Source of the DNA: Anastrepha obliqua
Lineage: Eukaryota > Arthropoda > Insecta > Diptera > Tephritidae
Length of the DNA: 64,000 bases
Direction: 5' to 3'
NCBI RefSeq assembly: GCF_027943255.1
Contig: NC_072896.1
Span: 49,130,501-49,194,500, forward strand
Within the stretch, counting starts at the first letter, position 1. Each line of letters starts with the position of its first letter. The notes under the pieces are model-generated. The model did not search any database. It was not told where the DNA came from and was given only the letters and a program-made list of their open reading frames with translations. The position numbers were made by a program, and so were the translations under genes. This document shows, one piece after another, positions 1-64,000 of this stretch.

Positions 1-640
1 GTATATTGTGCCGATGATTGTTTGAACATTTCATATTCATATCAGTCGGCAAATCAGTAGTTGATTGGAATGCTTTAATCGAAAAGAAGGACCTTCTGTC
101 CGAAAATACCTCTCAGTATGCAGCAATTTGTTAATTGCAATCAATAACTATTGGCCCAATTGCCAGCAGCCTCTATTCGATAGGCATTGGCATTATTCTC
201 CTTAAAATATATTTAATTTAAATTTTCCACAAACGCCAGCAAAGCCGGTGCAATAAAGTAAAATTGAATTGAAACAATAGTATGTGGAAGAAAATAGTGT
301 TGTTGTTGTAGTACCGTAGATAGTTTGTGAATATTTTATAAAAATATTTTTTGTTTAACCTTCCACTACTAACATGAATTGCGTAACAAGGTTGCTAGCA
401 TCGGTGTCTCAGACCGAAGGGCAGAAAATATTTAATTCTTAATTATTTTATTAATTTCTGGAATCATTTTAAAATTTTCTGATTATGTTCATATCATCTG
501 TAAGAGTGAATTGTTCTCGGCTTGAAATGTAAACGTTTTTCAATATTTCTTGAGGCATTTTGAATTGGACCTTGTTTCCTCCATTTTGTAAAATTATACC
601 GGCCAATAAAATACCTGCTTTTTTCTGATTAATTTGTTGA
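1..640. other. AT-rich sequence without a recognised gene
   Basis: I see no gene, RNA or clear repeat here. Short open frames exist on both strands but none has a recognisable domain or codon pattern. The stretch ends where LINE-like coding sequence begins. Confidence 0.5.
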
Positions 641-1608
641 TTCACCGTCGGAGCTTGAATCACGAGTTAAATCGTCTTGATCATCAGAGCCTTTCTTGGA
701 ATCAAAATACACTTCACTTATTTAAACCATCAACTAAACTATCATCTTGCTCCGGCTCTGGGGTCTCCGTGGAATCCAGCGGGACAAAACTGCACTCTGC
801 TCTTGGAATTCATGCATCTGTGTTTCAAGCGGAGGTGTATGCAGTTCAAGAAGCGATGAAATTTGTTGTGGAAAACCGATGGAGAGTCAGATCTATATGT
901 CTCTGCAGCAACAGCCAAGCTGCACTCATGGCCTTAGACAGCCCTCAAACCACATCAGGGGTAGTTGAATCCTGTAAATCCAGGTTGAACTATGTCGGTA
1001 GACATAACAGCCTGATGCTAACATGAGTCCCGGGACACGTGGGTATCGTGGGAAACGAAACCTTTGACTCCTTAGCTAAGATGGGCTCTGAGGCCAACTT
1101 CTTTTGCTCAGAGCCCGTTTTGTCACTCCCAAAGCCGCGGTTAGCAAATGGGTTACTACAACCCACAAGCGAGCTTGGTAGGCTGAGAGAGGCTGCAGAT
1201 GGACTAAACTGATGTTACCTGTCATGTCCGATCGACTGTCGCAAACCTTCTGTCATTAAGCAGAAGAAAGTTCAGACGGCTGGTTGGACTGATGACGGGC
1301 CACTTCCTGTGGACGAAGCACATGGAAAGGGTGGGCATCTCAGACAGTGTACTCTGCTCAGTTTGTGAAGAGGAGGATGAGACGGCGGACCACTTCCTGT
1401 GCGCCTGCCCCGCCTTCGCTCGAATCAGGTTTGAGGTCTTCGGCTTTGATGTGTTAAGAAGCGACCACCTTAGCTCCTTGGCACCACAAAATCTACTGAG
1501 ATTTCTTCGGATATCGGGTAGATTTAAAGAAAATTAAAAGGGAATCCAAGTGTAGTACAATGGACTTAAGTAATGTCTGAGTTCCCGAGAAAAACAAAAA
1601 AAAAACAT
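640..1608 (+). pseudogene. LINE 3' fragment: decayed RNase H and C-terminal zinc-knuckle region
   Basis: This is the 3' part of a non-LTR retrotransposon of the RNase H-bearing group (I/LOA/R1-like). Seen directly: an RNase H-like frame from about 760 with FQAEVYAV (carrying the Glu), CSNSQAAL where the family normally has an Asp, then VPGHVGIVGNE after an in-frame stop near 1024. A second frame at 1292-1537 carries a C..C, H, C cluster (CSVCEEEDETADHFLCACP), the usual C-terminal zinc-binding end of such ORF2 proteins. An A-rich tail at about 1592-1607 would be the 3' end. Stops, frameshifts and the loss of a catalytic Asp show that it is dead. The 5' boundary near 640 is approximate. Clade assignment is inference. 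Confidence 0.75.
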
Positions 1609-1677
1609 CATCTTCGGTTTCCTCACCAAAATCTACCTCGTCATTACAGGGTCCCGGCACCAATTAAAAAGGCCAGA

Positions 1678-2545
1678 AAATTAGTTTAAGAAATTACTTT
1701 TATTCAATTCAAAGTAAGAAATGTGTGAAAATAATAAAAAATTAAGAATCAAGTTACTTTTGCTCGAAATGACCATCTTTTGACATTGACTATGGCCTTG
1801 AGACGGTCCAGAAACGAATCGTAAGCTGCCCGAATGTGACTTGCAGGTATTTTGCCCCAATCGCGAACAATGGCCTTTTTCAGCGCCTCGAGACTGATGA
1901 ATCGTTCAGATCGGACCTTCCTTTCCAAAATAGCTCAAAGAAAATAATCCATCGGATTCGCGTCTCGTAAATTTGAGAGCCATTGTATGGACGTTATGAA
2001 GTTCGGAACGTTGTTTTTTAGCCATTCTTGGTTCACTTGAGCTTTAGGAGATGGTGCCGAGTCCTGTCGAAATGTCCATGGTCAGCCACCAAAATGTTTG
2101 TCTGCCCTCGGCTTCAAAGCAACCTCCAGAATACTTTCCCGGTAATATTTCGCATTTACCTTACCGCAAGGCTTGATGAAAACGATTGGACGCCCATCTA
2201 CAGTTACAGCGGCCCAAACCATTCGGTGCTCTCTCCTGGTGGCCAATCGCTGATTCAAATTATCATATGAACGGACGGTAAAATAAACCCTATCGTTTTG
2301 GGAGCTTACGAATCGCTCAATTTGAAACATTTTCTTGTCAGAAAACATAATGTTTGGAAATTGAATGCTTTCGGCCAAGCGAAACAACTCCTTTGCTCTC
2401 GCAAGTCTGGGTTATTGCTGTTTGGTGTGAGATCATGCGCCTTTTGGATCTTGTAAGGCTTGACTTTGAGATCATTTTTCAGTATGCGGCGGATACTACT
2501 GTCAAATATTTTCAGTCCTTTCGCCATTTGAACCATTTCACGTGA
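1678..2545 (-). pseudogene. Tc1/mariner-type transposase relic
   Basis: Read on the minus strand, the sequence encodes most of a DDE transposase of the IS630/Tc1/mariner superfamily. Visible pieces in order: a helix-turn-helix-like part near 2306-2536, FSDKKMFQ with the first catalytic Asp, MVWAAVTVDGRP, FIKPCGKVNAKYY, then WTFRQDSAPSPKAQV with the second Asp, and a C-terminal NPMDYF block with the third acidic site. Frames shift at least twice and there is a stop in the C-terminal block. The same family recurs at 23662-24060, same strand, which helps place the 3' edge near 1678. I did not find clear terminal inverted repeats. Function would have been cut-and-paste transposition; this copy is inactive. 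Confidence 0.8.
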
Positions 2546-2696
2546 CGTTGCTTTCGCGCGCTTGTAAACAATACTCTAGACTGTCATTTAGCCAGCTAAC
2601 AGACATCTGATGCCTGTGCACCAAAAAATCGAGAGCTCAAAACATTTCACTCTGGCGTACAGAAAGCTTAATGCAAGAAGGATAGGTTACCACGTG

Positions 2697-2890
2697 TGGC
2701 CAATCCGTTATGGTGGAAAACAAAATTGTGCGAGTAACTTCTGCTGCCACGTGAGTCATTGTTCAGATGGCAACGAAGCAACATGGGCGAGGACTGCGTT
2801 AATTTTTTTCGGATATCACCAACACAATCTCAGTTTTTTTGCTGTCATGACCCCGGCTACGTAATCCAATCAGCTGATTCTTCTTTTAGC
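2697..2890 (+). repeat. Partial copy of interspersed repeat 'family B'
   Basis: The segment matches, with substitutions and a gap, the repeats at 28239-28512 (opposite strand), 52423-52760 and 53781-54115. Shared blocks include GGTGGAAAA...AAATTGTG, GCTGCCACGTG, TGTTCAGA..GCAACGAAG, and TATCAC.AACACAATCTCAG. It has no coding capacity and looks like a non-autonomous DNA element. The left end of the family is missing here. Confidence 0.6.
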
Positions 2891-3504
2891 AGATTCGGGC
2901 CAGAATACGTGAATGCGAGGAGCTTGAGATGCTGACTGACGGCAATCTATTGACTGATATGTGCTTGTCACAGAGAATGTGATGATCGAAGTGCCTCATT
3001 TGTTGACGACAGAACTGCTATCCACCCATGAGGAGATGAAATGCGAGGAGCTGGTTAGATCATGCATCAGGAAAATATAGTCGGATGAAAACATGCCTGC
3101 CGATTGGAATTTAAGTGTGCTCTGCCTAATTTATAAGAAGAGTGATGCTGCAATATGTGCCAATTATCGCGGGATTAGTCTTCAAACTGTGGCGTATAAG
3201 GTCCTAGTGAGCGTATTGCGGGATAAGCTAAAGGCCACCATCAACCAATTGATTGAACATTATCAGTGTGTCTTTAGAATTGGAAAATCGGCAATCAACC
3301 AAATATTCACAATACGCCAAGTTTTGGAAAAGTTCCATGGCAGGATAATCGGCACACACCATCTCTTTGTCCATTCTGAAGCCGTATTCGACAGCAGGAA
3401 GAGAAGTTGTTCTTTGAAGTGTTTGAGAGAAATATTCTGCGGATGATCTTTGGGCCTGTGCACATTGGCAATGGCGAGTATTGTTAGCGATAGAACAATG
3501 AGCT
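2891..3504 (+). pseudogene. LINE reverse transcriptase fragment with internal deletion
   Basis: This is part of a non-LTR reverse transcriptase. Seen directly: MPADWNLSVLCLIYKKSD, NYRGISLQTVAYKVL, and a QCVFRIGKSAINQIFTIRQV block, which correspond to the early RT motifs (fingers, template grip). After FVHSEAVFDS the frame jumps to sequence like CLREIFCG, which in the better copy at 58784-59741 lies near the C-terminus. The YADD centre and most of the palm are therefore deleted. It ends near LGLCTLAMAS, next to a SINE. It belongs to the same LINE family as 58784-59741 and 46486-46614. It is dead and 5'-incomplete; the left edge is approximate. Confidence 0.75.
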
Positions 3505-3516
3505 CATTACTGCTTA

Positions 3517-3832
3517 TACATATATATTTGGCACGTACATCCTTTTTGGGTGTTTGGCCGAGCTCCTCCTCCTATTTGTGGAGTGCGTCTTGACGTTGTT
3601 CCACAAATGGAGGGACCTACAGTTTTAAGCCGACTCCGAACGGCAGATATTTTTATGAGGAGCTTTTTCATGGCAGAAATACACTCGGAGGTTTGCCATT
3701 GCCTGCCGAGGGGCTACCGCTATTAGAAAAATGTGTTTCTTAATTTTGGTGTTTCACCAAGATTCGAACCGACGTTCTCGCTGTGAATTGCGAATGGTAG
3801 TCACGCACCAACCCATTCGGCTACGGCGGCCC
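3517..3832 (-). mobile_element. tRNA-derived SINE, full length, with 12-bp target duplication
   Basis: The element lies reversed: tRNA-like head at the right (GTAGCCGAATGGGTTGG in SINE sense, an A-box-like motif; a B-box-like GGTTCGAATC), body in the middle, tail at the left. It is flanked by a perfect 12-bp direct repeat, CATTACTGCTTA, at 3505-3516 and 3833-3844, proof of insertion by target-primed reverse transcription or a similar mechanism. The insertion is beside a LINE relic. Typical length in this window is about 300-330 bp. Confidence 0.92.
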
Positions 3833-3844
3833 CATTACTGCTTA

Positions 3845-5371
3845 CTGTGCTTATTATTACTTTACTACATTCCCTCATTATAAAATAGATATTATTATTT
3901 TTCTGACACTATGACTGCTGCTTAAGGATTTGCTATATTTTTCGCCAATATTACCGTACGTAGTGTCAAATTGAATCAAGTTTTCCTTTAAATCTGTGTC
4001 ATGTTTTGAGCTTAGCATAGAGAAGCTAATCGTTGCCACTTTCTCAGCATGTCAGCAAGAAAGTCTATCCAGCCTATTTCTGCTATGTATGTGGTGAACT
4101 GGCTTTCAAATGTCAGCGACGAAGTTTCACTGAATTAGCGAAGTAGTTTTATGGTGATTATTTTGGTTTTTCTTTGGCTCATCAAGATAAGGATTGGGTA
4201 AACCGCAAAGGAATGCGTAGATAATCTTCAGGTTGGGTTTTCGAAAAAGAGAAGAAGAGAATGCATATAAATGGAATGAAAACGACGGAAAACATACTAT
4301 TCAAATGGACAAAAATTAAGTCTTCTTAGTTTTTGATCCCACTTCTTAGAATTACATAATACTTCTGGTTTTGAAATTTTTTTTTTTCATAAGATGTTTA
4401 ACCCAGAGACTTAAAGCTTTGAATAGCATTTTTTCAACTCCCGTACGACCATTTTTGACTGAGATACAAATTTTGGAAAAGCGCCAAAAATTTGGAAATT
4501 TTCGTTTGATCACTTGATTTTTCCGCTAGTGTATGCGAGTATAGCATTTCGGCAAGCAGACATCATTTTTTTTAAAGAATTCTAAAAGCCAAATTGAAAA
4601 CAAAATTTAATATAATAACTAAATCAAGAAGTATAATGGCGTATTCACTTCGCACAGACTGAAGGACAGCGTGGAGGAACTGTAGCACTAAATCTTCATC
4701 GTGGCTGCATTGAACGTTCGCTGTGATAAAATTCTGTAATACATTTAAGAAATGTATATGTAGTAGTACGTATTACTGCATTTATTTTTTACATACATAC
4801 TCATGTGTGTAGATGTATGTTTAGACACACATACAAGCACACATATATATTTACATTATATGTGGCTAATGCTGAAATGCATTTGAACGACAATTTGCGA
4901 AGGTGAATGTAGAAAAGAATTTGTGCAGAGGTAGAGGAAAACATTTGTGGAGGAGGGTTTAATTTATTTTATAAATTTTAAGGAGATATACACAGATGCT
5001 TAGATATAATCGGCAACATTATAACGAACAACTCGGTACAATGCCATTTTGAAACCACTGAGAAACCTAGTTTTTGCAAAATTTTTAGATATACTCGTAG
5101 TTATATTAAGTCTCTGTATAGCCAAATTTTGATTCCAAAAGTTGCGAATTCATAGAATTGGTCACCACCAAATTCAAACAGAACCTGGAGATTTTTGCCC
5201 TCGAAAACTGTGTAGCAATCACCAACTAAACTGATGCTATACTAAGTGATAAATATTTACTACATTCATGAGCTCTTTAATATGTATCACTTACAGTAAG
5301 AGCCGATTTTTAAGTATCGAAATAATTTAAAAAACGTTTAATCATCACCGCAGTAATTTTGCCGAATCTTA
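3845..5371. other. Non-coding stretch, nothing recognised
   Basis: About 1.5 kb with no open frame of note and no recognised repeat. It includes ACATACATAC-type simple sequence near 4788-4850. It could be host intergenic DNA or old, unrecognisable transposon sequence. Confidence 0.5.
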
Positions 5372-5373
5372 TA

Positions 5374-7023
5374 TGGGTATGGGAATAAGTTTCCGTCCTT
5401 TCTTAGCCAAAGTGACGAATTATTTAGACAATTAAATAATACAATTAATTATGTGAAGCATGTGCCATTGGAAGCTATAACTTCACTACATCTTTCAGGC
5501 AGCATAGGGATTCCTCTGATGAAAATTCGACTTCTTTTGACTTGATCCATTCATTGAGCCAGTTGGCGATGCTCTCGTGAGAAGTGAACCGCTCTCCAAT
5601 AAAGGCTAACTGCATTGATCGGAACATATGGTAATCCCAATTCAGTCCCTCTAAATATTTCTAGACCAATTAAGCAACGTGTGGCCTGGCGTTGTCATGC
5701 AACAAAATCAATTTGTCACGTCTACCGTCCCATTTCGGCCGCTTTTCTTTGAGAGCTCGATTCAAACGCATTAGCTGCAGTCAGTAATGACCGCCAGTAA
5801 TAGTTTCAGATGATTTCAGATGATTTAAGGAGCTCATAATAAATGACACCCTTCTGATTCCACCAGATGCAAAACAAAACCTTTGAAGCATGCAAATTTT
5901 TTTTCGCTGTCGATGCATCTGGTTCGCCTGGCAGGTTTCAACATTTTCGACTCTTAGGATTATCATAATAAATCCATTTTTCATCGCCACTGACGATGCG
6001 ATGCTGAAAACCTTTTCTTTTCTGCCGTCACACGTCACTAAACGTCTTTCGATATCCCTCTCCCTCAATTGATGTGGCACCCAGTTACTTGCTTTCTCGA
6101 CCATTCCCATCGCGTGCAAACATTTAGCGACGTTTGGTTTGTCAACATGTAACCCTTTAGACACATCATCAAGGGTTCAGCATGTGCCTTCATTAAATAA
6201 TTGTTGTAGTTGAGTACCTTCGATTTTTTTCGTGCCCCTTCGCGATCTTTATCACTCACGACGAAATTGCCGCTTTGGAAGCGTCGAAAGCACTTTACAA
6301 GTTATAAAGGGTTTTCCAATAACAGGTGTTACAGGTGAATGGATGCGTTATCGAGAGATGATAAACGAATTTTTATGGCCGGAATTGGCTGGTATTGATC
6401 TGGACAAGGTTTATCAACAAAATGGCGCTACGTGCCACACAAGCAACGAAACCATTGAACTTTTACGGGAAAAGTTTCCGGACCGTGTTATCTTTCGAAG
6501 AGGTGATCACAATCGAGGACATAGGGCAGCCACTTTGCAATTCGGTTATGGAAAATTTCATGAAAAGGATATTGTCTTGTAAGCGTGGTCGTGGTGGTTA
6601 TTTTCCACTATTAACGGCATACCTTTCTCTTTGAACAAACATCCGATCTTTTGATATAAATGAAATGCCGTTAATTGCCATTTTTCTTTGAATATCAATA
6701 AAACACCTCTTATTAAAAAACCCCTTAATTTGATGGAGCGTGATTACCATAAATATTGATCAATATACAACACGTTTCAGCTGCACTTTTCTTTAAAAGG
6801 TAAAAATAAAACATGACTTCCCGCAAATACTGTTTTTTTCGGGACGAACCACATATTTGACGTCAGATAAAAAGGATCTTTACGGTTCAAACGAATGTCA
6901 ACTACTGCGATCGAGATCTCACATATACACCTTCAAATCACCAGTATATTAGTAGAGCGAACACAAAAATAGTATCAGCAGCGACACCTCTTTTTCGAGA
7001 ACGGAAAATTATTCCCATACCAA
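5374..7023 (-). mobile_element. Mariner 1: complete-ended, inactive, split by mariner 2
   Basis: Both ends are visible: GGTATGGGAATAAGTTTCCG near 5377 and its inverted counterpart GGTATGGGAATAATTTTCCG read on the minus strand from about 7020, with TA on both sides (5372-5373, 7024-7025). On the minus strand a mariner transposase can be followed: a YGNHAPS block upstream of the insertion, then a RRFQSGNFVVSDKDREG-like helix-turn-helix segment, KGLHVDKPNVAKCLHAMGM, WVPHQLRERDIERR, and LLHDNARPHVA with the second catalytic Asp. The first Asp region (family TGDEKW) is degraded. Several frameshifts and stops are present. A second mariner (6307-6725) sits at a TA inside the N-terminal coding part, so it is younger. 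Confidence 0.85.
6307..6725 (+). mobile_element. Mariner 2: internally deleted copy nested in mariner 1
   Basis: The ends AAGGGTTTTCCAATAACAGG (left) and AGGGGTTTTTTAATAAGAGG (right, minus sense) are inverted repeats flanked by TA (6305-6306, 6726-6727). Between them only the C-terminal half of a mariner-type transposase remains: MRYREMINEFLWPELAGIDL, QQNGATCHTSNETIELLREK (second catalytic region, Asp changed to Asn), then a deletion to the C-terminal NFMKRILSCKRGRGG block. The N-terminal half is missing, joined directly to the left inverted repeat. The same join occurs in the copy at 58680-60191, so both descend from an already deleted parent. Confidence 0.85.
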
Positions 7024-7025
7024 TA

Positions 7026-7499
7026 ATTTGAAAGCAAGTATGAAGAATACTCTTTTAACTGAAATTTTCCTTATATCCTTTAGAATCAGTTTGGCGATTA
7101 GTCGAAATGGGGTTAATCCCGATCATGGTTACGCCAAGGATAATAGATTTCTGTATTCATAGCACTATCTCCCAGGGGATTAGCGGATTAGTCGTTAGAG
7201 GCGACTAAAATCCACACCTCAGCCTGTTTGTTATGAGCATTAAGACAATGGCAGTAGGCTGAGCGAAACAGGTACAGACGAGGCTTGGTGAATATGAGAA
7301 TACTGTTGTCATTGGAGCGTAAATTTGTTGAGGAAGTTGAGCAATTTTGAACTCATAAAGCGGGACAATAGATCCTTCAGGCCGCAGCGCTAGGTCCCCT
7401 CACAATAATAATAATAACCCATAGCACCCATTAATTGTAACAAGTTTTGCGCATACAAGCACTTCTCGCTATAAATTAAACACCTTATCAGAAGATTTA
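7026..7499. other. Unrecognised sequence with an AAT-repeat end
   Basis: No gene seen. The stretch from about 7190 to 7418 is richer in GC than its surroundings and ends in an AATAATAATAATAA run (7404-7417), which is how some LINE 3' ends look. I cannot assign it to a family. Confidence 0.35.
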
Positions 7500-7594
7500 T
7501 AATTTTTGTCATGCGAACTAGACAGCTGCAGTAGGCAAACAGACAAGCGGTGGAGTATGTGAAGGTCAAACAAAATTTGAATCACTCAGTAAAA
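7500..7594 (+). repeat. Left part of a small DNA element (MITE-like), split by a LINE
   Basis: The block AACTAGACAGCTGCAGTAGG through GTCAAACAAAATTTGAATC matches the middle of the repeat copy at 62975-63205. The right end of the same unit resumes at 9699-9752. The LINE between them carries the 7-bp direct repeat AGTAAAA at 7588-7594 and 9699-9705. Confidence 0.65.
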
Positions 7595-8097
7595 AAGTAA
7601 ATCTTGAGAAGACGGGTTTAGTACTGTTCACTAGGAAGTACAAGACTGGATAATATCTCACTGCAGGTTAAGACATATGTCAAGTACCTAGGAGTAATGT
7701 TGGATAGCAAACTAACGTGGAAGCTCAATGTGGAAGAACAAACGAAGAAAGCACTCAATGCCTTATACGCCTGCAGAAAAACGGTCGCATGGGACGTATC
7801 TCCACGACTTTCGTATTGGACTTACATGGCGGCAGTAAGACCAGTAATCATCTATAGCATTCTAGTATGGTGGACAAGTTTGAATAAGAAAACGTACGTT
7901 AACAAATTGGAGAAAATACAAATAATTGCAGATACTTACCGTCACTCAATAGACTTAGGAGCAAAAAGTTCTGCAAAGAAGTCTGCACTTACACTATTGA
8001 CAACAGTACAACTAGTTTAAAGGCCACATGGCCACAGCCGGATATGAAGAGCTTTAAACGCTAGCTCGGACTATGTTATTCATCAAGCTAATTTCAA

Positions 8098-8392
8098 AAA
8101 CGGCCGCCGTAGCCGAATTGGTTAGTGCGTGATTACCATTCGGAATTCACAAAGAACGTAGGTGAAATACCAAAATGAAGACAAGGTTTTCTAATAGCGA
8201 TCTCCCCTCGGCCGACAATGGTAAACCTCCGAGCGTATTTCTGCCATGAAAAAGCTCCTCATAAAAATATCTGCCGTTCGGAGTCGGCTTGAAATTGTAG
8301 GTCCCTCCATTTGTGGAACAACATCAAGACGCACACCACAAATAGAAGGAGGAGCTCGGCCAATGTACGCGCCAATTATTTTTTTTTATATA
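8098..8392 (+). mobile_element. tRNA-derived SINE inside a LINE, 9-bp target duplication
   Basis: Head at left (GCCGCCGTAGCCGAATTGG, A-box-like), body with AATAGCGATCTCCCCTCGG and CTGCCATGAAAAAGCTCC, tail with GAGCTCGGCCAATGTACG then GCGCCAATTA and a T/TA-rich end. TAATTTCAA flanks it at 8089-8097 and 8393-8401. The 3' hairpin seen in other copies has been lost in a short deletion between GGCCAA and GTACGC. Confidence 0.92.
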
Positions 8393-8977
8393 TAATTTCA
8401 ATAGGGAACCAAAGTTAGTATTATATTAGAAAAGGACGAATGGCGAAAGCGACAACTTTCAACGAGCCACACCCTTAAAATATACACAGAAGATTTCAAA
8501 ATGGAAGAGGGTGCTGGAGCCGCAGTATTCTGTTCGGAATTAGGCTATGAACAGTCAGACAAATTACCGTACTTCTGCAGTGCGTTCCAAGCTGAGATCT
8601 ACGCAGCAACGAAACCAGCAGACCTAGCCACAGAGAACACTCGTACAGGCAAGCAGCCACCAAGGTAATAGCAGCTGTAATGACAAACTCACACTGCGTA
8701 TGGCAGTGCCGTGACAGGATGGATGAGAACGAGAAAGTGGATATACTAGCCAAAGCAGAAGCAAAGCTTCCTGGAGCTAGCACGGTCGATATACAATCAC
8801 TTCTCTGCAAACAATGACTGGGTATAGATGCAGCAATGATTCAAGAAGCGAACTCAAAACGGGAAAAACCATCTCACGCAGGACCGCGAAACTCATGCTA
8901 CGAAGACACAATGTCAGGTCTACAAATTGTATGTTATCTCTTCCCAGAAAAGAGTGTAAACTTATAGTGGGGATACT

Positions 8978-9436
8978 AGGCTGGGTCGATTTGTAGGGAG
9001 GCAAAGAAATCGCCCATTGCTCTGTAAAAATCATATTCTAGGGATCAAAATAAGAAACTTTGCCGAAGGAACCATACCTCTAAAACGAATTCTGATGTCC
9101 CCCAATTTGGGTCGAACATTTTAGTTTCTTTTCCCATGTAAAGGCCAAAAATGGTGATATTTTGAAATTATTGTATAGGGAACCCCCAAGGGAGTTTCAG
9201 GGGGTGTGGCACTGGCATGGGTGGATCGGCCGTCCAAAGTTAGTGGGGGTCGGTCATACATTTGGACTCGATTGGAGCACTCTAAATGGGTCAAAGTGGG
9301 TTTTTTCGTTCGACCCAAATTGGGGGACATCAGAATTCGTTTTAGAGGTATGGTTCCTTCGGCAAAGTTTCTTATTTTGATTCCTAGAATACGATTTTCA
9401 CAGAGCAATGAGCGATTTTTAAATCGATTTGCCCTA
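8978..9436. mobile_element. Foldback element with about 110-bp inverted arms and 9-bp target duplication
   Basis: The arms at about 9011-9117 and 9308-9420 are near-perfect inverted copies (for example AACTTTGCCGAAGGAACCAT on each strand). They are separated by about 190 bp without a credible gene. The element is flanked by GGGGATACT at 8969-8977 and 9437-9445, and the host LINE frame resumes after it. Long inverted repeats with a 9-bp duplication suggest a Mutator-like non-autonomous element; that class call is inference. The open frames in this interval are by-products of the palindrome. A lone arm of the same family lies at 16023-16158. Confidence 0.85.
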
Positions 9437-9698
9437 GGGGATACTGATGCGAGATTGTCTCACTCCATCGTTCGAGAGGAACTCTGGAACACCTACTCTG
9501 CCATTTTCTGCATCTTTTTCAAGAAAAGCGTTTCTTAGAAAGCGTGGCAGATCAAAAAATTAGTGGCCTGCGTAAATTATCCAAACTTCAAGAAAATATA
9601 TAAAGTTCTTAAACTCTCTCTATAAACACATGGTATCACTATGGATCAATTTCCTGTACATGTGCGATCTACAGGATCAAACAAGTCCAACCTAACCT

Positions 9699-9752
9699 AG
9701 TAAAAGAGTTATGCAAAAATCAAATTGGATGACTAATTTTGCGCCATCTTCT
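9699..9752 (+). repeat. Right end of the LINE-split MITE-like element
   Basis: AAATTGGATGACTAATTTTG followed by CGCCATCTT matches the right ends of copies near 50650-50673 and 63170-63203. It continues the unit broken at 7594. Confidence 0.7.
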
Positions 9753-10867
9753 TTCAAAACATTTTCCTGCCTTCTTAAGAACGTTTATAGAACTTGTGTT
9801 AAAAGAGGATCACATGGCTCATTTAAGTAAAAGATTGAGGACTAAAATGTACCAGAAAAATAAATCAAGTTCTGACCGAGTGACAAAAGTCAAATGCAGG
9901 AGAAATCTTACATGCGTGTAAAACTGTGGATTATATATAGTAACGCTACGTAATCATTATAGTTTATTTTTTTCTCATTAACATCATTTTTTAAAAGGCT
10001 TGAAAGTAAAGCAAACTACTTGAAAAAGTGGAGCCAAATTTTGTTGTGGTTTGACTACTCCGCATGGATACTACCGCTTGGAATTAGTTAGATCGGGATT
10101 CCATTATATTTATAATTTCTTCCGTCCGAAGTAATCGCTATGGTACCCAACACATACACTCCAATGCTTCTCTAATCTTCAAAAAAATGTTCACAGGCTG
10201 ATTGGGGGATCAGTCTCAGCTCTTACCACGAGTTCTCCTTTACCGCTTTGACACTTTCAGCGAACTTGAATCGTGGCTAAAGAAAAAAATCACATGAGGT
10301 CATCAAAGATGACTACAGAGCTTTCGCAATATCATAAGCCTCCTTTTTATCATATAGTCACGCACAAGATGAGATGGGGAAGCCGATGCATACGTTGGTT
10401 CTCCACAAATTCGCCTTCTTACATTGAATGTTACCCTTCAAACGATTTAGTACGCTTACTCCATATTCACTGCTAGACAAGGCGGGTGGTACTCGATGTG
10501 GATCACATCACAGCAATCACAGAAAAAACGTACAACAAAATCTTAATTTAGATTCAATTTTTTTTGGTTTCTCGAGGTTTCACTCAACTGGAAAACTAAA
10601 TGCCGCTGTTTCGATAACCTATTAATAGGTCTATATTTAGTCGCACAAGGAAAGAGCTTATTTAGTCATAACAGAGTGATACTAATTTTGTCCGAAAGCT
10701 TCATACATATCGCCGAGAACCGATCCAAGCGAAACATTGATATGAACTGGCACATCTCAGCTGAACAATGGACAACCTTCGAATGCGTTTTTTCTTAACT
10801 TGTTGGATGTTTTCAAAAGTACCGGCGTACTGCAGTCCACAGTCAACTTTTTGTACCACTCGTATAC
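9753..10867. other. Unrecognised sequence
   Basis: Several short frames on both strands, none with a recognised domain. No repeat matching the rest of the window was seen. Confidence 0.4.
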
Positions 10868-11070
10868 TAGTTGGCGCAAAATTAATCATCCAATTAGGTT
10901 TATTAATAACTTTTTTACTAAATGAGAAAAACAAGATTTTGATGATGCTTGTCTGTATGCCGGCTACAGTACGCTGTCTAGTTCACAAGTGACAAATATG
11001 ATTGATGTGCGACGTCATTTGCAAAACTTATAAATCTTCCGTTAAAGCGATTAATTTTGCGCTACACTGT
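10868..11070 (-). repeat. MITE-like element with GGCGCAAAATTAATC inverted ends
   Basis: Left end GTTGGCGCAAAATTAATC, right end GATTAATTTTGCGCTACAC, which are inverted copies. The interior shares TTTTTTACTAAATGA and CGACGTCATTTGCAAAA with the copy at 62975-63205. About 200 bp, no coding capacity. The same family occurs at 7500-7594 plus 9699-9752, 48965-50673 (split), 51871-51960 and 62975-63205. Confidence 0.75.
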
Positions 11071-11115
11071 TCTGATATTTCTGTCGTTATGAAGTGATCA
11101 TCGACAACATTTTCA

Positions 11116-12457
11116 ATCATCATCATCATCATCATCATAGCTTCACAGTTCGCGGTGAACCATTGCTTCCGTTACAATTCGCCTCCACGTCACTCGGTCA
11201 TCGAGCTTTTTGTTTGATATCAGATATGTCCATAGCTCCAAAGTCGCCTTATATGGGATTTCTCCATAATTTTCTCGGCCGACCTCTTCTTCAGTCGCCT
11301 TGTGAGTTTATTTCGAAGATTTTATTTAGAGTTCAATCGTTGCTCATTCGTAGCATGTGACCGTACCATCAAATCCTTTGCGTTTTGTACCTGATTATAT
11401 TCGCTCCCCTGATAAATGTGTCTAACTCGTCGTTGTATCGAATGCGGTAAGTACCTTCTTCAAGTCGTACAGGTCCATATATTTTTTTCAGAATCTTTCT
11501 TTCAAAACATTTTTACTGATCGGTTTCATTGGATTTCAGCACCCAGACTTCGCACCCGTATATGAGTGCAGGTCTTATGACAGTTTTGTATACTCGAAGT
11601 TTCTGGTTTCTAGAAAGTAATCTCGACTTCATCAACTTTGTAAGCGCGAAGTAAGACTTATTTGCGACTTGCATCCTGTCTTGTATGGCAATAGATGGAT
11701 GTTTCTGTGCGCTTAGCACAACTCCAAGATACTTAAATTTATTGACTATTTCAAAGCTATAGCTGCGGATTTGTAAGTTATGCCTTGCGCACTGACCCTT
11801 TCATATATTTGGTTTTTTCTTCGTTAATGATAAGTCCTACCATCTTAGCAGATAGTTCTAAACACACATAAATGTTTCTTGCAGAGCCTCTTTGTTTCTG
11901 GCTATAATTACGATGTCATCCGCATAAGCACAAATTTGTATAGATTTGCAAAAAATTGTGCCTGAGCGATCTATATCAGCACTACTAGATTGAAATAATT
12001 TCAAAATGCTCGGTGACATTATCTTGGACTCTCACTTTTCCCCCAAGTTCTTGTTAAAGTTATGCTAATTAGGCGTTCTAGTTTACAAGGTATGTCTAGC
12101 AGCTTTAAGTGATGTTCAATATGTTTTCGATTAAGTTTGTCAAATGCTCGTTTGAAGTCTGTAAAAGGACAACATAGCATAATTTTGTGTCCGTGACAGT
12201 TTTCAAATAACTGGGATAGCGAAAAAATTGGTCAATTGTAGATCGCTCTGCCCTGAAGCCGCACTGATAGTCGCCAATAATTCTTTCAGCATAATCATTT
12301 AGCTTTTTGTAGAGCATATTTGAAAATATTATGTGCCATGTATTCCGGCAGAGACGTTTCCACACTTGGTTTTAGCGACTTTTTTTATGTATTGGGACAA
12401 TTACGTTTTCTTTTCATCCTGTAGGCAGTTTTTCTTGTAACCATATTTGCAATCGCA
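11116..12457 (-). pseudogene. LINE (second type): reverse transcriptase with YADD box and ATG-repeat tail
   Basis: Read on the minus strand from about 12457: KENVIVPIHKKS, then RIIGDYQCGFRAERSTIDQF (early RT motifs), AYADDIVIIARNKEALQ around 11905-11935 (the catalytic centre), AIQDRMQVANKSYFALTKLM, and a thumb segment LRVYKTVIRPALIYGCEVW. A GRPR-like segment follows near 11280. The 3' end is a run of CAT on the plus strand (11116-11138), i.e. an ATG/TGA microsatellite tail. Frameshifts separate the blocks, so it is inactive. It resembles but differs from the 58784-59741 LINE in sequence and tail. It lacks RNase H as far as I can see. Confidence 0.82.
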
Positions 12458-13946
12458 ATTGATTTGTGAGTTTATATCCATATTTTCTATGCTTCTCCCA
12501 ATTATTTTTACAGAATACTTGTAATTTTTGGAATTACAAAATTTCGGACAGATTCATTGCTCGACAAAATTCGACATGCAGATTTAGCATCTCAAGATTA
12601 TCATACAAATATCTGATAGAAGCATCACCCAGGCAAAATCGAACACATAACTTTTTCATGTACAAAAATTTCTCTCTTCTTTTTTTTATAATTTTGAAAA
12701 TGTTTCTTTATTTCTCTAAATTCGAATATAAAAACAGCTTCTACTCACAATGAGCTGATGTAGAATGGAATACTTACAAGTATCTCCGAAAGGAAGCAAT
12801 TTTTGGTTTGTAAATAATAAAGCCTGACCTCATTTCTATGTTTTTCACCCAGGTGGATGCTTGAATGGGCAATCATATAACCTAACTTAACCTAACTAAT
12901 TTGTAATTCAATTCAATTTTTAATCCAAACTCAAATTTGTTTTAGCAGAAATCCACAAAAGCCCCCCTTATAAGCGCCCATGCCTATGAATAGGTTTGTA
13001 TATAACGGAACAAGGAGAACCTACATTGCACTCAAATTGAATTTACGGTCACTATGTGTGGCTTGAATAATATTATTTCGAGAGCACAGATGTAAGCCAA
13101 AGTGAATCAGCTAGCCAAGCTACGCCCAAGTGAGTCACTAGCACGTCTGAGGTAGTTATTGTTTTTATCGCCTCATTTTAACCGCATTGTGATTTTCAAA
13201 TGCTTAGTGCACTAGTTGGTGCTTGCAAGTGGATTATGCCAGCACTCTTCACAAGCCATAGACTGCAGTAATGCACTAAGATACCACACTACAGGCATGC
13301 ATACATACATACATATGTGCAAAGTATCCCCTAGACTTTTCCACAAAATCCGTATTATACTTACGCTACAAGTAAATCAAATTGGGCCAGACAGCGATCG
13401 AACGCCCAGAACTCTATGCGGAGACCGTAATGTGTTTGCTATTCGGACATTATAATAAAAAAAAAATTTCTCGTTGTTATAAATCGCCTTCTAAGTTCTA
13501 ATATCTTAGTAAAAGGGTGCTGTTGTTCTTTTAACTACTGAACATGTAATTTCTTTATAGGTATACATATATGTGTGTAGCTGTGAAAATAAATTTATCG
13601 TACGGATGTATGTCATGAATGCTTTCAACACTGCTTCCATTGTCATCTGCCTTCTTCTATTATTTCTTGCAAAATTTATTAATACTTGAACTTAATTATT
13701 TAAATGTTAATGCGAATGTTAAGAGCTCAATCTGAGACTAATACTTTTACTGAAAATTGGAAAAGTTTCATCCCATCTGGAAATTTCCATTCAGCCTTCA
13801 GCGGGTCCCGAACCCATGTCACTCCCCATGTTCGATGACTACGATACATAAGTTAAGGATATGCTTTGTAGACTGTTGGCATCAATGCCTTGACGAACTA
13901 AGTTTATACCTATGACTCAATATCCATATACATATAAGTGTACTTG
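12458..13946. other. Unrecognised sequence with a possible LINE tail
   Basis: No gene recognised. AACCTAACTTAACCTAACT at 12880-12898 looks like the 3' tail of an RNase H-type LINE such as 7595-9698, but I could not follow coding sequence upstream. CATACATACATACAT occurs near 13298-13313. Confidence 0.4.
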
Positions 13947-13948
13947 TA

Positions 13949-14868
13949 TCAGGTCAGTCCATAAGTTCGTGCGTATTTTACCCATAATTTCACTTTTGTA
14001 CGATTTTTGCCAACAATAAATTATTCGCGGAACATAACGGAACTATTTACATATTCGTTGATATATTGTGCATTCAACAAATGATTTTAATCGCGGATAG
14101 AACCACGAGTTGTTAAAAAATAAAATGGAATCTTCGAACGCGTATAGGAGGCATATTTTGTATTTTTTTATAAAAGTGGTAAAAATGCAACAACTGCTGC
14201 TGCAGAAATAAACACCGTTCACGGAGAGGATACCATGAGTGTAAGGACTGCGCAAAAGTGGTTTTCAAAATTCCGAAGTGGTAGCTGCGTCGTGAAGGAT
14301 GCCCCGCGCGCTGGTCGCCCTGAAGTCTTTAACTCCGACGCCTTGCTCGAACTCGTGGAAGCTGAGCCAAATTTCACAGTCGATATGATAGCTCAGAACC
14401 AAACCAGACGATAACTGCTGATTATTATTCCCATCAGCTTTCAAACCTGAATGAGGCACTTAAAAAAAGTCGACCGTCTGTAGTGAACAGACGCAAAGTT
14501 TTGTTTCACCGCGAAAACTCAAGACCTCATACCGCAAGGCAAACATTAGGCAAGCTAAACGAGCTCCGATGGGAGCTAATGCCGCATCCACCATACTCTA
14601 CGGATATTGGACCTTGTGATTATCACCTTCAATCCCATATGAGTAACAAGAACTACTCCTCAAAAGAAGCTATAAAAAGGGATATCGAAGCGTATTTTGG
14701 TTCCGAGGACAACAAATTTTTTGATCAGGGAATTAAAAATTTGCCTAAACGTTGGGGAGATATTGTAAATAATGAAGGAAAATATATTATTGAATAATAT
14801 ATTAAACACCTTTTTTATTAATTTTAAGACCACCTTTGAAAAACGCACGACCTTATGGACTGACCGGA
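13949..14868 (+). mobile_element. Mariner 3: both ends present, internally deleted, inactive
   Basis: Left end TCAGGTCAGTCCATAAGTTC and right end (minus sense) TCCGGTCAGTCCATAAGGTC are inverted repeats flanked by TA at 13947-13948 and 14869-14870. The N-terminal half encodes a mariner helix-turn-helix region (EDTMSVRTAQKWFSKFRSGS, then DAPRAGRPEVFNSDALLELV). After stops and a deletion removing the first catalytic Asp, the C-terminal half resumes at 14483 with HRENSRPHTARQT (the second catalytic Asp is replaced: family HDNARPH) and PPYSTDIGPCDYHL. Length is about 920 bp against roughly 1.3 kb for an intact mariner. Confidence 0.9.
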
Positions 14869-14873
14869 TATAT

Positions 14874-15343
14874 CGGGTATTTTTAACTGCATGAGAACTA
14901 TCGATAGCGATTGCTATAGTTTAATAGCTGAGAATGGCAAACAGTGTAGACATTTCTGTTCAGTAAGGTTTGGCATGCTATCTTAAATCGTTTAATACCA
15001 GAACAACACTCCCAAATTGTGGGAACTTACTTTGAAAAAAAAAAGAATTTGCTCGCGAAGTCCATAGAATGAAGTGTTGAAGAAGATTCCCAAAAGTCGA
15101 TTCGTCGTCACTTTCAACTTGTTGGCCTTTGTCCTTAGCATAGATGGAAAATTTTACGTAAGGATCTGTCTTTCGTGTTTGTAAAATAGATCTCGTGCAA
15201 TTTACCATCATTTTTGCCGCAATTTTGCTTTTTGGGACCGTTTAGACGTATTGTATTGTTGAGATATAATATATCAATATCTGTATTTAAAACATTTATT
15301 TATTAAACATTTAAAGTTCTCAAGCTCTTAAAAAACCCCTTTT
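14874..15343 (+). mobile_element. Mariner 'family C' copy A: short deletion derivative
   Basis: The left end CGGGTATTTTTAACTGCATG and right end (minus sense) AGGGGTTTTTTAAGAGCTTG, each followed by AGAACT, form inverted repeats. It holds only the start of a transposase (about 14990-15060) with RLIPEQHSQIVGTYFEKKK-like sequence, badly decayed. It directly abuts mariner 3. Related pieces are at 24408-24835 and, as a lone end, at 44096-44130. Confidence 0.7.
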
Positions 15344-16020
15344 ATATGTAGATATAAGTATGTATGGATGCAGACTTCGATCAGATGATAAGTTACCTTA
15401 CTTGGTGCATATCTAAATATGTATTTCATTTCAGTCCAAAAGCTTGATTCAATAATAAAAGGTTCTGTATTCAACCAGCTTTCTCGCTTCCACAGAAAAA
15501 ATCCTTAATTGATCAACAATGTCTCTGACTCCTCTAAATAAATAAATAAATAAAAAACGTAAACTTCTTCATGCTAAAAATTCATTAGAAACACTTAGTC
15601 GTTTGTGTAATTTACTTTCTTCGCATATTTTGTTTACTGATTGCATAAAAGTCGGGAAGTTTTTAACAAAATTATCTAATTTTACAATTTATCAAGAATT
15701 TTATCTTCATAAGCATATGTAATATAATTCAATAAGCCTTTGTGTTTGCAAGTGTCGTTGTGCAAGTTTAGTTTTGGCTGTTTTAGTGGCCAATATATTT
15801 GAGAATTTCTTGCGAACTCTAGAACACCGATACCTATTCGGAAAAGAGGGCAAAGCGTCCCTGCAAGCTTAGTACAAGTGGTTGCTTGGCTAAATTCCAA
15901 CTAGTGAACATTTTGTTTACGGGTTTCCTGTAGCCTTGAATTTTAGCACCACTCTTTCTGTGTTTTTTTGGTCCAAGTGCGGCCACACCTTTTTGTAAGT
16001 ATTTACGCACTAGGACACAG
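15344..16020. other. Unrecognised sequence
   Basis: Short AAATAAATAAATAAA run near 15538-15555; otherwise nothing recognised on either strand. Confidence 0.4.
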
Positions 16021-16022
16021 CA

Positions 16023-16158
16023 GACCCAAATTGGGGGACATCAGAATTTGTTTTAGAGGTATAGTTCCTTCGGCAAAGTTTCTTATTTTGATCCCTAGAA
16101 TATGATTTTCACAGAGCAATGGGCGATTTTTTTGCCTCCCCACAAATCGACCCGGCCT
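16023..16158 (-). repeat. Lone arm of the foldback family
   Basis: This matches one inverted arm of the 8978-9436 element, including its outer end CACAAATCGACCCGGCCT, which pairs with the start of that element. The other arm and the spacer are absent. It lies 16 bp from a SINE. Confidence 0.8.
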
Positions 16159-16174
16159 AATGTATAAGGATAAA

Positions 16175-16469
16175 ATAAATAAATAAATAATTGGCGCGTT
16201 CACTTCTGTGGCGAGTTTAACCGAGCTCCTCCTCCTATTTGCGCTGTGCATCTTGCTGTTGTTCCACAAATGGAGAGACCTACAGTTTTAAGCCGACTCC
16301 GAACGGCAAAAAATCTTTGTCATGGCAGATCTACTCTCGGAGGTTTGTCATTACCTGCGACGGCTATAAAAAACTTTTTCTATCATTTTGCTGTTTCATG
16401 CACATATATTCGAACATACGCACTGCCAAATGGTCGTCGGGTATCAAACCATTTGGCTACGGCGGCCGA
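16175..16469 (-). mobile_element. tRNA-derived SINE, diverged copy
   Basis: The order from left is TAAA-rich tail, AATTGGCGCG, GAGCTCCTCCTCCTATTTG, GCCGACTCCGAACGGCA, then the head ending CCATTTGGCTACGGCGGCC. It has more substitutions and small gaps than other copies, and a TAAA tail instead of TA. I could not define a target duplication. Confidence 0.88.
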
Positions 16470-17430
16470 AAGCTAAGTCTTCTGATAATGATATCTTTAT
16501 TTTGCATATTTAAGCAGGCTTATTATACTAAAAGCAAGTTGTGTCTTGAGCCACAAGAAGGCATACAATTTTGCAAAGTCCCAAGGGAAGAAATTAAATG
16601 AAAAAAATGGATTGAGTCGTGCGACCTGGTGAAAAGCTGTTTGCGCTTTATTTCTCTGAAATGGACTTTGATACCAGATTTGTATAAGTTTTTAATATTT
16701 TGAATGGGCCTGTACAACCCGATTCTCCATTTGTCGACGCTTGTACTCTGACTAATTGAAAACCGCTTTTAATTAATAAAAATTAAGTATGTAAAAATAT
16801 GTTTTGATTTAGAACGAACTCTGATTGCCAGATTGTAACTCTTGAAAAAAAAAATGGTCCGTCTCAATATACGAGACGTAGAATTGGAGAAATTTAAGTC
16901 CAACGCCAGTTAAATTTTCACAGAAGGACAACTAAAAAATTAGAGAATAATGGAAAAAATCATCAATGAACATGGAACGATATTGCATCGACAATAGCAT
17001 TGCAGTCAGCTGAGCCTAAGAGTACAACCATTTACACAACAAAGGTTTCCCTTGCCGAGCGAGTCCACTGTGTCCAAATGCTGCTAGCTATATCATCCGA
17101 AAGCTCAAATGAAATGAATATGTGTACAATGAACCTTAATTTAGATGGATCGACACAGTTTTCAAAGGAGAATCGATTAAACCAAGTGAAGATTTTTTTA
17201 AGAAAAGTTAAGCTTTTGGAAGCAGCGTTTGCTAAAAAAAATGTTTCGCACACAAAATATTGTATTCGATGAAGATGTGAAGAAGCGTTTTCTTCCGTAT
17301 GAACTTCCGTATTAAATATATTAATAAACGTTTGAACCTGCTTATTAAACCTGCGCTAATATATGATCCAAAGTAGTTTTTTCACATGTAAGCTACTTTT
17401 TTTTTTAAATAGATTTTCATCATAATAGTT
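16470..17430. other. Unrecognised sequence with a 90-codon open frame
   Basis: A plus-strand frame at 17000-17272 (90 codons) shows no recognised domain; its sequence reads AERVHCVQMLLAISSESSNE. It may be chance. No repeat seen. Confidence 0.35.
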
Positions 17431-18069
17431 TGAGCATATATGTAGTAAGAGGGAGGAGGGTTCCGGGTGTAGAAGTCCACTCAAGTAAGGAAATTTCCTG
17501 ATTGCCACCCAAGGCGAAGCATCGCAGGAAGGCTGGTTCTGGTCTGCATTTGAGACCTGCCACATAAAAATCCTTTCCAATGAAAACACGAACAAAGCCT
17601 CGTATGAAATCTACTTGTCCTGCAAACGAACTAAGGACTATAATTTGACGGCATGCACCTTGTATGTGCGTTTCCTTAATGGGGAAGTTGCCACTGACCG
17701 GCTGGTTTATGCTCTTGTGAGAGCGAATGCTGACATCACTGCCATTCAAGAGATGCGATGGACGGGGTAAAGAAGAGCAGCTACTACAGCTGCCATGTAA
17801 AGAGCGCAAATTCCGCGCTGGATTTATAATGGGAGAGAGGCTTCATCGCCAAGTACTGTCGTTCACTCCGGTCGGCGTCTCGCAATAATCCGCATCAAAG
17901 CCCGTTCCTTTAGCATCTCGCTCATTTGCGCCCATGTCCAGATGGAAGAAAAGGACGATGCAACCAAAGACTCATTCTTTGAGCACCTGGAACATTTCTA
18001 TGAGCGCTGCCCTCACAAACACATAAAAATCGTGCTTGGCGACTTCAACGCCTGGGTGGCAAGGAGGGC
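17431..18069 (+). pseudogene. LINE endonuclease (APE-type) fragment
   Basis: The plus strand encodes pieces of the apurinic-type endonuclease that begins ORF2 of many LINEs and nicks target DNA. Visible: LVYALVRANADITAIQEMRW (the QE-W motif with the catalytic Glu) around 17703-17763, and about 18018-18048 IKIVLGDFNA (the GDFNA motif with catalytic Asp and Asn). A frameshift and stop fall between them. Its sequence fits the same LINE type as 58784-59741, but I cannot prove it since no copy here spans both domains. It ends at a scrap of SINE. Confidence 0.78.
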
Positions 18070-18101
18070 ACGCACAAATCCATTCAGCTACGGCGGCCGC
18101 C
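18070..18101 (-). repeat. Scrap of SINE head
   Basis: Only the first 30 or so bases of the SINE (minus sense) remain, CCATTCAGCTACGGCGGCC plus a few bases. It sits directly after the GDFNA motif of a LINE endonuclease. Confidence 0.7.
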
Positions 18102-18589
18102 AAAGATGAACAACTGTATGAAATAACTTTAACCAGGTATCGTATTCTCACATTTTCTTATTCAACAAATGAAGAGATCCAGAATAAACAGAATTCCACA
18201 AGTACCGGTTTCCCCATTGCATAAGCTTGTACAAAATTTCCAAAGCAAAGGTCTAGTGATTATATTCCTATATAACTCCAATTTAGCTTGACTGCCGTGC
18301 TTAACCATAATTCTAAAGTTTAAATGTATTCTCTGAAAACAAAAATATCTGTGAAGTCATTAGGCGTAACATACCACAGATTTTGCTTCCTTTACAAAGG
18401 CTCACATAAAATAAAACTCGTTGGTGGTAAAAGAATATGACCCGGCATCAATTATGGGCTTTTCAGACACCCTTTGCAATGTAATCTGACTGCAATTACT
18501 TTAGCATAACTGCATAAAGACTCAGACACTTCATATTCATCCAACATTTGCTCAATTAATATTTCATTGTGGTAAACGATCAGTTACTT
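18102..18589. other. Unrecognised sequence
   Basis: Nothing recognised on either strand. Confidence 0.4.
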
Positions 18590-19600
18590 GCTAGAAACTG
18601 CACAGCCCACCAAATTCAACAGAAAAATTTCCAATAGCTGCAACAACCTCCTCGATACGGATCTGGAAACGATTGCATGTCCGAATCAAATGCTCCTTAT
18701 TCATATTGGCTATAACGGTATTAATTACAGCATTCAGAGAACAAACGGTGCTTATTAATATACTTTCACGCTCAACTCTGCCCCATGAGTAGTAATATAG
18801 GGGATTAAGGTCTGGGGAATTAGGCGACCATAAGTTCTATGGCGATGGAAATTTTCAGCCATCCAATCTTGTGTCGCCATCTTCCAATCTTACATTGAGT
18901 CTTGATGTATGGGCTGCCACCGCGTACACTATCCAACCACGGTTTCACTACTGTCTCTAGAACGTCGATATATTCAGCAGAATTCCCTCGAAATCCTTAA
19001 GTAAAGAAGAGTGGCGGCATGGCATGCCCTCTGTTGCTACCTAAAACCATAAGAGAGGGCTTAAAACTTTGTGTGCATGACCACAGGAACCTCTGTAGGA
19101 ATTTAACAGAACTATCCATCATTCTGGGCTTCTGCGATTGGTCTTTGTTCAAATTTTCTTTCGTCAGAAGAAAATTAAAACATTTCAAGCACTTCAGGGT
19201 GTTTAATATTGTTTGGAAGGCATTTTGATCGTATAACTCACTGTACTAGTGTTCGCTTCAACATAACATTGGATTTATAACGGGGATCTTCATGTACAAT
19301 TCGACGGATAAGACCCTCAGAGGCATTAAATTCTCTCGTAATGACCATCACTGATTTGAAGGGTCCTCATCAATGATTACTTGCACTTGTTCCTCGTATT
19401 TTTTGTGATTTGAAAAAGATTCTGCGTTGGCTACTGATACTTTAAATTCACGGCGAACCTTATGAACGAGTAAACGGATGCAGTTAAGAATATTACAGAT
19501 TTCTTAATCGGTATGATTTGCACATATAGCGACGATAAATGCATGTCCCTTTAGTTCTTGAGTCAAGTTGTAGTCCTCCATGTCTTATCTGAAAAATAAC
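18590..19600 (-). pseudogene. Tc1/mariner-type transposase relic (second family)
   Basis: On the minus strand, in order: an N-terminal region with KGHAFIVAICANHTD and a CIRLLVHKVRREFKVSVANA segment, then VMVLGSNRGHAMPP-like sequence (family: V.V.G.V...G..M.P.F), AEYIDVLETVVKPWLD, and near 18800-18830 SPNSPDLNPLYYYSWG, which holds the third catalytic Asp. The C-terminus reads MNKEHLIRTCNRFQIRIEEV. The protein is broken by at least three frameshifts and stops. It differs from the 1678-2545 family. Terminal inverted repeats not found. Confidence 0.78.
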
Positions 19601-21204
19601 AATAAGAAAATAAAAGGTTTCGGGAAGTTATAGCCACATATATGCATGTACTCCAGTACCATTACAACTCTGTATATACCAACCGGCGCTTCACATAGGA
19701 ATTTACACCTTTTAACACTTCTTAACTTCGGTCCGACGCCTTCGAAAAAGTATTGTGCCTGAGTTTACCCTTATAAGACATCAATGGCAACACTTGATGG
19801 GTTCACCGATTTACACCGAGCTTAGGAATGCTGCAACAAAAGAAATATACTTGTATAATTTTGTTTTTATGTTCCTCAAATTTAACAGTAATGTTAAATA
19901 TTTTGAGGCAACTCCAGACAAGAAGTTACTCTGTGATGACAAAATAGCAGGGGACATTTCAGAAAACTCTACCGCCCTATTAAACAGCCGCTATTAAACA
20001 GCAATGTGCACATCTTTAAGTAATTACACAAAAAGCGCATAGCTATGCATCAGCGTACCTACCACTAATTCATTATTGCCAGAGATACATACCTGTCTAC
20101 ATACTCGTTTTAGCGTATGGCACCTCTACCTATTGGAAAATGTCCATACCCGCGTTGAGAAATCTCGCAAGTTATGACAAAAATATTCATTCCGCGTCAT
20201 AAAATTCAAAATATTCAAGCATAGGAAAGTGCAAGTTGTACAAGCTTCCGGCGTTACCCTGAAATCTAGCAAACTAAATTGAATAAGTTCACTTCAAGTT
20301 GCGCCAAAGTGATTGAGTGAACGACATCAACAGGCTTCCAACTAAGCTGTTGGCGTGCAGACTGGCAACTTCAAAGACACTCCCAAGAAGCATTGACTAT
20401 GTAGACTATGTAGCGCATTGCGTAGATACGTCAGTCTGACACCCGCACCGTATATTTGTTTGAAACTCCTTTTGAATTGCCACAATTCACATTTAAATGC
20501 AACAAAAGCCGCTTGCCTTGAACGGGCGGGCAATCGTGAAACATCCTTGCAACTTCTGTCGATGTCACTGTAATGAAGTGTGTGGGCGCAATGAAAGCGG
20601 TTCTACAGCGTGTATTTTCAAGTGTTTTATTTAGTTGAAAAGAATACTCAAAGTGTTGTCTCTTTTTGCGATTGCAAGTATCTTAGACAACTTCGAGTGC
20701 GACAATTTTCGGAGTAAATAGAAACTGTTGCAGCCAACAAACCTCTTACTCCTTATACACATACACACCTACTTATGCATACGTGTTTGTATATATGTGT
20801 ATGCGTCATAGTATATTTGTCTCTAAGCCGGTCACAACAATCGAGTGTGGGCAAAATCGAGTGTTGCCATGGCCTTTGTTCCTTTGTTGGCCGTTTGACC
20901 TACCCACCAAAATTGAGAATTGTAAGAAGTTTGTAAAACAATCCAAATTACATTTTAATTTGATTCACTTTAATGGAAGTACAACTTGCATAGTCGCTTG
21001 CAACAAACAGAAAAGGGGCAACATTACTCTTTGCAATATATAAATAAAGAAGAAACGGAACTGAAAATAAGCATATAAGAAAATAAGTACAAGAGAGTCC
21101 GAAAGCAATTACAAATGTATAAAAGTAGGCGTAGTTCTTCGAGGTTGCAAAGGGGGATGTAGAGCCTGCCCGAAAGCGATAGTAGATAAAATGGTCATTA
21201 TAAT
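19601..21204. other. Unrecognised sequence
   Basis: About 1.6 kb without a recognised domain or window repeat. Minus and plus frames of 60-86 codons look like chance. It has ACACATACACAC-type simple sequence near 20755-20810. Confidence 0.4.
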
Positions 21205-21390
21205 ACAAATATGAAATTCTAATAGCGGTCGCCTCTCGGCAAGCAATGGCAAGCCTCCGAGTGCAATTCTGCTGTGAAAAAGCTCAACATGCATTTGTGG
21301 CACAACATCAAGGCGCACACCACAAATAGGAGGAGGAGCTCGGCCAAACACCTAACAGAAGGGTACGCGCCAATTATTTATTTATTTTTT
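21205..21390 (+). mobile_element. 5'-truncated SINE
   Basis: It begins inside the body (TTCTAATAGCGGTCGCC), lacks the tRNA-like head, has an internal gap around CTGCCGTTCGGAGTC, and ends GGAGCTCGGCCAAACACC, GGTACGCGCCAATTA and a TTTA-rich tail. Confidence 0.88.
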
Positions 21391-21529
21391 AATACAAAAT
21401 ATCCTACTTAATTCAAAAGCAGGCTCGGTGACATCTTCACTCTGCAAAAGAAACACTCATTCATGACGAGGTGCGCTGAGCAAACTAAATATTACCGATT
21501 TAATAAAAACTATCACAGGTGATATGAAT

Positions 21530-22800
21530 TCTCGAAAGAAAATTCTCATATTTGGTTACCCATATTCTAATACCCAACTAAATTATTTTAATAATATTTT
21601 TTTTTTTCAATAATTGGCAGCACCATTTAAAAATATTATTGCATTGAAGCTATATTTACCTTAACATTGACATATAAATCTACTTATATACATTTTTTTA
21701 CGAAAGTTTTTAAATAAGCTTCAATTAAAAAAATATTTTTTTCTAGTGTTGCCACCTTAGAAATTAAAGCAATAGAAAAAATATATTATTTGTAAGATTA
21801 ATATCAAGGCAAATATTTTTAAGAAATATCAATTTCAAAACAATATATATAGTGTTGCTACATTTTATTTCCTTAGTAGCAATTTATTAATTCCTAAAAA
21901 AATGATGGCAACGAACACCAAAAATAATTTCAAAATAATTAATTTTTTCAGTCAGTTACTTCTAAATAAAAAAAATTAATTGATGGCAACACTAGGAAAT
22001 TTTTTTTTTTTTTTATTAATATTATTTTTTTTATTATTTTATAAATACCTTTCTTCTGATAACCATATTTTTATTTAAACATCTTTCATTTCATCTTATT
22101 TAAATTTAATAATTCAATAAAAAATTGTGATGAATTGCTACTTTTGCAATCAAATTTAGATGGAAACACTATAAAAAATTCTTTTTGGGACGGATTTCTC
22201 TTAAAAATATTTGCATTGCTACTCTTTTACAGAGAATTATTTTTTCAGTCAATTAAGTTCTAAAAAAAACATTGGTGGCAACCCCAGCGAAAAATATTTT
22301 TTTTTTAATTAAAGCTTATTTAAACATATTTTTTTTGGATATCCATATATTAGTTAAGATATTTAAAATTAAAATCATCTGGCAACACCAGACAGTATAA
22401 TGTTTTTATTAATATTTGTTTAAACATCTTTCATTTCATATCTTTGTATATCTCATAATTCAATAGTAATTTGTGATAAATTGCTACTTTTGCAAAAAAA
22501 AATTAGCTGGCAACACAAATAAAAAAAAATTGTTTCGAAATTGATGTTTCTTAAAAATATTTGCCTTGATATTTACCTTATAAATAACGTATTTTTTCAG
22601 TCAAATAATTAATTTCAAAAAAATATGGTGGCAATACTATTCGAGAAATATATTTTTTAATTGAAGCTTATTTAAAAACTTTTCTTTTGATACCAATATT
22701 TTAGTTGATATTTTTATTATAAAATTTACTTTCCAGATTTCGTTTTCAATTGGACGCACTATAAAATTTGAAGATAAAAAACATATCCCGAGCGATTGCG
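21530..22800. repeat. AT-rich tract with a recurring TGGCAACAC-like motif
   Basis: The tract is extremely AT-rich and carries the motif TGGCAACAC or a variant on either strand about eleven times: near 21615, 21746, 21852, 21905, 21983, 22161, 22275, 22380, 22508, 22628 and 22752. Spacing is often 100-130 bp. Between the motifs, similar phrases recur (TTATTTAAACATCTTTCATT, AAATTGCTACTTTTGCAA, TTTTTTCAGTCA). This looks like a badly decayed tandem array. No coding. Confidence 0.6.
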
Positions 22801-23661
22801 TACCTCTAATATCGAGGTGTAAAACATTTATAAAGCGACTTTTGGCTCAACATAAACTATACGCACAGAAGTGTAAAATGACGAACGATTCACCTTCAAG
22901 TTAGAGAGAACATTACGCACACTTACATAGGTGGAGTTACAGGAAGACCCTTTCGATGTCGATGAAGGTTTATAGAGAGAGTGCCACAAATTTACTTCCG
23001 TATAAATTGTGAGTAATTTGTGGAAACTTTCGATTGAGCTCTTCTAAATTTTGAGGCTCACAATAAAGGAATCCAGTATTCGTGGGAGTAGCACGAATCT
23101 CTAAAACGAGATAAACTCAAATGTGTGGTAGGCGAAGAATAATTCAAAATACTGTAAAAAAATTTCAGCTGAAATAAACCAGCGAAACAATCAAAATATC
23201 TACGTCGCGCGTAATTGGTCACTGGTTCGGAGTACCCTTTTAAATATATCTCGAAAAGTTAATGAAATCCTACTACGATACTGTGAAAAAAATCTCAGAT
23301 TTGTATTTTTAACAAAAAACAATAGAGTGAAAAAAAAATTCCCAAAGGTTTCGAAGAAAAACAATTTTTTAGGTTCATATACTTTATGCTAGAAAATAAA
23401 AATAAAATAATTTTAAATGACGAATATGACTGAAGAAGAAATTTTTATTCAAAAAACTCAATATCAAAATTTTCAGTATTGAATAAATCTCAAAATTATT
23501 AATTTTGTTTTTAAGTTTTTCAATTTACTTCGTTTTATATTCAAGCCTACAAATAAATAAATTTTCAGAAAAATTTAAGACCATATCAAAAATTCTTGGA
23601 TCGCTTGACTTGGAATCGCTCATTTAATTTACAGAATTCAGCAATCAAAGGCCATAAATTT
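22801..23661. other. Unrecognised AT-rich sequence
   Basis: No gene. It lies between the motif tract and a transposase relic. Confidence 0.4.
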
Positions 23662-24060
23662 AGTTTGGAAAATTAATTTTATTTAATTCAATGTAAAAAA
23701 TGTGTGAGAATAATACAAAATTAAGAATCAAGTTACTTTTGCTCGATATGACCACCTTTTGCCTTGACTATGGCCTTGAGATGGGCCAGTAACGAATCGC
23801 AAGCTGCCCGAATGTGACTTGCAGGTATTTTGGCCCACTCATGGACAATGACTTTTTTCAGCGGCTCAAAGAGAATAATCCATCGGATTCCCGTCTGGTG
23901 AATTTGAGAGCTACTGTGTGGACGTTAAGAAGTTCCGAACGTTGTTTTTTAGCCATTCTTGCTTCACTCGAGCTTTGTGAGACGGTGCCGAGCCCTGTTG
24001 AAACGTCCATGGTCTGCCACCGAAATGTTTGTCTGCTCACGGGTTCAAAGCAACCTCCAT
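23662..24060 (-). pseudogene. Tc1/mariner-type transposase relic, second copy of the 1678-2545 family
   Basis: It matches 1678-2110 closely, so it covers the 3' part of the transposase (second and third catalytic regions; FQQGSAPSHK-like, where the Asp is lost). It stops abruptly at CAACCTCCAT, while the other copy continues. It has a gap of about 30 bp near 23865. Inactive. Confidence 0.82.
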
Positions 24061-24125
24061 GTATGAGCATCAGCTGCACAAGCGGTCTGAAGTTGGTTAC
24101 ACTTAGTGTGCCGGACCCTGTACAA

Positions 24126-24300
24126 AAATATATAAATATCCTTTTTTTATACCGCAGATGAAATTCTATGAAAAGCCTTTCCATGGCAGAAAACCTGAAG
24201 CTTATCATTGCATGCCCATAGGTCATCATTAGTATAATCAATCGTATCGTTTGATATTTCATTTCCACAGACATCACCAAAACGCAGCCGCCACTACCTT
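24126..24300 (-). repeat. Very degenerate SINE copy
   Basis: The phrases TATGAAAAGCCTTTCCATGG and CAGAAAACC...CATTGCATGCCC parallel the SINE body (minus sense), and CACCAAAACG...GCAGCCGCC may be the head. Identity is low, so this is a tentative call. Confidence 0.45.
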
Positions 24301-24407
24301 GATTTTATCATTGCGCTAGAAGTCAAATATATTTGGCTGAGCTCCGGAGTATAAGAATCAATAACAGAGAGGTTAGCAAGCGAAGGGGGGCTCTACATCG
24401 GTATTAA

Positions 24408-24835
24408 TATGTCTGGTGTTTTTTAGCCGCATGAGAACTATCGATATCGATAACTATAGTTTTACAGCTGATAATAGCAAACTCTGTTAATATTTCTGTT
24501 CAGTAAGTTTTGGCAAGCCATCATGAATCGTTTAACGCGAGAACAACGCTACGAAATTGTGGAAATTTACTTTGACAAAAAATAAATAAATCTGTTCGTG
24601 AAGTTCATAGAGCACTGGCAGCATCATCGCTCTTTATTTCTTTAGAAATGAGAAAGAAGCTGCTTGAATTTTTCATCGACATTTGATTCCAACAAGACGG
24701 CACAACTTGCACAGTTTAATCGTCATTGGATAGATTTTCCAGTCCAAAGGCGAGCCATCTTAATCCAACAAAAGGGCAATCAGATAGACAGATATTTTAA
24801 TAATAAAGTCTGAATCGCTCTTAAGCCGCATGAAA
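24408..24835 (+). mobile_element. Mariner 'family C' copy B: start and one catalytic block
   Basis: The left end GGTGTTTTTTAGCCGCATGA and AGAACTATCGATATCG match copy A (14874-15343). The coding start reads MNRLTREQRYEIVEIYFDKK (24523-24582), then a stop, a deletion and an FQQDGTTC block (near 24690-24712) with the second catalytic Asp. The right end is not clearly defined; CTCTTAAGCCGCATG at 24818-24832 may be its remnant. Confidence 0.7.
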
Positions 24836-25860
24836 GAATGCGAAGTATTTCAAAACTCAATAAACGCTACCGAATCTAAATAAAACGAAATGAAGAGAAA
24901 AGTATCCAAGAGTGAATGAAAATTAGCCCCACCTCCCTCAAAGTTTCTGCGGAATCCGCCACTGTAAATATACACATACATACATATAATATATCCTACA
25001 TATTTATTGCATTTTTGGCTGGTATGTTGGAATTTTGTTTGGAGTTCAAAATACTCCCATGCTTTTCTACACATACGTTTAATGTATATATGTATGCATG
25101 TATGTACAAGTAGATATGTATACCAAGATTTGCATGTAATTTCTTAAAAGTTTTCTCAACAGTTGTCGCTGTCTTTTCATTCAAGTACATAAAACAAAAA
25201 AGAAAACATTTATAGCTACTAGGCTATATTGGAGACTAAATGTGCTTTATAAAATTACTATAATACAATAAGTAAATAAGTTAATAAGTTACTGAAGTTA
25301 CAATTCCTCATTTTTCTGGCGTTTCAAATGGTTGTCTCATATTTTAGAAAATAAAATTTTAGCCTTGAGAATTTGGGTACGGGGTTTCTACTCTGACTAC
25401 CAGTCCAGCAGTCTGGAACTTCAATTGGTAGTAGTTTCGGCTACGAAGTCTGACCAGAGACTTAATTCTGACCCCATGGAGAACAGGAGCCCCGAAGTTA
25501 GCTCCGACCAGTTCTTAATGCCGGCCCTTCGGAGAGTGCGCAGTAGATGTGACTTTACACCCAACTGCACTGCAACCGAGTGCCATACCCCAAACCCGAA
25601 AGAGACTTAAATTCGTCTTAAGTCTTACCACGAAAGTTAGTTGATGCATTAATTGGATCTGTCGAACCACATAGAATAGTCAAACGTCGATAGGTAATCT
25701 CGCAAAACAACGGGACGCTAGAGATAAAATGTAATTCCTTCTCATATATTTATCTTATCTATACCGATAGGTATGTTAGATGGTAGGAGTACCACTAATA
25801 GTCTGCAAGTTGCACTAGATTGCCGTTTTGATACCATAATGTATGTAGACCACTACCTGC
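24836..25860. other. Unrecognised sequence with a 92-codon open frame
   Basis: A plus-strand frame at 25332-25610 (92 codons) is rich in charged residues and Cys near its end (CDFTPNCTATECHTPN). It lies in a locally GC-richer island, which may be the 5' part or ORF1 of some retroelement. I do not recognise it. Confidence 0.35.
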
Positions 25861-26920
25861 GAAAAATCTTAAAACTTAAAGTTAGAAAGAAATCTACAGC
25901 CATCCAGTCCTGTTGATGTAGTGGAGTAGAAGAACGGAATCTAGGCTGGAGAACTGTCTCAAGCTATCCTCAAAGGTCACACTAAGGAGCCTTAAACGGC
26001 TAGCTGCCAAGCCCAGACATTTTCAAAGGAAGTATTTTTCTCTGCAGGATCCTCACCTCTTCTGCAATGGGAGTTGTACGGAAATCCAAGCTTCTCTGCG
26101 TGAATTTGGAAATTTAATGGCGGGGATCCCCAGCACTTTTAGCGTCCTACTGCTATCGTACTGAGACCAAAATGTTTTTGAGATGTCGCACGATAAAATA
26201 GAACTTAATCTGCCTTGCGTTTTTTTAAGAAAGGAATTGTGCGGTTTCCCTTTAATAACAGTCAAGGAGATATCGATGTTTAAAATGGGTACAACAGAAA
26301 CCGATTCTGATGACCCATTCCTGACAAGCTCATCGGCAATTTCATTTCCCTCGATGCTCCTATGCCCTGGAACCCAGATAAGAGAACTATTTTCTGCGCA
26401 TTCGAGACGTTTGATCTCCTCCTCACAGGAGTTGACCAAAAGAGAGCTGCAACATTGCGACTACAGGGCCTTAAGCTCAGCTTGACTATCAGGAATGCTA
26501 TTTATGGCTCCCTCCTAACCGTGATCCCTAAGCATTTTGCTCGCCTACGGGATCGCAGAGAGCTCTGCTTTGAAAAACGCTACTAGTTTTCGGCAGTTTG
26601 AAGGAGACTGAAATATTGGCTGATTTAGCGGGAAAACCCCGCTCGCATCCCATGTTCCGTCGATGAAAACAGAGGTACCTTCGCCCGTGTAGACTGTCCT
26701 CTCCTACCTACTAAGATAGCCCTAGCAAAACCCTCAAAATCCAGTTATCGGGTGAATAGATATGTACGAAGTACAGAAAAGGAAGGAGAAATTCACCTCA
26801 AAATGCTACCAGGCCCCACAGGAAATTGCATCAGGAGGTCAGTCTCATTCAACTTAATAGTGCTCTGAGCAGCTATGGACTGAACTTCAAGATCAACGGG
26901 AAGTACAATAAGTGCAGAAT
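25861..26920 (-). pseudogene. RNase H-type LINE fragment
   Basis: On the minus strand the frame at 26053-26439 reads NSSLIWVPGHRSIEGNEIAD, the C-terminal RNase H motif with its final Asp, then an arm continuing to a former zinc-binding end. Upstream (26440-26900) the RNase H start and late RT are present in pieces; 26500-26650 is the counterpart of 56870-57010. Interrupted frames show decay. Same family as 55651-57560 and 62220-62900. Confidence 0.75.
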
Positions 26921-28238
26921 AACCTTAAGGTCGGCAGTGCGATATGTTCGACATGCCGCAGATTCTCTATTATACTCGTACCACTATTTGATGCCGCACC
27001 CTTCGCTACACAAAACCCTTGGTTTGGCTTCAATGAATTTTTCATTCCTAGTCAATCATTGTAACTCCTGTACGTGGATATAATTCATCATCGCGTGGCG
27101 TAGGCGTGACATATCATAATTTTTTCCCAATAGGTTGCTTTATAATAATAAAAATAAATTTGCACGCTTTTTTCATTTACGCCGCGCACTTCCTTTTTTT
27201 AACTGTGGAAGAGTAGTGCTAATTAGCCGCTTCCTTCTGCAAAGTGCATAGTTGTAAGTACTTACTTATATATTTAGTGTAATAGCGCGTGCCTACTTAG
27301 AATAGGCGCACTTTTTCGCTTCATTATACCCACACAATTACATGTACGTAATTTCATAAATGTGGGCTACTTCTATTATAATGCCTATACGAGTATAAAT
27401 GTACTTGTGTTTTAGTTGGCAGCTCCAAGGCTTTTAAAAAGCATGCAATTTAGGTATGTACGTAGAAAATTGTTCTGAGGGCGAAGAAGAATCCCGTTTG
27501 CATGTCGGTCATTGCCGGATAATGCTTTATTAAGTATGTATATGTAATATCTTCTCTCTCTCTCTCTTTAATTTCTGATTATTAGTTTATTTGAGCCCTT
27601 TCGTTCTAAGTCCATTAGGTTTTTGCGAGTTTCCATCTCCCATTTTCCGCCATGATAATCATGATAATGTGTTTAAAATATTTTCCTGTTTGCAATTTCC
27701 TTTTTTCGTTTTTCGCAAACCAAAAAATGTTTCACGCCTAAAAGGGTTGTTACTTAGATATGTCTACAACGAGGCGCTCAAATTATGGCGAAATGAGTGC
27801 TGCGTAACAGTCGAAATCTTCTTCTGGGAGTTAAGCTATGATTTTCTTATTGCATACATTTCTGTGAAAGTATTTAAATCTATTTGGATCATAAATTATA
27901 TTGTACATATTTATTCTTCTTTTATTAAGTCTGACTGGTCTTAAGAATGAGTACCAACTGAGCTTTTGTCTTTTTTCTTAGTTAAAAATCCATTTATTGC
28001 AGAAAAAAATATTAAATATTTCGAACAAAATACAGAAAGTTCAAACTACATTTTATAGAGTGCAGGTACCTTCACACTGACACAAGGGCTTATGGTGCCC
28101 ACACTCACCAACGTTACCGTATATCGAGTCTGTTCCCCGTAAGATGCACACAACTGAGCAAACCATATACCCGTTTATAGTATTGCTATCCTTTGTTGGT
28201 ATATTTACCAAATATGTATATCGGTTTCTGTTCATGGT
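26921..28238. other. Unrecognised sequence with a 117-codon open frame
   Basis: The plus-strand frame at 27591-27944 has no recognised domain. A CT run (27550-27568) precedes it. No window repeat found. Confidence 0.35.
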
Positions 28239-28512
28239 GAAAAGATTTTCAGAGGCGTGGTCTTTAATAGACCGTTATTCGTCTCAGAGCGAATTTGACA
28301 GAATCTGCTGATAGGCTGACGAAACAATATCACTTCGTTGCTGTCTGAACAACAACTTATTACACGATTATGTGAATACATGTGAAATGAGCGTGCAGAA
28401 TTCGGCTGCCGAATCTCCCTTGTGACGTGGCAGCCGAAGCTCCCTCACAATTTTCTTTTTCTTTTCTTATTTAAAGAGCAAACCGTGTAAATCTATCATC
28501 CTTGGACACCAT
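28239..28512 (-). repeat. Interspersed repeat 'family B', reverse copy
   Basis: Read on the minus strand it begins CAAGGATGATAGATTTACAC, GGTTTGCTCTTTAA and ends AAAATCTTTTC, the same ends as at 52423-52760 and 53781-54115. No coding capacity. Confidence 0.75.
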
Positions 28513-28949
28513 TCGTCTAATCGCTATACAACCCATTTTCGGATTGCCGTAATCCACTTACAGCTCAGTCAATCACAACGCTGCCATCTACTGCCTCTAT
28601 ATTCAATAAATTATTTGCAGCCAAGCAGTTCACATCATCGGCTAAGTTTTAATGGAGCTCTCTTTGCAGCAAAGAATAACAGTGGGCTCTGTTCGCGGGA
28701 GAGTACGCTACTGCGGTGAACATTCTATATTCCTCGCTCACGAATTAAATACCGTGAATGAAAACACCAGCAAAGAAAAACAAAAAGGAGAAAATAATAA
28801 ATAAAGCAGGGAGAGTCAGCTATGGGTTAAAGAGCTTAGGTGAAAGGTCATCCGCAACGGCTCAGATTAAAAGAACTACAGAATGCTGGTCCACATAAAT
28901 GCGCTCGACTTCGGTGGTGACTGAGGCCGATATCTTACAAATAAACTAC
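28513..28949. other. Unrecognised sequence
   Basis: Nothing recognised. Confidence 0.4.
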
Positions 28950-29285
28950 GATCTTATTAATAGAGTTGCAAAAAGGCCGTCCAACAACGATTGTCATGCC
29001 ACAAGCACTCGATTGCGAGATAGAAGCATCCTTGGAAATTAGCGAGATAAGCATACATTCAATATTGCATTAACATATGGGTGTTAAGAAGATTTGTTCT
29101 GGTAGAATACCGCATAATTTGACAATTGCCCAAAAATGGGCTCATGGATTGGTGTAAAAAAATATTGAAGAAATCCAGCCGCGGGGGTTCGTCTACGTCT
29201 ATGACATCGTAACAGGTGCCAAGTGACGAATCTTGGATTTACAGTTCATATACGCTGTCAAGCACGAAGAATCTGGGCTCAATGT
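28950..29285 (+). pseudogene. Mariner transposase fragment
   Basis: The plus strand contains GVKKICSGRIPHNLTIAQKW (the classic mariner linker before the catalytic core) near 29081-29140, and a degraded YDIVTGAK block where the family has VTGDESW with the first catalytic Asp, near 29200-29225. No terminal repeats and no second or third catalytic site. It is a separate mariner family from the other copies. Confidence 0.75.
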
Positions 29286-29498
29286 TGCCAACTTGGTGCT
29301 TTTCGCACTAAATTTACTGTTTTTTTCTCTTAGTTTGAAGACACCAAGACTTTGAATTAAAAAAAAAAATTAATTCAGATTGTAAGTTTGTAAGCGGTTT
29401 TACAACACAGAAAACAAAATCATTGTACAATGGGTATAATATACCTAGAGCGCTTTTATTCGTGGAGAAAGTATGCGGCAGCCGTTGCAATCAGGCAT

Positions 29499-29698
29499 TA
29501 TTGGCGCGAAATTTGTTCGTACTAAAATAACTCTACATACTTTTGTTACAGTTTCAAGCCGACTCCGAACGGCAAAAATTTTTTATGAGGAGCTTTTTCA
29601 TGGCAGAAATACACTCGGAGCTTTGCCATTGATTGCCGAGGGGCGACCGCTACTAGAAAAAACGTTTTCTTCATTTTTGGTGTTTCATCGAGAACAAA
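29499..29698 (-). mobile_element. SINE with deleted 3' body and missing head
   Basis: The tail motif TTATTGGCGCG is followed by unrelated-looking sequence, then by TTTCAAGCCGACTCCGAACG and the body up to the linker before the tRNA-like head. The head itself is gone. Confidence 0.82.
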
Positions 29699-32600
29699 CC
29701 TACTACTTTTGCTAAGTTTATATTTGGTAAACAACTAATTTTCATATATTGTGTTTCCATACTTCACTGCTAAAAATTTCTAACCGATATTGTAAAATCG
29801 TTTTTCAGCTTAATTATCGGCAAAACCCACCTCAATAAAAGTTAGTCATGCTTTTAGATACACATTTTCGTCAAGGGAGCATCATAGATAATGCGAGGAA
29901 GCCTAGACATAACGAGCAGAGAAGTGGCGAATCGAAGGCGCTTTGTGGTAATGTGATAGTAATAGAGGATTTAGGGGGTGGGTTGAAAAAGAGTAATATT
30001 CACTTAAGTGAATGCTCATCGTCCGATTTTGTGCAGTTCATGGTGAGTCTTTACTTCGCTTGCAAGTAGAACTTGAAAATAGTTTGTATAGGGTCCATAA
30101 CTAAGAGTTACCGCTCCTGGAGTATGTGAGTAAGATACAAATTTTAAGTATCTCATGAAATTCTTAATTACATAACTCAGCAAGTTACATTTTTTTTATG
30201 CCACAGTCCAACTATGGTACATTGATTTCTGAAGAAAACTGCATTGAGTTTATGACGACTTCTCACCACTAAAATTTTTATAAGAATTTTTATAAGAATC
30301 AACTTTGTCTCAGACATCAATAATCTAGCTCCTCAAGGTTTTATACTCGCAGTACAAAAACCCGTCACGTCCTTGTCACCTTTGACTGCAAATAAAAATA
30401 TACTCAGGCGAGCTGAATCATAACTTTGTCAACAAAAAAATGGCCATCACAGTGTCCTCTTTCAGAAATGCGTGTATTCCATGGTTGTTACTCTGTTGCA
30501 AAACTGCTGTTGGACAACAAAATGACGTATTTTACAACTATACACATTCGTGCGTTTGTAGTTGATTCTGAACATTTGTTATTGTTCAAGTACCTCCTGA
30601 TAACAGTAACATCAAGAACATTCATAACCACTCTGTAAGACTAAAACGATTACATTGGATTCAAACGGGTCGACACAAAAATCACGGGTGATAAATTTGC
30701 TGAGTGTGAAGGCTCCAACGCGAAATAGCGATACTGAAGTCCAACGCAGCAACTCATTGCAATAAACGAGTATGTACGAGTAGCTCCTACCAGCCAACCA
30801 ACCAAATGCCTCTTCCACCAAATCGGAGCACTAAGAGGACTAGCGTCAAGTAATCGGCGAGTGAATGGTAGATGCGGAGAGGTCACATACGTCTGGGTGT
30901 TGGTATTTTTATGGCAGAAAAATTAACGTTTAAAACTCAACGAAAAGCATAGGACTTGCAGATGAAAACTATGCGTGCTTGTTGTTGTTTGAAGTTTTCA
31001 TTTCCTCATTCCATTTGTTATGTTGAGCAGTCTTTATTTTTTTTTTATTTTTTTTGTTTTTAAGCTACAACGAAGTCGAAAACGCGTTAATAAATTTACG
31101 TCACTGCCGTCACAGTAACGCCAGCAGCAGTAACTGGGAGAATGAAAAGAATTGAGGCGCTCGTTAACATGTCTCTCGACTGCTTACTATGTATGCGTGT
31201 GTGTGTGTATGTTACATACATTCTCCAATTGGAGAATACTGCATGGAGTATTTCCTCAAGATTACATTCAATACAGCACTCAATTTAATTGTTCTAGAAG
31301 GTGAGTACATAAACTAAGTGTAAGCTTTTATTCGGCTTGGTTTATTGTTGTCTTAATTTTTTCTCTCTCTCTTTTATTTTTGAAACATTATTGCTACTCA
31401 TTTCGATTATCAGTGTGGGCATTGCAAAATAAAAAGCTTTACCACTGATTATGGAAGATTATTTATTGATTGATTTCCTTATTTATTTTAATAAACTCCA
31501 TTCAAATTACCTTACAGCAACCAATATAGATTTAATATCAAGTAACTAAATGAAAATTGTTTACCAAATTAGATCTAGATGAAGCGAAATCAAGCAGCCT
31601 GGAAGTGCACTCGAGGTGCGCGCGCAATTCGTGGATTACCTGCAAATTTAGTCTTAAATTTTTTCCCAAAAAAAGTGTAAAAATTGCGAACACTAAAGCT
31701 TATCCGTTTATTTCGTTCTATCTCCTTTGGAGGATTGGAATTTAGAAAGTAAGTCTTTCTGCGATGAGATTGTGATTTCGTGGCAAGATTTAATTTATCA
31801 GTGAATCCGACGAAGGTGCCCTTGAATAGCTGCGAATGTAAACTCGTAATCAAAGTCAAATAGCTTCAAAAACAACAATTTTCAAAAGTGCCAATAAAAA
31901 TGATGCCTATAACAAAACTATCTACTTTTTTGAACATTTTTGAGTTCATCATTAAATAGAAGTTAATTTTTTCAATTTTCTTTCTCTAAGCCAATCTGGC
32001 TTTGTCAAGGACAAATCGACAGTATCGAATTTTACTATTTTCTCTTAAGGTTGTTTCCGTCTTGTGAAGATGACTATTAAATTGACACAATCTATACAGA
32101 TATTTCGAAAGTATTCCATAAAATTTTATTACACAAAAAAAATATCGCATAAAACAGCCGATGTTGACGCAAAGTTAGTATAGATAAGCACTTATAAGCA
32201 AATTAAAGGCTTGTCACTTGCGAAGCGAATGAAAATATAGGCGAATTTGGCAGTCCCGAATTCTAAGATGCGAATTCGTCACAAAATGGCGAACGAGTGT
32301 CGAAAATGAATTTTCTGTATTGGCTACTGCTTATTCTGTTCGCATTAAAAAAATAGAAGGGAGAAAGTACTCTTTAATCTTATGTATATAATCTAATTAA
32401 TAATTCCAAAAGCTATAGAAAACGAAATTGCAAAAACGGCTAGATATCCTAGAAAAATGTGCGTGCTGAAAGACAGAAACTAAAATTATTGGAAGTAAAA
32501 GAAGAATGGAAAAGGGAAGAAAATTTATAACAAAAAGATGATACAAAGAAAAGAGGGAAATGAAGCAAAAAAAGCTGGACCTCAAATACAAAACATAGGC

Positions 32601-32745
32601 TTAGAATTAAAAACCACAGCGAATGAAAATGAAATCAAAAGTAGCTGAATATGTAAGTAGTTTTAAGTTTAATAGTTTACTTGTATGAAGTGAATGAATG
32701 TAATGTGTGATTTTGATTTATTTTTTATGAACCTAGACAAATTTT
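29699..32745. other. About 3 kb without a recognised feature
   Basis: Short frames only (up to 89 codons, e.g. 31590-31859 minus and 29848-30069 plus). TGTGTGTGTGTATG near 31197. No repeat shared with the rest of the window. It could be single-copy host DNA. Confidence 0.4.
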
Positions 32746-32749
32746 TTAA

Positions 32750-33446
32750 GGGGGGAAACCGGTTTAGGAGGCCAAAATAATTAGAAATTGTTTAAGCTTA
32801 GAGGATATTTTATTTATATTTTTATGTACACTTTTAAATTTCTTTGAAGCTATTTCCACGGGAGATAGTGGCGGGAGAGCGTGCTGTCCATGGACGATCG
32901 TCATCCGAGTGTCTTGCTGGTGGGAATTCCTGAAGTTGCAATTTTTCTCTGAAATCAACAGCCATTTTTTTTTTATTAACAACATATTTCCTAAGAATAT
33001 GAACCTAATTGTGGTAAAAAAATATTGGAAATTGCATGCTTTTGAGGCGCTTGAACACAAAGTAGTTTCTTTATACCATATTTTTTCATCTATTTTGCTT
33101 AAAAACCCACATTTTAAATAATAATATAATCCCAGAATTAGGTTCATATAGATTAGAATTGAATAATGAAAAAACTACTGAAAAATTTTAGAGCGATTGG
33201 TCGATAACTTTTAAGCTAGAATTCCCACCAGTTGAAAAAAAGTAGTTTCGAGAAAAATGTCGTTCTACAGGTAACTAACACGCGGAACGGTGCAGAACCC
33301 ACGGGCAGTCACTTAAGTGCTCATAGAATCGGAAATAATGCGAATTTCGCTTTAAAATTTTTACCACATATTCTTGAGTAGTTATACTTAGGATTTATGC
33401 AATAAAAAAAATCGATTTTTTGATCGATCTAAACCGGTTTCCACCC
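32750..33446. mobile_element. 697-bp non-autonomous DNA element flanked by TTAA
   Basis: Left end GGGGGGAAACCGGTTTAG and right end (minus sense) GGGTGGAAACCGGTTTAG are inverted repeats, flanked on both sides by TTAA (32746-32749, 33447-33450). An inner inverted pair, ATATGAACCTAATT at 32997-33010 and AATTAGGTTCATAT at 33136-33149, adds to the palindromic structure. No transposase. The TTAA flanks suggest piggyBac-type insertion; a TTA/TAA target as in PIF/Harbinger is also possible. Confidence 0.8.
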
Positions 33447-33544
33447 TTAATTTTACTTGTATATAATGCAGAATTCAAAAGTTTTAAATGAGTTAAACAA
33501 ACACAATGAAATGAGGTAAATGATTTGAATTTATTCAATTATAA

Positions 33545-33720
33545 TTCATCCTACAACAAAGCATAAGCTATTTGTCTTCTAGGGACATTAGAAGCATAAA
33601 TCGTAATATGCGTTCCATCAACGCAACCAGTCGCATGTGATGTACCTGATCTAGAGAAATATTTGTTCCTTGCTTGTTACTTCTCTTGTTCGGTCATTTT
33701 TGTGCTTATGAGGGCACTGA
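33545..33720 (-). pseudogene. PIF/Harbinger transposase fragment
   Basis: The minus strand reads TSHATGCVDGTHITIYASNV near 33580-33640, the first catalytic Asp region of Harbinger nucleases (family: G.IDGTHI.I). Only this block is convincing. Sequence on the same strand at 34100-34400 may be remains of the companion part, but I cannot support that. Confidence 0.65.
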
Positions 33721-34895
33721 AAATTTCACTCTCTAAAATGGGTGTATCTCCTTTAAAATGACCGAAACTGTTAATTGAAATGCACATGTCTCTCTAACAA
33801 CGCGATTTTCTTCTCACAACAGACCACCTTAAATTCTCCGTCACTATCACATTACCAAAAGGCGCCTTCGACTCGTCACTTCTCTGTTCGTTATGTTTGG
33901 ACTCTGCTCACGTTATCTTTACTGCTGTCTTGCCGAAAGTTTGCATATGACAGCAACAAAGGCCCTTTCTATTCGCCATTTCCGCGCTCGCTATCTTTAT
34001 GCTCGATTAGCATAGCGAAAAATGTTCATGCGAAGGCAACAACAAAGGTGTCGAGCAAGATTCGCCGCTAACGAGTACGGTTGAACCTCATAAAACTGGT
34101 ATAACTCACTATATTCAATGCTGCCAAAACTCTTTCGGGAGAGTTTCATTAGACCGCGTTCATACAGAGCAAATTTTGTTGCTTCAATTCGGTGAATTCT
34201 TTTTTGATGTTCCCGTTATGTTGCTTTCCAGCCTTTAGTTTTCGAAAATCGTCCAATAAGCGCGGTGTCGCATTATGCCTTAGATTGGGAAGTGGTAGTT
34301 CGCATCATTCTCAAACGATTTCAGGCATTAAAGTGAAACACCACAAAATGAGCAATGCTTCCTCCTGGTAATCGGATCCGATTTGAGATTCAAATTAACT
34401 TCTGTGGTGCCTAGCCTAAGCCCTTTTTGAATATATTTTGTGAACAAAAAATTTTAGGAAATACTTAAAATAACCGGCAATCTTGTGGCTATTAAACTTA
34501 AACTATCGATAGGAGGAAAAGTAGGTCAGACAAGAATTGAGTCGTAAAAATTTATATATTGGGCCGCCCTCAAATCTTGAGAAAAATTGTTACCATTCAA
34601 ACCTCTTTTGTCAATTTTCATAACTTTAAATGGATTTAGGAAATGAATGTACCCAAATGTACCTCAAATGCAAAAGTATCGCCTTTAAGAGATAATCGAA
34701 GTCTCTTAAAAAGGAATGGAAATTGTTGTTTCTTTTAAATGTGAGAAAGTATATTAAGTACATCTATATTGCTCCGAACCGAAACTGAATTAATTTAAAA
34801 GCTCTTGATAATAAACCAATGAATGATTTCCTTTTCAAGCTAGCCGATGCGAATGACACCGTAGGCGTCCGAAAACCTGTCGCCAAGCAACTACA
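33721..34895. other. Unrecognised sequence
   Basis: A 98-codon frame at 33775-34071 overlaps two diverged direct repeats (about 33909-33963 and 33990-34048, both ending CAACAAAGG), so it is likely non-coding. Nothing else recognised. Confidence 0.4.
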
Positions 34896-35290
34896 TATTT
34901 AGAGATGTCCAATCAACAGTGGTTAACGTCGATATCATCTAACAGGAAATGGACAATTTCGGCAGGGTTGGGCCCAATGGTACCCCAAACTGGTATAAGA
35001 TGATTTTGTTCAAGCGGACATATAGCTCCATATGCCAGACATATTTTTCTGGCCAATTCTGGATAAATAAGAGAGCACGGAATTATGTCACGTGGGTCGC
35101 AAAAAGAAGCTGAAACTCCTCGTCTAATATAGGAGTGATTCGTCTACGATGGCGGCACTCGAGGAACCAAAAGTCGGTGAGGTACTCGTTTAATTTTGAA
35201 CAAAAGACATCAATGCAATCATCAAGACATCGAGCAATCATCAGGGGAAGAGATCCCTTTGATCGTTGGGGGAGCTGCAAAATGTAGAAG
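34896..35290 (+). pseudogene. Possible LINE reverse transcriptase remnant (jockey/CR1-like)
   Basis: The plus strand reads NFGRVGPNGTPNWYKM near 34955-35005, resembling the GPDGIP motif that opens many LINE RT domains, with a possible NYR-like block near 35125. The minus strand has an open frame (35083-35298) with no recognised domain. Weak; no catalytic centre remains. Confidence 0.4.
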
Positions 35291-36760
35291 TTGAACACTA
35301 ATCTAAGTAGACAGATCTGCAGGGACGCACTTCAAAGTGGAGTCCTTACCTCTCTTCTGTGGATTTTGACGATAAACTCTCTATTACTGACCCTGGAGAG
35401 TAGAGGTTGCCACGACACTGCTTATGCAAATGATCTAGCCATGGGTGTTAAAAGCAAATATCCCAACACCTTTATGGATATTCTGTGCTCTAACATGGCC
35501 ACGCTTAGAAGATGGACAGAGAGTAGGGGACTCGGTATACACCACGCAAAAACTGATCCGAATCTCTTTACAAAGGAATATGAGCTTCCTATAAACCTCC
35601 CGCTAGCTTTTAAGGGTGTGGAGACTCATTTGAGGGAGAACGTCAAGTATGTAGGGCTTACATATATTAGATAGGAAACTCACATGGAATAATAATAATA
35701 TTAAGGAAATAGTAAGGAAGACTTGCAAAAAAGCAGTGGGTATTGAATGGGGGTAAACGCCTCTTGTTACATATTGGCTCTATGCTTCCGTAGTTAGGCC
35801 AATCTTAACATATGGAATACTTGTATAGTAGCCATCTGCTCAAAAGGCGAGTTATGGTAAAATCATCAGTAAGGTTTACCCCAAATTAAGGACTACCCCA
35901 AACAAAGCCCTGGAAATGCTAATCAACTTGCTTGCACTAAATCCTTTAGAGAAAACGTGGCCGCCTCGGCGTTTAGAATTAAAAGTATAGCGCTATGGAA
36001 AGGCCGGTGGTTTTCCACGCATGTATTTTGCACACTCTGAATAGTCTCAAACAAGAAATGGACTACTCTATTCCTACACTCACCTTCGACAGACTCTCCA
36101 AGACAATCATACCGTCAAGAGGAGAGTTGCAACCTAGACGGTTCCAACGTAGACGATAAGGTGGGCTATGGAGCATTTTCGAAGGAATTAGGACTAGAAC
36201 TATCCGTCCGACTATCACACTATTGCACCGTCTATCAGGCAGAAGTTGTAGCTCACGCAACAGCTTTACTAATATCAAAAGTTGTACAGGAATGCCCGAA
36301 AGCCCTAAATGATATTAGTGTCGTATTCAAGGTCAACCCTTTTTGAGTTCCGGGGCACAGAGATATTGAGGGAAATTGTAAAGCTAATGAGCTAGCCAAA
36401 AAGTGTATTAATCTTCCACTGCTTGAAAACAGAGGCAATATTGGTATTTCTATGGCCACACGAGCAAATTAATAATTAAAAATTACATTTTCCAACAGGC
36501 CAATAGAGCATGGAGAGATGAAGACACATGCGTGACAGATGGGCTACTGTGACCGCAAATAAACAAAGACAAAGCAACTGCTAAGCCTTTCAAGAGAGAG
36601 TATCTCGAAGATCGTGGCATATATATAGAATTAGAGCAGGTTTGCTAGGCAGATACTTTTTCAATTCGGTAGCCGATTCACAACGGAGGTAACTGAGATA
36701 ACCATTCCTTCTAACCGTTCATAATAAAGTTATTCATTAGCAAGTGCTGCCCAATCTCAT
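35291..36760 (+). pseudogene. RNase H-type LINE: RT through RNase H, decayed
   Basis: The frame at 35291-35674 holds SGVLTSLLWILTINSLLLTL and AYANDLA (the catalytic YADD box with one Asp turned to Asn), then KYVGLTYI. Stops follow, then RNase H remnants: YCTVYQAEVVAHATALL (36220-36270) and a VPGHRDIEGN-like block near 36345-36375, where the frame is broken. Downstream it fades by about 36760. An RT with the Asp changed is inactive. Same broad group as 7595-9698. Confidence 0.78.
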
Positions 36761-38607
36761 CTTACTTGCCATGGGAATTTGACATCATTGACTGCATAAT
36801 ACGCAATACAAGTACTAAATAAAATACAAGTGAAATAATAGATTTGGCAGGCACCGCCGAAACAATGTGACTACCAGCAAGGATTCGCCCCAATTAGAAA
36901 ACTTAATATTTTTCCAGGTTTTTTTTTTTTAAGTGTTTAATGCACATGAAAATCAGGCTCTTCTATTCATATGAAAATTTGTGTGGGGTATCACAAGAAA
37001 ACTATTTGACCGATCGATTAATCGAAAAATTATTGTTATTTCTTTTGAGAGCTGCTTTTTGACAGGCCACATTCTGTATTTGAGTGAATTGACGACGTAT
37101 TCCAATTTCCGGAGCCTTATTAACCCAACTTCATACGCAACAATCAAGCCCACTGCTTTGTTCCTGGTCTAATCCGATTTTAATCGATTCACACCACTCA
37201 GCTGGATTTGAGTTACATTCGCGTAATGCCATAAATACAATATAAACTACTTATAAATTGTATGTAGCCTTTAATTAATGTGTAGGTACGATACATTTCC
37301 ATGGGCGCACGTCCTATGCATGCGTATGTAGGTATGTATGTATCGAGGAAAAGCAACTATTGTCCTTGTAGGAGCGCTCGCGGCAACTGACACTGCTCGA
37401 CAACTGAGGTTATGCCGATTTATAACTAGATTCCAACTAATTACCACAGATTTATCAAAATTGTTACCCAGTGTCAGGCGCAGACTATTGGCAGCGCGAC
37501 ATGACTGCCTGTTTGAATTTTGTTTGCCAGACGTACTTGCAGCCATTGTAGTATGCCAGCTTACGATTGTGCGCGCTGTGTGGTCGCTAATGCTCTAAAT
37601 TGGCGAATTTTCGTTAGTTTATGGTGGGCTAAGCACGTGAACGTCACAATGTATGGTACAACATTTTCATGTTTGTATGTATAAGTATTTATTGCCTCAT
37701 ATCTACGCGTGTATGCGATTACAGCAAGTGGCTGCCACAGCTGAGTTTGCTTGTTCGTGGCATTATCGCTGTTAGTGCAATGGTTCAAAGTATCAATGCT
37801 AAAGGCAATCAAACATACAATTAAAATACAATACAAAAATACAATTTGACTTGTATAAGAAATGATTTTTAATCGTTTTAAAAACTTCGAACTCGTTACG
37901 CGATAGCAAACCTTGAATTCACAACTCAGAAAAATGGTTATCAAAAAAAACATCTGCCTTTCAAGGCCGACCTTTCAAGATGTGGACGCTCATCACCGAT
38001 TAGAAAAGAAGTTCGGCCTAAGCTTACCAATTTAGTTTTATACGTCACACTGTCTATCAGAATATAATTTTGAGTTATTTGTGTGTAGATGTATTCGCCT
38101 TTGCGCGCACATTCTCCTTTTGCGTGTTTTGTGAATTGGAATTTGTTGGCTCTATAATCGTTTGACTTGAGATATAGCTCGGTTGACCACGGCTGCAGTC
38201 AATGCCATTCATTAAAAGGGATTACGCTTAATTTGAGTAAAATGGGAAGAAATACGCATAATACAGTTACTCGCATTACAAATGGGACACAAAATCCAAT
38301 ATGAGAACTCATGAAGTATTGGAATTATTTCTAAATAGAACAGCTTTCATTTCACTTGCTTTTCAGGTCATAAGGACAGAAGGAAACTGCATGGCAGATG
38401 TTTCTGTAAGCCGGAGTAAAGAAAAAGTTGATATTTTTTAAAAAGAATTGTCATTTACTTTTTAGGCAATTTACTTTTAGGCAAACTGGTGGCAGATGAA
38501 AGCAAAACACAGCTCGTCGGATCTCAAGACAAACTTGACCGAATCGAGCGCGAGTCGTATATCCTCTGAAGATCGAAGCTATCTGTAACTACAGTCATTG
38601 GAGTTAT
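36761..38607. other. Unrecognised sequence, 1.8 kb
   Basis: Several frames of 60-130 codons (e.g. 37561-37953 minus) show no recognised domain and no sharing with other parts of the window. It might be unique host DNA. Confidence 0.4.
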
Positions 38608-38619
38608 GAACAGAATATT

Positions 38620-40157
38620 TATTTATTTATTTATTGAAAAGAGTAATAATTATAAATAATTATTCCACTTAAAGGTAAGAAAAAAAAAGGAAAACAAGCA
38701 CTGGCTGCTAAGGCCTTCGGCTATTGTTTTAAATGGTTAATACTATATATCAAGACGAGAAAATGAAATAATTATATTATACTAGTTTTATTATACGCTA
38801 GATTCGAGATAAAAATATATTATATCTACACTGGAGAAGATGAAGATAGTACAATAGAAGGTATGTGGAGTTAACCACTACTATACACACCAGATAACTT
38901 AGAAGCCTATGAAGTTAAATTTTTAATTTACAGCAAGAAACGAATTGGTTTGTGATACTAATATTATAGTCCGTTGTCTGCTTCAGAAGTTCAGATGGTT
39001 TGATATTTCTAAACACCGATGATCTAATATTTTGGATTCCTGAACATATATCCATGAAGTGCGATACGGTGAATTCGCTAAATCCACAAAACGGGCACGG
39101 GAGTTTCGGCAAACCATTTAGCAAATACGAGTGGGTTGAAATTGTATGGCCAATTCTCAGACGAACAACGGTCTTAATATTCCGGCATGAAGAATTTGAC
39201 GGGTATTGGTTTTTCAATCTGGAGAGATTGAAGGATTTGTAGTGATGTTGGTACTGGTTCCATTTGTTCAGGGAACTTTCATAATTGGTACGCCTTACCA
39301 ACTTTTTTATATCTTCTGGATGAGTGTATTCGAACATGTACAATGGCTCTTTGGTTGCCTCCTTAGCTCTACTATCGGCCTTTTCGTTACCTTTGATGCC
39401 ACTGTGACCCGGGACCCACATAAGTTTGATTGATCCTTTTTTTTGTGTGAGCATGTTGCGTATTTTTGTTATTACTGGAGAGTTATTAGCTGGGTTCAGA
39501 ATAGCCTCGATTGTTGATTTGCTGTCACTGCATATTATATATTGATGGTTTTTTTGGGACGCAAAGTGTACCGCCTCAAGTAACGCAGCAGCTTCGGCTG
39601 TGAAAATTGAGCAGTAACTTGGTAAAACTCCGACGGTTATAGTGGTACCTATTTCGTTTGTTACGGCAAATGAAGTACAGGTATCGGTTTTAGATCCGTC
39701 AGTAAATAACAGGTCCCTGTCTGATTTCAAAGGAGAAACAGTTTCAAGATATAATTGTTTGAATTCATCGGGGCCAGTAAAATTTTTTTGATGATGCATT
39801 AAATTATTTATGGCTAAATAGCTTGGTACGATCCATTCTGGATGAGACGGTTTTTCGACGAGAATTGGTGATATGAGTATGTTCAGTTCTTTGGCTTGAT
39901 TTAAAATTTCTGAGATCGTTGATTTTCGGCCATTTTTTCTTGTATTGTGTTGACATGAAGAAACGCATTCAAACAAAAACTTGTTTCTGCAATATAGAAC
40001 TCGAGGGATACACATCAGCGTGTTATTTGATACCCTTTCCACAAGGGTAGGTAGACCAGCTTCCGCTAATATGGCATAAATGGGAGAAGTAGGAGAGGCT
40101 CTAATGCTCCTTCTAGCTGCTGCGTGATAAGGCGCTTCTAGGCGTTTCAGATGGGTG
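38620..40157 (-). mobile_element. 5'-truncated I-like LINE with 12-bp target duplication
   Basis: The insertion is flanked by GAACAGAATATT at 38608-38619 and 40158-40169. Reading on the minus strand, the frame is open from the truncation point to the stop at 38915, followed by a roughly 280-bp 3' untranslated region. The 3' end is an AAAT-repeat tail (38620-38634 region). Only the part after the RT thumb is present. The clean duplication and open frame suggest recent insertion. Confidence 0.9.
38915..40156 (-). CDS. C-terminal part of LINE ORF2: RNase H and zinc knuckle, intact
   Basis: The open frame is about 413 codons and has no true start, since the element is 5'-truncated; the frame continues upstream of the first possible start at 40042 with HLKRLEAPYHAAARRSIRAS, the usual region after the RT thumb. 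Counting from 40042, the RNase H domain spans about residues 108-230 with all four catalytic acids: D115 in TDGSKT, E150 in FTAEAAA, D173 in CSDSKS and D223 in GNEKAD, plus MWVPGHSGIKGNE. A CPFC...H...C zinc cluster follows (C316, C319, H328, C333). RNase H removes the RNA template during second-strand synthesis. The I-clade assignment is by domain content and tail type. Without RT it cannot move itself. Confidence 0.88.
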   Translation of the reverse strand, partial: THLKRLEAPYHAAARRSIRASPTSPIYAILAEAGLPTLVERVSNNTLMCIPRVLYCRNKFLFECVSSCQHNTRKNGRKSTISEILNQAKELNILISPILVEKPSHPEWIVPSYLAINNLMHHQKNFTGPDEFKQLYLETVSPLKSDRDLLFTDGSKTDTCTSFAVTNEIGTTITVGVLPSYCSIFTAEAAALLEAVHFASQKNHQYIICSDSKSTIEAILNPANNSPVITKIRNMLTQKKGSIKLMWVPGHSGIKGNEKADSRAKEATKEPLYMFEYTHPEDIKKLVRRTNYESSLNKWNQYQHHYKSFNLSRLKNQYPSNSSCRNIKTVVRLRIGHTISTHSYLLNGLPKLPCPFCGFSEFTVSHFMDICSGIQNIRSSVFRNIKPSELLKQTTDYNISITNQFVSCCKLKI

Positions 40158-40169
40158 GAACAGAATATT

Positions 40170-40790
40170 ATTGAATAGAAAAATACGATCGGTGTGAATT
40201 CTCATAGCTGCAGCAGGAACTACAAAGCTGACAAAGGCGAAAAAATTACTTCCCATTTCTTTGTTACTGTGCCGCACTGTGTAAGAACGGGCTTCGGTAT
40301 ATGGGAATGTCATTCTTAGATAACACTGTGGTACAAAAAAAAAAGTTGCAAAAAAACTTTGGATCGGACATGGTGAGGGTTGTAGCTTATGAAAAACTGA
40401 AAAGAATGGTATAGGAGAAATTTCCAATACACCCCCAAAATCTCATTTTATGGCCATAAAACCGTTTTTCAGTAGGTTGATATGAACAATCCCTCCTAAC
40501 TTCGCCAATTTCCATCCGATTTCGAATTTGCTTTTTTAGTTCGAAAGAACAAAAACAAGCCTTTTTGACAGTGTGTTAACATTTTTTCTGAAATGACAAC
40601 TGACGAGACTGTAGACGGAAGTATTTGGAATTTTTTTATTTTTTCTCTATTTTTTCGACTTTGGCATAATTTTTACGATATTATCCGATATTGAGGATTT
40701 TTTTTAGTACCCTACTGTGTTAATAAATTTAATTTTGCGTCGAATGAGCTATATTTGACTGTAATTGAATTAAAATTAATAGAACGAACG
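40170..40790. other. Unrecognised sequence
   Basis: The stretch 40320-40600 has a style common in dipteran MITEs (runs of T/A around short GC pieces such as CAATCCCTCCTAACTTCGCC) but I found no second copy here. A 104-codon minus frame (40113-40427) is not convincing. Confidence 0.35.
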
Positions 40791-40794
40791 TCTT

Positions 40795-41806
40795 TTCTTC
40801 CAAGTTTTAATAGAAAGTTTGGCAGTTTTCGATTCGCACCTTTCACAAAACATCGGACCATCGCTCTTTATGTGAATTGCATTAGTAATGCCTGATCCAA
40901 TTTATGATTCCTGTCGAACTGATTCCGATTATTGGCTCGGCTCCTCGTGAGGTAACCGCTGATCCGCAAGTGGCCCATTCATTGGCAGTTTCATATTCTT
41001 GAACGCCGCGGTGTCCTGGAACCCATATAAGTACAAGCTTATTCCGTTTTGCAACATATTTTTTCTATTCTTACATTCTTGAATAAGTTTTGAGGCTTGC
41101 TTTGTGTTCTCCAAGGTCTTCAGTGCAGCCTTTCTGTCACTAAAGGCGCAAACTTATTTCTTGTTCTATCTTCCCCCAATTTTCCATTCTGCTACTTTCA
41201 GAAAGGCAAAAGTTATCCGTTGGAAAGCAATGTCTATTCCTACCGTAGCGTAATCATACTTATTAATATCGTTTAAGTACCGTCCGGCTCCAGAACCTAT
41301 TTAATTCATGGACCCGTTGATAAAGAAAATATTTGTCAAATTTCTTTGAATGCGCTATGAAAATTTGACAACAATGTTTGTGTAGTTCCTGACGTGTCAC
41401 TTAACCATGGTCCGTCGCCACCGAACCACAAAGGCATAACTGATGATTGGTCTGATAAGTGCTATATATATCCACACGACCATAGCAGGTTTCAGAACCA
41501 GGTTTTACCAGAGGCTCTATGGCATTGTTGAAAAATCTGTAATGAGCGATCCACTTTCAGCGAAACATAAACGTTCCAAGTCCGCTTCTTATCCAAGATG
41601 ACTCCTAAATAATTAACTTCAACGTCAACAAGACTGCATGTCACACTTTTCAGTGCTGAAAGACTAAGTCCATCCAATTTTTCGTGAACAAGACTAAGAG
41701 TTTGGTTTGGATTAACGGAAAGAGCTTGTAGGGTACACGTGTAAACCATAGTATCAAATGGGGAAGATGGATGGGTGGGATAATTTAAAATTATGATAAT
41801 ATCCAT
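40795..41806 (-). pseudogene. RNase H-type LINE fragment with internal deletions
   Basis: Minus strand: VEVNYLGVILDKKRTWNVYV (late RT motif, family KYLGVILD) near 41580-41640, then gaps, RNase H remnants (ASKLIQECKNRKNMLQNGIS, and a VPGH-like block degraded to YGFQDTAAF) near 40960-41110, and a segment ending near 40795 that parallels 48550-48740. A deletion of about 45 bp is evident compared with that copy. Inactive. Confidence 0.75.
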
Positions 41807-42115
41807 TTAAGTGGATGAATTGCATCCATCGGGCAACGACCATAATTGTCTTACACTTAGCAAAAGGGTTTGCCGGTCTGATTATGGTCCACCTGTGGCC
41901 ATTGCAGACGTGCCTCCAAAAGTGCGCCGGAATTTTTTTGGAATGGAAGTTACCAACTCCAGTGCATAATAATAAAACACTATCCAAAATTTTGATCAAG
42001 TCTAAATAGTAATCCGTAAATTTTTAAAAACATGTGTATTAAATTATTTAAATAAAATCTAAAATTACTAACAGTAATTAAGAAAAAACATTATATCTCA
42101 GACAAGCGCAGCAGT
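41807..42115. other. Unrecognised sequence
   Basis: The 41807-42010 part is moderately GC-rich with short frames on both strands, none recognised. The rest is AT-rich. Confidence 0.4.
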
Positions 42116-42720
42116 TTTTGTGATCAGCGTCCTCATGGTCCGTGAACGAGTAGATGCGTGGGGCACCATTAATGCCTAAAGCTAGTGGCAGATGAACGGA
42201 GAAGCTCATTCCTACAAGAGGTAAATGGGTTCAAAGGAACTTCGGGGAAGTAGGCTATTTCATGAGTCAGTTCCACTCGGGCAACGGTTACTTTCGGAAA
42301 TACTTATACCACATGGGTAAGGAAAGTGACCAGAGGTGAATATACTGCGAATAATCGAACGATGACGCTGAACACACGTTCTTTAATTGTAGAAAGAGAT
42401 GCTCTGAGGGAGCAGATTGGCGGCATCGCGCCGACCAGTGTGATCGGCAAGATGCTTGAAGGCGAGGATAAGTGGAATGCAGTTAAAAAATACGTTGAAA
42501 GCGTATTACATAAAAAAGAAAGGCCTCGACGCAGTACAACAAAGCGAAGTCTCACAGACAGAGACATAAGAAGACGAGCCTATAGCAAAGAGTTGACTAC
42601 AAGTATGGTCGTCCCAGACGTAGGCGAAGTAGTTCCGGGAAGGAAGTCTTCCCAGAAGAGGGGGAGGGATTGTTTTAGTGGCCACACTACACGACGCAGT
42701 AGACGACCCTCGCTGTAAGT
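42116..42720 (+). pseudogene. R1-like LINE, C-terminal zinc region
   Basis: The plus strand holds NFGEVGYFMSQFHSGNGYF-like sequence near 42245-42295, followed by YLYHMGK and a zinc region with SNDAEHTFFNC (C, H, C pattern) in a shifted frame, then VERDALREQIGGIAPTSVIG and GKMLEGEDKWNAVKKYVESV. This combination is typical of the C-terminal end of R1-type proteins. Frames change twice. R1 itself is targeted to 28S rDNA, and no rDNA lies here, so this is either a non-specific R1 relative or a stray copy. Confidence 0.78.
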
Positions 42721-43400
42721 GCGAAGGCATTATTTGAACCCTACCTATCCCGATTTTAACACTCATTCCAGTGGGGTGTGCCACCTGTTGAGAGCATTGA
42801 GACTGTTCGTCGGCCTTTGCGTGAGCACGACCTGGGTGCGCACAGTCCAAGAAAAGTACCGTTGTTGACAAAAACGCATGTAGAAAAGAGACTTCGATTC
42901 GCCAAAGAACATATAAATTGGCCTTCGACCAAATGGCGCAACATTTTATGGTCGGATGAGTCGAAGATTGTCTTGTATGGTGGAAAGGGATCGCGCTAAT
43001 AAGTAAGACGACCACCTAACACCGAATACCAGCCAAAGTATACAACAGAAACAATAACGCATGGTGGTTCTAGCATTATGGTCTGGGCATGCTTTTCTTG
43101 GCTAGGCGTGAGACCCATTCATTGGGTTAAGGAAATGATGACTCGCGCTTCATATGTTGATATATTGCAGGGCATCATGCTGCCATATGAAAGAGACGAA
43201 ATGCCACATGTTTGGACGTTCCAGCAAGACAACGAACCCAAACACATGTGCAAAGTTGCTAAAAGATGGTTTGAGGAGAGTCAGATCAACGTAATGGAAT
43301 GGCGACATAAACCTCATTGAAAATTTGTGGGCTGATGTCAAGGAGGCAAGCCCAACGCAAGCCAACATCTAATACGCAACTATGGAAAGCTGTAAAGAGT
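42721..43400 (+). pseudogene. Tc1-type transposase relic
   Basis: Plus strand, in order: PLLTKTHVEKRLRFAKEHIN, WSDESKIVLYGGKG with the first catalytic Asp (42952-42996), HGGSSIMVWACFSWLGVRPI, TFQQDNEPKHMCKVAKRWF with the second Asp (43222-43275), and a shifted-frame ENLWADVKE block holding the catalytic Glu neighbourhood (43318-43345). Two stops follow the GGKGSR segment. The N-terminal DNA-binding part is missing or replaced by the R1-like LINE. Inverted repeats not found. Confidence 0.82.
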
Positions 43401-43750
43401 TTTATCAAAATTTTTCTTACAATTTGTTACACTACTAAGTTTTTGACCGCTCAAAATTCGCTGCAGTTTTTCTAAATTTAATTTTACCTTACTGAAATAA
43501 GATAAACGTTAGATTTTTTTTTTTGATTTGTTTTGTTTGACATTTGGGCTATAAGAGGGGAAAAATAAAAATTTTTATAAAAGCGATTGCACGCACTTTT
43601 TTAACCTATTTCATTTTACGTATGCCCAATACTAAGATTTTGAACGTAAATAATATATTCGGAAAAACCAAAAAATTAATAAAATTATAAATAATTAACT
43701 ACCAGATTATAATAAAGCAGATGCATTCCAAGCATATTTCTGTTTTGTAA
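43401..43750. other. AT-rich sequence, nothing recognised
   Basis: Probably includes the 3' flank of the Tc1 relic. No feature seen. Confidence 0.4.
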
Positions 43751-43751
43751 C

Positions 43752-44090
43752 GGCGGCCGCCGTAGCCGAATGGGTTGGTGCATGACTACTATTCAGAATT
43801 CACAGAGAGAATCTCGTTGGTTCGAATCCCGGTGAAACATCAAAATTCAAAAAAAAATGTTTCTAATAGCGGTCGCCCCTCGGCAGGTAATGGCATACCT
43901 TCGAGTGTATTTCTGCCATGAAAAAGCTCCTCATAAAACTATCTGCCGTTCGGAGTCGGCTTTAAACTGTAGGTCCCTCCCTTTGTGGAACAACATCAAG
44001 ACGCACACTATATGTAAATAGTAGGAGGAGCTCGGCCAAACACGCAAACAGGGTGTACGCGCCAATTATATATATATATATATATATAAT
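43752..44090 (+). mobile_element. tRNA-derived SINE, full length
   Basis: Head: GGCGGCCGCCGTAGCCGAAT with A-box-like TAGCCGAATGGGTTGG and B-box-like GGTTCGAATCC near 43818-43828. Body: AATAGCGGTCGCCCCTCGG, CTGCCATGAAAAAGCTCC. The tail at 44031-44068 (CTCGGCCAAA ... GCGCCAATTA) is the segment that resembles a LINE 3' end. It ends in a long TA run. A duplication could not be read because the right flank is another transposon end. Confidence 0.93.
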
Positions 44091-44095
44091 ATCAT

Positions 44096-44130
44096 TTCAC
44101 GTTCTCATGCTCTTAAAAAACACCCTTTAC
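44096..44130 (-). repeat. Lone end of mariner 'family C'
   Basis: In the minus sense AAAGGGTGTTTTTTAAGAGC and ATGAGAACGTG match the ends at 14874 and 24408. No other part of that element is present. Confidence 0.6.
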
Positions 44131-45602
44131 AAGAAATATTTAATTTTATACAAACTCGTAGCATTAAAATTTTTAAAATATTTTCCACAAAATATTACTA
44201 AATTTACGTCTGCCAACGCTGTGTACCATTTCGCGTGTCACTGACTGTAAATATGTATATACATACATACATATGCACAGACAATATGAACGAAATACCG
44301 AAGCCGTAGGCCTCAGCTGCATTAGCCAAATATATTTTAATCGTAACTAATTAATTGAAATTCATAATTAAATTAAATGCTGCTTCTCGAATCGAATAAA
44401 TTTCCAACTAAAATAATAATTTTTTGACAACAATGAGCAACTTTGAATTTGAATTTCATTTCATTGGTTTGACAAAAGCAAATATTGTGCCTTTGTCAAA
44501 GAAAGTTTTGTTGCAAACCCAAAACTTGGGACCTTTCAAACTAAACACATTGCATATGTATGTGTTTGTAACTACATATACACATCTATGTATGTATGTA
44601 TGTATGTATGTGTAGATGTGTGTGCGTGCATTCATATTACTTACATCAACTTGTTTGCATATGTCAACAACAAATACTTGCAAGGACATGTAAATAAAAT
44701 TGTTTCAATAGTTTCAACTCATTCACAAGGCATTCAGTACACATCACTTTACTTTGTGGCCATGATTGTTCTTCATTGCAAGCATTTGCGTTTTAGCACT
44801 TAAAATAGTTCCTTGCATTCTTCCTCATTCTTCAGAGAAGCTTTGTGTCGCTCTTCTGTTTGCATCAACAAAAGTTCAAAAGCTACATTTCAAAGGAGCT
44901 GCAAACCAAATATCTAACTATTTATGTCAAGTATTTCCTGAATAACTTCAGGCTTTGCTTATTTGTTATCCACGAATGTATACATCAATTTAATTCGCTC
45001 AATTTAATGATTACTGGACTAATCAAGTTTTATACGCCTTTCACTATTTTTAGGCAAACAACCAGTATCGAGCAAGCAGCCTTGAAAATTTCGATTGTCT
45101 TTCAGCCGACTTTCAAAATTTTATGAAAATTTGGTAATAGATTTCCATTTCTTTTTTAGAGAATTGTGTGTCGAGTGCCGCATTTATAATTCACTTTGCT
45201 TTGATTTACAGCTTTTCTTACATATCGAGTTTGAATTTTTTCAAGATTATCTGGGCTGTTTTCGAGAACTTCACTTCATATTTTCTGGTGGACAGAAAAC
45301 AAAGCTTAAAAAAGTTTATCCCCGACATGTTCTTAAACCATTTCGATTTATTGTTGAATACAATCAGATCTTCCAAAGAGACTGTTCCATGAGTTAATAT
45401 ATTCTCATAGAAAATGTCCCTCAGAAGTCTGAAGCGCATTCTTTGACCAGCTTTACTTGTATTGACGGAGTAAAGGCCTACTTGCGCTTAACACTTTGGT
45501 TGCCAGTGAATCACTGTAGATTACAGCAAAAATCATCCACTTATTTAAAAACACTAGACTGTTCGATAAGAAAGGGCTTTGCTACAAGCCTACATTTTTT
45601 GT
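44131..45602. other. Unrecognised sequence with microsatellite
   Basis: TATGTATGTATGTATG at 44587-44611. Overlapping frames of 70-100 codons at 45095-45439 on both strands show no recognised domain. Confidence 0.4.
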
Positions 45603-45604
45603 TA

Positions 45605-47031
45605 CTATTGTGGGCAAAAAGTAAGGTGAATTTATTTGTCAAACTTCGCGGGATTAAGATTTCGCTCTAGATATTTTTTTCATGAGTTGGCAGCACTGTT
45701 AATAACATCTGGGCCAACTTTCATGTGAATGTCATTATCAGTAATATATTTACGCTTGTGTTTACCAAACGACCAAGAGTGCATTTTTCGATTTTTACAA
45801 TGCCTGATTTGATTGAGCAGAGAAGTGCCATCAAACTTTGTTTGCGGAATGAAATTTCGGCTGCGGAAACGTTTGGCATGCAGAAGGCATTTGGTGATTC
45901 GACCATGTCGCAGAAAAATGTTTATAAGTGGTACAAAGACTTCAAAGAGGGTCGAGAACGTGTTGATGACTTGGAGCGCTCCGGACGACCATCGACGTCG
46001 ACAGACGACCAACACGTCAATAAAGTGAAGTAGTTAGTGCTCAAAAATCGTCGGTTGACTGTTAAAGACCTTACTGATATGATCGGAATATCAGAAGGAT
46101 CTGTGAAAACCATTTTGAAAGACCATTTGGGCTTACGAAAAGTCAAATCTCGTTTGGTACCGAAAACTCTCAATTTCTTGGAAAAAAGTCATCGCGTTGA
46201 TGTGTGTGAAACAATGCTTTCAGACTATCAGGACCAACTCAAATGCATCATTACGGGAAATGAGACTTGGATTTATGCTTACGACCTTGAAACAACCGTC
46301 CAATCAAGCGAATATCGTGCTAAAGGTGAGGCCAGACCGAAAAGAGCACGTCAAAGTCGTTCAAAAATAAAGGTCATGATGACATTTTTCGTGGTGTGGT
46401 GCACTATAATTCCTTCCACCTGGCCAAACTGTTAATAAGGAATATTATTTGAGCGTTATGCGTCTTTTACGTGAAGCAATTCGTCGAGAAGGACTTGGCT
46501 TCACTTGGTGTGTCCAATTGGCGCCGGTTAGCACGAGAAAGAAACGACTGGCGCGCTTTGTTAAACTCGGCCAAAATCGCGTAAGCGGTTATAGCGCCAA
46601 TTAAGAAGAAGAAGAATTCGTCTAAAAAGACCAGAATTATGGGCCAACAACTCTTGGTTTTTGCATCACGATAATGCACCGTCTCCCACTGCACTCGTTC
46701 TTCGTGACCATTTCGCCAAAAATATCGTTCTGCAACCACCGTATTCGCCTGATTTGGCTCCGTGTGGCTTCTGGCTATTCCCAAAACTCAAGAGACCACT
46801 CCGGGGAATGCGTTTCGAGTCGATTGAGGAGATAAAAGCTGAATCGAAGAAGGTGCTGATGGCTATACCGGAAATGGACTATTTGCCATGTTTCGGGGAT
46901 TGGAAAAATCGTTGGCATAAGTGTATTTCATCGAGAGGAGATTATTTTGAAGGGGATGAAATTGGTTTACAAGAGTAAATAAAGATTTTTCATTTTAGAA
47001 TCAAATTCACCTTACTTTTTGCCCACAGTAG
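45605..47031 (+). mobile_element. Mariner 4, near full length, split by a LINE tail
   Basis: Ends CTATTGTGGGCAAAAAGTAA and (minus sense) CTACTGTGGGCAAAAAGTAA are inverted repeats with TA on both sides (45603-45604, 47032-47033). The transposase starts MPDLIEQRSAIKLCLRNEIS (45800), runs through SMSQKNVYKWYKDFKEG-like and a SGRPSTSTDD linker, to a stop at 46030 where the sister copy has GAG (Glu). Further on TGNETW shows the first catalytic Asp changed to Asn, and FLHHDNAPS and PPYSPDLAPC hold the other two. A LINE 3' end (46486-46614) splits it. Without these defects its length would fit the mariner norm of about 1.3 kb. Confidence 0.92.
46486..46614 (+). mobile_element. 129-bp LINE 3' end inserted in mariner 4, 8-bp target duplication
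   Basis: It is flanked by AATTCGTC at 46478-46485 and 46615-46622. The content equals the last part of the LINE at 58784-59741: ACTTGGCTTCACTTGG, GGTTAGCACGAGAAAGAAAC, the segment 46566-46603 that resembles the SINE tail, and an AAG-repeat tail. This extreme 5' truncation shows the 3' end alone is enough for the final product. Confidence 0.95.
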
Positions 47032-47114
47032 TATGTTGGTATACTCTTCATATGAACGTATGTGCATTTTCATTTCAATCTATCAATTCGTTCTTAGTTT
47101 ACAAGCCCTTTAGT

Positions 47115-48789
47115 ATCGACGTGTCACAGTATTTCCTACAAGGAAAAAAATTAAGTATCGTGCAGTCATAGAATTTTTAATTTTGGAAGGCTTAAAGGCC
47201 AAGCAAATTTATGAACCAGTGTTAAAAGTGCCTAAGGCCCTTCGCCAAGTCGCCATCAGTTAGTACAGTAGAAAGATGAGTTGCTGGATTTAAAAGTGGT
47301 CGTACAAGCCTTGAAGACCAGCCACTTCACGGACGTCCAAAAACAGCAACAACACCAGAAATAGTAGAAAAAAAAACAGGATATCGTATTGGAAAATCGT
47401 CAAGTGACTGAAAGAGATTCAATGGAAGCCCTAAGCATCTCATTGGGCAGTGTAAGCAATATTTTGACTGAAATATTTGGTTTCAGAAAGCTGTGTGACA
47501 TTCGAATGTTACTTTCTCAGCAACATTTAGAGCGCTTTCAAAAGATCCACGTGGATTTTGTGTGTCGATTCATCATTGTGGATGAGACTTTGGTCTATCA
47601 TCATGATCCTAAATTAAAACAAGAGGCTAAGGAGTGGTGTGAGCCTGGTTCTTCGGCTCCGAAACGAGTTCGTGTCCAGAAATCAGCCTAAAAGGTGTTA
47701 CCATCAGTTTTTTGGGATGCGGAAGGAATTTTGTTTGTGGATTACTTGCAAGCTGCAAAAATTCTGAATATTATCAGGACAATGCACCGAGTCACAAGAG
47801 CATTTAGACAATGGCTAAAATACATGACTTAAAGCTCGAATTTTTGGAGCACACCCCGTGATCACCAGATTTTGCCCCTATTAACTGTCATCTGTTTCCA
47901 GACTTAAAAAATCCATGTGTGAAAACCATTTTTCATCAAATGATGTGTTCATAACAGCTGCGGAAGCGTATTTTGCAACCCTACACTTCATGGATGGAAT
48001 TCATAAATTGGAATCTCATTGGATCAAATGTATTGAGATTCAGGGAGACTATACTGATTAATAAAGTGCATTTCAAATCATAGAATTGTGTTTTTCTTAT
48101 CGAACCGCAAAACTTATTGAACAACCTGAAATTGAAATTGAAATTTGAAAAGGTCAAGCCAAGGAGCACCAGGAGATTTGGTGACTCCTAAAACACTCAG
48201 TCTAAAAAGCCCATTATATTTAAAGCTCTGGAAAGGGAGTGGATAGTCAAGGAGGGAAGGAGAAAAGTCTCAGAGAAAGAGACAGAGATAGAGATAGTTA
48301 GTCCTGTGAGAATATTCCACATTCTTTGGCAAATCTGTAAATATGCTCCAGTTTTAGAGAACGAATATTACTCATTCTCATGACATCGGAACCCAAAACT
48401 CGTAGCCGTGCTCCAGCAAAGGCAGGACACTCACAGAGAAAGTGCTCAGTGCTATCCGCCTCTTCCAAGCACGACAGGCACACTGGGTCTTCAATGATTC
48501 CAATGGTGGTCATATGCTGAACCCATGGGTTGTGTCCTTTAATGATACCGACCATCAACCGAATGTCTTTCCTTCTAAGTTTTAGTAGACAGTTTGACAG
48601 TTTTCTGTTCGGACATATCACAAAACACTTTGCAGTTCTGCAGCGTTCCAGACCGGACCATCGCTCTTTATGCAGATTGGCTACATAATTGCTGATCCAG
48701 TTCATGATTCCTGCGGAACTGATTCCGATTATTGACTCTGGCCCTTGTGGGGGCACCGCTGATCCACGGTTGAACATTGAACAACCTAG
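47115..48789 (+). mobile_element. Mariner 5, 5' end missing, 3' end split by a LINE
   Basis: Plus strand: EFLILEGLKAKQI near 47173 (helix-turn-helix start), VAGFKSGRTSLEDQPLHGRP-like, LENRQVTERDSMEALSISLG (47389), FIIVDETLVYHHDP with the first catalytic Asp, YQDNAPSHK with the second (47780-47806), and SPDFAPINCHLFPDLK with the third (47862-47910). All three Asp are readable, but frames shift and stops occur. The 3' end TTATTGAACAACCT is interrupted by the LINE at 48128-48775. I could not find the matching left end. Confidence 0.85.
48128..48775 (-). mobile_element. 5'-truncated LINE in mariner 5, 12-bp target duplication
   Basis: ATTGAACAACCT flanks it at 48116-48127 and 48776-48787. On the minus strand a frame (48298-48777) encodes QGPESIIGISSAGIMNWISN, then HKERWSGLERCRTAKCF, and a zinc cluster CLSCLEEADSTEHFLCECP. 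The 3' tail is an ATTTCA/TTTCAA repeat. It corresponds to the end of ORF2 after RNase H. Same family as 56306-56858; that copy has a deletion relative to this one in the zinc region. Confidence 0.93.
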
Positions 48790-48996
48790 TATATGTGTAG
48801 AATTGAATTAAAATAGAATTTTAAATCAATTATTTATATATATAATTAGCAAATTTGTTTTTGCATGACATTTTTATGCTCTCTAGTGAAAGGCCTTACA
48901 ATGCAGGCCAACTTTCAAAACAGAATCATAGCCGACGAATTGGGAGAATGGTTATACCTTACTACAAGGTGACGCAAAATTGGTCACCCCATCAGA

Positions 48997-49308
48997 AGAG
49001 CGAGCGGCTGCCGTAGCCGAATGGATTGGTGTGTGACTACCAGAGAAAACGTAGCTTCGAATCTCGGAGAAACACCAAAAATTAAGAAAAACATTTTTCT
49101 AGTAGCGGTCGCCCCCGGCAGGCAATGGCAAACCTGTATATTTCTGCCATGAAAAAGCTGCTCACAAAAAATATCTGCCGCTCGGAGTCGGTTTGAATAT
49201 GTGGGTCCCTCCATTTGTGGAGCAACATCAAGACGCACGCGACAAATAGGACGAGGAGCTCGGCCAAACACCCAGAAAGGGTATACACGCCAATTATATA
49301 TGTATATA
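48997..49308 (+). mobile_element. tRNA-derived SINE inside the MITE, its TA tail split by a mariner
   Basis: The head GCTGCCGTAGCCGAATGG is followed by a head with a deletion around the anticodon-like region and by the usual body. The tail at 49259-49296 (CTCGGCCAAACACCC, GCGCCAATTA-like CACGCCAATTA) runs into TA-rich sequence. The TA-rich tail resumes after the mariner, at 50502-50522. Confidence 0.88.
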
Positions 49309-50501
49309 ACGGGTGATTTTTTAGCTATTATCGTTTTAAACAGTTGGTATATTATTATATAGGTTAATTTTATTATAAAAATGCGTGTTCTGTTAAGGAA
49401 GTTAAAAAAAAAAATAAATAAATAATTGGCGCGTACACTTCTGTTAGGTGTCTGGCCGAGCTCCTCCTCCTATTTGTGGTGTGCGTCTTGATGTTGTTCC
49501 ACAAATGGAGGGACCTACAGTTTAAAGCCGACTCCGAACGGCAGATAGTTTTATGAGGAGCTTTTTCATGGCAGAAATGCACTCGGAGGTTTGCCATTGC
49601 CTGCCGAGGGGCGACCGCTATTAGAAAAATGTTTTTATTAAATTTGCTTTCACCGAGATTCGAACCAACGACCTCTCAGTGAATTCCGAATGGTGATCAC
49701 GCACCAACCCATTCGGCTACGGCGGCCGCCTAAGAAAGTTTAAGATCCACCTTTTTATTGAAAAATTGTGTTCAGCGACGAAGCTCCATTTTGGATCAAT
49801 GGGTACGTAAATAAGCAGAATTGTCGATTTTGGAGTGAAGATCAGCCAGAAGAATTGCAAGAGCTACCAATGTATCCAGAAAAGGTCACAGTTTGGTGCG
49901 GTTTATGGGCTGGAGGTATCATTGGACCGTACTTCTTCAAAGATGGTGCGAATCGTAACGTAACTGTGAATGGTGAGCGCTACCGTGAAATGATATCCAA
50001 CTTTTTTTTGCCCAAAATACAAGAGCTTGGCTTGTATGACATGCGGCTTCAGCAAGACGGTGCCACATGCCACATCCCACACAGCACGCGTAACAATGGA
50101 CTTGTTGAGAGGCGAGTTCGGTGAACATTTTATTTCACGTTCGGGACCTGTCAATGGGCCACCCAGATCGTGCGATATAACGCCTTTAGATTATTTTTTG
50201 TGGGGCTATGTTAAAGCTCATGTCTATTCAGACAAGCCTGCTTCAATTAACGCATTGGAACACAACATTAAAACATTTATATGTGAGATACCGGCCGAAA
50301 CATTGGAAAGAGTATGCCAAAATTGGACTAAGCGGATGGACCATTCGAAGGCAGTCGCGGTCAACATTTGCATGAAATAGTCTTCAAATATTAAATTATA
50401 TGGACTGTACTATCGATTTAAATAAAAATTGCATGCATTTTTCTGAATTTTACGTGTGTTTTTTTGAAAAACTTTCCTATAGCTCTTAAAAAATCACCCT
50501 T
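49309..50501 (+). mobile_element. Mariner 6, internally deleted, split by a SINE
   Basis: Ends ACGGGTGATTTTTTAGC and (minus sense) AAGGGTGATTTTTTAAGAGC are inverted repeats, with TA outside (49307-49308, 50502-50503). The transposase N-terminus is deleted; coding resumes at 49768 with MFSDEAPFWINGYVNKQNCR (first Asp in FSDEA), VTVWCGLWAGGIIGPYFF, VTVNGERYREMISNFF, then LQQDGATCH (second Asp, 50050-50076) and, after a frameshift near 50095, PPRSCDITPLDYFLWGYV (third Asp). Related to mariner 2. A SINE splits the left part. Confidence 0.9.
49404..49730 (-). mobile_element. tRNA-derived SINE in mariner 6, 10-bp target duplication
   Basis: TAAGGAAGTT (49394-49403) and TAAGAAAGTT (49731-49740) flank it, with one mismatch. 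It is complete, from the head CGGCCGCCGTAGCCG at the right to a TAAA/T tail at the left. Its tail carries the ACACCT...AAGTGT form of the hairpin. Confidence 0.92.
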
Positions 50502-50674
50502 TATGTATAGATATATATATATAAGCAGAGCTGCAATATGTAAACAGGCAAGCAATGAAGTGCGTAAAGATTAAAAATCTAAAAAAGATTTCCATCCCTC
50601 AAAATCATGCTTTTTTATTTAGTAAAACAGTTATTCACAACCAAGATTGGATGATTAATTGCGCGCCATCTTGT

Positions 50675-51870
50675 GTGTTTGTATTATGAGCTCAAGTATA
50701 TCAACAAGTCAACTAAAACAAATTCTTTAAAATGTTGAAAATTATCTTATAGTTCCAAAAGTAAAAGTTGGTTAGTTTTAACTTTTTATATATATTTTTT
50801 TGATTTGAAGGAAATTATTTTCTTAAAAACAAATCTTTCTATTTTTGAATTTTTTTTAGTTTTTGGTGAACATTTTTTTGTCATATATGAAAGACACCCC
50901 CTTCCTTATTTTTTTTTTTTTTGCTATTTCCATTAATAGAGACTATGTCGGCTCTGAAAGTTTCATAGTGGGAATGCCAGTGAAAAATGCCGTGTGTCTG
51001 TTTACTAATCCACGTTGCGACGCTTCGATTGATTTGCACACGGATTAATAATATGTTACATATTAAATTATAATTGATAAAATAGGACTGGAGGCGTGAG
51101 CATAATTAGAACGAACTTGAAAAAAGTATTTGCCTGGAATGCATTTTATAGAGAAATGCTTCTGCATTCCACTGATATCTATCAGGTATGAAACAGCAAT
51201 GGAAATGGTGCCAAAGGTGTGCTAGGCCCGGAACTTTTCAGTCCATATGTTAATATTATATACGAGTATGTATGCCAGTGCTTCGCTAGAGCAGTATTCA
51301 GACTTGAAAGGAAGCTTAGAAGGGACACAAATTGCTTACCCGTTTCCCGATAAAGCATTATGTCCTCTTCCCCGTACAGATTAACGATGTGATGTGGAAT
51401 AAATTGCAGGGATCATCAATATTCATGGACGTACTTCGAGTTAGTCGTTACTGAATTAAGGGTCTTGTACGCAAAGTTTCAGACTACAAAATATTCGAAA
51501 TTCATTATGCAGCCTCGCCTTCATGTCAGTTGTATAGATTCCCTATTGAAAAGCACTACAGTGGTCTGGAAATAGTCATACATAAGCTTATCTCAACGAA
51601 AGTTGCTGTGCACTGTTTCAATGCTAGATTCATCGGTGAATATTGCAAGCACAGCTGCGCTTAGAAGGATATCAATTTCTCAGTCATTATATTTTTTTTA
51701 TAGTGCTAATACAGTAATTGCAAACCCACCTAAATTGTTGAGCTCCATGTGAACTCGGATGGAGAGCCCCACAATAATGAAGTTATTGACAGCCGGACGT
51801 ACAATAACTTCGAGAATAGTCAGTCGTATGAGCTAATGGAATTATATCAAATTCTCTCATAAATATAAAG
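50675..51870. other. Unrecognised sequence
   Basis: Long T runs near 50900-50930, then moderately GC-rich sequence at 51100-51700 without a recognised frame. It may hold old retroelement sequence but I cannot identify any. Confidence 0.4.
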
Positions 51871-51960
51871 TAGTGCAAAATTAATTATTCAATTTTGTTT
51901 TTGGATAACTTTCTTACTAAATAAAAAAAAATGATTTTAAGTGATGTTCTAAGAAAAGTA
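51871..51960 (-). repeat. MITE-like fragment
   Basis: TAGTGCAAAATTAATTATTC and TTTCTTACTAAATAAAAAAA match, reversed, the right end of the unit at 62975-63205. The remainder is absent. Confidence 0.6.
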
Positions 51961-52359
51961 TAATTAAATAAAAAAAAACTTTTTTTTAACAAATAATATA
52001 AAATCCAAATCACAAAGGACCAAATAAAAACATTAGTTCTCATGAAAATAAGGATACATAGTGTAGTTTCATAATTTCGACTCGTCGCTGTTTTCAGCAA
52101 ATTTTCTAAAACCCATTCGACCACCACTAAAATTCATTCCACCGTTGCAGTTAACAAATGTTTGAAATGATTGTAGCTTTTAGTTTTTTTTTTTCGTGCC
52201 TAGAATGATGAAAAGTGACAACCCTTATTCCTGTTAAATTTTGGAGCCCCCAACAACACTCGACTAGGGAATCTCACCACACAAACTGGTAATTATGTGG
52301 AAATTTAGAGTAAATTAGTTTCTTTGGGGTGAAATATCTTAACCAGGTTTTGTTAAAGG

Positions 52360-52822
52360 AACGAAGCGGGATTGTTGTTATAAGTTCTCTTTACCCCAAT
52401 ATATGGTGTACTTAACGCTCTGCAAGGATGATAGATTTACCAGATTTGCTCTTTAGCTATGGTGAAAAAGAAAATTATGAGGGGAACTTCGGCTGCCACG
52501 TCACAGGGGACTCAGCAGCCGAATTATGTACGATCATTTCACACATATTCACACACTCGTGCAATCAGTCGTTGTTCAGACGCCAACGAAGTGCCATTGG
52601 CTAATTTTTTTCGTTTATCACTAACCCAATCTCAGTTGTTTTGTAAACACATCCCAAGTCACGTCGGCACATCTACTGATTATGTCAAATTCACTGAGCG
52701 CCAAAGCCGGATAACGGAAGTTAAAGGGCACAATCTGAAAATATTCTCACCATCGGTTTTTTAGAGTAACGAAGCGGGATTGCCGTGATAAGTTCTCTTC
52801 ACCACCGTCTGTGGTGTACTTA
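52360..52822 (+). repeat. 'Family B' repeat bounded by a 55-bp direct repeat
   Basis: The unit 52423-52760 begins CAAGGATGATAGATTTACC. Sequences at 52360-52414 and 52768-52822 are direct copies (AACGAAGCGGGATTG ... ATAAGTTCTCTT ... TGGTGTACTTAA), diverged by roughly a fifth. This could be a tandem remainder of a longer element. The 101-codon frame inside (52459-52764) has no recognised domain. Confidence 0.65.
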
Positions 52823-52829
52823 ATTCTAC

Positions 52830-53693
52830 CACACTGGTAGCTGGCGCAGAGAATACTAATTCCTAAAAAAAATAATAATATTTTATGTTATAATAAAATT
52901 ATCAGCAATGCGAAATATTTTCTTTTAAAGAACAATTTGGAACTTTTATTTGGTGTTTAATTCGTTTAAATTTTGTTTTAACTAAATCTGATCCCTTTTT
53001 TTCAATTCGATTAAAAACTGTTGGCATGATCCAAAGGAAAATTAACCCTTGCGGTAGTTAAATGTTCTCATTCATTGAGCGCATATCCCCTGCGGCGCTT
53101 TTATAGAAACTCCAAGACCGATTGCAGCACGTGGTGGCACGTATTTGTTCGAAAATCCGAAAGTAATAAATAACTGTTCCCGACTCTCTATGAGCGGCCT
53201 CTTTGTTTTGTCCTGTTATTACTTATTCTCTCGGTTTTATTTGATGCACAGCAGTTGACCCACACCGCCAACGAATGGTTGAGATGCAAACCAAATCGAT
53301 TAAATATGTTACCGCACCACATAACAGATATGTAGAGAAGCTGTTAACAGCAGAGATGAGCGAAAGTGTGTTATCGACGATTTATGTATTGAAAATGGAG
53401 AACTAAATATTAGCAGGGAATGCTCACAAGATGCAATTCCCAGTTTGTTCCTGTACTAAAATTCACCACACCAAAAACAATTGGTTTTATTAGAATTTTT
53501 ATTTATACCAGCGTTTACGAGAGCTTGCATAAATGGGATGATGGTTGTAAGCCTACTGTTCAAATATTGGCAGCTAAGGTTGATTTATGCGTTCAGAGAT
53601 ATTCAAACCACTTTCAGTTGAGGAAGATGATTGTCACATATAAATATCCAATAAAAGCAAAGAGATTCAGTGGCGGTCTGTTTAACTAACCAC
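52830..53693. other. Unrecognised sequence
   Basis: Short frames only (e.g. 53420-53689). No repeat seen. Confidence 0.4.
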
Positions 53694-54150
53694 CATCGGT
53701 TAGGAAATTTCACCATACAAGAAACTAATTCATTCTAAATGGCCGCTGACTGATTTTTTCAGTGGTGAAATTTCCCTCGTCAAGGATCATAGATTTACAA
53801 GGTTTGCTCTTTAACTGTGGTGGAAAAGAAAATTGTGAGAAAAACTTCTCTCCCCACGTCTATTGGGAGATTCGGCAGCCCAATTCGGCACGATCATTTC
53901 ACATGTATTGACACACTCATCCAGTCAGCCATTGTTCAAACGGCAACGAAGTGACAAGGTGTTGAAGTTTTTCGTATATCACAAACACAATCTCAGTTTT
54001 TTTGTCAACATATGCCCTTTTTCGTCGGCCTATCAGCTAATTCTGTCAAAATTCTCTCAGAGTCGAATAACGGTATGTCAAAGAGCACACCTCTAAAAAT
54101 CTTTTCGCCATGAAATTTCACCCACTTTTTCCTAACAATCCTAGGGAGGG
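53694..54150 (+). repeat. 'Family B' repeat, copy with inverted outer blocks
   Basis: The inner unit 53781-54115 matches 52423-52760. Outside it lies a perfect 13-bp inverted pair, GGAAATTTCACCA (53704-53716) and TGGTGAAATTTCC (53763-53775), and a third copy, GAAATTTCACCCA, at about 54111-54123. GGTTAGGAAA at the left and TTTTTCCTAACAATCC at the right may be terminal inverted repeats. Confidence 0.6.
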
Positions 54151-54879
54151 TATGTTTTATCTAACCCAAACTGCTTTGCTGGGCTTCGAAGGCAAATTTA
54201 TTTCGTGTTTTATGAATTTTGAATAATTTATTCCAACGCATTTTTTTTTTTTTTTGTTTTTTTTTTTTTTGATAAGCAGACACAAATCAAAATGACAGAA
54301 GCATTATCAAAGGTGCGTTACACCAGTGATATGTGGGGCGTGCTCCCACTAAGCCTATAACATTCCTCCCCCTCGGCTGCTTTACACCCAGGAATCGCCT
54401 CAGCATTTCTTCAAGGTGGAGCCGCGTTTATGTCTATAGGGGCAACAGGTTCCTGCTTCAAGGTGGGCATATGAAGACTTTACACCATCGATAGCATCCA
54501 CTCTTCCCACTGCGTTCATAAGCAGTTGTGCAAGAAATTAATAATCGAGAAATGTGCAATAGTCCGATACTTACAAACTATTGTAGTGTCTTCTCTTTTA
54601 TACTGTAGTAAGTGATTTGCTCAAGCGTCGGTATTTGTCGACGATTTGACTAAAACAATTCCTCTCCATTGCAGAGCTGATGCTAGTGTTGCAATCGTTT
54701 CTCGACTTTCCTCTCCCAGTCAACGTGGTTGACCCTCATCACGACTGTTGCCGCGAACGTTATTACGGTGTCCCATTTAGCCATGGACGAGCATATATCC
54801 GAGGCAGATCTTGTGTGAGACTGCCGGATATTCAAATGCCTACTGCAACACTGCTCTTTCTTCTTTAAAACGTTTGCAG
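54151..54879. other. Unrecognised sequence
   Basis: Poly-T runs at 54241-54272, then a GC-richer stretch at 54300-54540 whose short frames I do not recognise. It may be part of the adjacent LINE. Confidence 0.35.
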
Positions 54880-55650
54880 CACTTGATCTTTCCAACGGAG
54901 ATGTGGTTTTCCTCTACCTCATCTTCCATTTTAGGGCATCGTGTTATAGATTCGCCTTGGTGAAACGTACTCGTTCATATAGATAAACGATTAACCACGC
55001 TCACTAACGAGGAGACGACCAAAGATCTTACGGAGAATTTTTTTTTCTCGAAGGCTCCCAAAACTTTTCCACCTGCTGTTGAGATCTTACATGTTTCAGC
55101 GCCATAACATACAGCATGACGGGAGTGATGAGCGTTCTGTAGAGGTTTAGGTTGGGCCTTCGAGAAAGAGCTATAATTCTCAATTGCCTACTGAGCCCAA
55201 AGTACCCCCTTTTGGCAAGAGTTATTCTCCAAGGCGCAAGGCGAAAGATTTTTTGCAGTAAGGAGGAGGAAGAAAGAGAATAAATAACCTTATATGAAAC
55301 CTCGCATGGTATAGAACGGCTCGGAGAGGTTGCTTCCAATTCTGACGGAGCTTGAGGTAGAGGTCAACGTCAGCATACACAGCTGTATTAGTTTTGCGCG
55401 TATACCAAACTCAGACGTATCTGTGCTTTTAAAGGTGGCCTTAAAGTAGATTAAGAAATGGTGTGTGTTGAGTTGTTTTTCATGGCTATTCTTCAGGATT
55501 TGGCGTATTGTGAAGATCTGGTCTACGGTGGGCTTACCAGATCTAAAGCCGCACTCTTAAAACCAAATCAGTTTGTTGAGGATGGACTACATTGTCTTAC
55601 ACAATACGCTCGAATTGTTAAGCAAACTTATCCCGCCGTAGATTGCAAAA
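54880..55650 (-). pseudogene. LINE reverse transcriptase fragment (58784-59741 family)
   Basis: On the minus strand: ECGFRSGKPTVDQIFTIRQI near 55490-55550, ATFKST and KLIQLC-like pieces, NLSEPFYTMRGF, then a jump to YFGLSRQLRIIALSRRPNLN and LYRTLITPVMLYVMALKHVR. The palm with YADD is deleted. This is the same LINE type as 58784-59741, with many frameshifts. Confidence 0.72.
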
Positions 55651-55849
55651 TCAATTTACCATCTCTTCTGCGCTTTCCCGAGAAATAAGTTGTGCAATCT
55701 CGCTTTGCCAACAGCCTGGGGGATGCCGATGACCGGATGGGAGACTTCTGAGGCCAATTAAATCGACCCCTTCCTGGCAAGCTCATCAGCCATTTCATTT
55801 CCCCCTATGTTTCTATGTCTTGGAACCCAGATCAGAAAAGTATTACTTA

Positions 55850-56174
55850 TATATATATATATAATTGGCACGTACGCCCTCTTGTGTTTGGCCGAGCTGC
55901 TCCTCCTAATTTGCGGTGTGTGACTTGATGTTGTTCCACAAATGGAGCGACGGACCTACAGTTTCAAGCCGACTCCGAACGGCAGATATTTTTATGAGGA
56001 GCTTTTTCATGGCAGAAATACACTCGGAGGTTTGCCATTGCCTGCCGAGGGGCGCCCGCTATTAGAAAAATGTTTTTTCTTAATTTTGATGTTTCACCGA
56101 GATTCAAACCAACGTTCTCTGTGAACTCCGAATGGTAGTCACGTACCAACCCATTCGGCTATGGGGGCCGCCGT
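55850..56174 (-). mobile_element. tRNA-derived SINE, 12-bp target duplication
   Basis: AAGTATTACTTA occurs at 55838-55849 and 56175-56186. Full-length, head at right, TA tail at left. It is inserted inside the RNase H part of a LINE. The hairpin arms near 55872-55888 are partly degraded. Confidence 0.95.
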
Positions 56175-56305
56175 AAGTATTACTTACACACCCAAAATAT
56201 GTTATCTCCTCCTTGCCTGAGTTGACTAGTTTGGATCTGCACCAGAGCGTCTTCCGAACCGTGTTCGCGGCTTGACTTTTGGAAAAAATGTTAATATCTC
56301 CCTCG

Positions 56306-56858
56306 CTCCCCCACAAGGGCCAGAGCCAATAATCGGAATCAGTTCCGCAGGAATCATGAACTGGATCAGCGATTATGTAGCCAATGTGCATAAAGAGCGA
56401 TGGTCCGGTCTAGAACGCTGCAGAACTGCAAAATGCTTTGTGACAAGTCCGAACAGAAAACTGTCAAACTTTCTACTAAAACTTAGAAGGAAAGACGTTC
56501 GGTTGATGGTCGGTATCATTGAGGACCCAATGTGCCTGTCATGCTTGGAGAAGGCGGATAGCACTGAGCACTTTCTCTGTGAGTGTCCGCTGTCATGAGA
56601 ATGAGTAATATTCGTTCTCTAAAACTGGAGCATATATACAGACTTGCCAAAGAATCTGGACAATTCTCACAGGGCTAACTACCTCTATCTCTATCTCTAT
56701 TCTTTCCTATCTCTTTCTCTGATACCTTTCTCCTTCCCTCCTTGACTATCTACTCTCTTTCCAGAGCTCTAAATGCAATTGGCTTTTTTGCCTGAGTGTT
56801 TTAGGAGCCACCAAATCTCCTGGTGCTCCTTGGCTCGACCTTTTCAAATTTCAATGTT
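56306..56858 (+). mobile_element. 5'-truncated LINE inserted in a LINE, 9-bp target duplication
   Basis: TCTCCCTCG flanks it at 56297-56305 and 56859-56867, and the reverse-strand host LINE reads on across it. Coding: QGPEPIIGISSAGIMNWISD, HKERWSGLERCRTAKCF, CLSCLEKADSTEHFLCECP. Compared with 48128-48775 it lacks about 30 bp after ECP and has a gap of about 20 bp before the zinc cluster. It ends AAATTTCAA. Confidence 0.93.
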
Positions 56859-57560
56859 TCTCCCTCGTTCCAATGTCCCCTAAGCATTTTGCATGCCTGC
56901 GGCATCGCGAAGGTTTCTGCCTGAAAACACTAGCAGTATTCGGTCATTTTAAGGAAATGGATAAATTGGCTGATTTCGAGAAAGCCCCTGCTCAGACTCC
57001 CCATTCCATCTCCCCCTGCTCCGACTCCCACTTTCCTGCTTGGAAAGATTGCCCTCCAGTTTGCGGATAGAGAAATTTGCACAAAGTTCAAAGAAATATG
57101 GTGTTAACTATCTAAAAATACTACCATGTCCCTTGAGAGATTGCCTCCTGAGGGCAACCTCCTTTAACCTGATTACACTTTGAGCAGCGATGGAAATAAC
57201 GTAATAGTTGATGATAAGTAAATGCAAAACGGCATAAGGATCGCACCGGGACAAATTCTACATTCTCCGGTGATGCCAATACAAACAGTCCTTGGCACAC
57301 TCGCCAGTTTACTGTCATCAGCGGCCTTGCGAAGAGCTTCCCACCAAACCAGGCATCCGTATGTGAAAACTCGCAGAATACTACCTTGTACATCCAAAGT
57401 ACAGCTTGTGGGTTGAGTCCCCATTTTTTGACGAGCATAGATTTGCAGAAATAGAAAGCTATACTGTCCTTCTATACCCAATTTTCAATGAGTAGCCTCC
57501 AGTCGAGTTTGGAGTCAAGTAACACTCCAAGACTTCCGATGAGAGCGGGAGAAGGTGGTT

Positions 57561-58675
57561 ATCTAATGTGGGAAGTCCACAGTGTGGCGGTTTATATCAG
57601 TAAATACGTTATTGAATTATGTTTTTTGCTGATTTTTACACTCACTCGTCTCCCCTTATTCTGGGGTTTACGAAAACGGAGTGTGGTTGGTATGAACATA
57701 CATACATACATGTGTTAGAATAAGTACATACATATACTTACTTGTTGTTGTATGCATATGCACATACCTACATGTGAGAATATTTAAACTTCCGACCAAA
57801 ATTATATCCATCACATGCTGTTGAGTTTTTCTATTAGAAAACTTGGCAAAGACCTACTAAAGCCCAATTACCTGCATATTTGTTTGTATGTATGTACATA
57901 ACTTCCAATGCAAGCAGACTTTTATTATTTTATGTCGGTATGTATGGACTTATGTATGCTTATTGAAGTGGTATTAAATATTGCATAGACGCAGCAGCCT
58001 TCAGTCGAGTCCCCCATCGGGTACAAAGTTGCTGCAACAACACAAAGCATACACACAACGAAGGACCAAAAATTTTTATTTTATACGCAACAGCAAAGTT
58101 TATCCGCAATATCAGTTTGCATTTAAGTACCAAATACCCATTTCCTCCTTAGATGCACATCAAACCTGTCAAAGCGAACAAACATCAAGCAGGAAAAGTA
58201 CAGCCAAATTTGTTTTTTTTTTATTTGCATTGCTTATCACTTTTTCCAGGATTTTTTGGTTTCATACTTTTGCACTACAACAGCAAAAACAAGTCGATAA
58301 TAAGTAAAGTAAATATGAAAATCTGAGTTGTCGTTAGTATTGAGAATTTGGGCACATACATACATACATTTGTACATAAATATTTCTGTTTAGAAATTAG
58401 TAAAGCCCCAAAATTAATTTTTTGATGGGTCTTAAAACTGCATCTGCTCATAAGCATCTGCAATAATTGAATAAAAATAGCGTAGAAACACAGTAGATGA
58501 TGGCAAACTCTTATTCTATGTGTACTTTTATCTTTTTGCCAGGCATCAGGCATCAACAAATTGGTCTAGAGGTGGGAAGAGGTTGTGAATAGTAACGGCG
58601 GATACATAATTAATTAACTTGTTGATGTAATTATTGCTTTTTGTTTAAATAAAAGAACAAATAGAGTAAAAACGC
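57561..58675. other. Unrecognised sequence with TACA microsatellites
   Basis: CATACATACATACATG near 57699-57713; short frames only. The 57981-58307 frame (108 codons) has no recognised domain. Confidence 0.4.
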
Positions 58676-58679
58676 TACG

Positions 58680-60191
58680 AACTTATTTCCCAACCTAATA
58701 AAGGTGTTACAGGTGAATGGATTGCGCTATCTAGAGATGATTAACGGTGTTTTATGGCCGGAATTGGATGGTATTGATCTGGAGTCTGAATTTGGTATCC
58801 CCACAAAACTAATACGGCTTTGCAAGATGACGTTGCTCAGCACCAGCAGCAGAATTGGGAAGAACCTCTCCGAGCCGTTTGATACCAAACGAGGTTTCAG
58901 GCAGGGCGACTCGCTGTCGTGTGACTTCTTTAACCTGATGTTGGAGAGCATCGTACGAGTCGCCGAACTTAATCGCTCAGGCACAATATTTTATAAGAGC
59001 GTACAATTGTTGGCGTACGCCGATGATATTGACTTCATCGGCCTAAACAACCGCGCTGTTAGTTCTGCCTTCTCCAAACTGGATAAAGAGGCAAAGCGAA
59101 TGAGTCTGGTGGTGAACGAGGACCAAACGAAGTACCTCCTTTCTTCAAACAAACATGTCAGCCTTGAAATCCAACGTAGAATCTATCTGGCCAACAAGTG
59201 CTACTTTGGACTAAGTAGGCAACTGAGCAGTAAAGTCCTCTCTCGACGAACAAAACTAACACTCTACAAGGCTCTCATCATGCCCGTCCCAACGTATGGC
59301 GCAGAAGCTTGGACGAGGACAACATCCGATGAAGCGACGCTTGGAGTGTTTGAGAGAAAGATTCTGCGTAAGATTTTTGAACCTTTGCACGTTGGCAACG
59401 GCGAATATCGCTGGCGATGGAACGGTGAGCTGTATGAGCTTTACGACGACATAGACATAGCGCATTGAATAAAGATCCAGCGGCTTCGTTGGCTGGCTCA
59501 TGTCGTCCGAATGGATACAAACTCTGCGTATTTAAAAGTATTCGATGCGGCACCAGCTTGTGGTAGCAGAGGAAGAGGGCGGCCTCCTCTGCGTTGGAAA
59601 GATCAGGTGAAGAAGGACTTGACTTCACTTAGTGTGTCCAACTGGTGCCGGTTAGCACGAGAAAGAAACGACTGGCGGGCGGGCTTTGTTCAACTCCACC
59701 AAAACCGCGTAAACGGTTATTGCGCCAATTAAGAAGAAGAAGATCTGAACAACGTTTATTTTCAACAAGACGGCGCTACGTGCCACACAAGCAACGAAAC
59801 CATTGATCGGGAAAAGTTTCCAGACTGTGTTATCGCTCGAATAGGTGATCACAATTGGCCACCAAGATCTTGTGATTTAACGCCTTGTGACTTTTTTTTT
59901 TAGGGCCACGTGAAAGAGAAGGTCTACGCCAACAGGCCAGGGTCGATTCAAGACCTCAAAGATGAAATTCGTGAGGCTATCGAGGACATAGTGCAGCCAC
60001 TTTGGAATTCGGTTATGGAAAATTTCATGAAAAGGATATTGTCCTGTAAGCGTGGTCATGTGCCTGATGTTATTTGCCACTATTAGCGGCATAAATTCCT
60101 CTTTATAATGAAATAAACATCCGACCATTTATGTTAAAAAATAGCATTTTTCTTTGAATATCAAAATAACACCTCTTATTGAAAAACCCTT
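58680..60191 (+). mobile_element. Mariner 2, second deleted copy, split by a LINE
   Basis: The right end (minus sense AAAGGGTTTTTCAATAAGAG) is followed by TA at 60192-60193; the left end is degraded. It starts coding at VNGLRYLEMINGVLWPELDG, is split by the LINE, and resumes FQQDGATCHTSNET (59757-59798, second catalytic Asp kept), a CDLTPCDFF block (third Asp), VKEKVYANRPGSIQDLKDE and NSVMENFMKRILSCKRG. The N-terminal half is missing at the same join as the 6307-6725 copy. Confidence 0.85.
58784..59741 (+). mobile_element. 5'-truncated LINE with RT catalytic box, 8-bp target duplication
   Basis: GATCTGGA (58776-58783) and GATCTGAA (59742-59749) flank it. The reverse transcriptase part is mostly open: EFGIPTKLIRLCKMTLLSTS, EPFDTKRGFRQGDSLSCDFF (motif B-like), LLAYADDIDFIGL with the catalytic YADD, VNEDQTKYLLSS, then SLEIQRRIYLANKCYFGLSR, thumb LTLYKALIMPVPTYGAEAW, and after one stop (59466, likely CGA to TGA) IQRLRWLAHVVRM and GRGRPPLRWKDQ. 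About 35 codons are missing before SLEIQRR. It ends with an AAG tail. 3' segment 59694-59731 resembles the SINE tail. No RNase H. Confidence 0.93.
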
Positions 60192-60339
60192 TACTTCGGC
60201 GAGAGAGAGAGAGAAAACGGTTTTCCAGTTGAAATGAAAAAACACAGCAGAAAAAATTACTGACTTTTTGAATAACGAATTCAAATACGCGTTATTATTA
60301 ATAAAATGCCAAATGTATCATTTGTGTGTCATGAAAATA

Positions 60340-61046
60340 CTACTGTGGGCAAAAAGTAAGGTGAATTTATTTGTCAAACTTCGCGCGATTAAAATTTCGC
60401 TCTAGTTATTTTTTTCATGAGTTGGCAGCACTGTTAATAACATCTGGGCCAACTTTCATGTGAATGTCATTATCAGTAATATATTTACGCTTGTGTTTAC
60501 CAAACGACCAAGAGTGCATTTTCGATTTTTACCATGTCTGATTTGATTGAGCAGAGAAGTGCCATTAAATTTTGTTTGCAGAATGAAATTTCGGCTGCGG
60601 AAACGTTTAGCATGTTGCAGAAGGCATTTGGTGATTCGACGATGTCGCAGAAAAATGTTTATAAGTGGTACAAAGACTTCAAAGAGGGTCGAGAACGTGT
60701 TGATGACTTGGAGCGCTCCGGACGGCCATCCACCTCAACAGATGACCAACACGTCAATAAAGTGAAGGAGTTAGTGCTCAAAAATCGTCAGTTGACTGTT
60801 AAAGACCTTACTGATATGATCGGAATATCAGAAGGATCTGTGAAAACCATTTGGGCCTACGAAAAGTCAAATCTCGTTTGGTACCGTAAACTCTCAATTT
60901 CTTGGAAAAGAGTCGTCGCGTTGATGTGTGTGAAACAATGCTTTCAGACTATCAGGACAAGCTCAAATGCATCATTACGGGAGATGAGACTTGGATTTAT
61001 GCTTACGACCCTGAACAACCGACCAATCAAGCGAATATCGTGCTAA
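60340..61046 (+). mobile_element. Mariner 4, second copy, 3' part missing
   Basis: Starts after TA (60338-60339) with CTACTGTGGGCAAAAAGTAA. The transposase opens MSDLIEQRSAIKFCLQNEIS (60534) and, unlike the 45605 copy, has no stop after NKVK. A 13-bp deletion between two ACCATT repeats (near 60846) shifts the frame. In the shifted frame TGDETW (first catalytic Asp) is readable near 60978. The copy breaks off at about 61046 without its right half. Confidence 0.9.
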
Positions 61047-62219
61047 CTCGAAAACCGTGAACATTCTTGGCTTTAATTAGTTCACCAATTCGTGAGTGCA
61101 CTGTACTTTAATTTTTTTACTATTTTTATCTACGGCCTCTAGTTCCTCCTGGTTGAAAGGAAGAGAAGTGATGGAAAGAATGCGAATAAAATTCTTCTTC
61201 TTTTTTTTGTTTAACAGGGTTAGCCTTCAGTACTTTTCAACCAACCTGTGCATCCAAAGCATTTTGATATTTTCATTATTCCCATCTGTCTCTTTAATGT
61301 TCGCCACCACACATCCATAACTATCGCCGATCCCTTGTGTACGCTTTTGGTACTTGAGATACTGATTGTGGAATTTCTGAAATTTAGCATCGGAATTCCA
61401 GTTACAAAACATTTTACGCTCCCTTCAGCTTTCGTGCATCTGGTGCTCTCACTGCCCTTTTTGACGAATTTACTTTTGCTGCATATCGATTTCTGCATCA
61501 AACTGAAACTGAAATCGAAAGAAAATAGTTCATGAAATTTTCTGCACAAAATACCTTAAAATATTAAATCAAAATAATAGCAAATATTGTCAGAATTATT
61601 CGACATACGAGTGCATATCTGTGCATGGGCGTATGTGCGCGGCTACTATGAATCTCTGTATGTATTATCTTTATACCAGCAGCACACATATGTGTATGTG
61701 TGTATATGGCCAAATACATATGCAAATTCATAAATGCAAACTGACATACATCTCTAACTAAATATTAACTGTAAAATGTTGCTAGAAGAATGCTGCAGAA
61801 GATATTACACGTAAAACTTGACCCCGTTTTTGAACGCCATCAATCGTTAATACTGACTTGCCACCTAACATTCATCTGCATTCTTCTTTATTTGTTAATC
61901 CATATTTTGGAGTTCTAATCCCTTTGAGGCTCAGTGCATTTTCAGCCTTTCCTTCTCCGATCCAGCCATATTGCATGCAATACTGAGTACTGAAACAAAC
62001 TCAAAAGCACTCGGTACTGCATAGACATTAAATTGAAAAAATCCGAAGGGAAGGAACCAGCCAGGAAGAAGGGGCTTTGGGTTAAAGGGTTACGACCAGC
62101 GGCGGCGATTTACTTTCGTATTAACTGCTTCAATTTGCTGATGAATTTCACCAGGTGTATGATATTTCCACACGCAATATCCGCAGGTCTAGTGAAAAAG
62201 TGGATGACCAGATATCTAA
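61047..62219. other. Unrecognised sequence
   Basis: The opposing frames at 61220-61549 (minus, 109 codons) and 61248-61535 (plus) have no recognised domain. ACATATGTGTATGTGTG near 61686-61702. A GC-richer piece at 62040-62110 is unassigned. Confidence 0.4.
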
Positions 62220-62900
62220 ACCTTTGCCCGACGAGATACTAAGATGATTCCACCTCGTCCTCTATATTTCTTCTGCACAAAGGACTTGAAGCAATCCCAA
62301 GCCTCACCATGCATGAACACATAACGGGCAATATCCAGTAAGGATACATGCAAACTTCGAAAGCTGCGCCTTTAGAAGTGCCCTGGAGCGCTCCTAATCT
62401 ACTCATGGATAGAAGGATTTCACGATTTTACACGTTTGTGCAGAAGCCCAGCGCTCGCCAGGAGCAGACCACAGGTTCTCAAGGGAACTCCAATCCTATC
62501 ATTTTGCAAGGAAACCGTTTCCAAGGTCTCCTGTCTAGTCAGTTCATCAGTCCAGCAGTTTTCCTCTATGCCACTGTCGCCGGGAACCCAAATGAGCTTG
62601 ATTTGGAAACATTCGGATGTAATCGAGAGAGAAGCCAAACATTCCCCGACTAATTTCGAACGCATAAACAACGAGCCCAAGGGTCTAATTGCCGCTTGGC
62701 TGTCGGAGTAAATATTTATATCCTTTACAGTAATTACCAAAGTGAGCAACCAGTTCACTCCTTCGAGTTCCGTTATCAAGAGACCGTGATTTACAGTCCA
62801 TTTCACAACTACAATACATAGATTCAGATAACCCTGCTTCCATCAGAGTATCTAAAAACTTTTCTTTGACAATAAGCCACGTCATCCGCGTAAACAATCA
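62220..62900 (-). pseudogene. RNase H-type LINE fragment
   Basis: The minus frame at 62420-62806 is open for 128 codons and holds RNase H: VNHGLLITELEGV (Glu), DINIYSDSQAAIRPLGS with the middle catalytic Asp intact, and IKLIWVPGDSGIEEN where the family has VPGHSGI..NE and the last Asp follows (TDEL). The GNE motif is damaged. Downstream, HGVL.LTGYCPL-like sequence runs to about 62220. The upstream 62685-62897 frame is shifted. Same family as 55651-57560. Confidence 0.8.
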
Positions 62901-62974
62901 CCTCGCAGCCGATTGCTCATCACAAATCGAAACTTGCCCTTGCCTATTCGCATGCATGCCTACTTACAGTACTC

Positions 62975-63205
62975 AAAAAAAGTCAGTGGTACCAAAAAAT
63001 TGATCACCCTATCAGAATATATTTAATTTTTGTAAATGACGTCGTACGTCAATCATATTGACACTTGTGAGCTAAACAGCTGCAGTATAAACAATAGAGC
63101 GCTTGAAAGTCAAAAAAAGATTCCAGCACTTGGAATCATTTTTTGTGATTTAGTAAAAAAATTATTCAAAAACCAAATTGATTACTAAAATGGCACCTTG
63201 TAATG
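62975..63205 (+). repeat. MITE-like element, best copy in the window
   Basis: Left part AAAAATTGATCACCCTATCA, middle AATGACGTCGTACGTCAATC and AACAGCTGCAGTATAAACA, right part CAAATTGATTACTAAAATGG and CACCTTG. It aligns with the other copies at 7500-7594 plus 9699-9752, 10868-11070, 48965-50673 and 51871-51960. No coding capacity. Confidence 0.7.
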
Positions 63206-63318
63206 AAAAAGAGGGCGGATCATCATCGATTTTTGAATGCAATTTTTATTACAAAGTTTAAACGTTTTATTGGCTTACTAATATTTAGTTCTCATATTAT
63301 TTAAATAAACTAAAGTTA

Positions 63319-63558
63319 GGCGCCCGCCGTAGCCGAATGGGTTGGTGCGTGATTACCATTCGGAATTCACAGAGAGAAGGTTGGTTCGAATCTCGGTGAA
63401 ACACCAAAATTAAAAAAAAACATTTTTCTAATAGCGGTCGCCCCTCGGCAGGCAATGGCAAACCTCCGAGTGTATTTCTGCCTTGAAAAAGCTCCTCATA
63501 AAAATATCTGCCGTTCGAAGGTGTATGCGCGCGCCAATTATATACATTGATATATATA
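63319..63558 (+). mobile_element. SINE with internal deletion, 8-bp target duplication
   Basis: TAAAGTTA at 63311-63318 and 63559-63566. The head GCCCGCCGTAGCCGAATGG and B-box-like GGTTCGAATCTC are intact. The body stops at CTGCCGTTCG and jumps to GGTGTATGCGC, GCGCCAATTA and the TA tail, losing about 80 bp. Confidence 0.92.
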
Positions 63559-63566
63559 TAAAGTTA

Positions 63567-64000
63567 TTATTACTAATGAGTAACCAATAAAAATATATAT
63601 ATGTACATATTTACTATTTTCAAACCTGAAAATGACTTCTAACTAATCCGCCCATGAGCTCACAAAATAAAAATACGAAAACTAATTTTCATTTACATGA
63701 AATACCCCATGCAAAAATTAAATAGCAATGCAACTGAAATTTGAGAGGTGCCTATCTAAAATAAACAGTTTGAAAGCTTTCCTTAGCGCAGAAAATATGC
63801 GGTGATAGTTTGAAAGCTTTGGCATGCAACAGTTTGATTTTCGCAGTTCACAAACCTTATTTTCAGATCTTAGGTCATTCACAATAGCGTGGCAAATGCA
63901 GTTGGCGAGTGATTTCAAACTGTGCGAGTTATATTACCAAAACGGCAAATTACGAGGTACCTGCAGAAACATTTTCTTGTTTTGCAAATATCGTCTTAAA
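63567..64000. other. Unrecognised AT-rich sequence
   Basis: Nothing recognised up to the window end. Confidence 0.4.

Follow-up and report, generated by a model that had tools for sequence, protein, structure and literature searches.

Among the closest described counterparts of the elements reported here is the HaSE1/HaRTE1.1 pair of Helicoverpa armigera (PMC3272025), which, as far as the accessible part of that paper goes, likewise involves an insect SINE with a tRNA head and a central domain, a SINE tail resembling an RTE LINE with a short 3' UTR and a trinucleotide tail, and 5'-truncated copies with target site duplications (TSDs). The identity given there is 82%, compared with 68-74% over 38 nt here, where the tail repeats are unlike and the fold is similar. 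A 3' stem-loop, predicted for the present tails, is found in UnaL2 and its SINE and in ZfL2-1/ZfL2-2, where, in the part of the source we draw on, it is needed for retrotransposition and its stem can be swapped (PMC4176376); these LINEs belong to the L2 clade, a different clade from the one considered here. Specificity in ZfL2-1/2 resides in the loop and not in the stem, whereas the SINE and LINE loops differ in our case, and the accessible text on UnaL2/ZfL2 makes no mention of a stop codon in the loop, which the LINE loop here contains (PMC4176376). Monocot SINEs and LINE1-1_ZM share a common 3' hairpin with compensatory stem changes between LINEs and SINEs, as here, but they concern the L1 clade and plants, and their loop is conserved (PMC3747384, in part). 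The Metulj SINE of Heliconius, with RTE LINEs as its suspected partner, is again an insect SINE with varied tail repeats; no hairpin is argued for in the corresponding excerpt (PMC6685494). In similarly partial sources, numerous SINEs are partnered with RTE LINEs (PMC3747384), an RTE stem-loop is mentioned in mammals (PMC5135761), and the 3' hairpins that have been tested are those of L2-clade LINEs, a salmon SINE and R2. A SINE/LINE tail partnership is of a known kind; a hairpin overlapping the end of the reverse transcriptase gene is unusual.

We analyzed a window of 64,000 nt of the Anastrepha obliqua genome (contig NC_072896.1) and a wider sample of the same genome (344 kb), with 20 further LINE ends, one of which (L048) starts within the tail, and 26 SINE 3' ends, 8 of them in the window. 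LINE copy L1 (46486..46614, + strand) is 5'-truncated, encodes a product ending in NWRRLARERNDWRALLNSAKIA before the stop, ends in (AAG)n and is flanked by the TSD AATTCGTC (5' copy 46478..46485, + strand; 3' copy 46615-46622). The poorer copy, L2 (58782..59741, + strand), is likewise 5'-truncated, with an in-frame TGA (59466-59468) and a possible 6-nt TSD, GATCTG; a 4-nt insertion near the end, upstream of its degraded tail (59694..59731, + strand), shifts the frame relative to relatives, and its GGCC reads CACC. The LINE protein matches RVT_1, and its named relatives are annotated as transposon-derived protein, LINE-1 ORF2 or uncharacterized. The 3' UTR is very short, as in RTE-type elements, with 19 nt lying between the stop of copy L1 and the point where its conserved tail ends, followed by AAG repeats. 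From the C-terminal pattern and this short 3' end we tentatively place the LINE in the RTE clade. Its end is common (4639 exact matches to the last 10 nt plus repeat, compared with 0 for the reversed control). A different, divergent LINE (11140..12464, - strand), with an unrelated 3' end and an (ATG)n tail, served as a control.

The SINE is putatively tRNA-derived: it has multiple copies with TSDs and what we presume, by eye, to be A and B boxes. ARAGORN reported no tRNA and Rfam no match at gathering scores in the window, a protein search from the SINE frames found nothing, and the SINE is undescribed among the matches listed in a letter and word search of the literature. Viral-contig pattern searches and one protein scan gave no relatives outside the genome; 8 bacterial genome-contig matches were dismissed as chance, the loci sharing only 17-25 nt seeds with the SINE.

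SINE tails fall into two subfamilies, A and B, and the hairpin CACCCAAAAAGGGTG given for the SINE in the preliminary description is present but represents one of them only. Subfamily A comprises the tRNA-type copy at 43752..44088 (+ strand; (TA)n tail; 38-nt tail S44031 at 44031-44068) and the copy at 49003..49310 (+; 38-nt tail S49259 at 49259-49296), both without a detectable TSD, and the copy at 3515..3831 (-; TSD AAGCAGTAATG). An A-like copy at 55850..56172 (-) has a middle 3 nt short, a TA tail and the TSD AAGTAATACTT. Subfamily B is represented at 49402..49730 (-; (TTTA)n tail; TSD AACTTyCTTA) and, 5'-truncated, at 21217..21396 (+; TSD AATACAAA); an old SINE at 16175..16468 (-) has a B-like tail and (TTTA)n with no detectable TSD. 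Two further copies carry an internal deletion (63319..63560, +; TSD TAAAGTTA) or lack most of the inner hairpin (S8355, 8101..8394, +; TSD AATTTCAA).

The preliminary description had placed four 38-nt tails at 46566-46603 and 59694-59731 in the LINE and at S44031 and S49259 in the SINE, with agreement at about 27 of 38 positions. Lengths, places and agreement were all borne out: copy L1 matches the SINE consensus and S44031 at 27/38 each and S49259 at 26/38, and copy L2 matches the SINE tails at 25-26/38. Homology also persisted when consensus tails were aligned, with the LINE consensus matching subfamily A at 28/38 and subfamily B at 26/38 over the 344 kb. With just 38 nt in common, one may ask whether the likeness is chance between two AT-tailed repeats. 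This is very improbable, given that in 20,000 dinucleotide shuffles of each LINE copy no anchored match with the SINE consensus exceeded 23 (mean ~11.5), against the 27 observed, and that the 10-mer GCGCCAATTA occurs eight times in the window (both strands), exclusively at the ends of SINEs (6) or LINEs (2). Gapped local scores of the 120-nt ends against the SINE tails were equalled by 0 and 1 of 2000 shuffles for copy L1; that of copy L2 is weak (47 and 188 of 2000).

The likeness is limited to the 38-nt tail, which fits what tail exchange predicts; homology upstream of it, at the DNA or the protein level, was rejected on comparison. The terminal simple repeats differ (AAG in the LINE versus TA or TTTA in the SINE). 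We do not take an identical repeat as defining a pair because, in the excerpts available, the repeats of related SINEs vary (PMC8010984, PMC6685494). The (AAG) repeat is moreover a poor family mark, since L021 and L022 contain unrelated LINE ends with it as well.

On sequence grounds, the LINE side is the most likely donor of the tail because CTCGGCCAAA closes the LINE reading frame (N-S-A-K-I-A-stop) and S-A is likewise encoded at that position in most relatives (6 of the 7 that reach it). The same frame end occurs in four of the seven (P0001 DSAKIA*, P0121 DSAIIA*, P0002 DSAITG* and P0123 RSAVTR*); the other three (P0122, P0048 and P0124) terminate at least 3 residues later.

Folding of the 38-nt consensus sequences gave the LINE, SINE A and SINE B the same predicted minimum-energy form, a hairpin enclosed by a GGCC/G.GCC helix. 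In the tail of copy L1 (46566..46603, + strand), the outer helix joins 46569-46572 to 46594 and 46596-46598, and the inner helix joins 46575-46580 to 46585-46590 around the loop GTAA (46581-46584). The GUAA loop of the LINE contains the stop codon of the reading frame (TAA, 46582..46584, + strand); the SINE loops are unlike it, AAAAA or AACAG. The LINE hairpin had initially been drawn as AACCG/CGGTT around CGTAAA; the consensus helix is instead AATCGC-GTAA-GCGGTT (6 bp with one U-G and a 4-nt loop), and the minimum-energy fold of copy L2 differs from the hairpin first named. SINE A also has 6 inner base pairs, and between it and copy L1 three of the six are changed on both sides with none broken. 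Against the earlier claim that the arms differ while pairing is kept, SINE B, the more uniform subfamily, has just 4 inner pairs (-6.4 kcal/mol), and the covariation is drawn from three families. Covariation within a single family was discarded as a source of evidence, the copies mostly merely decaying.

Paired cells reached 90.0% (inner) and 80.0% (outer) in 26 LINE tails (15 distinct; L048, cut in the tail, was dropped and degraded copies in L022, L024 and L026 were left out), against 63.3 and 50.0 in the best slid control, and 74.1 and 97.2 against 51.9 and 50.0 in the 12 SINE tails (9 distinct) retained from 26 SINE ends by a near-consensus filter; these counts are biased toward structure by the choice of tails and the filter.

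Since the tail flanks are nearly invariant and the middle is variable, the tails might be homologous but read by the protein at the conserved flanks (GGCCAA and GCGCCAATTA), with the hairpin no signal and the middle drifting freely. The weak inner stem of SINE B, which is lost together with the outer helix when 40 nt are added upstream, and S8355, which has a TSD yet no inner hairpin (loss after insertion is possible), would suit such a reading. We nevertheless regard it as unlikely: the middle pairing of SINE A lies far above shuffles (0.0001-0.001), the inner helix of the LINE persists with 20 or 40 nt added upstream (6/6 pairs, compared with 0/4 outer pairs), and the tail of another LINE family, L032, is paired at the same place. 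SINE A retains 5/6 inner and 4/4 outer pairs in longer context, and the young LINE copy in L023 loses the outer helix there. The LINE hairpin taken alone is weak evidence, being equalled by 0.6-7% of interior shuffles, depending on how strictly its placement is defined.

The L032 family (one copy) has the same tail shape in different letters, and it is among the evidence for a further alternative, in which the SINE's actual partner is a sister LINE family that carries the hairpin of the SINE together with TA or TTTA repeats, and the LINE here is only that partner's cousin. We give this slightly less than an even chance. L032 shows that the same shape with other letters exists, and its closeness scores are about equal, 9 to the SINE tail and 7 to the LINE. 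The tail repeats and loops differ between SINE and LINE, and tail subtype and repeat subtype go together among the window's SINEs (TA in 4 A copies and TTTA in 3 B copies, assigned by eye and excluding two copies that lack the middle). Outside the window, however, this rule fails at L019 6193 (A, A-rich tail), L030 2635 (A, mixed tail) and L037 7424 (mixed middle, TA tail), and a search of the 344 kb turned up no LINE with the tail of the SINE; 24 of the 26 SINE-type tails there stand beside a SINE body, 2 beside neither and 0 beside a LINE body. Nor did the same 344 kb reveal another LINE family that matched the SINE tail better, the outcome that the preliminary description had named as counting against it. 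Three of the 53 GCCAA[CT]TA sites there have the shape, all three at LINE ends; six further LINE ends lack the tail and are unrelated in sequence.

Taken together, we consider it probable that this is a tRNA-headed fly SINE with a 38-nt tail from the 3' end of an RTE-kind LINE, its partner being the LINE family described here or a sister whose tail is of the TA or TTTA type. Similar 38-nt tails with similar hairpins suggest that the SINE borrows the enzyme of this LINE or of a close relative. Some LINE of this group probably mobilizes the SINE, and tail homology across the 344 kb supports this part of the original proposal; that exactly this LINE family does so, through this hairpin, is what we infer but do not regard as proven. 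The LINE protein would bind the tail RNA, chiefly at the hairpin and the conserved flanks, and would begin target-primed reverse transcription on LINE or SINE RNA, the hairpin letters being free to change as long as pairing stays. The unlike repeats and loops, the four-pair stem of SINE B, the lost outer helix, the different fold of copy L2, the later-ending relatives and the closeness of L032 are points that run counter to this scheme.

The stop codon lies inside a GUAA tetraloop in one family, and in L032 the codons for K-T-D-H-R-L write the stem. A more speculative reading, which we regard as less likely than not, is that, among a set of insect RTE-type LINEs, the final reverse transcriptase codons and the stop double as an RNA hairpin read by the protein, so that selection on the fold shapes the C-terminus, and that SINEs keep the same codons as a noncoding signal in which the stem letters are free and the pairing is not. 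The hairpin/stop-codon overlap would then be a modest example of dual coding by a selfish gene, and a set with stem letters replaced and pairing kept would permit a clean test of shape versus letters in RTE recognition.

TSDs, 5' truncation and simple-repeat tails are common to the SINE and the LINE. The preliminary description had also proposed comparing insertion-site preferences: 10 of the 24 LINE flanks begin with AA after (AAG)n, a count blurred by A-rich tails, and 6 of the 10 duplications found among the 26 SINE ends begin with AA or TAA. Three more of these ten fit an AA/TAA start after by-eye trimming of tail-like leading bases.

We confirmed the 38-nt tails that the preliminary description had placed at the ends of two LINE copies in the window, L1 (46566-46603) and L2 (59694-59731), and of two SINEs; L1 is identical to the SINE consensus at 27 of 38 positions, as claimed. 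Dinucleotide-preserving shuffles of the LINE tails (n=20,000) gave a best match of 23. The motif GCGCCAATTA occurs eight times in the window, counting both strands, and all eight occurrences lie at LINE or SINE ends. The sharing of a tail by the SINE and the LINE is genuine and is an already known kind of pairing. Shared-tail SINE/LINE pairs are described as well known, CR1 and RTE being the commonest (PMC3747384). The partner of Helicoverpa HaSE1 is given as HaRTE1.1 (PMC3272025), and RTE elements are reported to make up 5.27% of the medfly genome (PMC5034548). Among the papers listed by searches of an open-access library, none described the SINE studied here.

An exact search for the LINE end plus AAG tail across the genome (836,466,488 bases, 204 contigs) returned 2331 + 2308 matches, and the reversed control returned 0. 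The LINE consensus tail, built from the first 20 places among the matches listed, reads CTCGGCCAAAATCGCGTAAGCGGTTATCGCGCCAATTA followed by AGAAGA; its columns 29-38 are set by the selection itself, since the copies had been anchored at their final 10 nt. A sample of 344 kb was made up of the window plus 28 stretches of contig C5, each 10 kb long. In it the final 145 nt of the LINE had 10 matches and the SINE had 41, of which 26 extended to the SINE 3′ end. In this sample SINE tails form two subfamilies, A (CACCCAAAAAGGGTG, repeats mostly TA) and B (CACCTAACAGAAGTG, repeats T-rich or TTTA); some ends are of mixed A/B type, and four B copies, in stretches L014, L018 (two) and L030, have the same 38 nt throughout. 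Across the window and stretches L014-L041, tail subtype mostly tracks repeat subtype (A/TA, B/TTTA), with exceptions in L019, L030 and L037; these families act as sources of their own microsatellites. In stretch L048 roughly the final 20 nt and the AAG tail are all that remain of a LINE copy, and in L051 a SINE head-like stretch lies directly 3′ of a LINE tail. Repeated pieces containing the SINE tail are found in L019 (~8380-8630, strand -), one of them with CATCC/GGATG replacing CACCC/GGGTG, a paired two-sided change.

The 38-nt consensus tails of the LINE, SINE A and SINE B have a common predicted minimum-energy form, with an outer helix (GGCC/G.GCC) enclosing a hairpin that starts at base 10, at -10.7, -14.2 and -6.4 kcal/mol, respectively; SINE B retains four inner pairs. 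The proposal that the arms differ while pairing is kept holds for L1 and SINE A, which have six inner pairs each, none broken and three changed on both sides (A-T/C-G, T-G/A-T, G-C/C-G), but it does not extend to L2, where the LINE hairpin had been placed at 59703-59718 and does not form. As a check on the shape, folding in longer context fails in part. With 20 or 40 nt added upstream, a young LINE copy in L023 has 6/6 inner and 0/4 outer pairs and the window SINE A copy (44031-44068) has 5/6 and 4/4; a SINE B copy in L014 forms the two helices with the shorter extension and neither with the longer one. For the LINE taken alone, a chance origin of the hairpin is not negligible. Shuffled LINE interiors have six pairs anywhere in 7%, abutting GGCCAA in 2.5-5% and in the SINE register in 0.6-2%; the chance rate from shuffles of SINE A is 0.0002-0.0005. 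When the SINE was allowed to drift by 11 changes, six pairs remained in register in 0.6% of cases under the strict definition and in 1.9% with a shift of ±1 permitted. The hairpin is a likely signal of the shared tail. In ZfL2-1/2 the stem is described as swappable and the loop as not (PMC4176376), and Bombyx R2 reportedly recognises the Drosophila R2 end (PMC5135761).

The L1 frame ends ..DWRALLNSAKIA*, its TAA (46582-46584) falling within the predicted hairpin loop, and the frame of the young L023 copy ends ..DWRALLSSAKIA*. Among named proteins, the best relatives of the LINE occur in Zeugodacus cucurbitae and Bactrocera dorsalis, both tephritid flies, and the host is probably a tephritid as well. 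Eight relatives were compared, seven after setting aside P0125, which lacks the end. Their frames end DSAKIA* (P0001), DSAIIA* (P0121), DSAITG* (P0002) and RSAVTR* (P0123); P0122 and P0124 have the S-A pair and extend at least three residues further, and P0048, with S-V in place of S-A, also extends. These ends indicate that the L1 frame, not the L2 frame, is the conserved one, and suggest that the SINE's CTCGGCCAAA most likely derived from the LINE side. Upstream of CTCGGCCAAA, SINE and LINE share no sequence.

Another LINE family is represented by one copy in stretch L032 (6381-6960), which contains stops and has an (AAGT)n tail. Its last frame reads ..VAAKTDHRL*, its 3′ end is GGCCAAGACCGACCATCGGTTGTAATTGCCAACTAAGTAAG, and its stem is encoded by codons K-T-D-H-R-L. 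A 41-nt piece has a similar predicted fold (GGC/GCC outside, GACCGA/TCGGTT inside, -10.0), retained in a 51-nt piece and lost in a 61-nt piece. In this one copy, from a family picked out for its look-alike end, six pairs at that place of the interior arise by chance in 2.4%. L1, the young L023 copy and the L032 element are the three, among 53 GCCAA[CT]TA sites in the 344 kb, at which GGC is combined with a perfect 6-bp helix. No SINE copy in the 344 kb passes this test, because B is short of pairs and A copies are altered in stem or flanks. Two features merit closer attention: the position of the stop codon within the predicted hairpin, and the occurrence of the same shape in a second LINE family.

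The SINE is probably mobilised by a LINE of this group. LINE and SINE carry different tail repeats, however, and the actual partner, first taken to be this LINE, may belong to a sister family. By eye, the tail is absent from six other LINE 3′ ends in the 344 kb (L014, L019, L021, L022 at 5647, L038 and window 11165), perhaps four families given their best relatives, P0059 (three times), P0014, P0025 and P0041. The window copy among these (11140-12464, strand -) has many stops and an (ATG)n end without the shared tail; AAG-type repeats also occur on two of the six, L021 and L022. SINE-type tails in the 344 kb adjoin SINE bodies in 24 of 26 cases, neither body in 2 and LINE bodies in 0, and all eight LINE-type tails adjoin LINE bodies. 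A scripted search found a duplication at 10 of the 26 SINE ends; six begin AA or TAA, three more do so after by-eye trimming of tail-like bases, and one begins otherwise. LINE flanks after (AAG)n start with AA in 10/24, against ~2 expected at 38% GC, although A-rich tails blur both AA counts and two of the 24 LINE flanks (L053 and L054) are identical to each other.

L1 is a 5′-truncated insertion with duplication AATTCGTC, as is L2 with a less certain GATCTG. Duplications flank six of nine window SINEs examined, and the SINE at 21217 is 5′-truncated. The transposons around L1 (45603-47030) and L2 (58700-60200) we take to be mariner-like; the former has an HTH resembling Mos1 below the Pfam cut-off, and its remaining tested pieces gave no Pfam matches. 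Two inverted copies (48137-48807 and 56308-56855), 91-95% alike, look by eye like a 3′ portion of a further non-LTR element, and 48301-48807 has no Pfam match. A 428-aa open frame with an RNase H domain (38918-40201, strand -) is likely another LINE type.
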